Below, one piece after another: positions 1-64,000 of a DNA stretch of 64,000 nt. The DNA comes from Clytia hemisphaerica (Eukaryota > Cnidaria > Hydrozoa > Leptothecata > Clytiidae), in NCBI GenBank assembly GCA_902728285.1, contig CACVBU010000820.1, positions 62,001-126,000 of the forward strand, given 5' to 3'. Position 1 is the first letter of the stretch. Each line of letters begins with the position of its first letter. The translations under genes and the position numbers were made by a program. The notes beneath the pieces were generated by a model. The model was not told where the DNA came from. It searched no databases and saw nothing but the letters and a program-made list of their open reading frames with translations.

Positions 1-273
1 GGTTCAATCTCAAAATTAGTCCCTTACAAAATTTAAAATTTTACTGTGGTGGTCATCTTTGAGATTGAGATTGCCCTTTTTTCACGTAGAGGAATAGTCA
101 ATGTTTTTATATAACAAAAAGGCCAATCTCAACGGCAGAACAGAATTGCAAGATTTCCAATTTTCCAACCCACTTATTTTGAAATTAAATCTTTAGTTAT
201 GTGGACGAAAAAATTCTATTTTTTTATATTGTAATAATATCATGTCTTTGAAGTTTTACTTATTTTTTTTTAG

Positions 274-3200
274 ATCCAGTTATTCAGAGCAAAGAAGATG
301 CTCACAATTACCTGAGAAAGAACAGCCAATTCATTGCAACAGTTGACCCTCTTGGGCTCAGGTTTGATGTTTTAAAGTGATATATAATTGTGATAGAAAT
401 AAGTATTAAGTAATAAGTAATGCAATTCTTCTTTTTGTGTGATAACTACTCAAATTATTAATACCAATATAAATGATATAAAATATTCTTTTGACAACAT
501 AAAGTGCTGTCTGAAGATACTTAAATTTAGCTCGTCTATTAACCCAGTTGAATCATTGAAGAATCTGGAAGAACTTGTTGTCTTTAAAGTTCTAAATTTT
601 AAAGTGCGTAAAAAAAGATTTTTAAAGTGATACCTTTGACATTTCAAATTGTGATATCTGTTTACCTTTTCGAGCTGTATTTTCTGGTTGAAATCACTTT
701 TCAAATCTTGCTAATTGATAATAATCCTCATGATGTTATTTTGCATTACAGAGAAAGAGAAGATGGTATCATGTCAACAATTTTCAATGAATTTTCAAGT
801 CAAGAGGCTGAACACCTAAAGAACACATATTGTCAGAATGTAGCCTTCGATCTGGAACATCTAAACGTAAATCATCTAAAAATTCACTAATCATCAACTT
901 ATCACAAAATTTTAGATGGAGAAATACAAAAATTAAAACAGCTTAAGAATTTGTATTTTCTTTATTTTTAGTTTTATGTATTGCCTCTTTGATTTGGTAT
1001 CATGCCGATCCTGCCACTGTGCTATGCTGTCTATGATGTGCTATGCTGTGCTATCTATTTAATCAGCTTCAAAACCTCATTAATATTACGTACCTCTCTG
1101 TCAACTTTTAGGATGAAGATGAAAAAGCATGGTTGTATCACCAGATTGAAAACTCCTCATTTGAATTGACTAAAGAAAAGCAAAAAGAGATCTGTGCTCA
1201 TTTGTTAAAATCGCAGGTAAGAAAAGGTCAAATGGATTATTTTTTTCATTGTCCCCAATAAATTATATTCTCAAATTCGAAAGATTCATGATACCACATG
1301 AAAAAGAATTTTTTAACTGTTACTCTTACTAGTTTTAAAAGCAGATTTAATACCTATTTATTGTCTTTTGCCTTCATGATAAAATCTTTCTTTTTAGGTT
1401 TTCGAAAACTTTTTGGCGAAACGATTTCCAACTTTAAAGAGGTACAGTGGTGAAGGAGCTGAGAGTATGTTGGCAATGTTTGAAGAACTCTTCCATATAA
1501 GCTCTAAAAGTATGTTTTTAAAAGCTTATCTGGCATTTCACTTTTTATACTTTATTTTTACATGACATAGTATGCTCTCTATTTTCTTAATTAAATCTTT
1601 ATTTTTACATTTCAATATGACCTAATGTTTGAAGCATTCTCAAGTCAATATATCTCTGCACAGGGCAATAATGTTTTTTTCTCAAAAATCTGCTGAAGTT
1701 ACTTTTTTGAAAATGTGACTTTTTTGGCCTTGTTGTTCATTTGAAAGGTGGGACAAATGAGGTGATGATATCTATCCCACATCGAGGACGTCTAGCCCTT
1801 CTAACCGGAATGCTTAACTATCCAAACAAAGCTCTTTTTTCCAAGGTAAGTTTGCAATAACATGTCACATAGCATATGCTTTCCATATTCTTATTTTACT
1901 TTTGTGTAACTTGTCTTGCTCTCTAATAATATTCGTTCTGCTCCTCAATAAATGATACTTTGAGTGTAATGAGAATGTAATAAAGCAAAAAGGTTACCGC
2001 CTCCCACTTAATTCCCATAATATTTTAACCTTTCAATCAAATAAAAATTTTAATATATACTGAAACTAATTGCTTTAAATAATATATTATAGCTGAAGGG
2101 CAATCCAGAGTTTCATTCTTCGCTCAGATTCATTGGGGATGTTTCTTCACATTTGAGTACGCTATTCTAAAAATTATTTTCACATTATGTTTGTGTATTA
2201 ACAAAGCAGTGATTTTCAATAACCATATAACCATGAGGGCTATCTTTTTCACATAGTCTATCTTAAAAGTGTCTCCACTGATATGATTTTTTTTGTGTAA
2301 AATTTATCTATTCTCTTCCGTTTTATTTTTGGAATGTTTGGGATATCTTCCACTGACTGATGTTAGGCACTCTGAAGTTGAATTGAATACAATAAATTGT
2401 ATATTTTATTGCACCTATCATTCGTGATTTTTCAAATTTTCAGCCAGTTCAACCGACCTGAATTACAACGATAAAAACATCCACGTAACAATGGTGCCTA
2501 ATCCTTCACACCTGGAAGCTAGTCACCCAGTCATCATGGGGAAAGCGAGAAGCCGTTTCTTGACAAAACAACAGGCTTATTATAATGGGGAAAATGAGAA
2601 TTCTGAAGATGAGCTGTTGAACATTTTGTCTATACAAGTTCATGGCGATGCTGCAATGGCTGGACAGGTACTTCAATATAATAATTTTAGTTTGCGCAGC
2701 TATGTTGGTACTACACTACCCAAAAAACTTTATGAATATGTTGAGAAACTTCTTTGGAATTCAACCATTGAAGTAGGAAAGAAAACAAAAAAACTTGTAC
2801 AAAATATTAATTGTTTTTTTAATTTTAAAACTGTATGATTGACGAGCTCGTTATACGGTAATAGCACTGTTTTGTATTGAAGGTACTCAATCTTTTCTTC
2901 TTTCCTTCTTTTGCAGGGTATAGTGATGGAAACGTTTGCTTTAGCTTCATTGCCACATTTTGAAGTTGGTGGAAGTGTTCATTTGGTTGTTAATAATCAA
3001 CTTGGTTTTACAACTCCTCATGAGAGAGCCTCGTAAGTCTTCAAATAATTCTGCTGCCAATAGTATGTCTACATTACCTCGTTTTGATTTTTAATTTATA
3101 ATTATGCGCAACGACAGTAATCTTTTAGTGTTATTCCAGTACTGCTTTTTGATCAATTTTGATTGTATTCACAGAACAGCAGGGCATTCAAGTGACATTG

Positions 3201-6200
3201 CAAAGATGATATCTGCTCCTATAATCCATGTTAATGGTGATTCACCAGAGGTAAGTTTGTCATCCAAGGCATTCTCAAACAAAAAGTGAAGACAAAAACA
3301 AAATTTTGTTCATCCTTGACGTTTCGATACTTCTTGTATCATGATCACAAGCAAATGTTAGCTTGAAAGCAAAAAAAAAACGTGTTAATAAATCAAAATT
3401 TCAAAATCACATCTAGCAATTATAGGTCATAAAATTTTCATAATTGAACGCATACATATACTTATTCAAAAAAGCTCTAGAGGATAAGAAGATACCGTTT
3501 TATTTAAATCAGGTTTCAAATCCCTAATGATTGAAGATTCTTTTATATAAAGCTCTTCATCAGTTTTTCCTTTTTCGTAAACTTTCATGTTCTCTAGGGA
3601 CACGTCGTGCCCAGTTCTAAAAAGATGTCTCGTTACAGCAGTTGGTCTTTCAATATTTCGATGCTCCTTGTACCGTGTCGCAATATGTCGTTTTGTTTTC
3701 CCAATATAGTAAGACTCACAATAACATTTGCTTGTGATCATGATACAAGAAGTATCGAAACGTCAAGGATGAACAAAATTTTGTTTTTTGTCTTCACTTT
3801 TTTTTGAGAATAATCTGGCCCAGAAGAAAATTTTTTCAAGTATTACTACGAAGATATGGGCATGATATGGTCATACAATTTCGAAATGTTGAACGCATAC
3901 AAAAGAAAATTGATAAAGTACAACTTGATGTTGACTTTTTGGAGAAATGTTTAAAGTTTGAAGTCATTCCAAAGTTTTGATTTTTCAAACTTTCAAATCA
4001 TCGTCTACGTAACAGCAAGACTTATCGGGAAATACAGTTGAGACTTTTACGTGAAGAGATTAACCACCACAAGAAAGAGTTGCGTAATCTTCTTCCAAAA
4101 CGAGATGAAATTATTGGATTCATTGAACAGAATGTTATTTGGTATGATTTTAATGTCATTCGAACAAAATTGAGATCGATTTGCAACATTGAAATATCTG
4201 CGGTTCGAAAACGACATGAGAAAAAGTTTCGTGATCTTTCCAAGAATAGGATCGTTCAAGATACTTTTGACCCAGACAAACTGATTTATAACTTCACCGA
4301 CCGAGTTCTTACTCAGGCTCAGACATCCGCTTTAATGAAAGGATTGAGATTTGGCATTCCTCCATTAAAAGCAGACACCTATGGCGTTTTTACAGCGTTT
4401 GAATTATGTTACAAGGGCCTTAAATCTTTAAACATGAACACTGCTACTTACAGTCCAGACCGTTACAAGAATAAATTCGCTGAGTTGGCTTATGCTTACT
4501 GTCAACGATATGATAAACGAACTGAAGTTAATCTAACTGACATTGAAATGAAAGGCTTAATTGAATTGAGTAAAGACAAAAGTATTGTCGTTGCAAAAGC
4601 TGATAAAGGGAAGAGCGTTGTTTTGTTACGGAAATCTGACTATGTCACTGAACTAGAGACTTTGTTAGCAGATAAAACCAAATTCAAGCCACTTGATAAA
4701 GATCCAACCATCAAACGCGAAGAAAAGCTGATCCGTTGTCTTCTGAAACTGCTAAATGAAAAGAAAATTACGAATAAGTTCTACAAAGACGTTCGTCCAA
4801 ATGGTTCCCAGCCAGCAAGATTATATGGTCTTGCTAAAGTTCATAAAAACAACCATCCATTACGACCAATCTGCTCGTCGGTTAACTCTTTCAATTATAA
4901 ACTATCTTCCGAAATTGCTAAGATTCTTTCACCATATGCTACGAATCAATACACAATACGAAATACGTTCGCTTTTGTCAATGAACTCCAAGGAATGAAT
5001 TCTACATCTTGTCATATCGCAAGCTTTGATGTCTCAAGTTTGTTTACGTCTATTCCTCTTGATGCAACCATAACCATAGCTTTGGATTACCTTTAAACGC
5101 CACTACTGTCAGTGGTTTATCAAGAAACGAATTCAAGTCCCTTTTGGATATGGCAACTAAAGAAACCAACTTCATTTTCAATGGTAAATGTTACGATCAA
5201 ATTGACGGGGTTGCTATGGGTTCACCATTAGCACCTGTATTAGCTAATATATTCATGAGAAATTTCGAGGAAAAGGCTTTCGAGATTTGTCCCGGTGATA
5301 TTGAAAAACCATCCTTTTATCGACGTTATGTTGATGATAGTTTTCTATTGTTCAAAAATCAATCACACGTTACACCATTTTTTGATTATTTGAACACTCG
5401 CCATAAAAACATTGTGTTCACCAAAGAAGAAGAATCGACATCAGAGGATAGTTTCCCCTTCCTTGATACAAAGATTGTCAAAGAAGATGAGAAATTCTTA
5501 ACAAGTACCTACTACAAACCTACTCATACTGGAGTTTATACAAATTGGTATAGTTTTACTCCAAGGAAATACAAAATCAATTTAATCAAGAATTTGCTAA
5601 GTAGGGCATGGAAGATTTGTTCCAACGAACGTCTATTTCTCAGTGACTGGGAAGTTATCAAACGAACATTGGTTAAGAATAAGTATCCTGAAAAACTACT
5701 GATAGCAATGTGCAAGAATTTTGTACAAAAAATGAAGTCTAGTGATGAAAATGAAAGTGTCGCCACTGTTGCAAAGAAAGAAGTGAAACTGTATTTACCT
5801 TTTCATGGTAAATTATCTGATGTTCTTCATAAGCAGCTAATTTCGTTATTAGCTGAGACCTACCCACAAGTTGACCTAAAGATCGTTTTCCGCACTACGT
5901 TTCGACTCTCAAATCTGTTTACTTTCAAAGATAAAATACCTCTAAGGTTACGTTCATTTGTTGTGTACGGAGTGCACTGTACAGATTGTGAGTCTTACTA
6001 TATTGGGAAAACAAAACGACATATTGCGACACGGTACAAGGAGCATCGAAATATTGAAAGACCAACTGCTGTAACGAGACATCTTTTTAGAACTGGGCAC
6101 GACGTGTCCCTAGAGAACATGAAAGTTTACGAAAAAGGAAAAACTGATGAAGAGCTTTATATAAAAGAATCTTTAATCATTAGGGATTTGAAACCTGATT

Positions 6201-9200
6201 TAAATAAAACGGTATCTTCTTATCCTCTAGAGCTTTTTTGAATAAGTATATGTATGCGTTCAATTATGAAAATTTTATGACCTATAATTGCTAGATGTGA
6301 TTTTGAAATTTTGATTTATTAACACGTTTTTTGCTTGTAAGCTAACATTTGCTTGTGATCATGATACAAGAAGTATCGAAACGTCAAGGATGAACAAAAT
6401 TTTGTTTTTTGTCTTCACTTTTTTTTTTTGAGAATAATCTGGCCCAGAAGAAAATTTTTATCCAAGGCATTATCATAAGGCTTTGGAACATTTTTACCAT
6501 ATTTAAATCCAATGGAGTCAGTAGAAAAGTTTTCTCAGTAAGAAAAATGTTCTGAAATCCATATTATTGGTAATCCACTTAAAATTCTCATACCCACTAC
6601 ACTATTAGCGTAGATACTCACTGGATTTTGAGCTATAAATAATAGAATCCCCCTTCTCCCCTTCACCCCTTCATTCTATTATAAATGCTTGCTAAATGGT
6701 TCTAGCAGGGTCGCTGAGACAGTGGGTAGTACACAACAAGATTGCTGTTTGCTTAATACTAGTTCTTTTGAAAGCTTTCCTTTTACATTGTTCCTTCCGT
6801 TGACTCTAATGGCTTTGACACAAGATGGAGGAATCCACACTCTTTACCTTACTTCACTATATTTCAGGATGTGGCAAAAGTGACAAAGTTGGCTGTAGAT
6901 TACCGAAACAAATTCAAGAAAGATGTTGTTATAAATATGCTTTGCTTCCGTAGATGGTCAGTATCTATTTTAAATCATCTTGATAAATAATCTTCTCTCG
7001 AAAAGGTAGATGACAGCTTTTTGAATATCCGAGGAAAATAAATTTGTCAAGTGTTTCGGTTTCTTTCATGGAAAAGGCAAACTGAATTTTAATGAAACAA
7101 GTAATAATTTTTCTATAGGGGACACAATGAACTTGACGATCCGACTTTTACAAACCCAGCAATGTATGACGTCATTCATCAACGAGAGTCAGTTCCGGAC
7201 CTCTACAAAAAGAAACTGATCCAAGATGGCGTTGTTACGGAAACCGAGATCGAAAGCATCGAGAGTGAATATTATGCTTTACTTGATGAACAATTGAAAG
7301 ACGCGGATCGTCAGGTTGAACCAGCCTGGAAACCTTTTGAAGATAATTGGAAGGGAATACAACAGGCTAGTCATCAATCAGCGTCCACATGGGACACAGG
7401 TACTTTTAAACGATATTTAGTTAGTCTTTTTATAATAAATAGGCTCTCAAAACTGAACTATGAATTAGATTTCTGAGAAAGGGAAATTTCAAATAAAGCG
7501 GTCAAGATTACCCCTCCATCCGAATGATATCGTTTATTATTCTAGTGTAGAAATTATACATTCGTAGGATCACTTCTCATAACCTACATAGCTAAGCCCG
7601 TATTCACAAGGCTAAAACACACGGCTTAGACAAGATTCTTTATATTTACGGATTTTAAGTTTGCTTTGTAATACTGTTATTCAGTAACAACTAACCATCA
7701 AATTTATCCTAGTGACTGAATCAAACTAGCCTAGATTTCTAGGCTACGCCACTCTTGAGCTGAGGCAATTCGTGAAATCATTGAAAGCTGACTGAAAACT
7801 AACTATAATTTTTATTTCTAGGTTGTGACATTGACTTGTTGAAGTTTGTTGGAGCACGTTCTACGTGTTTTCCTGATCAATTCAACATTCACCAGCATTT
7901 AGAGAAAACATTCTGTGAAGCTCGAATGAAGAAAATCGAATCTGGAGAAAATATTGATTGGGCCACAGCTGAAGCATTAGCCATTGGAAGTCTTCTCATG
8001 CAAGGTGAATAAGTAAATGATTCTTTCAAACAAATTAGTAAAATAAACAATAATATTGCAGCTTTTTAAACCTTTACAGTTAGGGAAACCATCCAGGATC
8101 CTGCCATTCTATCAGCCAGCAAAAACTAAATGACACTTGTAAACTTAAGTTTCTTACCATTTTCCATCGAAAACAATCGAAAACATTACTATACTTTCCA
8201 AAGCTGGAGACCAAAGCAAATGATCTTTCTTGATAAGGGCGCCCTTTTGGATCTATTGTTAACTCATTTAAAATGGTGGATAAAGTTATGGAATGATGAA
8301 GGCACCCACTGCTTTGAGGGTGGTGACGCCAAAACGTCCAATATGATCAGCCAACAGAAGGCGAGTTTGATGCCGCGCGAGTTACGTCATGCACTCCACC
8401 GTAGCGAAAGCGCGAACGACATTTCACAATTATAAGAATATCTTATGTGCTTAATTCTATTTGACTTTGAGAGCCTCGTAGAAGATGAAGAAGTAAAAAG
8501 ATAAAAAATGCGCTGGTTATTTTTTTTTAAATAGGTGTGTTCTATCATTGTTGAAAGTTGGAGAAATTTCTACCGACGCAGAAATTTTTTACAGCCAATT
8601 AAAGGCACAGTCTGCTTATAATGATTATGTTTACTATATCTTCTAGGCAAAAAACGCTAAAAAAAGACGCAAACGTAATTTTTTTATGAATGTGGTTATA
8701 ATTTTTTTGATATCGGCCGTGTACAGGAACTCGCCAAATGTTCCTAACTGCTTTATGACATATCTTGGACATATCCTTCACTCAAGTTTCTTATTACACT
8801 ATTTCTATAAACACATAGAGAAGTGGGAAATTCCACGATGATAAATATGTTTAATTCATAAACATTAGTTCATTTTTAATCTATGTTACCAAGGTAACAA
8901 TCTTAGCTCATTCATAGATTTTTGACAGCATCTTTATATTGGGTTGGTTCCTTATTTCCCACTTCTCTATGCCAAACCACAAGTAGATCTTACCTCGAAT
9001 ATGTTTTGGTGTCATCTCCTCGTGAAATGAGCCATAAGTGTGGTCCGTTGGCGGATTGGTTATTATCAAGTATTCTCTTCGGAGACGACCTTAACCCTGG
9101 GTTAGTTAAGGAACGCCCTCAGCCTCGGTTAGTTGAGAAGGTTCGGGAGCACCTAAAGCCCTGCCCGATCCCAAGCCCCTCGGGGATTGACCACACCCTA

Positions 9201-12200
9201 TTGTCTATTGTCATTTGTATAAGCTCTAGTCGAGTTGAGAATCAAAAGCGTAAAAAATTCATACAAAATTCGTATCAAACTTATTCGAAAATATTTTGAA
9301 TCGTATCTTTAGGGCATCATGTTCGTATCAGCGGGCAAGACGTCGGTCGCGGTACATTTAGCCACCGTCACTCAATGCTGGTCGATCAAAAGAATAACGA
9401 ACTCTACATCCCTTTAAATCACATGTCTAAACAGCAAAGTGGATGTCTCGAGGTTTGGAAATTTTGTACTATACTTTTGTTCAAACGTACATCAAATGTA
9501 TCAAAGTCTTTCTTTATTTGAAATATTGCAGATTTAAAGACTAGTTCCTCGGTCACAGAAAATACTTTATTCGTGTTTATAACATAACATATGTTGTAAA
9601 CGATGGACCCCTGCAGTTTCTTTGGGTACTTCTTGCCAGAAAAGATTTTCCAGATTTTTGCGAATCTTTTCTAAGAATACTATTATTATTATTATTGTTA
9701 TTAATTTATTTGGTAAAGCAGGTCAGGTTCTATATACAAAACTATATACAATCATACACAATTCTGTACATATTGGCAGTAAAAAACTGATGTGGACCTA
9801 CTGGCTAAAAAACGAAAAAGTAAAATCTTGTGAATCAAGCTAAAAGTTGGTTGAATCAAGCTAAAAGTTAGTTGAATCTAGGAGTTTTGGTATAGGAACA
9901 GTAAGTTGATTAGGATTAAGACTCAGGAGAATTTAGGAGAAACATACATTATATAAAAGTACATAAATAAACTCTAGGTAATAATAAGCTAAAAATTTGC
10001 TAAGAAAAAAATATATATTCAGTAAATGTAATTTAGTAATAAACATAATCTTTATATAATAGTGCACGACCCGTCATATTAAAATTAATTTTATCCAAAC
10101 AATCAGATTTATTCAAGGCTTTTGTAAAAGCTTTGTAAGTTTTTATTTCTCGTATTGAGCTGGGAATGTTATTCCAAACAATAGCTGCTCTGTACATAAA
10201 TGATCGTTTATAATCAACAAAGGTGAATTTTACCTGTTCAATTTTTGAAGATTTTCTATTTCCACGTGTATTTGATTTGCTGATAAGTTCCGATAAAAGT
10301 GGTGAGCTGAGACCGTTGTATATTTTGTACACTTTACACGCAATGCTCTTCTTATAATAATAAATAATTTCCTTCCATTTGGCCTGTGACAGAACATAGA
10401 TATCTGGGACTGATTTCTTTATCCGCTGAATGAAGCGGGCAGCTCTTATGAAACTTTTTCAATGCTTGATAGTAAAGCATCGGAACAATTTCCCCAAATC
10501 AAAATAGCATACAGGACGAATGGTAATATTCCTTGAAAATAGATGGTTGAAAGGGTAGACTTTGGCATCCCTCTCATTTGGTAAAGCTTCTTGACTTTAA
10601 CACCAAACATTTTAGTAATTTTTTGAGCATGAACATCCCATTTCAATTCGTCATCGATTGTAACTCCAAGACATTTTGTTGAGTTTATTATCTCAACATT
10701 TTTATGACAAATAGTTATATTTTGAAGAGGACCAACAAAGCGATTTTTAGACATAAGCATAACTTTGCATTTGTCAGGGTGGATGGTTAACGAGTTTTTC
10801 TTGGCAAACGATTCAAGTTGATGGGCACTTCTTTGAAGGTTTTTGATGACAATATCGCTATGTGGATCTGTGTACGCTGTTGAGTCGTCGGCTAACTGAT
10901 CTAGATCACAATCAATGCTTTCACTCATGTCGTTAACATTAACTGAAAAGCACGGTGGGCCGATAAGTGACCCTTGCGGTACTCCGAATTCCACATCAGC
11001 ACAATCTGAGTTGACTCCATTGATAACAGTGAATTGCTTACGATTCGACAAATAACTCTCAAGATACGTTAAAAAGTCACCTGATACCCCTGAAGCGCTT
11101 AGCTTTTTTAGTAGAATTGGGTGGGATACGCTATCAAATGCTTTTCGAAAATCTATGAACAGGGTACCAACTGATTGGCGGGAGTCGATGGCTTTTCTCC
11201 ACTTCTCGGTCATATAGAGTAGGATGTCATCGGTCGATCGATTTGGTCTAAAGCCCCACTGGCAACTTTCATTTATACGATAATTAACTTCATTTACTGT
11301 GAACAGGTGGTGAACAGCTTGCTCTCAGAAGAAGCAGTCTTAGCATACGAATACGGAATGAGTATTGAAAATCCAAAACATTTGGTCATCTGGGAAGCGC
11401 AGTTTGGTGATTTCTTCAATGGAGCACAAATTATCATTGATACTTATATCGCGAATGCGGAAGGTATATATTGTTATGACAAGACTTGCCATATACAGCA
11501 GATTTTTGTTCTTATGCATTTAAACCATTTGGTCGTAATTTTTTATTTAAAATTGCCATAAATTCAAGGCCGAAAATTGTCTGATTTCAAGGTTTATCTT
11601 GTTAATTTTCTTCTTAAGCGTTGTCGTATAAACATTTGAGGCTGACCTGAGTTTCTATATGCAAATTGAAATTAACTTTATCCATTACTTCCTTCTTCCA
11701 GCCAAATGGTTATTACAGAGTGGTTTGGTGATGTTACTACCTCATGGCATGGATGGTGCAGGTCCCGATCATTCGTCCAGTAAAATAGAACGTTTCTTAC
11801 AGGTCAGTTGACTTATTCTTTTGTAGGTCTCAACCTTGTCCTTAGACGGTTTTTCGTCAAAACCGGGCTCATAAATAAATATTGCTGATTTATTGTATCA
11901 GAGCTTAAATGTTTCCTTGAAGCTATAGTAAGTGAGTCTTTTTGACCGGACCCATATATAATTATATAATTGTTTCAAAATAAAGCAAAACTCCATTGTG
12001 CATTCGCCAAGTAACATCGATTTTTATTATGAAATGAAAATTATACTTTAAGTACTGCTGTTTTTTTTAAGTAAAGTTGAAGAGTATTGATGTCAAAGAT
12101 TAACATTTTAGCGCATCGAGGAAGATGTAAATTCTTATGTTCTGTTACAGAACAGAACGAAGGAAATATTATTTTATCCTTCCGAGAATATTATTTTTTA

Positions 12201-14989
12201 ATTTCTGACGTTTTTTGAACAGATGTCAGACAGTAAAGAAGACGGAGTAGATTCCGATGACGTCAACATGCAAATCGTCAACCCAACCACCGCTGCACAG
12301 TATTTCCATTTGTTGAGGCGACAGGTAAGGACTGGTCAGTCTTCCTGGTTTCAATTTATCCAACGGTTTGTTGTTGCTGTTGATTTCTTAAAGACCGTTT
12401 TCATTAATTGCGCGCTGTTTTACTTTTTTACCATGTTTTTTTTAAAGAAAATATTCTTCTTCTTCGAAGGAGCTATGCTCGAATACTACGATCGCTTGAA
12501 CGCGCTTTATATTTCATAGTTTTTGACTTGAGTTTCATTTCAAGTCTTTTTAATCTGTTTTCTATTTCAGCAAATTCGAAACTTCCGCAAACCATTGATT
12601 GTGGCGTCACCAAAACTCATTCTTCGAATGTCTGTAAGTTTTTCCACCTCGACTAGAGTTATTAATATTGGTTGAGTTGGAGATCGTAGAAACCTTATTT
12701 CGATACAGTGGAGTCCCCATCATAATTCTAGCACATACGGGGAACATAAAGTTGCTTGAGTTAGAAAATTTTGTAATATGAAAAAAGGTATGCAAGGCAT
12801 CTTACCTGAAGGGACTAGAAAACTTTTTCGGGTTAAGACATTCAAGTTATAGAGGCATTAGGGGGACGCACCAAAAAGTCTCCAAAAGACAAGATTTTTG
12901 GATAAAGACTAAAGATGAATACAATGTCATGATCAGGCAACTCGACCTTGGTCTTTTACTCAATTGAACTTCTTTATTGCAATCCTATCATTATTCTTAT
13001 CATAGGCTGCTTCATCGACGTTGAGTGACCTGGTGCCCGGTACACATTTCAAACCGGTCATCGGAGATTCATCACCGGACATGGATAAAATCGATACAGT
13101 AGTCTTCTGTTCCGGTAAACATTACTATGAATTGGCCAAACAACGGACGAAACAAAGTAAACAGAATGTCGCCATTGTTCGATTAGATTAGAGGTATCTT
13201 GTTTGGTGTATTTCTATTAAAATACCATGCACTTCCACGATGTTGTTTAGGTTTGTCGTTCCCAATTTGACACCCAAGACACTCTTCTGGTCTTCCCTGA
13301 ACACTCGAGTTTTCAATAGTCCCAAATCAAGATGCCAGTTTTTTTCAGCCTTAACTCTCCATTGAGTTGATTCGACCAATCAATGGATATTTTTATAGAC
13401 AGCGGCAACTTTTAGTTCAGCCTTGACATTTTTATGATTAAATACTCGCTGGTACTCTGGACGTGTTCTTAATATGCTTATTTTATTTACTTACAGACAT
13501 AGACTGGGCTTGCGATCATTAGTACTTTTCACTGAAATCTAAGATTGTTCTTAATTTGTTCTTAGTCTTTGACCAAATTCCAGCATCTTATTCTTATAAA
13601 ATTTTTCTCAAAAAAAGTTTAAAGCAGACAAAGATGGTGGTTTTAAAGTTATTGTCACTTTTTCTTCCAGTCATTGTCGCCATTCCCAGCAGAAGAACTA
13701 AAAGAAGAAGTCAAGAAGTACAAAAATGCTCAAAGTAAGAACTTTGAAACAAAATCTAAATTCTTTTGTCCAATGTCGACAGGTATTTTTCAGCCTCTAT
13801 TCATATTTTGCAAAGAATCTAAAAATTATAACCCTGTAAAGTGGATCTTATACACTTATTGCGGTTAGGGAATGGTAAAGACTTCACTTTTTATAATGTG
13901 TTAATAATTTAGAACGTTATTTGTGGCGTTTTACAGTCAAAGAAGCTTTGCCCATCCCTATTATTAAGGCAAGTTTCATTGAGAATTTAGAGTTCTGTTT
14001 TTCCCAAATTTTCACAGTATCAGTATTTTTTGAATAGATTTCATCTGGAGCCAAGAAGAACATCGCAATCAAGGAGCTTGGTCTTTTGTTTCCCCTCGCT
14101 TCCAAAATGTCTTGAATGTAAAGGTATGTTGGTACCCTTAAACATATTTTGCAAATGACATCCTTGAAAAATTGACATTAACCTATAGACCTTTTCATAA
14201 ATTATTCTGATTGGAACAACTGTCTCGTTTTGAAAGCATTACCAAGGTTATTAAACCCCTCGAGTCTTCAAGCGCTATTTTTAGAAATATAATAGACTTC
14301 TTATGAACTCCTCTGGAAATCAATTTCCATTGAAAGTAATATTTTGAAAACCAGGTAAAAATTGCTCTTGACGTAATTTATGAAAATATCTATGAACCCG
14401 TGTTCTGAAAAAACGATCTGTGATGAAGACTTTTATGTAGTTGTATGCACACGCGAGTTTTAAACTAGAGCAAATGTTTGAAATAAAACTTCAACGACAA
14501 TAATGCATAATAGAGAGATTATCAAATCAGAAAATATTGCAATAACTCCATCTATAGTAATGAGCTATCAATATGATAATCCTCAAGAAAAGTCACCTGC
14601 AGTGATGATTATCTTTCGTGTCTCAATTAGTACTGCCTCCAGATTATCGCGGTTTGCAATTACACTATAATTAGGTCAAGATTGTTCCTTTCGCAATTCT
14701 ATTGATTGCTCTGAGCTCAGATTTCATCACTAGAATATGTGTCTATATAGTAATATTTGATAAAAAATGCCTTGTTTCTTTTGACTAATTCCTTTGGTCC
14801 ATATCCGCCAAGGCTATTCTTTTAGGGGACGTTTATAAAAGCAACCGTTTTTTTTCCTTATGGTTCATTCCAATGCTTTCATTTCAGCTTTCCTACCATG
14901 GCCGCCCTGTTCTCTGCGCTTCAGCCATTGGCGTCAATAAATGGCACGCCCAAGAAGTAGATGATCTCACCAAGAGTATGTTCACCTGA
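274..14989 (+). CDS. DHTKD1: DHTKD1, 2-oxoadipate dehydrogenase E1 (5' partial, frame broken)
   Basis: Thiamine-diphosphate E1 enzyme of the mitochondrial 2-oxoadipate dehydrogenase complex (lysine, hydroxylysine and tryptophan breakdown). I traced 21 exons: 274-361, 752-866, 1112-1216, 1398-1509, 1748-1845, 2093-2156, 2444-2667, 2917-3032, 3175-3250, 6868-6956, 7119-7399, 7822-8004, 9313-9452, 11307-11463, 11702-11802, 12223-12324, 12571-12633, 13006-13193, 13671-13734, 14038-14123, 14888-14989. All have GT-AG borders and matching phases. Seen motifs: [102 protein letters not shown] and SEEAV favour DHTKD1 over OGDH, which has an E in the first motif. About 848 residues are present; roughly the first 70 lie outside the window. 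A 5-bp duplication in exon 18 shifts the frame and gives a TAG at 13189; without it the exon total is an exact multiple of three. Family assignment is firm; whether this allele is functional is not. Confidence 0.93.
3274..3720 (-). repeat. Inverted, truncated copy of the PLE-1 3' end
   Basis: Reverse complement of about 5985-6440, including the last 80 or so codons of the GIY-YIG domain and the 3' tail. It sits head-to-head with the full copy, a common by-product of PLE integration. It lacks the terminal bases seen at 6431-6459. Confidence 0.9.
3722..3837 (+). repeat. PLE-1 pseudo-LTR, left copy
   Basis: Direct repeat of 6343-6459, almost identical, differing mainly in the length of a T run. 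It contains the hammerhead-like fold at 3731-3767 and marks the start of the full-length copy. Confidence 0.88.
3731..3767 (+). ncRNA. Hammerhead-like ribozyme candidate, PLE-1 left pseudo-LTR
   Basis: In order: helix I strand CTT; core heptamer GTGATCA; one extra T; a hairpin GATAC-AAGAA-GTATC (stem II); GAAA; the self-complementary ACGT; cleavage-site C; helix I strand AAG. The order is that of a type I hammerhead with a minimal stem III, known from PLE pseudo-LTRs. The core departs from the CTGANGA consensus by C3 to G and G8 to C, two bases that pair with each other, and by the inserted T before stem II. Activity is inferred only. Confidence 0.5.
4038..6241 (+). pseudogene. PLE-1 reverse transcriptase / GIY-YIG endonuclease, one frameshift
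   Basis: Two ORFs, 4038-5096 (352 aa) and 5144-6241 (365 aa), make one PLE polyprotein. The first has the N-terminal region and RT fingers ([13 protein letters not shown] is the motif A Asp region). The second has motif B ([16 protein letters not shown]), the catalytic box YRRYVDDS, thumb, and a C-terminal GIY-YIG nuclease ([18 protein letters not shown], with downstream His and Glu). The frame breaks near 5090-5096 in a CTTTAAAC stretch; coding continues in another frame without loss of sequence, so a one-base indel is the simplest cause. No upstream start is obvious because the region before 4038 is 5' untranslated or degenerate. Confidence 0.9.
6343..6459 (+). repeat. PLE-1 pseudo-LTR, right copy
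   Basis: Direct repeat of 3722-3837 at the 3' end of the element, directly followed by the 12-bp target duplication. It contains the hammerhead-like fold at 6352-6388. Confidence 0.88.
6352..6388 (+). ncRNA. Hammerhead-like ribozyme candidate, PLE-1 right pseudo-LTR
   Basis: Identical to the motif at 3731-3767, with the same stem II hairpin, GAAA and ACGTC. A third, inverted copy lies at 3315-3351 on the minus strand. Two direct copies would cut a read-through transcript into unit-length RNA, the role proposed for hammerheads in PLEs. Confidence 0.5.
8814..8971. repeat. Short inverted-repeat element in a DHTKD1 intron
   Basis: The 18-bp terminal inverted repeat CATAGAGAAGTGGGAAAT begins at 8814 and is mirrored ending at 8971. 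The interior is non-coding. A non-autonomous DNA transposon (MITE) is the likeliest reading. No clear target duplication was seen. Confidence 0.55.
9679..11306 (-). mobile_element. 5'-truncated LINE (CR1/jockey-like) in a DHTKD1 intron
   Basis: Minus-strand non-LTR retrotransposon fragment. It ends in an ATT/AAT microsatellite tail at about 9679-9715, as CR1-like LINEs often do. The open frame starts inside the RT domain, so the 5' half is missing. The 5' break lies at or within a few bases of the start of DHTKD1 exon 11307-11463; the octamer GTGAACAG is present at 11299-11306 and again at 11310-11317. Confidence 0.85.
10033..11306 (-). pseudogene. LINE reverse transcriptase fragment
   Basis: The frame from about 11306 down to 10446 shows [24 protein letters not shown] (motif A), [10 protein letters not shown] (motif B), a catalytic box reading LADDS where FADD or YADD is usual, and the [10 protein letters not shown] and [14 protein letters not shown] thumb motifs. 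After a break near 10440, the 99-aa ORF 10033-10332 supplies the C terminus (WNNIPSSIR). No endonuclease is present. Truncation and a frame break mark it as dead. Confidence 0.85.
13181..13190 (+). repeat. 5-bp tandem duplication breaking DHTKD1
   Basis: GATTA occurs twice in a row near the end of exon 13006-13193. With both copies, the frame reads into TAG at 13189-13191 before the donor. With one copy, the exon ends Arg-Leu-Glu in phase 0 and joins exon 13671 (SLSPFP), as the family requires. It could be an allele, a new loss-of-function mutation or an assembly error. Confidence 0.85.
14185..14393. repeat. MITE copy A of the ATAGAC-end family
   Basis: The ends ATAGACCTTTTCATAAATTA and its mirrored copy ending at 14393 match the element at 28608-28812. 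It lies in the last DHTKD1 intron, has diverged more than its sister copy and has no coding capacity. Confidence 0.6.
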
Positions 14990-16315
14990 GGAGATAATGA
15001 AGATAGAGAAGACGAGGAAAGTTTTTTACTTCCCATTTTTTTATGATTTTGTACAAAGACTCGTATGGACCGCCAGTCGTTAAACGGTACCCAAAGCTGT
15101 AATGGGTCAATGTAACTTCTCGTAAAAAGCCTACGAAGGTTAAAAAAAGAAATCTAATTGTTTTCAACGAGGCATTTTTCTTGAACTTTTATCGAGTATA
15201 GACGAGTTTACATCGGTTTCAATAATCATCAAAATCGGATTAAACTATTTGATAATTGGTGCATTGAGTTGAACTTTTCGACAGAGATGTCTAGAGGGGA
15301 TAAGCTGCTTGTTTATGAAAGGTATGAAAAATCTATCAAAGAACTATTTTTGTCCCGACTCTGCTCACAAATTCACGTGATTCAACATGGTACAGGTTTT
15401 AAGCTCTCTCTCTAATTTGATTGATAAAACTATGTTTCTTCGTCTATAGGACCGTTTTATCTTTTGTTCAGTTTTGAGTTCTGTTATAATTGGATTTCCT
15501 CATTTTTCTGTTCCTTTTCTTCCTTTTCAACTTTTGAACCTACCTTTAAATTAACTAATTTATCTTTTCCCTAGTTTGTTACTAGCTCTCTTTCTTCGAA
15601 TGGGCTCATTGGCTAGTAATGATGCATATTAGCAATGCTCAAGATTTAAGATTATTCCTTTTTGGGTCCAAATTAACATTCGGTTAGCCTTTTCTCAATT
15701 TCCTTTAAAAAAATCCAAGCTTCATCTATTAAAATAAGCTCAACTTTTATCAACAACGCTCTTTATGTTGTGTCATGTCTCGAAGACGCTTAAATTCAAT
15801 TAGGTTAACGACATTATTTTCTTGATGTTGTTTTGACAGACGAAAGGATGAAGACGCCCGCTAATCACGAATATTGCCAATTATCGTAGTCTAAATACGT
15901 CTGATTTCAAGTTTACGCTACCCTGCCCACTCAAAACAATTACTTTATTTTAAGAGCTTATCCATCAATCTTTTCTTTCCAAACGCTTCAGGGCGCGTCA
16001 ATAGCTTTTTTAAACACTAGAAAAATTCAAGACTTGATTAATGGAAATGTCGTGCAAAGAATGAAGAGGTCACTTCATTTAAAGTCACCAAAGATGAAAG
16101 GAAACTCTTTTTTAAGTAATTAAAGTTGCATTATTTATAATACCGATGTCGGTTATACTCATCTAATAAAGCTTTCATTTTCCCCATTAAACTTAAGTAT
16201 AGCATTTAATAGATTTTTTTACCATACTGTGGTCTGTTCGCTCTTTTCTCAAAATTTCCTTCACATATCGAGTTAAAAGCACTCGATCCTCTTTCAACTA
16301 TTTATTTCCTTTTTA
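14990..16315. other. Intergenic, AT-rich, no confident gene
   Basis: Follows the DHTKD1 stop codon at 14987-14989. Only short chance ORFs are visible. The minus-strand frame around 14982-15167 is open but has no recognisable motif; it could be a final exon of the candidate at 16374-16452, which I cannot confirm. Confidence 0.5.
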
Positions 16316-16373
16316 TCAAAAAACTGTTGTAAAAGTTCTATTCCTTCCCCGTTGACTAAAATCTAGGTCATAC

Positions 16374-16452
16374 CATTCTTTAAACGCTTCCGGACCATAC
16401 TTCAAACGAGGATATTTCGAGAACAAAGCCTTCCCAAGAGCTCGTTCAGCTA
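16374..16452 (-). CDS. Candidate internal exon of an unrecognised gene
   Basis: A minus-strand stretch begins after a good polypyrimidine-AG acceptor (TTTCAACAG) and reads ALGKALFSKYPRLKYGPEAF before a GTATGA donor. Codon use and composition look coding. The LFSKYP run weakly recalls the C-terminal part of CREG-like flavin-fold proteins, but this rests on a few residues. No partner exons were found, so it may be a relic. Confidence 0.3.
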
Positions 16453-16830
16453 CTGTTGAAAGAACAGGAAATTTTGAGTATGCATGAGCGGGACGTCATG
16501 TGAAATATTTTTGATAATGTTTTTAAAAAGTGTATTTCTCTCGTCCGGAAAGGGTTCACCCGTGCTTATTTAGACGTACTTATTTAGGCAAACATTATTT
16601 ATTTTTATTGGATTTCTAGAAATGCTGATGATATTTTTTTGAAGTACAAAAGTTTTTAGCTGCATAATGTTTCTAGACTATTTAGTAATTATTTAAATTT
16701 TTTATCACTTTAGGTAATTTTCAAAATAAAAGAACAGAAGTTTTTTCATAAAATCATCTATGTACAATTTGTTTGAAATATATTTTTAAAGGCTGTTGGG
16801 AGTGTTTCAAAAACCGAGTTATCTCATCAT

Positions 16831-18456
16831 CTAATACATCAAATACTGATCGTCATCAAGAGTCACTAAATGTCGAGATCTCTTCGAGACCACGTGATAA
16901 ACAATCTTCACCAGTAAAGCCATAAAGAACACGGACAATAAGAAAAACCAGACTATCATGGATGCTTTCGTGTTATCACTGTGTTTTGTTGCGTCTTTCG
17001 ATCGTTCTAATAAACTGAATGTTTCGTTTGTTGTAACGGTATTTTTCGTTGTTGTAATCAATGTCTGTTTTGTTGTAGTGATGTTTTGTTTTGTTATATT
17101 AGAGGGTGTTTTTGCTTTTGTTACAGTCCTTTGCGTTGAATTTAAAGATATTTTTGTTGATATAATGGTGGTCGTTGTTTCAATATTTCCCCTTGTTGTA
17201 GTGACAGGCCTTTTTGTTGTCACAGGTCTTTTTGTTGTCAAAGGTATAAAGTTCAATCCTTGCGTTTTCACTTCTGTTGTTAAAGCTTTTGTTAAAATCT
17301 TTGTCATGGATGTCGTATTTGCTGATGAATTTTTCACTACTTCAAATTTACAAAGTTCCCCTGTAAAATGTTCAGTGCAGTTACATTCGAAATGCGTTCG
17401 ATTCCTTGTTATACATTCTCCACGATGTAAGCAATTGATATCAAGGCGGTCACAAATTGGGCATGATTCGTGTTCTGTCAGATTCAACATCAAATTTGCC
17501 AAACTTTCATCTCTTAATCGGAAAGGATGGAAACATGTTCCAGTGAATTGTAATTTTTTCGTGTAATACGGTAATAGACTTTCGTAGAATGGACAAGAAC
17601 AGTTCAGACGGTTGTTGAATAAGATTAAAGTTGCGATCATCTGACGTTGGAAGGCAGTCACCGGTAGATCTGTAATGTTATTGGAATCTAAATAAATCTT
17701 CCCAGCGCTGAAAATGTTGACAAAAGCCTTGTTCTCAATCATGTTAATTCGATTGAACGAAAAATCGAGGTCGTTCGTTACAGTCCCATTAGAGAAAAGG
17801 TTGTTCGGTATCAAAGCTATCCTGTTGTTTGATAACCCAATGTCTAATTGTGGGGACGACAAGTTGTAAAATAGACAGGGTGCTAGACTCTCTACTTTAT
17901 TGTAGTTTAGGTTTATCTGTCTGATTTTATTTGAAAGCCCATAAAAAGACTTGCTCGAAAGTGTCGTAACGTTATTCTTTGAAAGGTCCAAAACTTCTAT
18001 GGATCTCAAACCAGCAAATGATTCCTCTTCGATGAAAGCGATCTTGTTTTCTCTCAGCAAAAGAAGCTTCAAGTTTGTCAACCCTGATATTTCATTTTTT
18101 GAAATATTTCGAATGGAATTCTCGCTAGCTTTCAACCTTTCGAGATTCGGAAATTTACTAGAAAGATTCGCTGGTAGTCTGCTTAATTGGTTGATATCGA
18201 TGTGTAAGAGTTTTAAGTTCGGGTTCTCTTGAAACATGTGAGTTGGGAACAACGTCATGTTACTGCCACGTATATACAAATATCTGACGTTTTTGACTGG
18301 GATCCTTCTAGCGATCGATTGAATATTCTCATCTGAGATGGTCGGTCCGTAACACCTCACCTCTGATCCTTGGCAAAAACAAGGTTCCGGACAGCTTGCC
18401 GTCCGCCTAATAAAAATTGCTGACAGGAGTAGAATTATCATCTTATGTATCTTCAT
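16831..18456 (-). CDS. LRR-EGF single-pass membrane protein 1
   Basis: Intronless, 541 aa from the Met at 18456. An in-frame Met at 18531 would add 25 polar residues before the signal peptide, so I prefer the inner start. In order: signal peptide (about 1-21); LRRNT cap with CPEPCFC; nine or so leucine-rich repeats; LRRCT cap (NCSCPF ... SCPIC); one EGF-like domain (CLHRGEC ... CNCTEHFTGELC); a Thr-rich stalk of about 120 residues with KRPVTT repeats, likely O-glycosylated; a transmembrane segment (VWFFLLSVFFMALLVKIVY); and an 18-residue tail ending DDDQYLMY. Many N-glycosylation sites. Probably a cell-surface adhesion or recognition protein; the ligand is unknown. Paralogue of 25445-26815. 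Confidence 0.88.
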   Translation of the reverse strand: MKIHKMIILLLSAIFIRRTASCPEPCFCQGSEVRCYGPTISDENIQSIARRIPVKNVRYLYIRGSNMTLFPTHMFQENPNLKLLHIDINQLSRLPANLSSKFPNLERLKASENSIRNISKNEISGLTNLKLLLLRENKIAFIEEESFAGLRSIEVLDLSKNNVTTLSSKSFYGLSNKIRQINLNYNKVESLAPCLFYNLSSPQLDIGLSNNRIALIPNNLFSNGTVTNDLDFSFNRINMIENKAFVNIFSAGKIYLDSNNITDLPVTAFQRQMIATLILFNNRLNCSCPFYESLLPYYTKKLQFTGTCFHPFRLRDESLANLMLNLTEHESCPICDRLDINCLHRGECITRNRTHFECNCTEHFTGELCKFEVVKNSSANTTSMTKILTKALTTEVKTQGLNFIPLTTKRPVTTKRPVTTTRGNIETTTTIISTKISLNSTQRTVTKAKTPSNITKQNITTTKQTLITTTKNTVTTNETFSLLERSKDATKHSDNTKASMIVWFFLLSVFFMALLVKIVYHVVSKRSRHLVTLDDDQYLMY

Positions 18457-18531
18457 AGCTCGTTCGCGTCCTTTCGTGTTGTTGTTATTTATTTGCTGAA
18501 GAAAAAAAAAACACGAAAATATTGTTTTCAT

Positions 18532-19369
18532 GAGATTAAATCAAATCAAATTAATTTAAAAAGAAGCGAATTCTGGAATCAATATTTCTCTCAAAAAGAT
18601 ATCCTAAATTGCTTAATCCCCTCCCATATTTTTTCATTTCTGTATCCAATGTATCCCCCTTCTCCCTCAAATTATCACGTATCCCAGCCTTCTCCCATCC
18701 AGCCGACCTGCAAGATACTTTTCTCTCGATTCTTTATCATATTCTACTTTTACTTCACTGAGGCTGTTTCCATAATTTATCTTGAATACTTTTTATCACG
18801 GCCCTAAATACCTCAGTAGGCTAATCATAATTCTATTGACTCGAAAATTAAAAAGGTTTGAATGAAGGTGATTCATACAGTTTCCTTCCCATGGCGGGGA
18901 CATTGCTATCCTTATACCAACGCACTCTCATTTGATCATTGCAACTTCTCCACTTTCAAGTGTCTTGTACACTACTACCTGTGATTTTAAATGGATCGTT
19001 CTTTTGGGTCGAATCCAACTATCCAACGATAATTATTGCTTTTTTCTCTCAATTAAACGTTAATCAGATTACTCCTCTGTTTTTTTTATATTATCAACAC
19101 AAATAAATAATTGGGCGAGGAAAATCTTTTTAGTCGAAGAATCTTTACTTTACTTTACATCATAAGGTATTGTGACTTTTGCTGTGAGTCTCATGCACAT
19201 AATTTGATGATTCTGAATGTTTTCAGAGACGTAAGGTCATGAACATAACATTTGATTATCAATTTCTAATATTTATATAAGCAAATTTCGCAGTACTGGT
19301 AAGTCTCGATAATTCTCCTCAAGTCTAAAATTTTGACTTTGACTCCCCACAAACAGCCTTATTTTACTA
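18532..19369. other. Intergenic, nothing recognised
   Basis: AT-rich sequence upstream of the LRR-EGF gene. It would hold that gene's promoter, but I see no motif I can defend. Confidence 0.4.
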
Positions 19370-19543
19370 CAGTTGACGCTCTCTAATACGATCTTCAAGG
19401 GGAATTGGATTTTCATCGAATAAGGGAGCTTATCGAATAGTAGAACGTCGTTTATGAGAGTTTCTTGTTGACGGGGACTTTAAATTTCATCGAATAAGGG
19501 AGCCTATCGAATAGTAGAACGTCGGATAAGAGAGCGTCAACTG
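19370..19543. repeat. MITE with TA target site (pogo/Tc1-like ends)
   Basis: The ends CAGTTGACGCTCTC and its mirrored copy are flanked by TA at 19368-19369 and 19544-19545. The interior holds two copies of a roughly 37-bp unit (ATCGAATAAGGGAGC ... GAACGTCG) at about 19414 and 19488. The TA duplication and CAGTTG ends fit the Tc1/mariner/pogo group. Confidence 0.7.
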
Positions 19544-19774
19544 TATGTAGTGTTGCTGTATACCAGTATAGGGACGAAATGTTTATCCTGCTCTGTCATA
19601 ATTAAATTTACTTTGAATTTCATCACGTCTGTATATGAAAGTTTTTGTAACCTTCAATGGTAAGAATTATGCCTTAAATAATTTTCAAAATTTGTTCTGT
19701 TAGCGAGATTATAAGAGCTTTTGAAACCACTAACACTTTGACCAGCAATCATGGTATTTTTGTAATATGAGTCA

Positions 19775-20060
19775 AACACCCCTGTGTCACAGACCCGCTG
19801 GGATCCTAGCCTCACTGGAAAATTAAACAAAAATTTCGTCCCTGGTGGGAAAATACCCTTGAATTTCAGCCCCACTGGGAAATTGACTTTGACTTTATCC
19901 CCACTCAAAATTCCATGTTTAAAAATTGCACTCCAAAACCATCCCCACTGGGTTTTTTAACCTTGGAACGATAGATTTTCTATCCCCATTAGGATTTCAA
20001 TAGGAACTTTTATCCCCACTGAGGAAAAAAGTTCCACCGGGGATGTGAGACAGGGGTGTT
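19775..20060. repeat. MITE of the CCCCACTGGG family, copy 1
   Basis: Inverted ends AACACCCCTGTGTCACA and TGTGAGACAGGGGTGTT. The interior repeats CCCACTGGG several times. A second, less complete copy is at 28160-28384. The small ORFs across it are low-complexity artefacts. Confidence 0.65.
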
Positions 20061-20113
20061 TTGTAGTTTTTTTAATTTGACCTAGATTAACTAATTGGTT
20101 GAAAGGAGTACAT

Positions 20114-20380
20114 TGGGCTCTTCCAGAAAAAAACCATTCATGGGGGGGTGGAGGATATATTGTCCAGGGGTATTGAAAAAACCCTGAAAAACTGCCATGT
20201 CCATGGGGTGAATCTGCGATGTCCAGGGGTGAATATTTGTGTCCAGGGGGTCAACTTGATGCTTGTCCAGGGGTAAAACACGTGTCCAGGGGGTGAAAAA
20301 TCGAAATGTCCAGGGGTAATTCATGAAAAAAATAATATATCCTCCACCCCCCATGAACGAATTTTTTCTGGAAAAGCCCA
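20114..20380. repeat. MITE with internal TGTCCAGGGG minisatellite
   Basis: Inverted repeats of about 47 bp begin TGGGCTCTTCCAGAAAA at 20114 and are mirrored ending at 20380. Between them a unit around TGTCCAGGGG recurs six times. A 108-aa minus-strand ORF translates the repeats into PWT-rich text and is not a gene. Confidence 0.7.
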
Positions 20381-21579
20381 TTACAAAACAGTTGTTAAGC
20401 CTCGTTATCTGCTTCATACATAGTCTTGCCTACTTGTTTAATCTCGAATGCCTTTTCCTTAATCTCGCTTCAATTATTGAGTATTGTTTATTTTAATCCA
20501 TCACTTCCTGCTTAACAAAGTGAGTTTTCATGTTCTTTTATGTCTGATTTTTAAGGTCACTATGGATACCGTTGTCCTGATTCTTTTGCCTAATTATGAG
20601 AACCAGCTTTAATTTTTATTAGGCTGCACGTATCCCCTCTGATATGTTTTGATTATGCGCGCAGCCTAAATTTTTATCGATTTGAAATCCTTTTATCTTG
20701 GTAAAGGGCTTATTTACTACTCTCAAGAAAATTAAATATAAGATAAATATTGCACGAGTACGAGGAGTTTTGAGAATTTAATTACTGCTCGATTAATCTG
20801 GTCCATTAACTATCCTGTCTTGCAAAATTAGTTTTTTAAAGAAAAGAATCACATTTTTTACCAATATGATAAGGTGATTATGTTTCATCAAGTTTCCTGG
20901 GTTCATTGAAATTATCTTTTACTCACGTCTACTTTTTCCGAATGAAGTAATTTAAAGAAAAAAACCTTCCTGTTATTTGAAATGTTGTATATATGTTTAT
21001 TTTGGAAGTTTATCGTGGCTTGCGTCGCAAGATTGTATGTTTATTGTGAAAATGTTTATCTCGTGTGTTCCTCTTTGTAAAATTTTCCAGTACATGGCGA
21101 TTTAATTTAATGGACCTATAGAGAGGAAAAATCTCATTTATTTTCCTAAGGGTTTTGGCAGAATCATAGATTTTTCACGAGGACTAATTTTTGTGAAAAT
21201 AGCCAAAATTCGCGAAAATTGCGAAAATCAATTCACGTGAAATTCAATTCATTTAAGGTAAATAATAAATGACTTTATAACCATACACGTTTTTTATACG
21301 AGCAAACTACAGTGTATAAAAGCGCAGGGCTCCGATGGCCAAAACATCAAGAAATTTAAGAACATTTACTAAAAAACACCCAATTTCTTAGGAATTAACG
21401 CTTATAAGCATGGCTTAAATCTTGAAAAAACTTCAGTTTTGCATTGGCTGGGGCCACTCACATATCGATTTTTTTCCCACGACTAACGTTTAAATGACGT
21501 TATTTCCTAGACTTAGTGTGAAATTCTAGTAATATTTAGTCTTCACCCCTCCTCTAAAATGTCAATAAAAACTACTATA

Positions 21580-21926
21580 ATGGGATAAACTTTCGCGGGG
21601 ATTAAATTTGGCGGATTTCGCGGATTTGGGTGTCATTCGCGAAATTAAGTCCAAATGGAAATTTGGAAGGGGCTCATCCGCGAAATATTTATAAACAAAA
21701 CTCAAAATATGTCAAATAAATACTATTTCAATGGCTACTTGCATCAAAGAAGCGCAAATAATGCGTATCTCAACAACCAACATGCATTATTTGACAGTAA
21801 AAGTCACAAAATCGTGAAAATATTGCCACCCAATAGTGCCACCCGCGAAATTAAGTTCCCGCGAAATTTTTGAATTTCGCGGATAGGCCCAACCGCGAGA
21901 TTAATCCCCGTGAAAGTTTATCCCAT
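21580..21926. repeat. MITE with TA target site and GC-rich palindromic interior
   Basis: The ends ATGGGATAAACTTTCGCGGG and its mirror are flanked by TA at 21578-21579 and 21927-21928. Internally CGCGAAATTAAGT-type blocks appear in both orientations. Similar CGCGAAA blocks occur at 21130-21240 and at 54190-54545. Confidence 0.7.
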
Positions 21927-22146
21927 TAAAGAGTACTGAAATTTTCTCAATTTCAATGAAAGGGAGAGGGGCTATGGGAAAAATTTGAGTTCTGATTTGA
22001 GCACTAGATAGATATATTCTCGCCATTTCTTTTTTATTAATACTTTTAAAATAAACATTCAGAATAAAGTACAATTTTCTATAATATCATCTTAGAATCA
22101 TTTTTCATACTAATATCGAAAAAAAGTCAAGTCTAAACGGTTCTTC

Positions 22147-23085
22147 TCAATTCGTTGAGTTAGAGCTGGTTGGACTGCTTAATTCGTTCATTTCTGTAGA
22201 TGCCCTCGGGTTTATTATAACACTGGATCTCAATTTGGCTTCCTTTTGTCCGACAAAATGTCTTTTGATCGATTGTCCGATATTATAGGTGTACAAATAC
22301 AGGATTGGGTTAAGTACAGAGTTGACGAAAGCTAATAAATGGACAGTATATTGAATTGCAAACAAATTTATATCTTGTTGAGGTCTTTTAAAGAAAATGA
22401 AATATCCAAAACAAGCATATGGAATCCAGCAAAGAACAAAAATGAAAAACGAACGAAGACACAAGGTTAAGAAACGTTGTCCATCATTGAATGTCGAAGC
22501 TTTTCGTTCGAGTTGATTTTTGCCGGTGAAGAAACGTTGTGTGATGATACGTCTAACTATTGTGTACGAGATGATCGGCCACGGCAAACTGGCCAAAATA
22601 ATGGTGGATAGAATAATAAATTGCTGATAGTATGCGTTAGATTGACTTGTCCTAACTTGGAAAGCGAATCTTGTCCCAGCAAACACAAACGAGCAAACCC
22701 AGATTGCAAGACAGGTGTAATTTCGTTGTCTTTTCGTCATACGGCGGTAGAGATGGGGATATTTCACAGCTAGAAGTCTTTCCGTTGTCAAAACTAAATT
22801 CGTAAAAACTGAAACCATCAAAGTCACTTGGATGAAAGAGCTGCGTAAAAAAACATTCATTTTAACAGCAAAAGAGTTTGTACTGAAAGTCAAAATCTTT
22901 GAAATGATGATTGTCAAGCCAAGAATTAGATCCGAGATCGATAAATTCAAAATAAAAACAGTTGATCTTTTTCGCTGAACCATTTTCATCTTCCAAATGA
23001 AAAAGATTTCAACGAAGTTTAGAATGATGATCAATAAAGCATTGATTGGACTGACAATGTCGAATAAAATATCTTTTATCTCCAT
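22147..23085 (-). CDS. Class A (rhodopsin-like) GPCR, divergent
   Basis: Intronless, 312 aa, seven hydrophobic segments. TM2 has NLSISDLILGL with the sodium-site Asp. The TM3 end reads TERLLAVKYP, so DRY is replaced by ERL. TM6 has FVLCWIPY, and TM7 has NSVLNPILYLYTY, a normal NPxxY. No Cys is visible at the start of TM3 or in extracellular loop 2, so the usual disulphide is missing. The C-terminal tail is Ser/Thr rich and probably phosphorylated. The ligand cannot be inferred. It is an isolated single-exon gene, as is common for invertebrate class A receptors. The start is the first Met before TM1 and gives a short N terminus. Confidence 0.9.
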   Translation of the reverse strand: MEIKDILFDIVSPINALLIIILNFVEIFFIWKMKMVQRKRSTVFILNLSISDLILGLTIIISKILTFSTNSFAVKMNVFLRSSFIQVTLMVSVFTNLVLTTERLLAVKYPHLYRRMTKRQRNYTCLAIWVCSFVFAGTRFAFQVRTSQSNAYYQQFIILSTIILASLPWPIISYTIVRRIITQRFFTGKNQLERKASTFNDGQRFLTLCLRSFFIFVLCWIPYACFGYFIFFKRPQQDINLFAIQYTVHLLAFVNSVLNPILYLYTYNIGQSIKRHFVGQKEAKLRSSVIINPRASTEMNELSSPTSSNSTN

Positions 23086-23757
23086 TTTCGTAAAACGCCA
23101 ACGCTCCGAAGATGGTTTGATTTCCCTGACCTTACTTTTCTGGTAACTTGTTCTCTTCTCACTGAAAAATACTTTATTGATGAAATTTGATTAATTTGTC
23201 ATTAAATATAGCTGATATTGGTCTTTGGTGGTCCAATATCAATTACCGTTTTTAAATGCTGCTCTATGCATTTACGTGATAAACCTTTGATCATTTTACG
23301 TGTTGAACCTTCCACAGCTTATTTTGTCTGGAGGTGCTGTAAGTTTGGCACACATTTTCTCTATCATGATAAAAACTGACGGGAAGATTATATTGTTGAA
23401 GTAATCATATTTACCAATGACCATTGAAAAGTACCCTACACCCCTGTTTCAGTGCTCCGGTTGAGTTTTAAAATCCACTGTTTTTCTTTAGGATGATAGT
23501 GTTGCGTGATGGCGTTATTCTTATTTTCTCAGCGTGTAACCGTGAAGTGAGTAAAAATGATGACATGGTGTAGTGATGAGAAGTGACGCTTATGGCCTAG
23601 TTCTATTATAGACGCAGATGATAATGTTTCCCGCAGAGGTCAACAATGGAACACGAACTCGTGTTCTTGCTTACGTAAAGGCGATCAAGAAATAATAGCT
23701 CACTGTTGTCTTATTTTCTTATTGGAGTTACATTTTCTTTTATCAGGATTACTTGTT

Positions 23758-24443
23758 CTCGGGTAACTTAATGCATGTCCCAGAATTGCATTAATTTTTC
23801 CGCCCCAGTTCCAGCTCCTAAACCATAACAAACTATACATTTTTGGAAGCGTGTTTGGATGTAGAATACCGTATTCGGTGTAACTTAAATTCTTTCTCAG
23901 TATAATTAGAGATATCTGAGGAAAACCTGATTATGACGCCATGATTGATGACGTCATATATACAAAAAGTTGAATATCTCGAGAAATATAAATCAAAACT
24001 TTATGAAATTTGGACCAGTGATAAAGTACATTGAGATGTTTCAAAACGTTTTGAAAGTATTACCCAAAATTAATGACGTCAGCAGAAACTGCAATAATTC
24101 TAATTTTTGCGATAAAATGCTGACATCAGCAAATTTTCAAATTTTTAAAAAATTTCTCTCTTTCTCTTGACAAGTTCTATCATTGGTCCAAATTTCATAA
24201 AGTTTTGAGTATTAGTTCTTGAGATATTCAACTTTTTAAAATTATGACGTCATAAATAATGACGTTATAATCACGTTTTCTAAAAAAAACTCAAATTCTG
24301 CTGAGAAAGAATTTAAGTTACACCGAATACGGTATTCTACATCCAAATACGCTTCCAAAAATGTATAGTTTGTTATGGTTTAGGGACTGGAACTGGGGCG
24401 GAAAAATTAATGCATTTTTGGGACATGCATTAAGTTACCCGAG
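23758..24443. repeat. Foldback element with inverted repeats of about 240 bp
   Basis: The sequence from CTCGGGTAACTTAATGCATG (23758) to about 24000 is mirrored from about 24195 to 24443. The arms differ by scattered substitutions and a few indels. The centre contains several GACGTC-type palindromes. No transposase. It is a non-autonomous foldback DNA transposon upstream of the GPCR at 22147-23085. Confidence 0.8.
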
Positions 24444-25444
24444 TTATCAATTGCCGGAAATATTGACATTTTCATTCCAATATATTCATCACGTACTGAG
24501 GGTATATCTGTGTTTTCGATGAGCTAATATTAGACTCATTAATAGATATTTAAAACATCATTATCGCTAGAGATAATGAATATTTAGCTTTTGTTGTGAA
24601 ATACAACAATACATTGGATGATTCAATTGCGCTCCACATCTCACACATCATAATTATCTCAACTAGAAATTTGTACGAGTCCGAAGAGTTAGATGTCGTA
24701 CTTTTGCTAAAAAGTGTGCGTGGTTAGGTAGGAAATCGTACCTAGGTCACGTGACATTACATTGAACTTCAGCGCTTGACCAATCAGAAGCGGATTTTTG
24801 AAAACAATAGAAGCTATATTTCTAACGATATTCGCTTATTTTGCCTGCGATGGCTTAAACTACGACATCTAGCAAATGAGGATGGAATAGGATTCCTAAG
24901 CATAACATAAGCATATGTGCCAGCCTGAAATATTTTTCAAGTTGTCATTTTTTATCAGTTTAAAATGGTTTGGTTGAGGTCAAGTAAAAAAAGACATTCC
25001 ACGGCTACCACCGCTCCCAAATCTGAACAAATTTTTACAAAATTTCTAAAATTTCACTAAAACTTGGCTCGGGGTGAATTATAAGCATGATTCATAAGCA
25101 TATAATGAGCATAATCTATTCCTCGATGCTTTGAGAACATACACGAGCCTGACCAAGGGGCATACACTTGCTTATAAAAAAAAACATGTAACTGTAAAAT
25201 ACTATGAAAATTTAGAAATCATTGGCATTCAGTCGTTGTCCATTAAGGCAAAAATAAGTAAAACATGATATTGAAGCAAAATAGAGAGAATTTCCCAATG
25301 CAGTTTCAAGATTGACGTAATTGTTGGATTGTTGTCCTCTGACCAAAATATTCTGAAAAGAAGTATAGGACTCTGAAAATCAGACTGCAAGAAGCCAAGC
25401 TTCGGTTTCGAAGAAAATTTCATTTTTAGTCAAATACGGTCATT
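24444..25444. other. Intergenic, nothing recognised
   Basis: AT-rich, with only short chance ORFs. The minus-strand 64-aa ORF at 25229-25423 has no motif and lies in the 3' flank of the second LRR-EGF gene. Confidence 0.4.
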
Positions 25445-26815
25445 TCAAAGGAGTTTTGTTTCTTCATTCGCAGGTTTCCTGTCCACTCTATCCCCTCCTC
25501 GTCCTTCTTCTGCCGTTTCGGTTGCCGGCACTTCGACTTGAGGACTTTTCTCTCTGTGTCTTCGCTTTCTCCATACAAAGAAACCAATGATCACCAAAGC
25601 TAAGACGACCACTACTATCGTTACAATGATTACAACCAAAACAGAATGGCTCAAAAGTACACCTTTCTTCTCGGTGACGTAATCTTGGCATCTGTTTCCA
25701 TGGAAACCATTCGAGCATTGACAAATTACGTTTGTTTCATTTTGAACAATACAAAACCCTCCATTTAGACATGTATCTTCTTTCTCGCACGGTTCACACA
25801 AAGCTTCGGTAATTTCGACATCAGATTGTTTGATCAACTTTTTGAACTGTTTCGTTATTTTCGAGACAGAACCGTTCTTCCTAATCTCGTCATAACAATC
25901 ACCAAAAACTAATTTATTTGAGCTTTTGTACCTGATTAATACGGTTGAGAGCTTACAAGAGCATTCAATTGGGTTACTAGCGAGAAGCAGAAACTTTGTT
26001 TTAAGATCTGTCACAGGTAATAATGTGATATTGTTGTATTCGAAATTAAGGACGTCAACGTGAATGTGTTCAAAAGTCTTTGTGTTGATCTGCTGGAGGT
26101 TGTTATTGTATAGATCCAAACGATTTATGGTTGTGACGTCACCGAACAAGTTATCGGGGAGATTTTGAATTTGATTTTGGTGGAGAAATATTCTACTGGT
26201 TGGATTGTGTATGAATTTGAAAACACCTGTGGGAAGGTTGGTGAGTTTGTTCCTATTTAACATAATGGTGTCAACTGTTTGAGATAGACCACGAAATGCA
26301 AAAGGTGAAATATTCTTGATTCTATTTTCTGTAAGGTAAATTTTCTCTGCAGTCGTCAGATAAACGAAAGTATCCGTTGGTAAAACCTCGATCAAGTTCT
26401 TGTTCAAAATCAATGTCTTAAGACTTCTTGAATTTGTGAAGTCTTCTTTTGAGATATTCATAATTTTGTTGGCCGTCAAATCTAGATGTTGAAGATGTGG
26501 GAAAATCAATCCCAAGTTTGTTGGATACTTTTTGAACGCATTCTTTGAGAGGTCCACGTGTCGAATGTTCATAAAAGGTGTTATGTTTTTCTCTGGAATA
26601 AAATCCAATAGATTTTCTTGTAAGTTTAAGATTTTAGCATCATCTGGTAAATCATTCAATATGGTATCGAACAAGGTGATATTTTGTCCGCTACATTCAA
26701 CAACATTCTGTTTACAAATACATTCTTCCGGACACTGGAGTGACAGCTGTATCAAGATGCATACAAAAATGATATTGATAAGTAAACGAATTTCAAAAAC
26801 ATAATATGTCAACAT
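25445..26815 (-). CDS. LRR-EGF single-pass membrane protein 2
   Basis: Intronless, 456 aa. Signal peptide about 1-27; LRRNT CPEECICKQNVVEC; nine or so LRRs; LRRCT from NPIECSC; an EGF-like domain with CLNGGFC and CQCSNGFHGNRC; a transmembrane segment around residues 390-415 (VIIVTIVVVVLALVIIGFFV); and a basic stop-transfer WRKRRHR. The roughly 40-residue cytoplasmic tail ends EETKLL, a good acidic dileucine signal for endocytosis. It lacks the Thr-rich stalk of the paralogue at 16831-18456. The same domain order and strand suggest an old local duplication. Likely a surface receptor or adhesion protein; partner unknown. Confidence 0.88.
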   Translation of the reverse strand: MLTYYVFEIRLLINIIFVCILIQLSLQCPEECICKQNVVECSGQNITLFDTILNDLPDDAKILNLQENLLDFIPEKNITPFMNIRHVDLSKNAFKKYPTNLGLIFPHLQHLDLTANKIMNISKEDFTNSRSLKTLILNKNLIEVLPTDTFVYLTTAEKIYLTENRIKNISPFAFRGLSQTVDTIMLNRNKLTNLPTGVFKFIHNPTSRIFLHQNQIQNLPDNLFGDVTTINRLDLYNNNLQQINTKTFEHIHVDVLNFEYNNITLLPVTDLKTKFLLLASNPIECSCKLSTVLIRYKSSNKLVFGDCYDEIRKNGSVSKITKQFKKLIKQSDVEITEALCEPCEKEDTCLNGGFCIVQNETNVICQCSNGFHGNRCQDYVTEKKGVLLSHSVLVVIIVTIVVVVLALVIIGFFVWRKRRHREKSPQVEVPATETAEEGRGGDRVDRKPANEETKLL

Positions 26816-27899
26816 CTTTCCCTGAAAACAACAAATCTTTCCTTATATCATTACCGAGAAAAATTAATTCGTCCCTCTTAATTGATTTTCTCTTGTGATT
26901 AAAGTGAAATTAATTAAAAGAAGTATGACTGACTGACGTTGATGACTGATGGCTTCGCTATACAAGTTTCCGTGGTATAATGGTCGACCTGTCCCGTAGA
27001 TATTAATGATACAAGTGTTCAGTCAAATTTCAGCAATCGGACCTGTGGCTATGTTGAAAGTTAGCATTCTATGTAAAATAGGGACCGGTCTGTACAACAT
27101 CAACCCACCATGTGAGCAAAGGAACAGGTTTACGATATGATATGATCAAATTTTATTGCTGGTATGAATGGTTCGACAAAAAAGGTAAAACCCGTTAGGT
27201 GTTACTTAAACAGCGTAAAGTACAAAGAGTAATGGATACGTAGGGGTGGTGTGACTTCTAAAGATGGCTAAATAAGTCGTTCTTTGTCGTTCTTTTATCA
27301 TTTGTCGTTTTTAATAGCTATTTGTCGTTCTTCTTATGGTCTGGAAACGTTACTTGAACAGTCTCTAACTATTTATGCACTGTAGCATCAAAGCCCGATA
27401 GGGGTACTGACCTTCACGGTCGACGGGGACGTGCCGCTGGAGTTTCAAGTGGACCTTGTCAGATATGAATGTTTGGTAAATTTTGGGACCCTGTCAAAAC
27501 AAAAACTCGTTTTCAAAAATAAAATAGTAAATTTGGGATCCTGTCAGATATTTTCAGTGCCTAAACAAGAGAGTCTGCCCAGCAGCATGTCCCCGAACCC
27601 AATTTTGCGTAAGTTGCCTCCCCCGGCATCAAAGTGCCTATATCTTAAAGTAATAGATATTAAAATTCACTTTGTGGGCATTGTAGCAATGAAAGCGAAA
27701 CGGGCATAAATAACTTTTCATTAAAAGCACCTTAATTAAGTGTGGTTGGGACGATAATACTTGTCTTGCATACTTTTTAGAACTTAAAAATTTTTTTACC
27801 ATATTTTAGTACATGGAAATTTTACAATACATAATAAAAAGTAACATTTAAAGTTATAACAAACATAAACAATGGGTTTCTGATGAACTTTCAGAAATT
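26816..27899. other. Intergenic, nothing recognised
   Basis: No gene seen. The 92-aa plus-strand ORF at 27431-27709 has no homology I recognise and lies in repeat-like sequence. Confidence 0.4.
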
Positions 27900-30800
27900 T
27901 CAGTTTTCAGCGAGACTCAAAGGACATCTAAGGGAATCCTTTAAGCATTCTCGATATTTAGGGTCGATAATTTCACAATATTTCCCACTGCATTTTGGTT
28001 CGATTTCTTCGCACTTGAAAGCTTCGTCACACTAAAAGGAAAATATAATGATAAGAAAACCAAGTCTATTTTATATTGTCTTTATGGTTTCGAAACGGGG
28101 CTTTAACCAGACTGTACCCAAGTATAAATATTGATTCAAAGAGGTAGAGGATCGTTGCAAACTTTTGTGTCACAGACCCACTGGGAACCCATCCCCACTG
28201 GGAAATTGACTTTGATTTCATTCCCATTCAAAATTCAATGTTTAAAAATTGTACTTCAAAACCATACCCACTGGATTTTTTAACCTTTGAACAATAAAAT
28301 TGCTATCCCCATCGGGATTTCAATTGGAATTCTTATTCCCACTGAGGAAAAAAGTTCCAGTGGGGCTGCGAGACAGAGGTGTCATAACCTTTTTATAAAA
28401 AGCATAAGCGTAGTGGGTCGACCAATTTTGGGATAAACTGGGGAGGTGACTTTCCAAAACTGTCATTTTTGGTGCTCCCATAGGAGCAATGTCTTAGGAA
28501 CAATTATGCGAACGAAGCTAGCACGTTGCATCTTCGGTGTCTTTCGGCACCGGAGCGATTGCCCTGCCTTTAACCACTTCCACCGCGCTACTTAAAAAAG
28601 GACGCTTATAGACCTTTTCATAAATTACGTCACGAACATCACTTGCCTCGTTTTGAAATTATTGCCATGGTGATTAACTCCCAGCGGATTTTATTGCAAC
28701 TACTTTCTATTCATTAAAAAATCATTTAATGTCTCAAGGGATATGATCACCATGGAAATTTGTTGAATACGAGGCAAGTGATGTTCGTGACGTAATTTAT
28801 GAAAAAGTCTATTAGACAGGGCTTTATTTTTTGAAAGTAGGTATTTTTTTGTCCAGCTTTTATGGTTTCAGTTATCTATTGCGAATTATGTTGGGAAAGT
28901 GAAAGAATTATAGAAAAAGCTGGGTAGTTTTAGTCTGAACCTCTACGAAACCTCAGGCAGTAAGTGATACTAAGGAGTAAGGGGTATAAAACTATTTGAC
29001 GAACAGGAGGTGAAGAGAAAATAGCCTAAAAAGTCATCTCAGCAATCATTTTGACAACTCAAGTGGCATTTTAAGTCAACTTACACACTTGGCGTATTGT
29101 TTTTTACATCCGCAAAAGATATCTAATGGACCACAGAAGAATCCTTTCTTGCACTCCTTGTATTCGTCAAGACACTGAAAAGTAAATAAATAAAAATGAA
29201 TTGTTCTATGTTTACTCGGCTTTTATTGCTGACAAAAAAATGCTTTAGTCAGGTCATTGCCCAAAATAGAAACGAATTCGTCACGTACGTCAAGGAAACC
29301 TGTGACCAAAACATTAAGAACATGTTAAGAACATTTTATGGCTCTAAAAATACCCGATTTCTTAGGGAAATTGCACAAAATATAGGTGAATATAAGAACA
29401 TGCTTCGTAGGCTTCAAAGATTGTGGAAATCGTAGGCAAAATATCTGTTCACTTGTCGTTTCAACAATAACAAGCTAGATGCTGAATGGACCTACCTGAT
29501 GATGAAAGTTAGATAGCAATGCGAGGAGAAAAATGAAAAAAAATCTGTCAGAAAATATAGCGTTTAGCGAAAATGCATAACGCAATAAATTCATCATTGA
29601 TTGTTAAGATGGGAGGACAGGGAAGGGTTATAGGGAAAAATAAATAGAAAGTTCTGGTCGCAAAAATCAGTTTTATTGACAATTGAATCATGCTTGATGG
29701 TGAGCATTGTTATCAATAATCACAGGAAAAAATTTTCGATTTCCAAGGTTGGAAATTTTGGTTTTATAATTGAAGGTTGGAAATTTGAGCGATTACTTTA
29801 AGCTGATTTGGAAAACGTAAATTACCCATAGGTTTTGTAGAATAAAGCAATGCCCTTGAAAAATCAAGTTAAAAAAAACCATGTAGAAATGACAATTTTC
29901 CAAGGCTGGTTGGAAAACATGACTTTTTGGGTGGGAAACTTTTATTTTCCAAACAGTCGATGTGAGAATACATATTTTAGTAAATTTTGAAAAACTAGAC
30001 TTTTTGGGTCGGAAATTTGTGTTTCTCCCAAACAGTTTGGAAAACGTTAAATATCCATGTGGAAATTACATTTTTCTAAGATTGAGACCCTTTCTTTGAA
30101 AACTAGACTTTTTGGGTTGGAAATTTGTGTTTCTCCAAACAGTTTGGAAAACGTTAAAAATCCATGTGGAAATTACGTTTTTCTAACCATTTTCTATTCA
30201 TGTCCTTGGGAAAACCACAAGCGATTTTTTGCTCAAAAATGTTTTGATGGTTAGCTAACCTAGATATTGGGCTATAATGTGAGCAGTCAAGCTGTAAGTT
30301 TCCGTCAGGTGAGGCGTCTCTTCAGAGCGGCCTCGGTCAATCGCAATGAGTTCGCACAGTGAAGCACATAGGGTACTTGTGTCATAGTTTCAAATAGTTC
30401 CCTGCTGAGCTGTGTGAGTGATCTAAGATCAACCACGTATCTGTGCGAACAATAACGATAGATTGACCTAGTCTGAATCGCAGACCTCTACAAAACCACA
30501 GGTAGTATAGGTCTGCTTAATGATCTACCAACCGCTTTCCGGTTCGCAAAGGAAATCTTGGCGAGTAATTTGATTGACATTATTGTGCGCGCAAAAACGA
30601 TCGTTTCGAACGTTTTCAATGGAATGTTTACATTTGAAATTCGAATCCCAGACCAGAAAAACAAAACAGAAAAAAGATAAAAAACAATCTGATGCGCGCA
30701 TTATGTACAGTCTGTAGATTTATTTTTGACTTTTGCTTTTATAAGATATCTGGTCTGTAAATTTATCAAAACTTTTCCATCAGCTCTTCGGTCGAAGCTC

Positions 30801-32921
30801 AAAAAATACAAATATGGACACAAAAAGTGAAAAAACAACCAGAAACCCCTCCAATCTCTTCAAGAATTGAGGCTAGTACCTGAAAAGATACAAAGGCCAC
30901 ACAGTATTAAAAAGTGAAATGCCAAAGCTGAAAAAAGTTCTTTTTTTAAACATTTAAAGGCCCTTGGAGGAACAACAACACTCCCTTTTGTAGAATCATA
31001 AAGAAGTAATGTCAGAAATATTCAATATGACCCCCAAAATGTACTGTATATACATAACTAGAATACCTTGAAATAATCTGCAACATATCTGTAGAACTGA
31101 CAAAACAATATCTGGAGCCAAAGTGATCAACGAATCCCCATGTGGTAAAAAATGCACTCATGCAAGTCCAAATTAAAGCATCAAAATGTAGTTTTATGAC
31201 GCAAAACTTTGTTGGTGCACACAGAAGATACATCAGGGCACTTAAATTCAATAAATCTAATTTCTCATCTTTTACAAAATCTCCACATTAAACAAGAAAA
31301 GAGGAAGAAAAACAAGCAAACTTCCTTCCGCCTACTTTTTTTTCAAAATCCAAATATATTTTCCAATCTATGATTTGGTGCCTCACAGAAAATTTAAACA
31401 TTACGTAATGTTATATTTGTAGACACTCGCCAGCTAAAAATGTCTTTAGCCGTATATCGGCTAAAGGCGGCAAATCTCTGGACAAAGGAAATATAGCTTA
31501 TTAAGCATCCTCTATAAGGAGCACGAATCCGTTAGTGGATGCCAGCAGCCTAAGATTGACCGGGAGCTATCGAGCCTAGGCTAGCGAGTGACTGTTCACA
31601 AAAACAAAAACCTTGTTTAAGATCTCTTTTCCAAATCTCTGCCATCACTTTCTGGATTTTGGCTTTTTTCAACCTGAATTTTCGAAAATTCCAACCTTGT
31701 TTAAGCTTGGATTTTGGCTTTTTTCAACCTGGATTTACGAAAATTCCAAGCCATGGAAAATGCAAAATTTCCAACCTTGGAGAATGTCCCACATTTTCAG
31801 GTTGGATTTTCCATTGGATTTTATCTTTTTTCCAACTAAGAAAACTTGAAATTTCCAACCTTGGAAATCGAAAATTTTTTCCTGTGAATGTTTTTGTGTA
31901 AAAAACATAGAAATTAATATAAGGAAAAAATTCAATGAAAATCTGCAAACACGGCGATTTCCGGCATTTTCAACCGGAAAAATTTTTTTCTCAAAAATCG
32001 AACTCGGCCATGTTTTGGGCATTGTTAATACGCATCTTTGAGCAAAAAATCAGAAAAAACCAATGGTAAAATCTTGAGAAAATGCCAAAAAAACAGTTTT
32101 TCTGGCATATTCTTTTTTGAAAATCGGGCTTCGCCACATTTTAGGTATTGTCATTTTGCATCATTGTGCAAAAAATCAGAAAAAAGTAATGACAGGATTT
32201 TGCAAAAAGTCCAAAAAACTCTTTGTGCCAAAAATCAGGAAAAACTAATGAGCCAATCTCGAGAAAAGTTGGTAACGAACTAACGGACGAACGGACGAAC
32301 AGAGGTTAATTTATAGGACCTCAGAAAAATTCAAATTCATTTACCTTTACAATTTTTGGATTCTGTGGAACATTCTTCTTTGTGGTTTGAGCGGCTGAAA
32401 ATTTGAAAGTCGTTTAAGAATGAAAAACGTATGGAGAATACACTACATTGGCATGAAAACTGAAATATTCCTGAAAGTATGTAAAGGTCTTATTATTTAC
32501 TGTGTAAGAAGAAATCTCATTTGATCAATCTCATTATATCAAAGTTACTCTCGGGTACCTAATAGCCGCCCCCCCCGCTAATTAATTTTTCGAAAATTTT
32601 CCACCCAGGACATTGTTATTCCAACCCCCCGCTTATTAATTTTTGGGAAAATATTTTTGAAGGTTCCCTTTTTTGTCCCAATTCTGCTGTATTAGTCTCC
32701 TTTTCAAAAAATTTTCACCCAGGACATTTTTATTCCAACCCCCCCGCTTATTAAGTTTTGAGATTTTTTCCAACCCCCCCCCCGCTTATTCCAACCCCCC
32801 CGGCTATTAGGTACCCGAGAGTATATATCGTTGGAAAGATCGCGAAATTTCTAACAAATAACTCTGCAACTAACTTACCGTGAGCAACGAAGAATAATGC
32901 AAAGAGTATACAGATTTTCAT
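27900..32921 (-). CDS. Small secreted 12-cysteine protein, gene 1
   Basis: Four exons I assembled from splice sites: 32879-32921, 32345-32394, 29085-29174, 27900-28031. The 104-aa product has a signal peptide (MKICILFALFFVAHA), a short Lys/Pro linker, and two six-cysteine modules, each encoded by its own phase-0 exon. Module 1 spacing is C-6-C-5-C-6-C-1-C-6-C; module 2 is C-5-C-6-C-4-C-9-C-6-C. All 12 Cys are conserved in the neighbouring gene 33683-35898. I do not recognise the fold; a secreted ligand, defence peptide or matrix protein are all possible. Introns are filled with MITEs and a 2.2-kb repeat. Phases agree across all four exons, and the paralogue confirms the model. Confidence 0.78.
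28160..28384. repeat. MITE of the CCCCACTGGG family, copy 2
   Basis: Matches 19790-20060 along most of its length (TGTGTCACAGACCC ... GAGACAGAGGTGT), but the outer bases are worn. It lies in the last intron of the 12-Cys gene 1. Confidence 0.6.
28508..28591 (-). repeat. Possible tRNA-derived SINE remnant
   Basis: The minus strand reads GTGGAAGTGGTTAAAGGC near 28562-28585, which resembles the A box and D arm of Ser/Leu-type tRNAs. A convincing B box was not found, so it is weak. Confidence 0.25.
28608..28812. repeat. MITE copy B of the ATAGAC-end family
   Basis: Inverted arms of about 65 bp: ATAGACCTTTTCATAAATTA at 28608, mirrored ending at 28812, with ATCACTTGCCTCG in both arms. Sister of 14185-14393. 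It is better preserved and so probably younger. Confidence 0.75.
29721..31886. mobile_element. 2.2-kb inverted-repeat element of the CACAGGAAAA family
   Basis: The ends CACAGGAAAAAATTTTCGAT and its exact mirror sit at 29721 and 31886. Subterminal regions are packed with TTCCAACCTTGGAAA-type palindromes. The core 30307-31592 starts with a GAGGCGTC ... GCGGCCTCG block and ends with GGGAGCTATCGAGCC. Both blocks also occur in the shorter relatives at 45745-46640 and 56766-58284. No transposase is visible, only short ORFs (for example 79 aa at 31012-31251). It is the longest form of the family here. It lies in an intron of the 12-Cys gene 1. Confidence 0.7.
32546..32823. repeat. MITE with CTCTCGGGTACC ends
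   Basis: TACTCTCGGGTACCTAATAG at 32546 is mirrored ending at 32823. TA at each edge may be the target duplication. The interior alternates C runs with TTATTCCAACCCC units. It lies between exons 1 and 2 of the 12-Cys gene 1. Confidence 0.7.
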
Positions 32922-33682
32922 TTTGATCCTGAGAAAGTTTTGTTACTGCTTACACTGCTTGTCAAATTAAAAAGTGTCCTACTAAAACAAAAAATTAGTT
33001 TTTAACTGTTTTTTATTCGGAATGTTTTGAAAGCTGAGCTCCTGTATCAATATTATTCCAAACAATTCTATCGGTTTGATTTTTATAAGAATAGGGAAAA
33101 TAGGCTATATCTGTGGTAGATCCATCAGTAGATCACTCAGATAAACTGTCTGTTTGATGCGAGTGATGCGCTCACTATTAGGTTTAAAGTTCTATATTTA
33201 GCTCTTTAACGTTTTATATAATAAAAGACTTATTTTTATGGGTAAATTCGATCAATATTCAATGCGCACCAATAAGTTCTAACATAATTCTAATGAAAAA
33301 TACTTTAAGTTTTATTTTAGAAAAATACAGTTAGTGAAAATAATGTACTCGCTAAAAACCGAAATAAAGACTAAATCGAATAATGTTAATTTTTTTTTCT
33401 TTTGAGAAACATAGATTAGCAAGCTAATGCAAATCATCATCACACCTTCGCAATTTAACGCAATTTTCACGGGAAGGAGTCGTGGAAGGCGACGTGTAAG
33501 AGATTTCTTTTGAAATTAAAAAACGAAACCTGACCTGATAATATACCAAATAAATTGACAAGCATGTGACGCTTTTTTGACACTCTATTTTATATAACAC
33601 AGCAAAAACAAAAATTATCAGTAATTTTATAAGATTTAAAAAGTCTTTTGAATGTAAGAACACAACACAACCATTTTCAATT

Positions 33683-35898
33683 TTACGCACGAGCCAAAGG
33701 GCATCTCAAGGAATCCTTCAAGCAATCTCGATATTTTGGGTTGATAATTTCACAATATTTTCCACTGCATTTAGGTTCGATTTTCTCACATTGGAAAGCT
33801 TCGTCACACTAAAATAAAAAAATGTACGGCTAATTCGAAACGGTTCGAAACGCAGTTCACAGGTCTAAGACACAGGTCACAGGTCATGCAAACTACAGAC
33901 CGGAAAACTGTAACGCATTCTTATACAGGCCCGGCGGAAGCGGTGAGACTGGGGAAACTCCAGCCTCCCCAACTTTTAAGCAAATGAAGTTTTTTCGCAA
34001 ATTTTTAGCGAATTTTATCTAATTTCGAGCCTTCAACCTCTCCACTTTTATGATTGTTCCACCGGGCCAGGTAACATATAATCTATAACATGTTTCGTAA
34101 AATATTATATGTCATGGAATTGTTGTATAATAAATATCTTATTTAAAGGATTTTATCGATCATCTATCCCAAATGTTGATAAAGTGACACTTAAACTATA
34201 TAAATAATGATGTCATCACAAAATATGAGGTGTGTACACCGAACCGGGGGGGGGGGGGGTACTTAGGCAAAAATAGGTGCTGGGTATGTGCGGACGGTAA
34301 GGGTCGGTTTTCGGAGGTCCCGTCCGCACATACCCCTCATTCACCAACCCTAGTACCCCCCCCGGGACACTAATTTACAATATATTGCTCAATAGGATGC
34401 TAACGGTGTAAGTGGATATAGATATCGACATGTTTCGAAAAAATTTAGTACTCCAAGAGAGCTGTTTTAGAGATGTCATTTAAGCTGTGTCAATGACCTG
34501 TGACCTGCGTTTCAAAATAGCCGAAGAATATAAATAGATTAAGGGAACTAATTTTGGCGAATTTGGCGAGTTTAGACAAAATTCGTCAAAATAAGTTCTC
34601 ACCAAAATTAGATAATTTATTCACTCCCTAAAATAAGCTATCGCCAAAATTAATTTGTTTTGTATTTTGCCAAAACAACCTCTCAAATTTATTAAAAATT
34701 GCTCAAAAATAAGGCAAAATAGGACAGAATTAGCCCATCATTCGCCAAAATTTGACCTTCCGTCAAAATAAGTTCGTGCTAATATGAAAAATTTTAAAAA
34801 AGATATTTGCTGCTCGCCAAAATTAGTTCTCTTTAATGTAATGGAAAAAAAAGGCAAAAGAAAAATTTAATTGAGGACTCAGAAACCATTGTTAGACCTT
34901 CGAAGTTTGTATAACCCAGTGGAGTTGGTGCGAGCAAACTTTTAACTTCGGTGAGATTGTGGCTGAGTGCCTGCATAATAAAGCACTCTTGCACGGGATA
35001 AAATTTCGACTACATTTCTGACGGAAAATAAATAATCAGCAATATGCAAGAGCAAACGTCTATATCGTTAATTTGCACTCGTAGTTTTAATTGATTTTAA
35101 TCGAAAATTTGGTGACTTGGTCTGCTCAAATAAATAAAAGGAAATTTAGCTTACACAGTCACTGTATTTTGATTTGCATTGGCAAAACCAGTCCACAAAA
35201 CAATACCATTTGTCTGAACATTCTTTGTACGTTGTAAGACACTAAAGGAAGAGTAAAAGAAAGTCATTAAGGTTCATGCTCTCTAATTTGAGCTTCAAAA
35301 GGATGAAATTTGATTAGAAAAACAAAACAGATTGAAAGGTAATTAAATAGTCTATCTAGCTTGTATTCTACCAAAAAAACATAATCAAAAACGGCTTAGT
35401 TAATCGGATGAGTGGGTTTCCAACAAAAAGGGACCAAAACAGCTCGATTTGTAACAGCAAGTTTAGAGGTAGAAAAATTTACGATATGATGTACCTGCTG
35501 AATCTTTGAGTTCAACGGCTTGGCTGGTTTTGAAGTGGTCATCGAGGCTGTCATTCCTAAGATACAAAGTCGGTTGATGTTTACACGGATGTGAATGGAA
35601 TTAATGACTCCCATGGATTATTGCTCTACTAAACAAGAGAGCGCGCGGACGATAATGAAAAGTATCTCTATTTACATTACAATATATTTCCAGGCATATA
35701 TCACATAATACGTTCACATTACTTGTATTTACTCTCAAAGACCTTATACATTATACATATGACATAACTTTACCCAGGAAAAGGTAAACCACACCACCTC
35801 ATGCAAGGCCGTTTTACGTTCATTGTGCAGCCGTAACTAAGAAAATTACCTTGCATCGCACAGAGTGTAAAACAACAAAACAAAAGTTTTCCCAGCAT
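33683..35898 (-). CDS. Small secreted 12-cysteine protein, gene 2
   Basis: Four exons: 35850-35898, 35495-35556, 35155-35241, 33683-33808, with exactly the same phases (1, 0, 0) as gene 1. The 107-aa product starts with the signal peptide MLGKLLFCCFTLCA, then a Ser/Thr/Pro/Lys linker, module 1 (C-6-C-5-C-5-C-1-C-6-C) and module 2 (C-5-C-6-C-4-C-9-C-6-C). Module 2 is about 80% identical to gene 1 (for example CSGKYCEII, CLKDSLRCPL). Module 1 and the linker are much more divergent. This is a tandem duplicate on the same strand. Function is unknown; the uneven divergence suggests that module 1 carries the specificity. Confidence 0.8.
34244..34365. repeat. Short G-run MITE in an intron of the 12-Cys gene 2
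   Basis: CCGG plus a G run and GTAC at the left end are mirrored by GTAC, a C run and CCGG at the right. The inner arms GGGTATGTGCGGACGG and its mirror give an almost perfect hairpin. Confidence 0.6.
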
Positions 35899-36962
35899 TT
35901 TCAAAGATTATCACCAAGTGATTGCTCGAGAAGTAAATTGATTTTTTAACAAGTAGAGTTCCTTATCGTTCAAGAACTAGATCTCAATTGAAACATTAGT
36001 GCATGAGAGCACATATGATCAACAAGGCAGGAAGTAAATGGTTTATTTACATCACAGGATGTTTCTATAAGGGACCTCGTTGTTATTTCAATAATCTCGT
36101 TGAAAGGTGATACAAATAATATTGATGTTTGACGTAAAAAGTTACTATGGAATCCTCCTACAAATTTCAAGTTGCTACCAAGTGTTATGATAAGGAGGTC
36201 TGTTATAAAATTAGGTTTGAATGTATATTCTTACACCTTTTTTTCACCATCTCGGAAAGTTTTTTAGATGATCTAATCATGGTAAACGCCCTTGACCCTA
36301 GCCCTTGACCAAATAAACATAAATATGGTATAACATCAGGGTGGTCAAAACAAATGTTTCGTAAAATTAGCTAGAATGCTAAAACAACCCCAAGGCTAAC
36401 AGAAAATTGGAGCCTACTTATAAAAAATGTGTACAAAAGCAATGAAACCCGACTTGTAAACCATTAGCCAAAGCCCTTATTTCAATGGAAAAAGAGGGTC
36501 GATAGGAAGCAAGAATTTTTCTTTTAGTTTTTCTTTATTCACCCTCGCTTGATCAAAATTTCACTTCGTTTTGGTGAAACAGGGGTGTGTATGAAAATCT
36601 CGATTTAAAGAAGAGAGTTATATGAAAAGTCTGCTGGGTGAAATGAGAATTCGAGAGTAAAAAATATTTAGGGGAGTTTTCTTCACAAGAAAGTGTAAAT
36701 GGCCTCTAATGGAGCAACAAGGCTAAAGTTATTGAAAAAACTGGTCGAGTAAAGAAGAAGTAGTGAGCGATATTGACTTTGTAATTGTGACTTTTTTACG
36801 AAACATGCACTGCAGGTGTTTTAAAGAAAAAGAAATTGAAAAAATCGAAAATTATCTCTGAGAGGTTGCTGGCGTATCGTGTTTGAGCTTTCATGATATA
36901 ACAGTCTTACTAAAGAATGGAGGGATACACAAGTACATTCATCGGAGAATAATCGCTTAATT
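35899..36962. other. Intergenic between divergent genes, nothing recognised
   Basis: Shared 5' flank of the minus-strand 12-Cys gene 2 and the plus-strand class C GPCR. No coding sequence or repeat identified. Confidence 0.4.
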
Positions 36963-39365
36963 ATGAATAAGATAAACATTGCACTAGCAATTTTTTCGAC
37001 ATTGATTCAATGGTTATCCGCTGCAGATTTAGAAATGGTTGGATTCTTTTCATCTTGCTTTCCACAATTGAAATCAAACAAACAGAATATTGCTCGAATC
37101 TATCAAGTGGTTTTCGAGGAATATTATAACCCGATACAAAGTACACTGTTAGATGAAAGTGAAATATTTTCGGGCGCTGAAACTATAATCAGAAGGCGTG
37201 GTCAATCGTCTATAAGAAAGTTAAATCCAACAAACCGGCCTCAAATGACTTTCAAACCAGAGAAAAGAAAAATTAGAGGAATCAATTACAAAGGATTCGA
37301 CGTCTGTAGGAATCAAACAAAATTGCAAGAGATTTTGATTGATATTTTCCTCGGTCCACATTATAATAAAGTAAGTACGGGGAAAGAGAGGAATTTCACA
37401 TTGAATCTCGTTGTCAACAATCTCACCAATGAATTAACCGAGCTACTCATCTCTTTTCTCTCCACAACTGATGATGTTCACATGGTTCTTTTTAACGAGG
37501 ATTCAAACAGAATAGGAGAGAATTTATTTTGGAAACAATCTCACATGTTATCTGTACATATTGACATTGGGTACGTGGTCGATTTGATGGACCAAATGAT
37601 GGAACACGCTTCATGGAAGGATATTGGGGTATTGTCCTTCCCAACAAGAAATTTCATGCCATACTATATTGAGCTGAGGGATGAATTTATAAAGACTGTT
37701 TACGATAAGAAAAATACCCGCTTTTTCAACTACTTTCTCGATAATGAAACATTTCCCTTAGACTTTATCCATAAAGTCGCTTCGACCAAAGTGTGGTTCA
37801 TTTTTGGACTTCCCGAAAAACAAAATGCAGTTTTCCAGCGACTTCATGGTGAGAATATTTTCTGGATATTTCAAGACTTTACACCGAACGCTATACAAGA
37901 GAAACAGCCTACTTTCATTAGCATCGGAAACACTGAGCGGAAAGACCGTAATGAATTTGGAATGAAACAATTTGGAATGAAACAGTTTCTCCCGAACCAG
38001 ACAGTCAATTGGTTCATTGATAAAGCGAAAGAAGAATTAAAGGATATTTTCAATTCAACGGAAGATATTAGCAACAAAATAAATCAGTTGACCACTCTCT
38101 ATGATGCATTTTGGTTCAGTCGGCAAATCTATGCTGGTTACAAAATCGAACAAAAAGCAGGTAGTCAAAATATGAGAGAAATCAGCAAAAATGTTTTCCA
38201 ATATGTCAGAAAGACATCATCTCCTGTCATCAAATATTCAACAGGGGACGGAGTTGTGCGAGAGATGGTGATCGACCGAATACGATTCCAGCATCAGAAA
38301 GTCGAAACCCCGTCTGTAATTTGTTACCCAGGCTGGCGTAAGAAGTATGGTGTCATTTCATCAGAGGTTTCGCATGTATCTTGCGGTAATTTTTGTATAA
38401 TGTGTCCCCCTGACTCGATTAAACGTAACAAGGGGGATGGAAAGTGTGAAAAATGCCCAGAATATCACCAAGCAGACTCGAATCGCACGCTATGTATCTC
38501 AAAATTCAAAGCTTTTTACATATGGAGCACCAAAACAAGCAAAACATCGATCATTTATCTTATAATGACGACCCTCTCTTTATTTACGACACTTGTTGTC
38601 ATGGTAACTATAGCAAAACACCGAATGACGCCTATCTGTAGAGCAATTGATTTTGGATTCTCGTTTTTCCACTTAGTGTCTTTATTTGCGATGTTCGTTT
38701 GTCTTCCTGTACTCTATTTGTACCCTCCTTCGCACACGATTTGTATTTTTCAGACATTGACCACCTCCCTCCTTTATACTTTGAATGTCAGTTGTATCAT
38801 CACTAAATCCGATAAAATTCTCTCCGCATTTCGCAATATGCACCATCTAGAAAGAGAAGAGCTCAGGAGAACCAAAATTCAACAATACACCACTATTTTC
38901 ATCTTTCTGTTACTCTCCTTTACTATATGGCTCGTTTGCTCACAGGCTAAACAACTAAAATTTCTTCGTGTAACCGAAGACACGAAATCACTACAACGGA
39001 TAGTGTCATGTGACAACGAACTCCATATCAAAGCCCAATGTGGACTCTTCATCGTTTCGCACATCTTATGCGCTATCCCGGCATACAAAGGAAGAAAGTT
39101 ACCTTGCGTTTTCAATGAAGCCATGATCATTCTTTACAACAGCTTCTTTTGTGTGGTTACCATGGCGATCATGTATCCAATCATGTTCTTTCAACCTAAC
39201 CGGTTCGGTAAAATATTCACGTACTTGTTCGTATTGACCACAAATGGACTTTGTACTTTGATTTTGGTTTATGTTTCAAAATGTACAATTATTGTGTTTG
39301 ATCCTAAGAAAAATACGAAAACCTATTTCACTTCAAAACTTCAACCTCAGGTTTTACAAGCATGA
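36963..39365 (+). CDS. Class C GPCR (metabotropic glutamate receptor superfamily), intronless
   Basis: 800 aa in a single exon. Signal peptide 1-20; extracellular region about 21-445 of Venus-flytrap length but divergent; a Cys-rich linker around 453-515 (CYPGW, SCGNFCIMCPPDS, CEKCPEYHQ), as in NCD3G domains; then seven transmembrane segments from about 525 to 785. The HRMTPICRAIDFG stretch corresponds to the family's loop 1/TM2 signature, and LSFTIWLV to TM5. The C-terminal tail is very short. Orthosteric amino-acid-binding residues could not be identified, so the ligand is unknown. Convergent with TTC27, 433 bp apart at the 3' ends. The family call is firm; subfamily is not. Confidence 0.9.
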   Translation: MNKINIALAIFSTLIQWLSAADLEMVGFFSSCFPQLKSNKQNIARIYQVVFEEYYNPIQSTLLDESEIFSGAETIIRRRGQSSIRKLNPTNRPQMTFKPEKRKIRGINYKGFDVCRNQTKLQEILIDIFLGPHYNKVSTGKERNFTLNLVVNNLTNELTELLISFLSTTDDVHMVLFNEDSNRIGENLFWKQSHMLSVHIDIGYVVDLMDQMMEHASWKDIGVLSFPTRNFMPYYIELRDEFIKTVYDKKNTRFFNYFLDNETFPLDFIHKVASTKVWFIFGLPEKQNAVFQRLHGENIFWIFQDFTPNAIQEKQPTFISIGNTERKDRNEFGMKQFGMKQFLPNQTVNWFIDKAKEELKDIFNSTEDISNKINQLTTLYDAFWFSRQIYAGYKIEQKAGSQNMREISKNVFQYVRKTSSPVIKYSTGDGVVREMVIDRIRFQHQKVETPSVICYPGWRKKYGVISSEVSHVSCGNFCIMCPPDSIKRNKGDGKCEKCPEYHQADSNRTLCISKFKAFYIWSTKTSKTSIIYLIMTTLSLFTTLVVMVTIAKHRMTPICRAIDFGFSFFHLVSLFAMFVCLPVLYLYPPSHTICIFQTLTTSLLYTLNVSCIITKSDKILSAFRNMHHLEREELRRTKIQQYTTIFIFLLLSFTIWLVCSQAKQLKFLRVTEDTKSLQRIVSCDNELHIKAQCGLFIVSHILCAIPAYKGRKLPCVFNEAMIILYNSFFCVVTMAIMYPIMFFQPNRFGKIFTYLFVLTTNGLCTLILVYVSKCTIIVFDPKKNTKTYFTSKLQPQVLQA

Positions 39366-39798
39366 GGGAAGGTTGAATAAGAGTCACATCCAATACGGAT
39401 AATTTTGAAAAAAACTAATTCGGCTTACCTATAAATTCACAATTCCATTAGTTCTTTTTTAATATCACAGCCTCAGACACATGAGTAATGTCCTTTAATA
39501 CTAATAATTTTTTATATTTTTCTATATAAAGAATATCTAAAATCGGAAAGCGATTTTGTATTCGTTGAAACACTAATGCTCTCAATGGGACGATATATCA
39601 CGTGACAATCTTTTGGAAAGAGTTCCTAAAAATGATAGCCGATCTTGATTAGCATTTGTAATTTCACTAATTTTGAAATTATGCATTGAAGCTCCAGATT
39701 TTCATAATCGAACTTAGGAAAAACACCAACATTTCAATTTTGATTAGATAGAAAACGTGTTGATTATTTGACTGCTTTATAAAAATTCTAGAAAAACA

Positions 39799-42700
39799 TT
39801 ATTGTTCCATATTATGCAGAATGTTCTGTAAAGTAGTCAAATGTTCTTGAAGGATATCAATATGAGGTTGAACAGAATCCAAAGTATTGTTCTCGTCGTC
39901 TTTGTATGCTTTCTGAAATATTGAAAAAGAAAAGAAAAAAATATAAACAGGGATGAAGGACTGAATTTATGAAAAAGCAATTTAAAATTGTTATTTGGTA
40001 TTTAGATATCGAAATCAAGGGGGGGGTCATGCAGTTATTATATAAACACTATGACAATTACTACCGTGGTGGTATATAAACCAAAATTTGGGAACACAGT
40101 TACTCCACCAGTGGACTAACTGCAACATGGGTGGTGCCTAAGACCAAAATTGTCGATTTTGGTAGGATATGGTGTACTAAGTGAGCACATTTTTCAATTT
40201 TTCACTTAGAATTTTAGATTTTTAAAAATTCCAGAAGCAAAAAAATTCAAAACATTTTTTTCAATAGTCAAAAAAAAATCACAAAATTTTTTCTTCAATC
40301 AAGGTATGAAAGATATTTTAACAAACTTGGAAAATGATTGAGATATTTAACTCTTGAACAGTCGTTAATAAGACATACCCAGTAAAATGGTATCAAAAAT
40401 AACGAATTCAATGAAAAAATTCCCAAATTTGGCATTTTTGGGGGTGGTATGCACCAATTTTGAGGGTAAAATCACTTAGTACACTATGGAATAACTGCAA
40501 GGGTGGTGGTGTCTGTAGAAAATGTCCAAAATTGCAGTTACTCCACATAGTGTCAAGGAGTAACTGCAAGACCCCCCCTTGTCGAAATACCTATTTATTA
40601 TCATAAAATTTCGAATATTACTAAATGATTTATGCAAACTGATTTATACGACAACATTCACCATACCTGTAATCTAAGGATGAGGTTGCTGATGGACATT
40701 TTGGTGGTTGAATAAAGCGATAAAGAGCGATTTTTTCCTTCCTCGCTTTCACAAACCAAATTTGTCGCTGAAATGACGGAATCGAAAATGTTGCATTAAA
40801 ATAAACTATCAATCTTTTTTTATGAAGACCTGTATGGATTTTAACCTTTAATTTTAAGGCGAATGTCAAGGGGCAATTTATCTTCGATATTTTGACAAAC
40901 AAATATACGTTATTTCAGGGGGGGGGGGGGGGTACAGAGGCAGGGTACTAACCCATAGGGTACTAACTTGATTTTTCACTCAATTTCGTTTTAGTACCAC
41001 CCACCCATATTCAGTACCGGGTACTACTTCATTTTTGCTGTAAAAAATAGAGACACCACCCCCTAAAATCTTATATTTTACAGATTAGACCAAAAGAGAG
41101 GGTACTATGTTAGTTTTTCTGACTGAAATGGACAGATAATTCAAACAAACTATCATTGTTGATTAAGTCAGAAGCTTTTGTCCTTTGATTTTAATAACAC
41201 ACTTCTTGACCATTTCGGAAGTTTTGTCTTCACAAAAAATCAAAAAATTTCAAATCAAAAAAATAATATTTGAAAAAGTCAAAATATTACAAAAGACTAC
41301 TTTTTTTATTGAAAAAGGAGCAAAACTCTGCGAAAAAGTACCCAAATAGTACCCTGTACTTGCTAGAAGAGTGAAAAATACACACCCCACCCCTAAAGTA
41401 GTACTGGGTACTAACTTTTTGAAATGCAAAAATAGACACCACCACCCGGCTATGGGTTAGTACCCTGCCTTTGTACCCCCCCCTGGTTATTTGATCTTAT
41501 TCATTTTTACATGACCTGAACTGGGTCTAAAAAGAACATTCCCAGCCCCTCAAAATTGATAAAGTTGCTCTTTTGCCGAACCAAGGTGGGCAAAGAATAT
41601 TTAGCTTAGACAGCTCTAGTCATTTGGGATTTTATGGTCAGTAAGGAATAAGTGAGAATCCTCTCCATATATGATAAAACGCTGAAAAGGATCAAATTAA
41701 TGAAAAATACCGTCAATGAGTTTCATGGTGACTCTCATGACATCGGGAAGACATTCTTCGCTTTGTTCCCAGTCATGATTTTGTGTATAGCATCGATGTG
41801 AGCGGTATAGATGTTGCAATGCCTGGAAAAAATAAAAATCTGTTAAAAACCGCAAAGTACAGAAGTTTCGGGTTTTCGTTTTAATATTTTTTGGGTGGAA
41901 ATTTTGTATTTTAGTAATTTCGTATTAATTAATTTCAGTTTTTGCCTATGGAAGGTTGGAGCTTTGGGGCACGCCCAGCCCAGCACGTTACAAGCAAAAA
42001 TTTAAAATATCAATTTCAGACTTTGTCATAATAATATTTTAATGTTCACTGGAAGGTATTATTTCCAAAAAAACAAAAATTTTCGATTTTTGACTGTTTT
42101 TTTTTTATTTTTCGTTGGCGTCATGGTTTATGACGTCATTTTACCTTATTTCCTTAATATCTCCTGGCATATTCATTTTCAGATATAGGTTTTGGGCTTT
42201 TTCTATATCAGTTTTTCATGCTCTTTCGAATGGACTAAATTATTTTTTTAATTTTGACGACTTTTTATTTTGGTTGCCATAGTAACCAATGACGTCAGTT
42301 TCCATGGCAACGGGTGGTCACACCCGGCCTCGTCTCTCAAATTTTGATCTTCTACATTCAAGGAACAATAATTAAGGAAAATTAAATCTCTTTGCACAGG
42401 CTTCCTGCACACGGGAAGACATAGTGGCCTCTACTATATGAAGCAGTAGATTTTGCTGAGACTCATCTATTCTCATTTCCTCGTGATTTTCAGGCTTAAA
42501 ATATTCTTGACATGTTAGTTTAGTGACTTATTATCATAAAGTTTAAAAGAGGCTTAAAATCAACATTATTTTATTAGTACATTGCAAGATTAGGCAAAAA
42601 CTGCTTTTGATTTTGTTATAGGTTTTGCAAACAATATTGAATTGAGCCTTGTTCTCATAAAAGAACGTGCATTAAGAAAATGTATTTCACCTTTTCGTTT

Positions 42701-45700
42701 TCGATGAACGTGTTGTGGCTGAGACAAAGTTGAGCGTAAATCTCCCACACGTGTGGATCGCTGGTGATCTGAATAAAAATAAAGGGTGTTAAGCTAGCAA
42801 TAAAAATACAAGATAATCTTCAGTGTATAAAGCTTATCTTGACCGGGATACGAGATCCGATAGACAAAAGTCTCAATATCTCAGTCCAGTGAAGTACATA
42901 TTTGTTTCAAAACTCCATATAAGTTTATGCATGGATTTATTTCGAGCATCAAGTAAAGACGAAAAAGATACCACCACCTGATACACCAGATAACTTCACA
43001 ACTACTAAAACAGTCTTTTTTAAAAAGCCTCCAGTAACCTTAAAGCTAATGAAGTCCACTTGCTCCGGCTTCTTTAAGCCGATTTTAGCCATTTTTCATT
43101 TTTCTATGTAATGAACATCTAAAAATTCTTTTCAAATTAGCTGGGCCCGTAAGATAGTAAATTAATTTGGTTTCGCTTTAACCTTCCTGATAAACACTTA
43201 CTGATGATGTTATATGGGCGAATAATTGTTGTGTTTTTTTCTTCAAACGTCCAACTAGATGGTGTGAAAAATATTAATATAATTGTAACATTGAAAATAC
43301 ACATAACTTTTACAAATGTAATGACAATGTTCTCAAGAACTATTTTGAAGATCCTTAACGGTGAAAATTCAGGCATTAGGTATCAACCCAAATAAAAATG
43401 TGAACAATTTTCGATTGCTTATTCCTTTTGATGAAAATTCTCGTTTTTCAGATCTACACTCAAAAATTACAAAATTTTCTCCCTTGGGCTAAACAACGGT
43501 TTGCCCTTGGTATATCAGACTTCTCATTTCGCTTCTCTTGATATGAAACACTCTTTCTTACGGGTCAACCAAGCAAGAAAATAGGGAAAAGAGCAACTCT
43601 ATACCATTTGCTCCGTTCATATCTACTTCATCTTTGAGGACTGAATCGACCAAAATTTGTAAAACCTGCAAGAATGTAACGAAATTTTAAGTCATTTGTA
43701 AGCGACTTCCAACTTATTAATCGGTTTGATAGAGAAAATAATATGTCAAAGGTCTTGCAAACAGGAAAGGAAAGGTTAACTGTAGTTTCAAGTTGCGATC
43801 ATTTTGAAATTTTAAAAAGCTGATATCTGTAAGTATGAACAATCCATAAAAATCAGTTTAATAACTTAGAAAATAAAGAACCACATACTTCTCTATCCAG
43901 AGTCTTTCGATCCAAGTCAACCAAACGTCGTAATGCATTTATCATTTGATCGAAATTTCCAATATCAGCGGCAACCTATTGAATCCAGCAATATTATGAT
44001 AAGCAAGAGTTTAAGACATATTAAACTTCTTGAGCTAAAGTTCTTAAGAAGAAGGGAGGTATCGAAAAGAAAGTGGTTCGTCTAGAAAGGGAAACAATCA
44101 GGCGAATTCTTGGAATCCATCTTTCTAGATGTTCTTGCTTTCTTTGCTCGCTATCTACCTAAACATTTTTGCGTCTTGAATAGAAAATTCATACCCTTAG
44201 GGGAGACATGGAATTTTTGAAAGGGCAAAACTTATGACGGGGGTGTCTCTAATGAACGATAAAATGGGAAATGTATCCAAATAAGGCAAACATACCAATA
44301 AAAAGTTTTCCCAAACTCTCCAATTATTGTAGCTCAAACTTGATGCTTGTTTCAATGCTTTGTATGCCTTCTTCCTACAGAGAGTGAGAAAAACTAGGTT
44401 TGATCATCGCAACTTAAACTTCTAGATTCGTTATGAAAGACCAAGAAATTAAATCAAGGATCAGAGCGTAGTTACATCTTTTTGAAAGGCTTTCTTACAT
44501 TTGATTGGTGCGAATGAAACAAGCTCCCAAGTTGCTCCAGCATTCAAACATCTAAAATTAAGCCAAAATGTATCTTCTCATAAAAACAAAAATAAAACAA
44601 CATCTAGTGAAATTTTTTAAGAAAAAGAAAATTCGCCTCAAAAATATTTCAGTCATTCAAGTTAAAAAGTTAAAAAGTACTCTGTACAAGAGAATGTGGC
44701 CCTTCGTGGAAACAATTCCTCAGCTGTCTAAAAGCTGTTGAATTTGCCACGTAAAATATTTGTTATAATTATAATTATTTTTATTATTAATAGCGTGTAT
44801 CTCACGTATAACGCACGTAGCGTAGTACAATAATCCGTGGCAATGAATTCTGAAATTTCCGTAGATATCAGGTCCGTTCACAGAAATACCAAATAGCCAC
44901 CGCAAATAGACTTTTGAAGAAAGGTTACCATAAAAAAGGGGAATCAGTGAAGATAAACATTTCTCACATCGGGATCCAGAGAAACAGATGCTTGAAAAGC
45001 TTTGATTGCTCTCTCCAGTTGTTTGATTCCCATGCACGCACAACCTAGTGAAAATGCCATTCCAGGCTGAAAAGTAAAATGTTACAAAAATGTATAATAC
45101 TAGTTGTTTCGATCTTAAAACCCAACAGGGGCAACAAGATTATTCATCTGATGTAATATAAGTCTGTCGTAAATCTATATGTCAGACATTCTATGGAATT
45201 GTTTGTAAAACTTCGAATGGATAAATTCCAGTAAAAATTCCAGTGAAGATTAGTGATATAATAAAATAGCCCTCTTGGAAAGCTTACTTACCTGAAGCGA
45301 GTTGAGTTCCAAAGATTTTTCGAAATGTGGGATAGCTTGTTCGTACTGAAAGGAACAAATTGATTAACCAATACTACGATGGCTCTGAGGGTGAATCTCC
45401 TCTTCTTTTTGAATATGAAAGTTTTTCTACATTTAAACAAAAGGTGAAATTTCTTATGAAATTTGTGAACTGGAACTGTTCAATGGCCCAGAAGGCTTTT
45501 TTGTTTACATATTTTGAGGATTCCCCTGATTTTTAGCTGAGCCTCCTATATCCTAAGTCATAGCTAGTGAGAGTAGGCTAGCCTTAGTTAATTTATTAGT
45601 ATATATTATATATGAATGTGGAAATGGAAAAAGGAGAAAAAGCTTCTCTTTTTTAAATTTCACTTCTCGGAAAGGAAAGAAGAAATCTTGAAAAAGAGAA

Positions 45701-48700
45701 CAAAATTACTTTTAGATCCATCTTACAATACTTTACAGAGAGAGCACAGGAAAAAAATCTTCAAATCTCAATGTTTGGGAAGTACGTACTTCCGGATCCG
45801 GAAAATGATGTATTTCCCAAACCAGCCTCAAGCTTGGGATTGTGCAGCTTGTACGTAGGTTGTGAATACCAATATCACAAAGCTTAAAACCAGATCCGGA
45901 ATAGGGTTGGGTAACTTGGTTTCCCAAACTTGTTAAAGTTTATTTCACATTACGGAAAATGGCTATTAACAATGCCAAACACAAAGATTGAGTTTGTGAT
46001 TCTGTATAACACAATTGGGAAACTCAAATACCCAAATATGATATGTATTTGATAAATTCTTAAATGTATTCTATCATTCGTGAGCATTGGCTCGATAGCT
46101 CCCATTCGTTCTGTCATGTACTTGCGCTACTTTGAGAATCCCGGCACTTTGTCACGGCAGCGGAACAACGACGTGGTACCGATTGAACGACCGCACGGCG
46201 ACTGAAGATTCCACTGAGCCCTTGCGACGCAAGTCTATTGCGAACGAACGAGGCCGCCCTCTTGGGACGCCTCACCTTTAGCGTTGTGTTACACACTGAT
46301 CGAATACATCCTTGTAAAGTTATGATTTGAATACAATCTGAACAGTTTTGACCCAATAACTACTTGTGGTTTTTCTTACGCATGCGTGGTACAAGTTTGG
46401 GAAATTGATTTCCACAAAATGTGAAATCGATATTTCCCAATCTAAACTTTCTAGGTGAAATAATTTTTTATTTTTAGTATTTGAGGTTTTAGAAAGAAAA
46501 TTTTAATGTTTTAAAAGGGTTTAATTAAAATTAAACCCAAAATCACAAGTTTGGGAAATTGCGAATCCCAAAATTATCTAATTTTTAGTTTTCCAAGACC
46601 AAGTTTTTGATTTTATAACAAAGTCTAGATCTTTATTTTATTTAGTATTTTCAACACTTTCTCTCCTTGAGATCTCTGATCTTCACCATATATATATAGT
46701 CTAGAAGTATAAAACCTTCAACTACTAAAAATGGAAACAATAAAGACAAAAACCCACAAAACAAAAAGACAATACAAATACAACAAAAATCTAGAATGAA
46801 CATTCACAGAAAATCAATCAGGTTGGAGAAGAAAAGGAAAATATGATGACATGGAAATCCGTCAATGTAAAACTAGTGATCTAAAATGACTTTAAGGAAG
46901 AAAGTAACTCAATATGAGTTAAGATGGAAAGAAGTAACTCAATATGAGTCAAGAAATATATCAAAAAAACACATTATCTGTTCCTCAGTTTTCGACCTAC
47001 ACAGGATTTCGGCCATTTGTGAAAATATCCTCCTATATGATGGAAATAGGGTTGTGTAGGTAGGCCAAGCAGTGTTATCTAGACACCACCACAGATAAAA
47101 AGATGTAAAAAGATGTGTTTAGTGAAAGTATGAAACGCGCGCAAATATTAAATAAACTAAAACTTAAACTCCACGGAACCAGCCGAAGAAACTAAAATAA
47201 CAATGAAAAAAGAAGTGTACTTTCTACTAGACAAAGTTGCCACACCTTTGACACGTTTCTGCCACAACGTTGTAGAAAGCATACTAGATGGGAAGGAACT
47301 GGGATTGGATCGCCACTATCTAACCCTGTGGCTCTCACACACATTTTACAGTTCAAAGAAGAAGATGGAAAGAGTGGGAAAAGAATGAGAATTTAAAAAA
47401 GTCGGACTATAACCCGGTTCGAAGCCCCGTACACCGTGACCGCTCACCGCAAGAGCTGGCGAACGAGTGAATCTTGAGAGAGTTGAAATCTTGAAAATTC
47501 TGAAAAATGACGAACTATAACCCGTCGAAGACTGTAATCTAACTTTGCGTTTTCAGCACCTTGACATCGCATTCTTTGTATAAAAACTTTGGCTTTAACT
47601 TTCAAGTCCTCGAAAAGTAACGTAGAACGAGCAATCCTGAGAAGTTCACCAACAAAAGAAGAATAAAAAATCGATTCTGGCAAGTTGCTACCTTTATGTG
47701 GCATTCGGACTATGGAAAAAGGAAATGCATCCCGTTTATCAAACAACTTATAAATAAATATCCCGTCTTTGATGGTAATATCCAGGTTTAAAAAAGAAGC
47801 ATGATTACCAGAGTGCTCAATTTTGAGTTCAAGCTCATCTGGATAGATATCTCTATACACAGACTGAAACAAGTTACCGTCATTGATAGCACACAAATCA
47901 TCAATGAATCTTTTGGTCGAATGAAAATGGCGAGCCTTAACCTTATTTTCCTCAATGATTCTGCTCATATACCTTTGTTCGTATTGGTAGAGGAAAAGAT
48001 TAGTCCAAAATGGCGCCGGATCGATTCCCATGGGAATCCCGATCACTTGACACATAACAATATCACCTGCATTGAAAAAACAATTTTTTATCAGATGTTT
48101 CATAGCAGTTTTCAAAGAATTCTGTGTAAAAGTCACAGAAGATTTGGGTTTTGTTTTTGACCAATACGCTTTATCATTTTTAGAAATAGCGATAAACTTG
48201 CAGTTACCTGCATCAAATACAAAATCAATGACCTCTGATAGTTCTTTAATCAGTTTGTCATGAGGAATCTTTGTGTACAATGTACTAAAGTCAAAGGTGG
48301 AAATAGATTTGGCGTTTTTTCTTTTTATTGATTCGGTTGAGTGAATCTAGTACTGGATCACCACAATTTTGTAGTACCCAAAATTTATTATAATTGCTCA
48401 AAACTTTGCTTTTTTATGGAAATTTTCAACTTGTCTGTAAACAAGCTTAAAAACTAGACTGACAGATCTAGAAATCAGTTTGGTGGAACAATGTTTTGAA
48501 GCGATAATGAAACGTTTACCAGTAGGCGTCTTGTGTTTCTTTGGAGTCCAATAGATACATGGAAGATCCAAGTCCTTCTCAGAAACAGCAAGACCAAAAC
48601 GTTTAGAAAAACGAACATTTTCATTCACCATTTCTGCTTTATTCTGATTAACTCTAATGTATGTTTCATTTCCTGCACCCAAAATCCCAATCTCCTTCAA

Positions 48701-51700
48701 AATTACTTCAACATAGAAACGTTTACAAATAAATGCAACGTTATTAGCAGCTTTATCAATGGGGACAATAACAAAATTAGTGTGTAAAACATTCAAATAA
48801 TCAACAACATCTTGTCTTTTGAGCACAGAGCTCACTTTATTGTACCTGATCTTCTTTTTCAAAAATTTTATCTTTTTATCCACCTGTTTTAACACTTCAA
48901 CCTTCCATTGAAGAAAGTTTTCGTCAGTCTCATTAATTTTGGCTGAAGTTTTATTCACAAAACTATCCAGACCACTAGAAATAACATCTCTGCATTTATT
49001 CCAATTGATATTTCGAGGTTCACGATAATTTGGTCCCTTGGATATCAATTTTCGTAAATGATTATTTTTAATGAAACTTAAATCTCCGGTCATGATATGA
49101 CCATGGTCTAGATCAATAAAAGGAGAATCGTGACACTCACAAGATGGAAGGTTGGTGCCAAAAGTTTCTAAATCTGCTGTATTGATGGAATTTACAGTTT
49201 CTTTATAATTAAAGATTTTATTTCTAATCGTAGGAGTTAAAGAGTAAACAATCGATGGTGGATCTTTTTGAAGTTTTTCAGGAAGTTTGGAATTCACACA
49301 AGGCTTGCGAAGAATATTTTTGAGCTGAATAAACTCAAGACCTTTATTGTGGAAATAAATAGGAAGGATGTGGGAAGGAGATTTTTTAACATTAGCTTTA
49401 TCAATTTTCATAGTCTTCGTAAGAAAAGTATCGATCAATAATTCATACCATCTTTTCAGATGGCTTTCGCAAGAAAAAAGTGAAGTGCTAGCTTGTTCTG
49501 CAAGTTTTCGTAAATTTGACTGTCGAAGCCTATCAAACAAAATGCGACATTTCTTGGAACGTTCTTCCGGAGAAAAAGAAAAAAATGGAATGAACAAGAG
49601 AATCTAGATCAGAGATCCTAGCCTTAACTTTGGAGCGGTAACGGTGCTCAACAAACTTAGTGCCATGTCTGGGAAGAGGTGGAAATAATTTCCCAGCCGG
49701 AATGTCCTTGTTCATAGATTTTACTCGCTCATTTAAACCATATGGATAAATAGATCGTAAAGTTTTTATCCAATGATCTTCTCTTTCTAGTCGAAGTTTT
49801 AACATTGCAGGATCAATTTTCCCATTTAAATAACTATCACCGGGCAAAAGTTCAAGAATCTGGATGGTAAAAGTAGCACCGGGACACACATTCTTATAGT
49901 GATCAATGGAAATTTCACAACCTGATTTTCCTTTTCTGTGAATATTCATTCTAAGATTAAGAGACACAGCACTTTCACCAACATATTGGACAAAACAAGA
50001 CGAACACTGAAGAACATAAACATAATTTTGCACTTTGCAATTAATGTTATCCACATCAACATCAAGTGCATGGACTCTGCCAGTCATATTTGATTTTACA
50101 AAGTTATTTTTAAGTAAGGCGGGACAGGTTTTGCAGTCTGAACGACATTTGCGAACCGCTGTCCTGGGTCTGTTACTTCCCATCAGCCGATGAAACAGGA
50201 CGACCTCCTACTGCCCTTGTGTTTGGAACACTGTTATCATCGACACCTTCTACAAGAGACTGTTGAGAAGTATCCGATTGATGGAGAGAGACCCTCCTAG
50301 GGGTATTAGCCCTAGGGGAGGCTGCACGGTCCAGGGGCTGCCTGGACCGTGCTTTGGACCTAGTATTTACCATGAAGTCGGCTAAGAAATTTTTTGTTTT
50401 TAGAAAGAAAAGTGGAAAGGAAATGGATACTCACTACCTCAGGTAGCAACGACAACCAGAATTACAAGGGGGAAATCCTCACGCTAGCAATCCCAATTAT
50501 CAATATATATATAGTCTAGAAGTATAAAACCTTCAACTACTAAAAATGGAAACAATAAAGACAAAAACCCACAAAACAAAAAGACAATACAAATACAACA
50601 AAAATCTAGAATGAACATTCACAGAAAATCAATCAGGTTGGAGAAGAAAAGGAAAATATGATGACATGGAAATCCGTCAATGTAAAACTAGTGATCTAAA
50701 ATGACTTTAAGGAAGAAAGTAACTCAATATGAGTTAAGATGGAAAGAAGTAACTCAATATGAGTCAAGAAATATATCAAAAAAACACATTATCTGTTCCT
50801 CAGTTTTCGACCTACACAGGATTTCGGCCATTTGTGAAAATATCCTCCTATATGATGGAAATAGGGTTGTGTAACTACTCAAAATGGAAACAATAAATAC
50901 AAAAACCCACAAAACAAAAAGACAATACAAATACAACAAAACGGCATTACAATATATATATATATCACAAGCTTGGGAACAGCATTATTCCAAACCTAGT
51001 TGGTTGTTTTAGCTTTAACTTTGTTGTATAAGTTTTCCACATTGTGATTTTGGTTTTCCCAAGGCATGTCTAATTTAACTTAAACTCAAATGCCAAAGCA
51101 TTAAGTGTATATATTTCCGCGTGTACTATATTTTCGCGTGTACTTAATTTCTTCAATTCAGCATTGCGGACGAAGTAAAACTCAGAATAAAAACATACTG
51201 GTTTAAAATATTTCGCTCTCTCTTAGAGCATCTTCAGTTTTTTTTAATAACAAAGACGTTTAACAATTATATTTAACGACGCTAGAACGGCATTACAATG
51301 ACTTCTTCAGTTTTTGACGTCACGGAACATCTGGTACACTTCTTTCGCGTATACGTGGCAGTCTTTGTTGATACCTGATTGAGCCAGAGTTTGGAGTGTG
51401 CACATCCATTTATCTTCGGCTCGTTCTCTTTCTGCGGAGGATGAAAAGTCACTTTCTAGGATCATCACCTCAAGGTCAGCAAAGGAGTGGTCGCGATGGA
51501 AATGTTCTGCCAACTCTGAATTTTTCGGTCTCTTTCCAGCGGTGCTTTGAAAAACGCGTTGACAAGGCTTCTCCTGTGTGACCAACGTACAACTTGTCAT
51601 GGATCTTGCATCTGGCTGCATACACAACGTTCTTCGTTTTGCAGCTACCACCATTGGGTGCACGTTTAGTGATACCATTGTGAGTGATTTCTGACTGGGT

Positions 51701-54700
51701 GACAATGTTCGGGCATAGCTTGCATTTACCACACGGTTTCGTGGTGTTTTGACGTGGTGGTCTTTCCAAGATATAATTTCGCACGATTTTGTTGGCGATT
51801 GTTTTTCGGCGGCGGAAGGCGACTGTTGGAGTTGAAGGGAAAACGGTCGATAAGGTGATGTCGTTTTTGACGATGTTGAAGTTTCGACGAAGAAGTGATG
51901 ATAGGTGTCTGAGAGCTGGATGCCATGTGCAGACGAAGATGGATTGTTGATCTTGTTTATCTTTTTCTTTTGAACGAAAGAGAGATTCCCGACTGCTCTT
52001 CAGGACGTCTTTGTACGCGTTTTCAACAACATCGTGTCTGTACCCTCTTTTCAGAAAGTACTAAAGGAGTTGTTTGCCATGGTTGATGTAGTCAGCTACA
52101 TTCGTACAAATTCGACGGATTCTGATGAATTGTCCCTTCGGGATGTTTCTGATGACATGGTTTGGATGACAAGATTTGGCATTGAAGTATAAGTGTGCAT
52201 CTGTTGCTTTGGAATACACGCTTGTCTGGATGGTGCTGTCACGAAAACGAACCTCGACGTCCAGGAAATTTACGGAGTCAGTTGATTGATGCGTCTCGTA
52301 TTGAATGGTTGATTTCATTTTGCGGCTTTTCGAAAAATTATTGCAAAAATCGATAAACTGATTCAGTGACTCGTTGCCATGGGTCCAGATGAAGAAGATA
52401 TCGTCGATATAGCAGTACCAAACGAGGGGTCTGAGCTTGGTGAGTTCGTAATATTCGTCAAGCATTTTCGTCTCTAATGATGCCATGAAGAGGTTTGCGT
52501 AGTTTGGAGCCATTGGAGTACCCATCGCGGTTCCTTTGATTTGGTGGTAGATGTTGCACCCAAATCGGAATACGTTTGACCGTAGTACCAGAAGTATCAG
52601 CTTTTTTAGATAAGATGAGCTGATCGATTTCTTGTTGCGTTGTTCCAGATGATCAAAGCAGGCATTTGCTCCTTCTTCGTGATCGATGTTGGTGTACAGT
52701 GAAGCAACATCCATCGTAACGAGTATGGTGTTCGAAGGAAGCGATGGAAGATCAGCTAATCTTACAAGGAAGTCTTTTGTGTCGCGAATGTAAGAATTCG
52801 TTTTTTGCGCTTGGTATTTCAGGAAGCCGTCAAGGAATTCTGAGAGTCGGTTACTGCAGGATGAGAAGCCGGAGACAATCGGTCTTAGAGGCGGGAATTT
52901 CGAAAAGTTTTTGTGTAATTTTGGCAAGCCATAAAATACTGGTGTTCGTGGATTTGATAAATGTTCAGTTAATACGATGTGTTCTTTATCGGTGATTTTG
53001 GATTTCGATTTAAGATTGTCAATCTCCTTTCGTATGGTGTCTGCGTAATTCTGATTTGAATCAGTATCAAGCTGTTCATAGAAATGTTTATTCTCGAGTT
53101 GATCATTGCAGGCTACGATGTAGTCAGTCCTGTTCATCACGACAATTTTCCCACCTTTATCTGCTTTTTGAACGATGATGTTGCGGTCCCTGGAGAGTTT
53201 TTCAAGAGAATGTTGCTCTTCCCTTGTGATGTTGCTTTTCGGCCGTTTGGAATCATCAGCAAGCAGCTTCACAATATCCGACTTGATACAGGAAAGATAG
53301 TTCTCGAGATTCGGGCATTCACTATCATCGACTGGATCATAGTATGGATTGCGGTACGTTGATTTCATTTGGCAGCGTTCGGTCTCTTCACACGCATTCT
53401 CGGGGTTGGTAGACTTTTCGTCATGTTCATCTACCAAGTTTCGAAATTGATATCTCAATCGTTGTTTTCGGCAATACGCGTGTACGTCATCCAGCAGCTG
53501 TTCAGGATCTGGTGATGGTGACGATGGACAGAAAATGAGCCCCCTTTCCAGCAATGATAGTTCGGCAGTAGAAAGTTTGTGGCTTGACAGATTGTGGACG
53601 ATTTCAGATGTTTGTGTACGTGTTGTATTGTCGTTCGATTTTCTCGGCACTTGTCGGACAGCTTGATCTGTTGACGGAAGCACAAAACGATTTGAAAGTT
53701 TTAAATCTGCTTGAATGACTGTTTTTTCTCTGATGCGTTGTGAACTTCTCGGCATTTTCCATTATTTTTATTATTTTTATTATTATTGGCATTGATCCAT
53801 GACAAGTTGTACGTTGGTCACACAGGAGAAGCCTTGTCAACGCGTTTTTCAAAGCACCGCTACGACATTGGAAAGAGACCGAAAAATTCAGAGTTGGCAG
53901 AACATTTCCATCGCGACCACTCCTTTGCTGACCTTGAGGTGATGATCCTAGAAAGTGAATTTTCATCCTCCGCAGAAAGAGAACGAGCCGAAGATAAATG
54001 GATGTGCAGACGGATACGCGAAAGAAGTGTACCAGATGTTCCGTGACGTCAAAAACTGAAGAAGTCATTGTAATGCCGTTCTAGCGTCGTTAAATATAAT
54101 TGTTAAACGTCTTTGTTATTCAAAAAAACTTAAGATGCTCTAAGAGAGAGCGAAATATTTTAAACCAGTATGTTTTTATTCTGAGTGTACTTAATTTCGC
54201 GAGTTTTTAGGCAAAATCTCATCTTGAGAAAATAGTACTGTTTAAACTTTTCAAAAACGCAAAATCGCGAAATTAAATACCCGAGAAAAGAGAACGATTT
54301 TTAAAGGGAAAAGTTATATTTTGCTACAATTTCGATACTATTTTTGCACCTGATATGTTGTGTTGTGTTTCGAGCAAAATTGGTCTTTTTCTTGTTTAAC
54401 ATTTTTCTTTAAAAATATCAAATAGAGTGAATCGCAAAATGTAAAAGACATACGAAAAATTCCAGAAAGTGGTAATCGCGAAATTTAAAGTACTTGCGAA
54501 ATTTAGTAATCGCAAAAAATATAGTACCCGAGAAAATATGTACAACACTTAAGATAATAAGCATATTCTATGTCTGAATACTTTGAAAGCTTAAGCATAC
54601 ACGACCCTGACCAAGGAGCAGACACTAACTTATAAAAAGCGACAGCTCAAAAATCGACAATTATTGTTCAATATCCGATCCTGAAAGACCATATTTTACG

Positions 54701-57700
54701 GAAAGTAATCAAAGCTATCAAAGTTATTTCATTACGAATGTTAAAGCCAAGTAATAAAAGACATTTTATTCACGAAAAGTAAACTAAAGAAGAAAGTATC
54801 GGGAACGGAAAATATGAACACTAGGATTGAATCAAGAACACATTTCAGTTTAATTACATCTATTAATAGTTTGATACTTTGTATTAGTAATTAGTAACCC
54901 TAAGATCCACTAAGTAAATGGTTAAATCTTCATCTCATGCAAACCACAAATTAAGAGATTCTAAAAGATTCATTTTATTAGACAGCTTTCATTTCATATC
55001 TCTGCAGTTTCCTTCTGGTATTACTACTTCGGTGGCTCAGATGTGCCAATACATTGCTGATGAAGTTCAACACGCCAGCCAGTAAAGCAAACTCCAGCAT
55101 CACTTTATAAAATCGGGTCAGTAAAATATTCCCTTCAACCGTCGTCTTATCAAAGTAACCTGTCGAGCTTAGCAACCAGATTGCACTGACTGGTAACCAA
55201 CATAGAACAAAAATAAAGACCAGAGCTCCTAGAACCACCAAGATGTGTCTGCGATGTCGAATTCGTACTTGGTTGGTTTCCACTTGGTTTTTCGTACAAC
55301 ATAAATTACAAATAGTCATTATGTATGCGATGGACATGAATACGAGGGGTAAATAGAAACCAGCTAGAAAAGAAACGACGGCAAACCATCCGAAGAACTG
55401 TTCGCCAATCGGATATGTTCTTGAACAATAAGGGTGTGGTGCGAACCATTTCAATGAAAAGAGATTGGGAATGAATAAGAAGAAGGAAAGCACCCAAAAA
55501 CCGATGATTGAACGACGGGCTTTCTTTAAAGTATATGTGAATTTTCGCAAAGGATGTTTGATGATTTGATACCTTGTGTACGACATGTAGCACAAGATAT
55601 ACACACTCGTGAAGGCGGCAATGAAGAAAATAGTAATACCATCTTTCAACGTGCAAAAAAGATAGTTTTCAACATTTGAAGCATTTTGTAGGACTTGTCG
55701 GACGTCAAGAAAAGCATACGGTATGAAACTAATGTATTGAACGATATTCGAAACACATAGGTGCACCACGCAATAATTGAAGTGGGTTTTCACCTTTTTA
55801 CGTTGGATGTAAAACACAATCATGGCGGTATTCGAGAGCGATCCAAACACCATAATAGCCGCCGTGGTAGCATTGTAAATGACTGTTTCTTGTGGAGTGA
55901 AAAATTCCACCAAACCAGTTGTCTTATTACTCGAATTATGCATTGCCGCCTTGTTTCACTCATAGATCCTTATCTTTTAATAGAAAATGGGAATTGAAAT
56001 ATCATATCGATGTTTGATCACTGGGTTAGAAGATATCAAACTTTTGCGATTTAATCAACTGGAAAGTTTGAGAGAGAATAATACAAAGGTGTTAAGATAA
56101 GGAAGCGAAAACCAAAATTTTACAATAAAAAAAATACCACGAACAAAGAAAAAATATTTCCTCCCATGACCGTTTTCACAACAAAAGAATGATTAAATTG
56201 ATATAAATATCAGTTTTCATGTCGACTTAGTCAAACTGGCCGGTAATTGATAATATGCTATTTTCATTTTTCATTAAAAGTTTAAATTTAGCTAACTTTT
56301 TCCTAATCGAATGAACTTTCCCGTCGAAGGAAGAAGTGTACAAAAGAAAACTTGTCTATGAAAGCTATATCATGTAAGAGAAAGTATATCACACAACTAA
56401 GAAGAGAAAGGTTGGATTGAAAAAAAGTGAACAGTCCAACATTAGCACCCAGAAAATAAGCTTCCATTAGAATGAACATCAAAAACAAGCAAAAATTAAA
56501 CTGAAGGTTAAAAAACCGATTGATTTCTTAATCTCAAAATGCGAATGAAAAAATAGGTTGAATCAGGTTGAATTTCGTATTTGTGAACTGTGAGGCGCTA
56601 ATTTTTTTTTTTTTTTTTTTTTTAACGACATAATCAAAACCAGTCCAAATAGTTCATAGCAGACGTCGCTGACTTCGTATCCTTTATCAATATCGAAAGT
56701 GAAGTGAAAGGGGAGCTCCTCAAGCCCCTCTTGAAAATGGATATTGAATTTATATTAAGTGGCATCACAGGAAAAAGTCTTTAAATCCCAGGCCTGGAAA
56801 ATGACGATTTCCCAGGCATGGGTTTTCCGAATTTCAGGGTGTAAAATGCGCTTTTCCAGAAAAAAAATTTACCCCCACTGTGTTAAGGATATTGATTTTT
56901 CGAAGTATCGAACCCCCCTGGATATCCTACTTTATTAGTAAAGACCCCCTAGATATCCACTCTTAAAAATATGCACAACCCTTTCTTATAGGATGTTTAC
57001 CCCTGGATATCGTATTTTTTACTTGAAAAGACACTTTACCCCCTGGATATCCGCTCCCTCGGAGATACAGGGCGATTCAAAAAAAACCGCACCCCTAGAA
57101 TTTTTGACGTAACTTTTTTTATCTTTATTTTATCGCCATGAAATCTTCATACCCTAGTAGATTTGAAACCTGCATGTGCGATTTGAGGTTTATAGCTCAG
57201 ATATTTCTTAAAATAATTATGACAGTTTGAAGAAAAAGTACGGTTTTTAGGAATGAACAAACCCTTTCTTTTCTGACGTCAAAAAAGAAAATACTATTCT
57301 TATGATCGGAGCATAAGAGTGCGTTTATAGAGTCCCCAGGGATACCCTGAAAGAATCCACAATGACAGAGAGGTACTGTAAGCCAATATATTTAAGTAAG
57401 TCCAGGAAAAATCAAGATTTTGGGCCAAAAAGACCAAATTTTGTACTCTAGCGAAAGTGGGTGGAAACACCTTAACGGCGATTTTTACTGATTATATAAT
57501 GATCTGGAAGGAGGCAGGTGTTCAAAACCAAAACATTCTAGATAAATAAAATTTCAAAAACATTATAATGTTTAATTTATGAGAATCGCATGTGAAATAA
57601 AGTAGGAATAAGCCGCGGTTTTTTTAATCACCCTGTATTTAACCCCCTGGATATTCACTTTTGAACAAAAATCGTTAACACCCTGGACATCCGATATCCT

Positions 57701-60700
57701 CAACAGGGGGTGGGGGGGGGGGCACGGACAATTTCTGAAAAAGCCCTATAACGATTTCTCACGCCTGGCTTTTCCAAATTTTGTGAGCATTGGCTCGATA
57801 GATCCCATCCGTTCTGTCATGTAGTTGCGCTACTTTTAGAACCCCGGCACTTTTGTCACAACAGCGGAGCTGCACGTGAGAGTCAACTTAATGACTTCAA
57901 ACCCGTCTCACCGATCCACGGAGCCCATGCGACGTCCATTGCGAACGAATGAGGCCGCCCTTGTGGGACGCCTAACCTTTGTGTTACACACAGACTGAAT
58001 ACACCCATAAGATGCTTTGGTTTACATACACAACTTGAACACTTTCAACTAAATAACCATTTGTGGTTTTAACTTTGCGCATGCGTATATTTTACATCCC
58101 GAGAAATTCCAGGTCTAGGAAATTCCCATTTTTGCATTAAATTTTTCCCAGGGCTGTAAAATGGCCAAAATCAACCCCAAAATTTAATCAAAATATGTAA
58201 TCGTTAAAAAATCTTGGGGTTAAAAAAAATCACACCCCAAAATGGCCATTTCCAAGGCCTGTGATTTTAAGGTTGTTTCCTGTGATATGAAATTACGAGT
58301 AAACAGCAGTGCCGTAGCAACTGGGGGGGGGGGGGCAAGGGGGGGGCTATGCCCCCCAATAATTTTTTCAAAAATGGTTATTTTGCAAAATGCAGAGTTT
58401 TTCTTTTTTAATTTGTCATAATTGGCTTTTAAGTGCATTTTCAAGCAATCTAGAGCTCAAATTTTCAAAATTCCCCCTCTCGGGCCAAACCATGGTTGGC
58501 CTTCGCGGTGTCCCTAAACTTTAGCCCCCTCCCCCCAATATGAAAATGCTTCCTACGGCACTGAACAGGCGATCTTTTAATTAGAAATCTCTGTAAAAAA
58601 ACCAGCAAATTTCTGAGATTGACGGTTCCAAACAACAGACGAAACATTTTTTTCCAAATAACTTAATTCTGAAAACAGTAGCCTTTATCTGGTGATCTAA
58701 TACTTATTATTCCTTGTGGGAGTGTAATTAGACTGACATTTGTGTTGATAATTTGTAGCTGACAGGGAACCAGAGTTTCCAGTCACCTATTGACCACTGT
58801 TAAACCTCTTAAGGGTTTCTTTCGCTAACAATTCGTTACATTTTAATGAAAACCCTTAAAAGGGTTGAAAAAAGCTGGAAAAGTCTGTAAAGTGACTTTT
58901 AAATTTCAAAAACAAAAATAAAAAGTACGAAATTTAATTTATGAATCATCAAACAGAAAATTTGTTGCACCTTGGAAACAGTGTTTATATATGCTTACTC
59001 ATATCTCATTTGTGTGCCATTAGGCTAGGCTAAGCTAGATTAGGCTATATTTAGGCACACCTGGTTTCCATGGCCTCATTTTCAGTATCATGTCTCAGTG
59101 TGAACTCAGTCTATTTAAGGCCTCACTTCAGTCACACCTCAGAGCTACCATTTTGTGTCATATCATGCTGACCGACCATAATGGGGCCATAATGGCATCA
59201 TAACTCATAAGGCTCTAACTTTAAAAGTTATTCAATTTTGTGTCAATGATCAACTTCAACCTCAAGTCAATCATCATAGTAAATTCATTCACAGTATTCT
59301 TATATTGGCTACCTGGTAGGTTTCATCAATCTCGTTTTTGTTTTCAGGCAGCCATTTTGTTTTGTTCTCTCAGTACTCACTGATTAGGGCCTTACCTTGA
59401 CATGATTTGTAGATTATTTCATTTAAGCCTTTATTTTCATTTAAGAAAGAAAGACATTTTATTCACGAAAAGTAAACTAAAGAAGAAAGTATCGGGAACG
59501 GGAAATATGAACACTAGGGTTGAATCAAGAACACATTTCAGTTTAATTACATCTACTAAATAGTTTGATACTTTGTATTAGTAATTAGTAACCCTAGGAT
59601 CCACTAAGTAAATGGTTAAAGCTAAATCTTTATCTTATGCAAACCACAATATAAGAGATTCTAATAGATTCATTTTATTAGGCCGCTCTCATTTCATATC
59701 TCTGCAGTTTCCTTCTGGTGTTACTACTTCGGTGGCTCAGATGTGCCAATACGTTGCTGATGAAGTTCAACACGCCAGCCAGTAAAGCAAACTCCAGCAT
59801 CACTTTATAAAATCGGGTCAGTAAAATGTTCCCTTCAACTGTCGTTTTATCAAAGTAACCTGTCGAGCTTAGCAACCAGATTGCACTAACTGGTAACCAA
59901 CATAGAACAAAAATAAAGACCAGAGCTCCTAGAACCACCAAGATGTGTCTGCGATGTCGAATTCGTACTTGGTTGGTTTCCACTTGGTTTTTCGTACAAC
60001 ATAAATTACAAATAGTCATTATGTATGCGATGGACATAAATACGAGGGGTAAATAGAAACCAGCTAGAAAAGAAACGACGGCAAACCATCCGAAGAACTG
60101 TTCGCCAATCGGATATGTTCTTGAACAATAAGGGTGTGGTGCGAACCATTTCAATGAAAAGAGATTGGGAATGAATAAGAAGAAGGAAAGCACCCAAAAA
60201 CCGATAATTGAACGACGGGCTTTCTTTAAAGTATATGTGAATTTTCGCAAAGGATGCTTGATGATTTGATACCTTGTGTACGACATGTAGCACAAGATAT
60301 ACACACTCGTGAAGGCGGCAATGAAGAAAATAGTAATACCATCTTTCAACATGCAAAAAAGATAGTTTTCAACATTTGAAGCATTTTGTAGGACTTGTCG
60401 GACGTCAAGAAAAGCATACGGTATGAAACTAATGTATTGAACAATATTCGAAACACATAGGTGCACCACGCAATAATTGAAGTGGGTTATCACCTTTTTA
60501 CGTTGGATGTAAAACACAATCATGGCGGTATTCGAGAGCGATCCAAACACCATAATAGCCGCCGTGGTAGCATTGTAAATGACTGTTTCTTGTGGAGTGA
60601 AAAATTCCACCAAACCAGTTGTCTTATTGCTCGAATTATGCATTGCCGCCTTGTCTTCACTCATAGATCCTTATCTTTTAAGAGAAAATGGGAATTGAAA

Positions 60701-63636
60701 TATCATATCGATGTTTGATCACTGGGTTAGAAGATAACAAACTTTTGCGATTTAATCAACTGGAAAGTTTGAGAGAGAATAATACAAAGGTGTTAAGATA
60801 AGGAAGCGAAAACCAAAATTTTACAATAAAAAAAATACCACGAACAAAGAAAAAATATTTCCTCCCATGACCGTTTTCACAACAAAAGAAGATGATTTAA
60901 ATTGATATAAATATTAGTTTTTGTGTCTACCTCAGTCACACTGGGCGGTAATTGATAATAAGCTATTTTCATTTTTCATTAAAAGTTACTTATACTTTTT
61001 CATTGATTTCTAAAAAAAATTATTTTGAGCTTAGACTTAGTTTTTATCAACACAATACTGATAGACCTTTGTTATTTGTTATTTATTTCTACAGTTTGAA
61101 CACATCATCAATCAAATATCAGAATCAATCACAATCAAAATCAGATTGCTACAAACAGCGTCATTTTCTTGTAACGCCACAAGTCGATCAAAAAGAATTT
61201 TCGATATCGATTTTGTTGTAGCTTAAAAATGGTAAAAAAATTATTTCTAAAAAGCCATTTGAATATGTAGAGGACATTGAGCAATCGGACCAGATTACAT
61301 CAATAATTGACAAACTGTGGGTGGTTGTCTTGGGAAAAATCATCGTTTGTGGTGAAGAAACATGTTCGAAAATCATGTTTAATACATCCAACTCAATTAG
61401 ATGTTTGATAATTCTGTTGAATAATTCGTGATAAAATCGAATTCATTTGTTAAAAAAAACTTTTGATCCTTTTGATTATTGCGTCGAACTGATCTTTGTC
61501 AGTTACTGAGAAGTCTTTGTGGGTAAGTAAACTCCCATATTTGTGAGTCTTAATCAAAATGAATCCAACCTTCTAAAACATGTTTTTCTCATTCGAGCCA
61601 TCGCCATTGAACTGTGTGTATTTTTTCTGAAAGAATTAATTAGCGAAAATATTCGACATGAAAATAATAGTTTAATGTTTGGTTTTCGAAGAAAGTCGCT
61701 AACATTATCATTGATTTTGTGTTTTTGTTTTTCATAATTTGATTAAACCCAACGCGAGGAAGAAAAAAGAAGGTTTGATATGAACATGTAAGTTGAAATC
61801 AGAATCTAGAATAGAAAAAAATTCAAGACGTTCACATTCGAAGAGTGAATAGAAGAGTTGCATAATACACCTTCAAACAGTAAACTTGATTCTCACGGCA
61901 GTAATAAACTTTTTGAGAAACAACCTAAACAAAGATTAAATTCTATCTTTATTAAGGTATAAAATCAAAAGGAACATCAAAATATCACAATACATCGACT
62001 ACAAACTCATGCCGCAATAAACACGTTTCATTTAAGATGGCAAACAGAAGCATGAACAATCTAACGGAAATCATCCAAGCAGAATCACATCCACCACTAT
62101 TGGAGAACCTTGGAATCATTCCGGTCTTAGTTTTACTCTTCAGCGGGATTTCGTTGAACGGTTGTTTCATAGTTGCATATTTGCGACGCTCGGTGAGCGC
62201 GAGCCATTTCAACTTTTGCATGTTTCATTTGAGCATCTCAAACTTTTTACAACTATTACTCTTCCTACCTTATGCGGTTTCGAATGTCTCGCTTATCCCG
62301 CATGACGAAAATTGGGTGGTCGAGTCAATCCTATGCACTATTGTGCGCGGGTTGGGTTTCTTTTGGATTGCTGCAGTCAGTGCAAGTTGGATACTGTGTT
62401 ATATGTCTGTGCTCAGACTTCGATTGATCAGTAGCCCCTTACAACGCTTCAAAATCACCAAGAAAAGATCCAGTATCGTCTTCGCTGTAATTTGGATCCT
62501 GGCAATCTTTTTATGGTCACCGTTTTTCTTCTCCAAGAAATTAAATGATGATCAAACCAAATGTATTCGCTACTATGAGCGTAGTCCTATTTTGTTCCAT
62601 TTCCACTCTCGTTTCGTCATGTTCGCAGGCTTCTGGGCCCCGTTAAGTATTAATTTGACGGCGTACACGGCAATCGTGATACGTATGTACCGTAGAGAAG
62701 GTGAACAAACGCACGTGAACAGTAATCGGCATCGTAAGAGGGTGATTATCGTGTTGGGCATTCTAAATACTATTTTCGTTGTCTGTTGGCTCCCAATGCT
62801 GTTACAATGGGCTTTGACAGTAACGGATATCATCAAAGGGCACGAGAAACAACAATTGGCGTATAAATATTGTACTATCCCTTGTCTGGCTGCGGGAACG
62901 TTGAACATAGTTTGTTCCATAAATTCGAGAGCGGCGCTGAAAAGATTGGTTTGTTGTACAAGAAAAACTACTGACCGATCAAGTTGTTCTGTAGATTCCA
63001 TTAAATAAACTGTAAAACATTTTACCGTCTGTTGGTTATTGGATGGCATTCGAAATGCATGCTTTCTCAGTGCATTTGTAATATTCATATCGTAATTGGG
63101 GTATCTTTCATAAGCGAAAACCTCGAATCAAACGACTCTTCTGGTCTGCGATTCTTACATTTTTGTAGCTGGTTATAGAATATAATGTAAACAAGTCACG
63201 AAGGCTATGAAATTTTACCCGTATTAATTAAAACAGCGAAAGTAGCTACCCTTTTGAGGACGGAGAAGTGACGATTTGGAACAACCTATACTGTTTTGAT
63301 CTGCAAAATTGAGGAAGGTAAGAGCGCTGATTTGCCGTTGTCTTCAGTCAGGATCGAGGCAATGCAAAAACTAACAAAGTCGCCATCGCAGAAAACACAC
63401 TTACAAAAACTCGCTAGTAGCCCTTAAATGACGGTACAGATGTTTCTGACCCGCTGACACTTGTTATGTTTTCATATAACTCTCTATTGTATACTTTGGA
63501 AAATGAAAATATCAGAAATTTATTGAAGTAGAAATCTTACCTCATGCTTTCGTAGATAAAAATATCCCAACGATTTTTGTGATCTTGCGTTTCTGTATTT
63601 AGAAAACTCCCAAGCTTTCTCATAATATTCTTTGTC
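39799..63636 (-). CDS. TTC27: TTC27, tetratricopeptide repeat protein 27 (5' partial)
   Basis: Eleven exons on the minus strand: 63541-63636, 45292-45345, 44968-45066, 44499-44551, 44296-44374, 43889-43975, 43562-43665, 42691-42760, 41711-41822, 40667-40767, 39799-39912. All borders are GT-AG and phases match throughout. They encode about 322 C-terminal residues; the rest lies beyond 64000. TPR helices are seen in YYEKAWEFSKYRNARSQKSLG, YEQAIPHFEKSLELNS, GMAFSLGCACMGIKQLERAI, FECWSNLGACFIRTNQ and NNWRVWENFLL, followed by DPHVWEIYAQL and RCYTQNHDWEQ as in TTC27. Orthologues are conserved in eukaryotes (yeast EMW1); the protein is a soluble TPR scaffold whose role is poorly defined. The first exon shown is separated from the next by an 18.2-kb intron full of other genes and transposons. 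Exon 42691-42760 could alternatively start at 42768, but that breaks phase. Confidence 0.87.
40016..40581. mobile_element. MITE with 7-bp target duplication TCGAAAT
   Basis: The ends CAAGGGGGGGGTCATGCAGT and its mirror are bounded by TCGAAAT at 40009-40015 and 40582-40588. TGCAGTTACTCC-type blocks recur in both orientations. Non-coding. It lies in a TTC27 intron. CA-start ends and a 7-8 bp duplication recall hAT elements. Confidence 0.82.
40916..41485. mobile_element. MITE with 7-bp target duplication GTTATTT
   Basis: The ends CAGGGG (long G run) GTACAGAGGCAGGGTACTAA and the mirrored copy are bounded by GTTATTT at 40909-40915 and 41486-41492. GGTACTA-type blocks recur inside. It lies in the next TTC27 intron and shares end style and duplication length with 40016-40581. 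Confidence 0.83.
45745..46640. repeat. CACAGGAAAA-family element, incomplete copy
   Basis: Starts CACAGGAAAAAAATCTTCAA like 29721 and 56766, then has TTTGGGAA-type palindromes. The core block 46078-46280 (GAGCATTGGCTCGATAG ... GAGGCCGCCC) is shared with 57781-57985. I found no matching right end, so the 46640 limit is approximate. Confidence 0.55.
46688..47058 (-). repeat. Naiad pseudo-LTR, copy distal to the ORF 3' end
   Basis: 371-bp direct repeat matching 50503-50873 with very few differences. Starts in ATATATATATAGTCTAGAAG and ends in ATAGGGTTGTGTA. Confidence 0.88.
47444..50373 (-). pseudogene. Naiad polyprotein: GIY-YIG, CxC linker, RT; several frame breaks
   Basis: Pieces in order: 50173-50373 (basic, Ser/Arg-rich N terminus); 49533-50183 with a zinc-finger-like CRSDCKTCP and GIY-YIG core (YVYVLQCSSC ... 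QYVGES ... LRMNIHR); 48398-49597 with the linker motif SCECHD and RT fingers (IVPIDKAANN, CIYWTPKKHK); 47444-48280 with motif A (TLYTKIPHDKL), motif B (IGIPMGIDPAPFWTNLF) and the catalytic box RFIDDL. Two further breaks lie at 48410-48415 and 48311-48327; the segment between them is open in another frame (FWVLQNCGDP). At least three of the four breaks are in A or T homopolymers. Confidence 0.87.
50503..50873 (-). repeat. Naiad pseudo-LTR, copy upstream of the ORF
   Basis: 371-bp direct repeat of 46688-47058. It is directly followed by a partial third copy (50874-50944) and an AT microsatellite. Confidence 0.88.
51201..51245 (-). ncRNA. Hammerhead-like ribozyme candidate, PLE-3 tail
   Basis: Minus strand in order: CTGAAGA (matches the CTGANGA consensus); one T; a hairpin GCTCT-AAGAG-AGAGC; GAAA; self-complementary ATAT-type stem III bases; U at the cleavage position. 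The layout and the extra T are exactly those of the PLE-1 motif, with a different stem II sequence. Helix I is weak (two or three A-T pairs). The inverted copy at 54121-54165 carries a G5 substitution and is probably inactive. Confidence 0.45.
51307..53755 (-). pseudogene. PLE-3 RT / GIY-YIG polyprotein, stop codon and 8-bp deletion
   Basis: The 564-aa ORF 52061-53755 holds the N-terminal region, fingers (ADKGGKIVVM, FYGLPKLHK), motif A (VTMDVASLYTNI), motif B (IKGTAMGTPMAPNYANLFMA) and the catalytic box CYIDDIFF. A TAG at 52061-52063 interrupts an otherwise open frame that continues to a zinc-finger-like CGKCKLCP and the GIY-YIG domain (LYVGHTGEALSTRFSKHR). An 8-bp deletion between 51537 and 51538, absent in the inverted copy at 53794-54184, shifts the last about 75 codons into another frame (ending MFRDVKN at 51307). 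Not autonomous as it stands. Confidence 0.9.
53794..54184 (+). repeat. Inverted, truncated copy of the PLE-3 3' end
   Basis: Plus-strand copy of the GIY-YIG coding end and 3' tail. It keeps the 8 bp missing from the main copy, but its CTGAAGA core at 54129-54135 has become CTTAAGA. It ends at the target duplication. Confidence 0.88.
54759..56284 (-). repeat. Segmental duplication, left copy, carrying a GPCR
   Basis: About 1.53 kb, close to identical to 59452-60987 from AAGACATTTTATTCACGAAA to the ATTTTTCATTAAAAGTT tail. It covers the whole GPCR with about 220 bp of 3' and 340 bp of 5' flank. Confidence 0.9.
54978..55943 (-). CDS. Class A GPCR, duplicate copy 1 (nested in a TTC27 intron)
   Basis: Intronless, 321 aa, seven transmembrane segments. 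Two N-glycosylation sites (NSS, NKT) in the N terminus. TM3 starts with a Cys (LFCTLKDG) and loop 2 has its partner (PHPYCSRT). The TM3 end reads YTRYQIIKHPL, keeping the Arg of DRY but with Thr in front. TM6 has FVLCWLPV. TM7 reads GVLNFISNVLAHL, so NPxxY is absent. The sister copy at 59678-60664 is near identical. A one-base deletion upstream removes the alternative in-frame ATG and leaves an out-of-frame ATG at 55963 that overlaps this start. Ligand unknown; peptide-receptor-like in general form. Confidence 0.9.
   Translation of the reverse strand: MHNSSNKTTGLVEFFTPQETVIYNATTAAIMVFGSLSNTAMIVFYIQRKKVKTHFNYCVVHLCVSNIVQYISFIPYAFLDVRQVLQNASNVENYLFCTLKDGITIFFIAAFTSVYILCYMSYTRYQIIKHPLRKFTYTLKKARRSIIGFWVLSFFLFIPNLFSLKWFAPHPYCSRTYPIGEQFFGWFAVVSFLAGFYLPLVFMSIAYIMTICNLCCTKNQVETNQVRIRHRRHILVVLGALVFIFVLCWLPVSAIWLLSSTGYFDKTTVEGNILLTRFYKVMLEFALLAGVLNFISNVLAHLSHRSSNTRRKLQRYEMKAV
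56871..57722. repeat. CCCCCTGGATATCC-rich MITE, interrupted
   Basis: The ends ACCCCCACTGTGTTAAGGAT and a diverged mirror (ATATCCTCAACAGGGGG, then a G run). CCCCTGGATATCC units recur on both sides of the younger insertion 57068-57635. Confidence 0.55.
57068..57635. mobile_element. MITE with TA target site (mariner-like ends), innermost insertion
   Basis: The ends CAGGGCGATTCAAAAAAAAC and its mirror (GTTTTTTTAATCACCCTG) are flanked by TA at 57066-57067 and 57636-57637. 568 bp, non-coding. It splits the element 56871-57722. Confidence 0.75.
58307..58563. repeat. MITE with CAGTGCCGTAG ends
   Basis: CAGTGCCGTAGCAAC at 58307 and its mirror CCTACGGCACTG ending at 58563. Short flanking duplication AACAG at 58302-58306 and 58564-58568. 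CAGTG ends recall hAT elements. Long G and C runs inside. Confidence 0.7.
59452..60987 (-). repeat. Segmental duplication, right copy, carrying a GPCR
   Basis: Second copy of 54759-56284, differing by scattered substitutions and small indels. The copies are 3.2 kb apart in direct orientation, which makes the locus prone to unequal crossing-over. Confidence 0.9.
59678..60664 (-). CDS. Class A GPCR, duplicate copy 2 (nested in a TTC27 intron)
   Basis: Intronless, 328 aa, with the same sequence as copy 1 apart from a handful of residues (for example KVITHF for KVKTHF, LFCM for LFCT, tail EMRAA for EMKAV). Here the ATG at 60664 is in frame and adds MSEDKAA before the shared start at 60643. Cys in TM3 and loop 2, TRY at the TM3 end, CWLP in TM6, and no NPxxY in TM7. 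Most differences are conservative, which fits recent duplication with purifying selection, though this was judged by eye. Confidence 0.9.
   Translation of the reverse strand: MSEDKAAMHNSSNKTTGLVEFFTPQETVIYNATTAAIMVFGSLSNTAMIVFYIQRKKVITHFNYCVVHLCVSNIVQYISFIPYAFLDVRQVLQNASNVENYLFCMLKDGITIFFIAAFTSVYILCYMSYTRYQIIKHPLRKFTYTLKKARRSIIGFWVLSFFLFIPNLFSLKWFAPHPYCSRTYPIGEQFFGWFAVVSFLAGFYLPLVFMSIAYIMTICNLCCTKNQVETNQVRIRHRRHILVVLGALVFIFVLCWLPVSAIWLLSSTGYFDKTTVEGNILLTRFYKVMLEFALLAGVLNFISNVLAHLSHRSSNTRRKLQRYEMRAA
60988..62036. other. Intronic/intergenic, nothing recognised
   Basis: Lies between the minus-strand GPCR copy 2 and the plus-strand GPCR. AT-rich, only short chance ORFs. Probably holds the 5' flanks of both receptors. 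Confidence 0.4.
62037..63008 (+). CDS. Class A GPCR, related to the duplicated pair, opposite strand
   Basis: Intronless, 323 aa. N terminus with NRS and NLT glycosylation sites; SASHFNFCMFHLSISNFLQ in TM2 aligns with the pair's THFNYCVVHLCVSNIVQ. Cys at the TM3 start (ILCTIVRG) and in loop 2 (DDQTKCIRY). The TM3 end reads VLRLRLISSPL, so DRY is replaced by LRL. TM6 has FVVCWLPM. TM7 reads AGTLNIVCSINS, again without NPxxY. The tail has VCC, a likely palmitoylation site. The three receptors form one local family nested in the TTC27 intron; ligand unknown. Confidence 0.9.
   Translation: MANRSMNNLTEIIQAESHPPLLENLGIIPVLVLLFSGISLNGCFIVAYLRRSVSASHFNFCMFHLSISNFLQLLLFLPYAVSNVSLIPHDENWVVESILCTIVRGLGFFWIAAVSASWILCYMSVLRLRLISSPLQRFKITKKRSSIVFAVIWILAIFLWSPFFFSKKLNDDQTKCIRYYERSPILFHFHSRFVMFAGFWAPLSINLTAYTAIVIRMYRREGEQTHVNSNRHRKRVIIVLGILNTIFVVCWLPMLLQWALTVTDIIKGHEKQQLAYKYCTIPCLAAGTLNIVCSINSRAALKRLVCCTRKTTDRSSCSVDSIK
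63009..63540. other. TTC27 intron, nothing recognised
   Basis: From the plus-strand GPCR stop to the TTC27 exon donor. No coding or repeat structure identified. Confidence 0.4.
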
Positions 63637-64000
63637 CTTTAATTAAGGAAAAAAAGACAAGATGATAAATGACTATTTTACCATGGATTCATAATATCTT
63701 TAGGGTTTTACTGTCGAGATTATTATGTTGAAAAGATTTGGTTAAATACTCTAAAACAGATGATTCAGGTGAAGACAGACAGCTTTCAAGTAAAAATATA
63801 GATTTGATCGAAGAAGATGTTCATGAAATACTGTGGGCAGATGAAACACTGTAAGAATGGATCAGACTTATCTGCGCTTGTATATCAAGATTTATTAGAG
63901 AATGTTTGCATTAATAAAATGTATTAATTTCTAGAATAAAATATGGCAATTTGGCATATCATTATGTTCTTTTTTTCGTGTTTTGAGAGAAGCAGTAATA
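63637..64000. other. TTC27 intron (partial), nothing recognised
   Basis: Sequence upstream of the exon 63541-63636 acceptor. No further TTC27 exon was recognised before the window ends. Confidence 0.4.

Follow-up and report, generated by a model that had tools for sequence, protein, structure and literature searches.

Elements and hammerhead copies in the window

The window analysed here is a stretch of 64,000 nt from Clytia hemisphaerica (contig CACVBU010000820.1, positions 62,001-126,000 of the forward strand, assembly GCA_902728285.1). The coding region of the element PLE-1 lies at 4038..6241 (+) and consists of two open frames, 4038-5096 and 5144-6241, encoding a reverse transcriptase with a C-terminal GIY-YIG domain. 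It is flanked by two pseudo-LTRs, 84-nt direct repeats at 3722..3805 (+) and 6343..6426 (+) that are 100% identical, while an inverted partial copy of the 3′ end forms a tail at 3294..3722 (-; inverted repeats I1 and I5). PLE-1 is assigned to the Penelope-like elements (PLEs) by its reverse transcriptase (RVT_1, E 3e-4, below the curated cut-off), its GIY-YIG endonuclease (E 5.5e-5), the pseudo-LTRs, and the inverted tail. For PLE-3, the assignment rests on the reverse transcriptase, whose frame is found at 52061..53755 (-; RVT_1, E 5.6e-11), and on the inverted tail. In PLE-2 (46.6-51.1 kb, minus strand), no hammerhead was found with a loose descriptor.

Five copies of a hammerhead motif are present in the window, three in PLE-1 and two in PLE-3, all of them minimal type I hammerheads in which a single additional T follows the core. 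Since copies belonging to the same element cannot be counted separately, they amount to two independent families. In PLE-1, the motif GTGATCA-T-GATAC-AAGAA-GTATC-GAAA-CGTC is found in the upstream pseudo-LTR at 3734..3764 (+) and is repeated identically in the downstream pseudo-LTR at 6355..6385 (+) and in the inverted 5′ tail at 3318..3348 (-). It is characterized by a G3-C8 pair, a U10 insert, stem II GATAC/GTATC, and stem III ACGU, with cleavage of the upstream copy predicted after C3764. The ATG of PLE-1 (3769..3771, +), a frame start inferred by homology with the related element PLE-B, would begin with nucleotide 5 of the 3′ product expected from this cut. The PLE-3 motif at 51207..51237 (-), CTGAAGA-T-GCTCT-AAGAG-AGAGC-GAAA-TATT, combines a C3-G8 pair and the U10 insert with stem II GCTCT/AGAGC and stem III AUAU, with predicted cleavage after U17. 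Its counterpart in the inverted tail, at 54129..54159 (+), has the core CTTAAGA (G5 changed to T) and, judging by this change, is probably inactive. The layout shared by both elements had been proposed from three copies; it holds in all five, the copies at 3318..3348 and 54129..54159 being the additions.

The number expected by chance was estimated by simulation. A strict descriptor required a Watson-Crick pair of any kind at 3/8, a single inserted base, a 5-bp stem II with a 5-nt loop, GAAA, a palindromic stem III, and H17 other than G. It found four sites in the window, not five, the remaining copy being excluded by its altered G5. In 3.24 Gb of simulated sequence (first-order Markov, dinucleotides taken from the window), it gave 7 matches over both strands, that is, 0.00014 per 64 kb. 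A looser descriptor likewise returned just these four sites in the window, and 5 matches in 20 simulated windows (0.25 each). We also searched both strands of the 64 kb with a held-out covariance model trained on eight further PLE loci from this genome; G3-C8 occurs in none of these, and neither PLE-1 nor PLE-3 was among them. The five copies were its top five matches (E 7.5e-5 to 0.021), the next having E 0.5: PLE-3 at 51207-51237 ranked first (30.4 bits, E 7.5e-5), its tail copy at 54129-54159 second (E 0.0028), and the three PLE-1 copies tied at ranks 3-5 (20.1 bits, E 0.021).

The expectation that ordinary models would miss the motif was correct. The Rfam hammerhead models gave no match in the window at gathering score, which none of the PLE motifs reached. 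Under relaxed settings, the best result was RF00008 on PLE-3 (14.4 bits, E 1.3, in a 131-base scan), and PLE-1 gave no match. Among 74 places scored out of 48628 genome candidates, none exceeded the RF00163 cut-off. At E<=10, a hammerhead match was obtained for 0/10 PLE loci vs 4/4 canonical loci, the canonical four having themselves been chosen by RF00163. Since PLE motifs score too low for these models, genomic hammerhead counts resting on Rfam may be too low.

Pairing across Penelope-like element families

The original prediction had pointed to a swap of the 3/8 pair from C-G to G-C and to stem II sequences that differ yet stay paired, and both are seen across the genome. In 12 distinct PLE motifs, positions 3 and 8 are paired throughout (C-G in seven, G-C in three, U-A in one, and U-G in one, with no mismatches). 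The four stem II pairs are formed in 48/48 cells, compensatory changes included, although three of these pairs had been required in finding most of the motifs. Taken together, 60/60 cells are paired, with a covariation score of 0.912 vs 0.198 after shuffling and at most 0.236 after sliding; such tests score sequences rather than evolutionary events, and G3-C8 probably has a single origin. Apart from the altered 3/8 pair, the letters of the core CUGANGA ... GAAA ... UH are present, H17 is never G (12/12), and the three helices are arranged around the core in type I order.

Stem III is palindromic in the PLE motifs compared, with a length of 2-5 bp. When it is taken as the longest palindrome, a rule adopted after an attempt with a fixed 2-bp stem, the stem I pairs 2.1/1.1 and 2.2/1.2 are formed in 12/12 motifs and covary, with 3 and 2 pair types, respectively, and pair 2.3/1.3 is broken in 3/12. 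In the first, fixed 2-bp register, pairing in stem I was seen in just 5, 7, and 5 of 11 motifs.

The inserted base, proposed as a common property, is T in 12/12 PLE motifs, and all 12 consequently depart from the strict hammerhead consensus, in which A9 is followed directly by the 10.1-11.1 pair. One further PLE family has A10 in place of U10. Insert-free minimal motifs were not clearly above chance in the genome patterns (91 and 81 distinct strings, from 100 places each among the matches listed).

A set anchored on PLE proteins (56 places, 33 start regions analysed), in which 0-2 inserted bases and any letters at 3/8 were allowed, held the motif upstream of the frame in 13/33 regions, in PLE-1 within the pseudo-LTR, and all 13 had a single T insert. 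Ten families of this set retain the pairs, and 19/33 start regions are without an intact motif. The genome was also searched by pattern. Raw counts exceeded the controls (766 vs 261 and 1420 vs 511), an excess which, judged among the matches listed, largely reflects unrelated repeats; because raw counts mislead in this way, stems were examined string by string. The figures that follow refer to distinct strings among the first 100 places listed; several of the ACGU and AUAU strings are variants of one family. With one insert, a stem II of at least 4 bp occurred in 12/35 ACGU strings vs 0.78 expected and in 21/57 AUAU strings vs 1.88 expected, and positions 3 and 8 were complementary in 32/33 of these strings with stem II. 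Where positions 3 and 8 are A or T, a stem II of this length was formed in 12/79 strings vs 2.2 expected, all of them U3-A8 and 8 with G10.1-C11.1. The G3-C8 pattern in viral contigs (56 loci) was attributed to chance: one locus forms a 6-bp stem yet lacks stem I, and the others have stems of at most 3 bp.

Within a family, covariation is uninformative, as the copies are nearly identical and offer too few changes: the same 31 nt recur in 26/29 PLE-1 and 19/25 PLE-3 contexts among the loci analysed. For the covariation test proposed on other genomic copies, the signal is therefore found between families. Likewise, two sequences alone were insufficient to establish covariation, which the 12 distinct motifs do show; the held-out model in addition finds both PLE-1 and PLE-3. 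On this comparative sequence evidence, we regard the motif as a hammerhead-type RNA under selection.

Relation to known hammerheads

Minimal type I hammerheads of PLEs have already been published (Cervera and De la Pena 2014; Lunse, Weinberg and Breaker 2017; described in PMC6155905, PMC7761336, and PMC6466107). The motifs reported here resemble them, as described there, in the pseudo-LTR site, the tandem copies, the absent or very short palindromic stem III, and the proposed action as a dimer; the U10 insert and G3-C8 go unmentioned in those descriptions, with which alone they were compared. In the review PMC7761336, the activity and role in vivo of PLE hammerheads are termed still a mystery.

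The Anolis PLE PAc likewise has its hammerhead at the pLTR/ORF junction, while in PLE-1, PLE-B, and PLE-C, the motif lies upstream of the AUG. According to PMC11167929, the PAc hammerhead cleaves in the presence of its protein, single and double mutants show C3 and G8 acting as a pair, and the C3G/G8C double mutant is partly active; no reads started or ended at the cleavage site. PAc itself has C3-G8, and the G3-C8 made there in the laboratory is natural here. No natural G3-C8 was found in the literature searched, which lay outside the 2014 and 2017 PLE hammerhead collections.

Other features have precedents. The (+) hammerhead of chrysanthemum chlorotic mottle viroid has an extra A between A9 and 10.1, and its change to U raised the trans-cleaving rate 3-4-fold (PMC3705267, citing De la Pena and Flores 2001). 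The insert occupies the same place in both cases, with A natural in the viroid and U natural in the 12 PLE motifs (A in the one further family). Natural U3-A8 hammerheads are a precedent for 3/8 covariation (PMC3088659); U3-A8 is present here too, and G3-C8 is unmentioned in the portion of that paper compared. Thus, as far as these sources describe, PLE pseudo-LTR hammerheads, an extra base at position 10, natural U3-A8, and a partly active G3-C8 mutant are already known. Of the proposal of a variant subclass, the extra base and the 3/8 changes remain, while the kind of hammerhead itself had been described.

Proposed action and alternative explanations

The whole is probably best explained by a PLE minimal type I hammerhead with an extra base, whose predicted cut would release unit-length RNA. 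On this view, the pseudo-LTR upstream of the frame carries the hammerhead, with its palindromic stem III of 2-5 bp and, separating A9 from stem II, a single additional nucleotide (U in 12 motifs, A in one further family); PLE-1 and the elements closest to it have G-C rather than C-G as the 3/8 pair. What is observed is the motif with its pairing, the covariation seen from family to family, and the placement upstream of the frame; from these we infer that in a transcript across two tandem copies, or with help from the PLE protein, two motifs could pair through their palindromic stem III to form a double hammerhead, with predicted cleavage after H17. This would give every unit RNA a fixed 5′ end, 4-5 nt before the AUG in PLE-1, PLE-B, and PLE-C, and fixed ends would allow unit-length RNA to be released from tandem or read-through transcripts. 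Tandem occurrence, which the dimer model requires, is found for PLE-3 (five copies of the motif on one contig, spaced by about 3.83 kb) and for PLE-B (2.64 kb spacing).

Folding is less favorable. Minimum-energy folds with flanks did not outperform shuffled sequences (z 0.03 and 0.31). The PLE-3 fold retained stem II alone, and the PLE-1 fold contained stem II and three stem I pairs, but also G3-C17, a modelled pair that would compete with G3-C8 and that slightly lowered our confidence in this explanation. When the four sequences with G3-C8 were folded as dimers, UGAUCA, a palindrome within the core, paired with its twin in competition with stem III, and a control with mismatches in stem III was less stable by only 0.6 kcal/mol.

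These weak folds would also suit an explanation in which the motif persists chiefly as a structured signal, for protein binding or for template use, at the junction of pseudo-LTR and ORF, serving reverse transcription or packaging, with cleavage weak or incidental. The Anolis PLE uses a template spanning that junction, a protein-binding part is hypothesised to lie within the initial 172 nt of its ORF, and its hammerhead mutants leave insertion in vitro unaffected, with the RNA uncleaved unless the protein is added (PMC11167929). A plain hairpin would not, however, need several features that are retained, namely H17 other than G, A15.1-U16.1, GAA (whose retention the descriptor imposed), a paired 3/8, and a palindromic stem III, and we consider a mere signal unlikely. 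Still less probable is that the motifs are relics of an ancestral hammerhead, now inactive (in PLE-1 through G3-C8 and U10) and propagated as hitchhikers of young master copies. The near-identity of family copies, which deprives conservation within families of its meaning, the broken core of one PLE-3 copy in the window, and the start regions without an intact motif all fit such decay. Against it, PLE-B, whose protein is 70% identical to that of PLE-1 (246/352), with only 33/83 fourfold sites identical, agrees with PLE-1 at 3, 8, 7, and 17, including G3-C8, and has a stem II unlike that of PLE-1 yet paired; the pattern limited 3 and 8 to C or G, and the remaining core letters, being required, are not counted. 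The pairs kept in ten protein-anchored families also speak against relics. Finally, G10.1 is G in 12/12, so each U10 motif compared reads ATG at A9-U10-G10.1, and the extra U might be kept as part of a start codon. This is highly improbable, and we rejected it on the reading frames, as the frame from that ATG stops after 10 codons in PLE-1 and 2 codons in PLE-3; moreover, the A10 family lacks the ATG.

Within the preferred self-cleaving hammerhead, a further and more tentative proposal, which we hold possible though rather doubtful, is that the PLE hammerheads of this lineage make up a ribozyme class of their own, active to this day and recognizable by U10, whose C3-G8 pair is free to become G3-C8 or U3-A8. 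The cut in the PLE-1 group would set the RNA 5′ end just before the AUG, coupling folding with translation start, and G3-C8 would be the first natural case of the swap used in laboratory rescue. Several PLE families with varied natural core pairs and a common U insert may serve as a natural mutagenesis series for the needs and roles of the ribozyme.

The genome also contains four canonical hammerhead loci (L148-L151), which, unlike the PLE motifs, have a canonical core without the insert. One of them, L148, is made up of 300-bp tandem repeats and is likened, on these features, to the metazoan non-LTR retrozymes, described as carrying type I hammerheads (PMC7229834).

Compensatory pairing in the motif

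The hammerhead motif of the two Penelope-like element (PLE) families PLE-1 and PLE-3 is a real, selected hammerhead variant of the minimal PLE hammerhead kind. With the N-terminal 130 residues of PLE-B, a related PLE on contig C207, as the query, 56 places in the genome were matched, and 33 of their start regions were examined with a loose descriptor, which left the letters at core positions 3 and 8 free and permitted 0, 1 or 2 inserted bases. The motif was present in 13 of these 33 regions, each time with a single insert; one region gave accidental two-insert matches only, and the descriptor found no motif in 19, including some that are visibly degenerate or truncated. The 13 motifs sort by sequence into ten kinds, treated as families; together with PLE-3 and PLE-C (L152), which was found by pattern and whose frame was judged by eye to be like that of PLE-B, they form a set of twelve.

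In the alignment of these twelve motifs, standard pairs occupy 60/60 pair cells, with stem II pairing partly due to the way the motifs were chosen, since the descriptor demanded three pairs; 17 cells are changed on both sides, versus 3.5 in shuffles. In the protein-anchored set, the descriptor placed no demand on stem I, on H17, on the 3/8 pair or on the fourth pair of stem II. The original prediction of a selected hammerhead RNA with compensatory changes is thus borne out. With stem III fixed at 2 bp, the first, second and third pairs of stem I are formed in 5, 7 and 5 of 11 motifs. The AUAU motifs have palindromes longer than 2 bp, and under a rule adopted after that attempt, with the longest palindrome as stem III, the pairs are formed in 12, 12 and 9 of 12.

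A covariance model was built from eight motifs, leaving out PLE-1, PLE-B, PLE-C and PLE-3 and containing no G3-C8, and was applied to the window with filters switched off. Its top five matches are exactly the five motif copies there, at 30.4, 23.8 and three times 20.1 bits, with E-values, rough because of a short calibration, of 7.5e-5, 0.0028 and 0.021; the sixth match has E 0.5. The three copies originally listed are all present, and that count was incomplete; one of the two additional copies has a broken core. Four exact copies under a strict descriptor lie in PLE ends, with a chance expectation of 0.00014 per 64 kb and about 0.9 per 417 Mb, the size of the genome to which the window belongs (951 contigs), whose receptor genes point to an animal. 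Since copies of an element do not count separately, they represent two independent cases, the families PLE-1 and PLE-3. PLE-1 (about 3294-6426) carries RT and GIY-YIG frames, a pair of 84-nt pseudo-LTRs that are identical, and an inverted copy of its 3' end as a tail; PLE-3 (about 51180-54186, minus) likewise has an inverted tail, besides its RT frame.

A third PLE-like element (46688-51000, minus) has an N-terminal GIY-YIG match just below the cut-off and 300-nt direct repeats; a loose descriptor found no hammerhead in it. Duplicated segments at 54757-56282 and 59450-60987, 4.7 kb apart, each hold an ORF of >300 aa, and their matching pieces are 80-99% alike.

The extra base and the core pair

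The extra base at position 10, originally proposed as a common feature, is T in all twelve motifs (for PLE-C, T was set by the pattern). With T after the core, a stem of at least 4 bp one base later occurs in 12 of 35 distinct strings with ACGU as stem III (0.78 expected; first 100 of 286 places) and in 21 of 57 with AUAU (1.88 expected; first 100 of 508 places); with zero insert, such stems occur in 1 and 4 strings versus 0.74 and 1.76 expected, among the first 100 places of each listing. Where the core is followed by a base other than T, insert-free stems are at chance level among the listed places (2/91 strings versus 1.39, 1/81 versus 1.44), and the whole ACGU count is 141 versus 137 in the control. 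The exception is one A10 family, occupying about ten of 100 listed places, in which stem I also pairs (three loci). None of four canonical hammerhead loci in this genome has the insert. Given the T in all twelve motifs, the stem excess at insert 1 and the canonical loci lacking it, the insert marks PLE motifs in this genome, for which it appears to be the rule. An extra A is known at the same place in a viroid hammerhead, where U instead gives faster cleavage, as reported in PMC3705267, and a statement in PMC10085705 permits one- or two-base insertions at this border.

The 3/8 pair is C-G, G-C, U-A or, once, U-G among the twelve motifs, and is never mismatched. Patterns with C or G at both positions gave 33 strings with an insert-1 stem (first 100 places of each listing), 32 of them complementary: six C-G and six G-C with ACGU, 20 C-G and one G-G with AUAU. 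Where A or T was set, insert-1-stem strings are U-A in 12/12, versus 39/79 of all strings; G10.1-C11.1 closes eight of the 12, and the other four may be chance matches. The core-pair swap is natural in this genome. G-C with a stem at insert 1 was observed solely in the PLE-1/PLE-B/PLE-C group, and G3-C8 is probably one event. According to a passage of PMC11167929, C3G or G8C alone abolishes activity and the double change restores part of it; U3-A8 is described as occurring naturally in PMC3088659. A literature search of limited reach found no natural G3-C8, which does not imply its absence from print.

In the three A10 loci (L188, L189, L190), the sequence upstream of the hammerhead differs among the copies, as if the element started there.

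Position of the motif and a possible mechanism

The 3' product predicted for PLE-1, PLE-B and PLE-C has the frame's ATG after its first 4-5 nt, and that of locus L166 starts with ATG. In the other eight motifs, the first ATG, a candidate start only, lies at the 11th to 54th nucleotide of this product; in the arrayed PLE-3 units of C928, a long frame with an ATG first starts about 160 nt downstream. The pairing and location of the motif are observed features, to which we add an inferred cleavage and purpose: in the likeliest mechanism, cleavage would be dimeric, perhaps protein-assisted, and would release unit-length RNA. Against this mechanism, the PLE-1 fold lets G3 pair with C17, and the UGAUCA core can pair with its twin in folds.

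A9-U10-G10.1 spells ATG in the twelve U10 motifs, and the resulting frames stop soon in PLE-1 and PLE-3. At five loci (L158, L161, L163, L164, L179), the stem I strand (GAC or AC) is immediately preceded by a T-rich stretch that has TTTAG or TTAG at its end and resembles a 3' splice site. In the C928 array (L042), PLE-3 motif copies lie about 3.83 kb apart, and the units carry, downstream of the hammerhead, a frame that resembles a SAP domain and a Ulp1-like protease.

Rfam models and canonical hammerheads

The suggestion that ordinary models could miss such a variant agrees with the relaxed-cutoff Rfam scan. There were zero matches in the window at the gathering score, and relaxing to E<=10 brought up no hammerhead either across the window or around PLE-1; the best value, E 1.3, was given by RF00008 around PLE-3. 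Hammerhead matches at E<=10 were obtained at 0/10 PLE loci and 4/4 canonical loci, every one below gathering, a control that is not independent because the canonical loci were picked by RF00163.

One canonical locus lacking the insert, L148 (C226:202540-203220), consists of 300-bp tandem repeats with a type I hammerhead below the Rfam gathering score, and such repeats resemble metazoan non-LTR retrozymes. RF00163 matches spaced 300 bp occur also on C65, C133 and C508.
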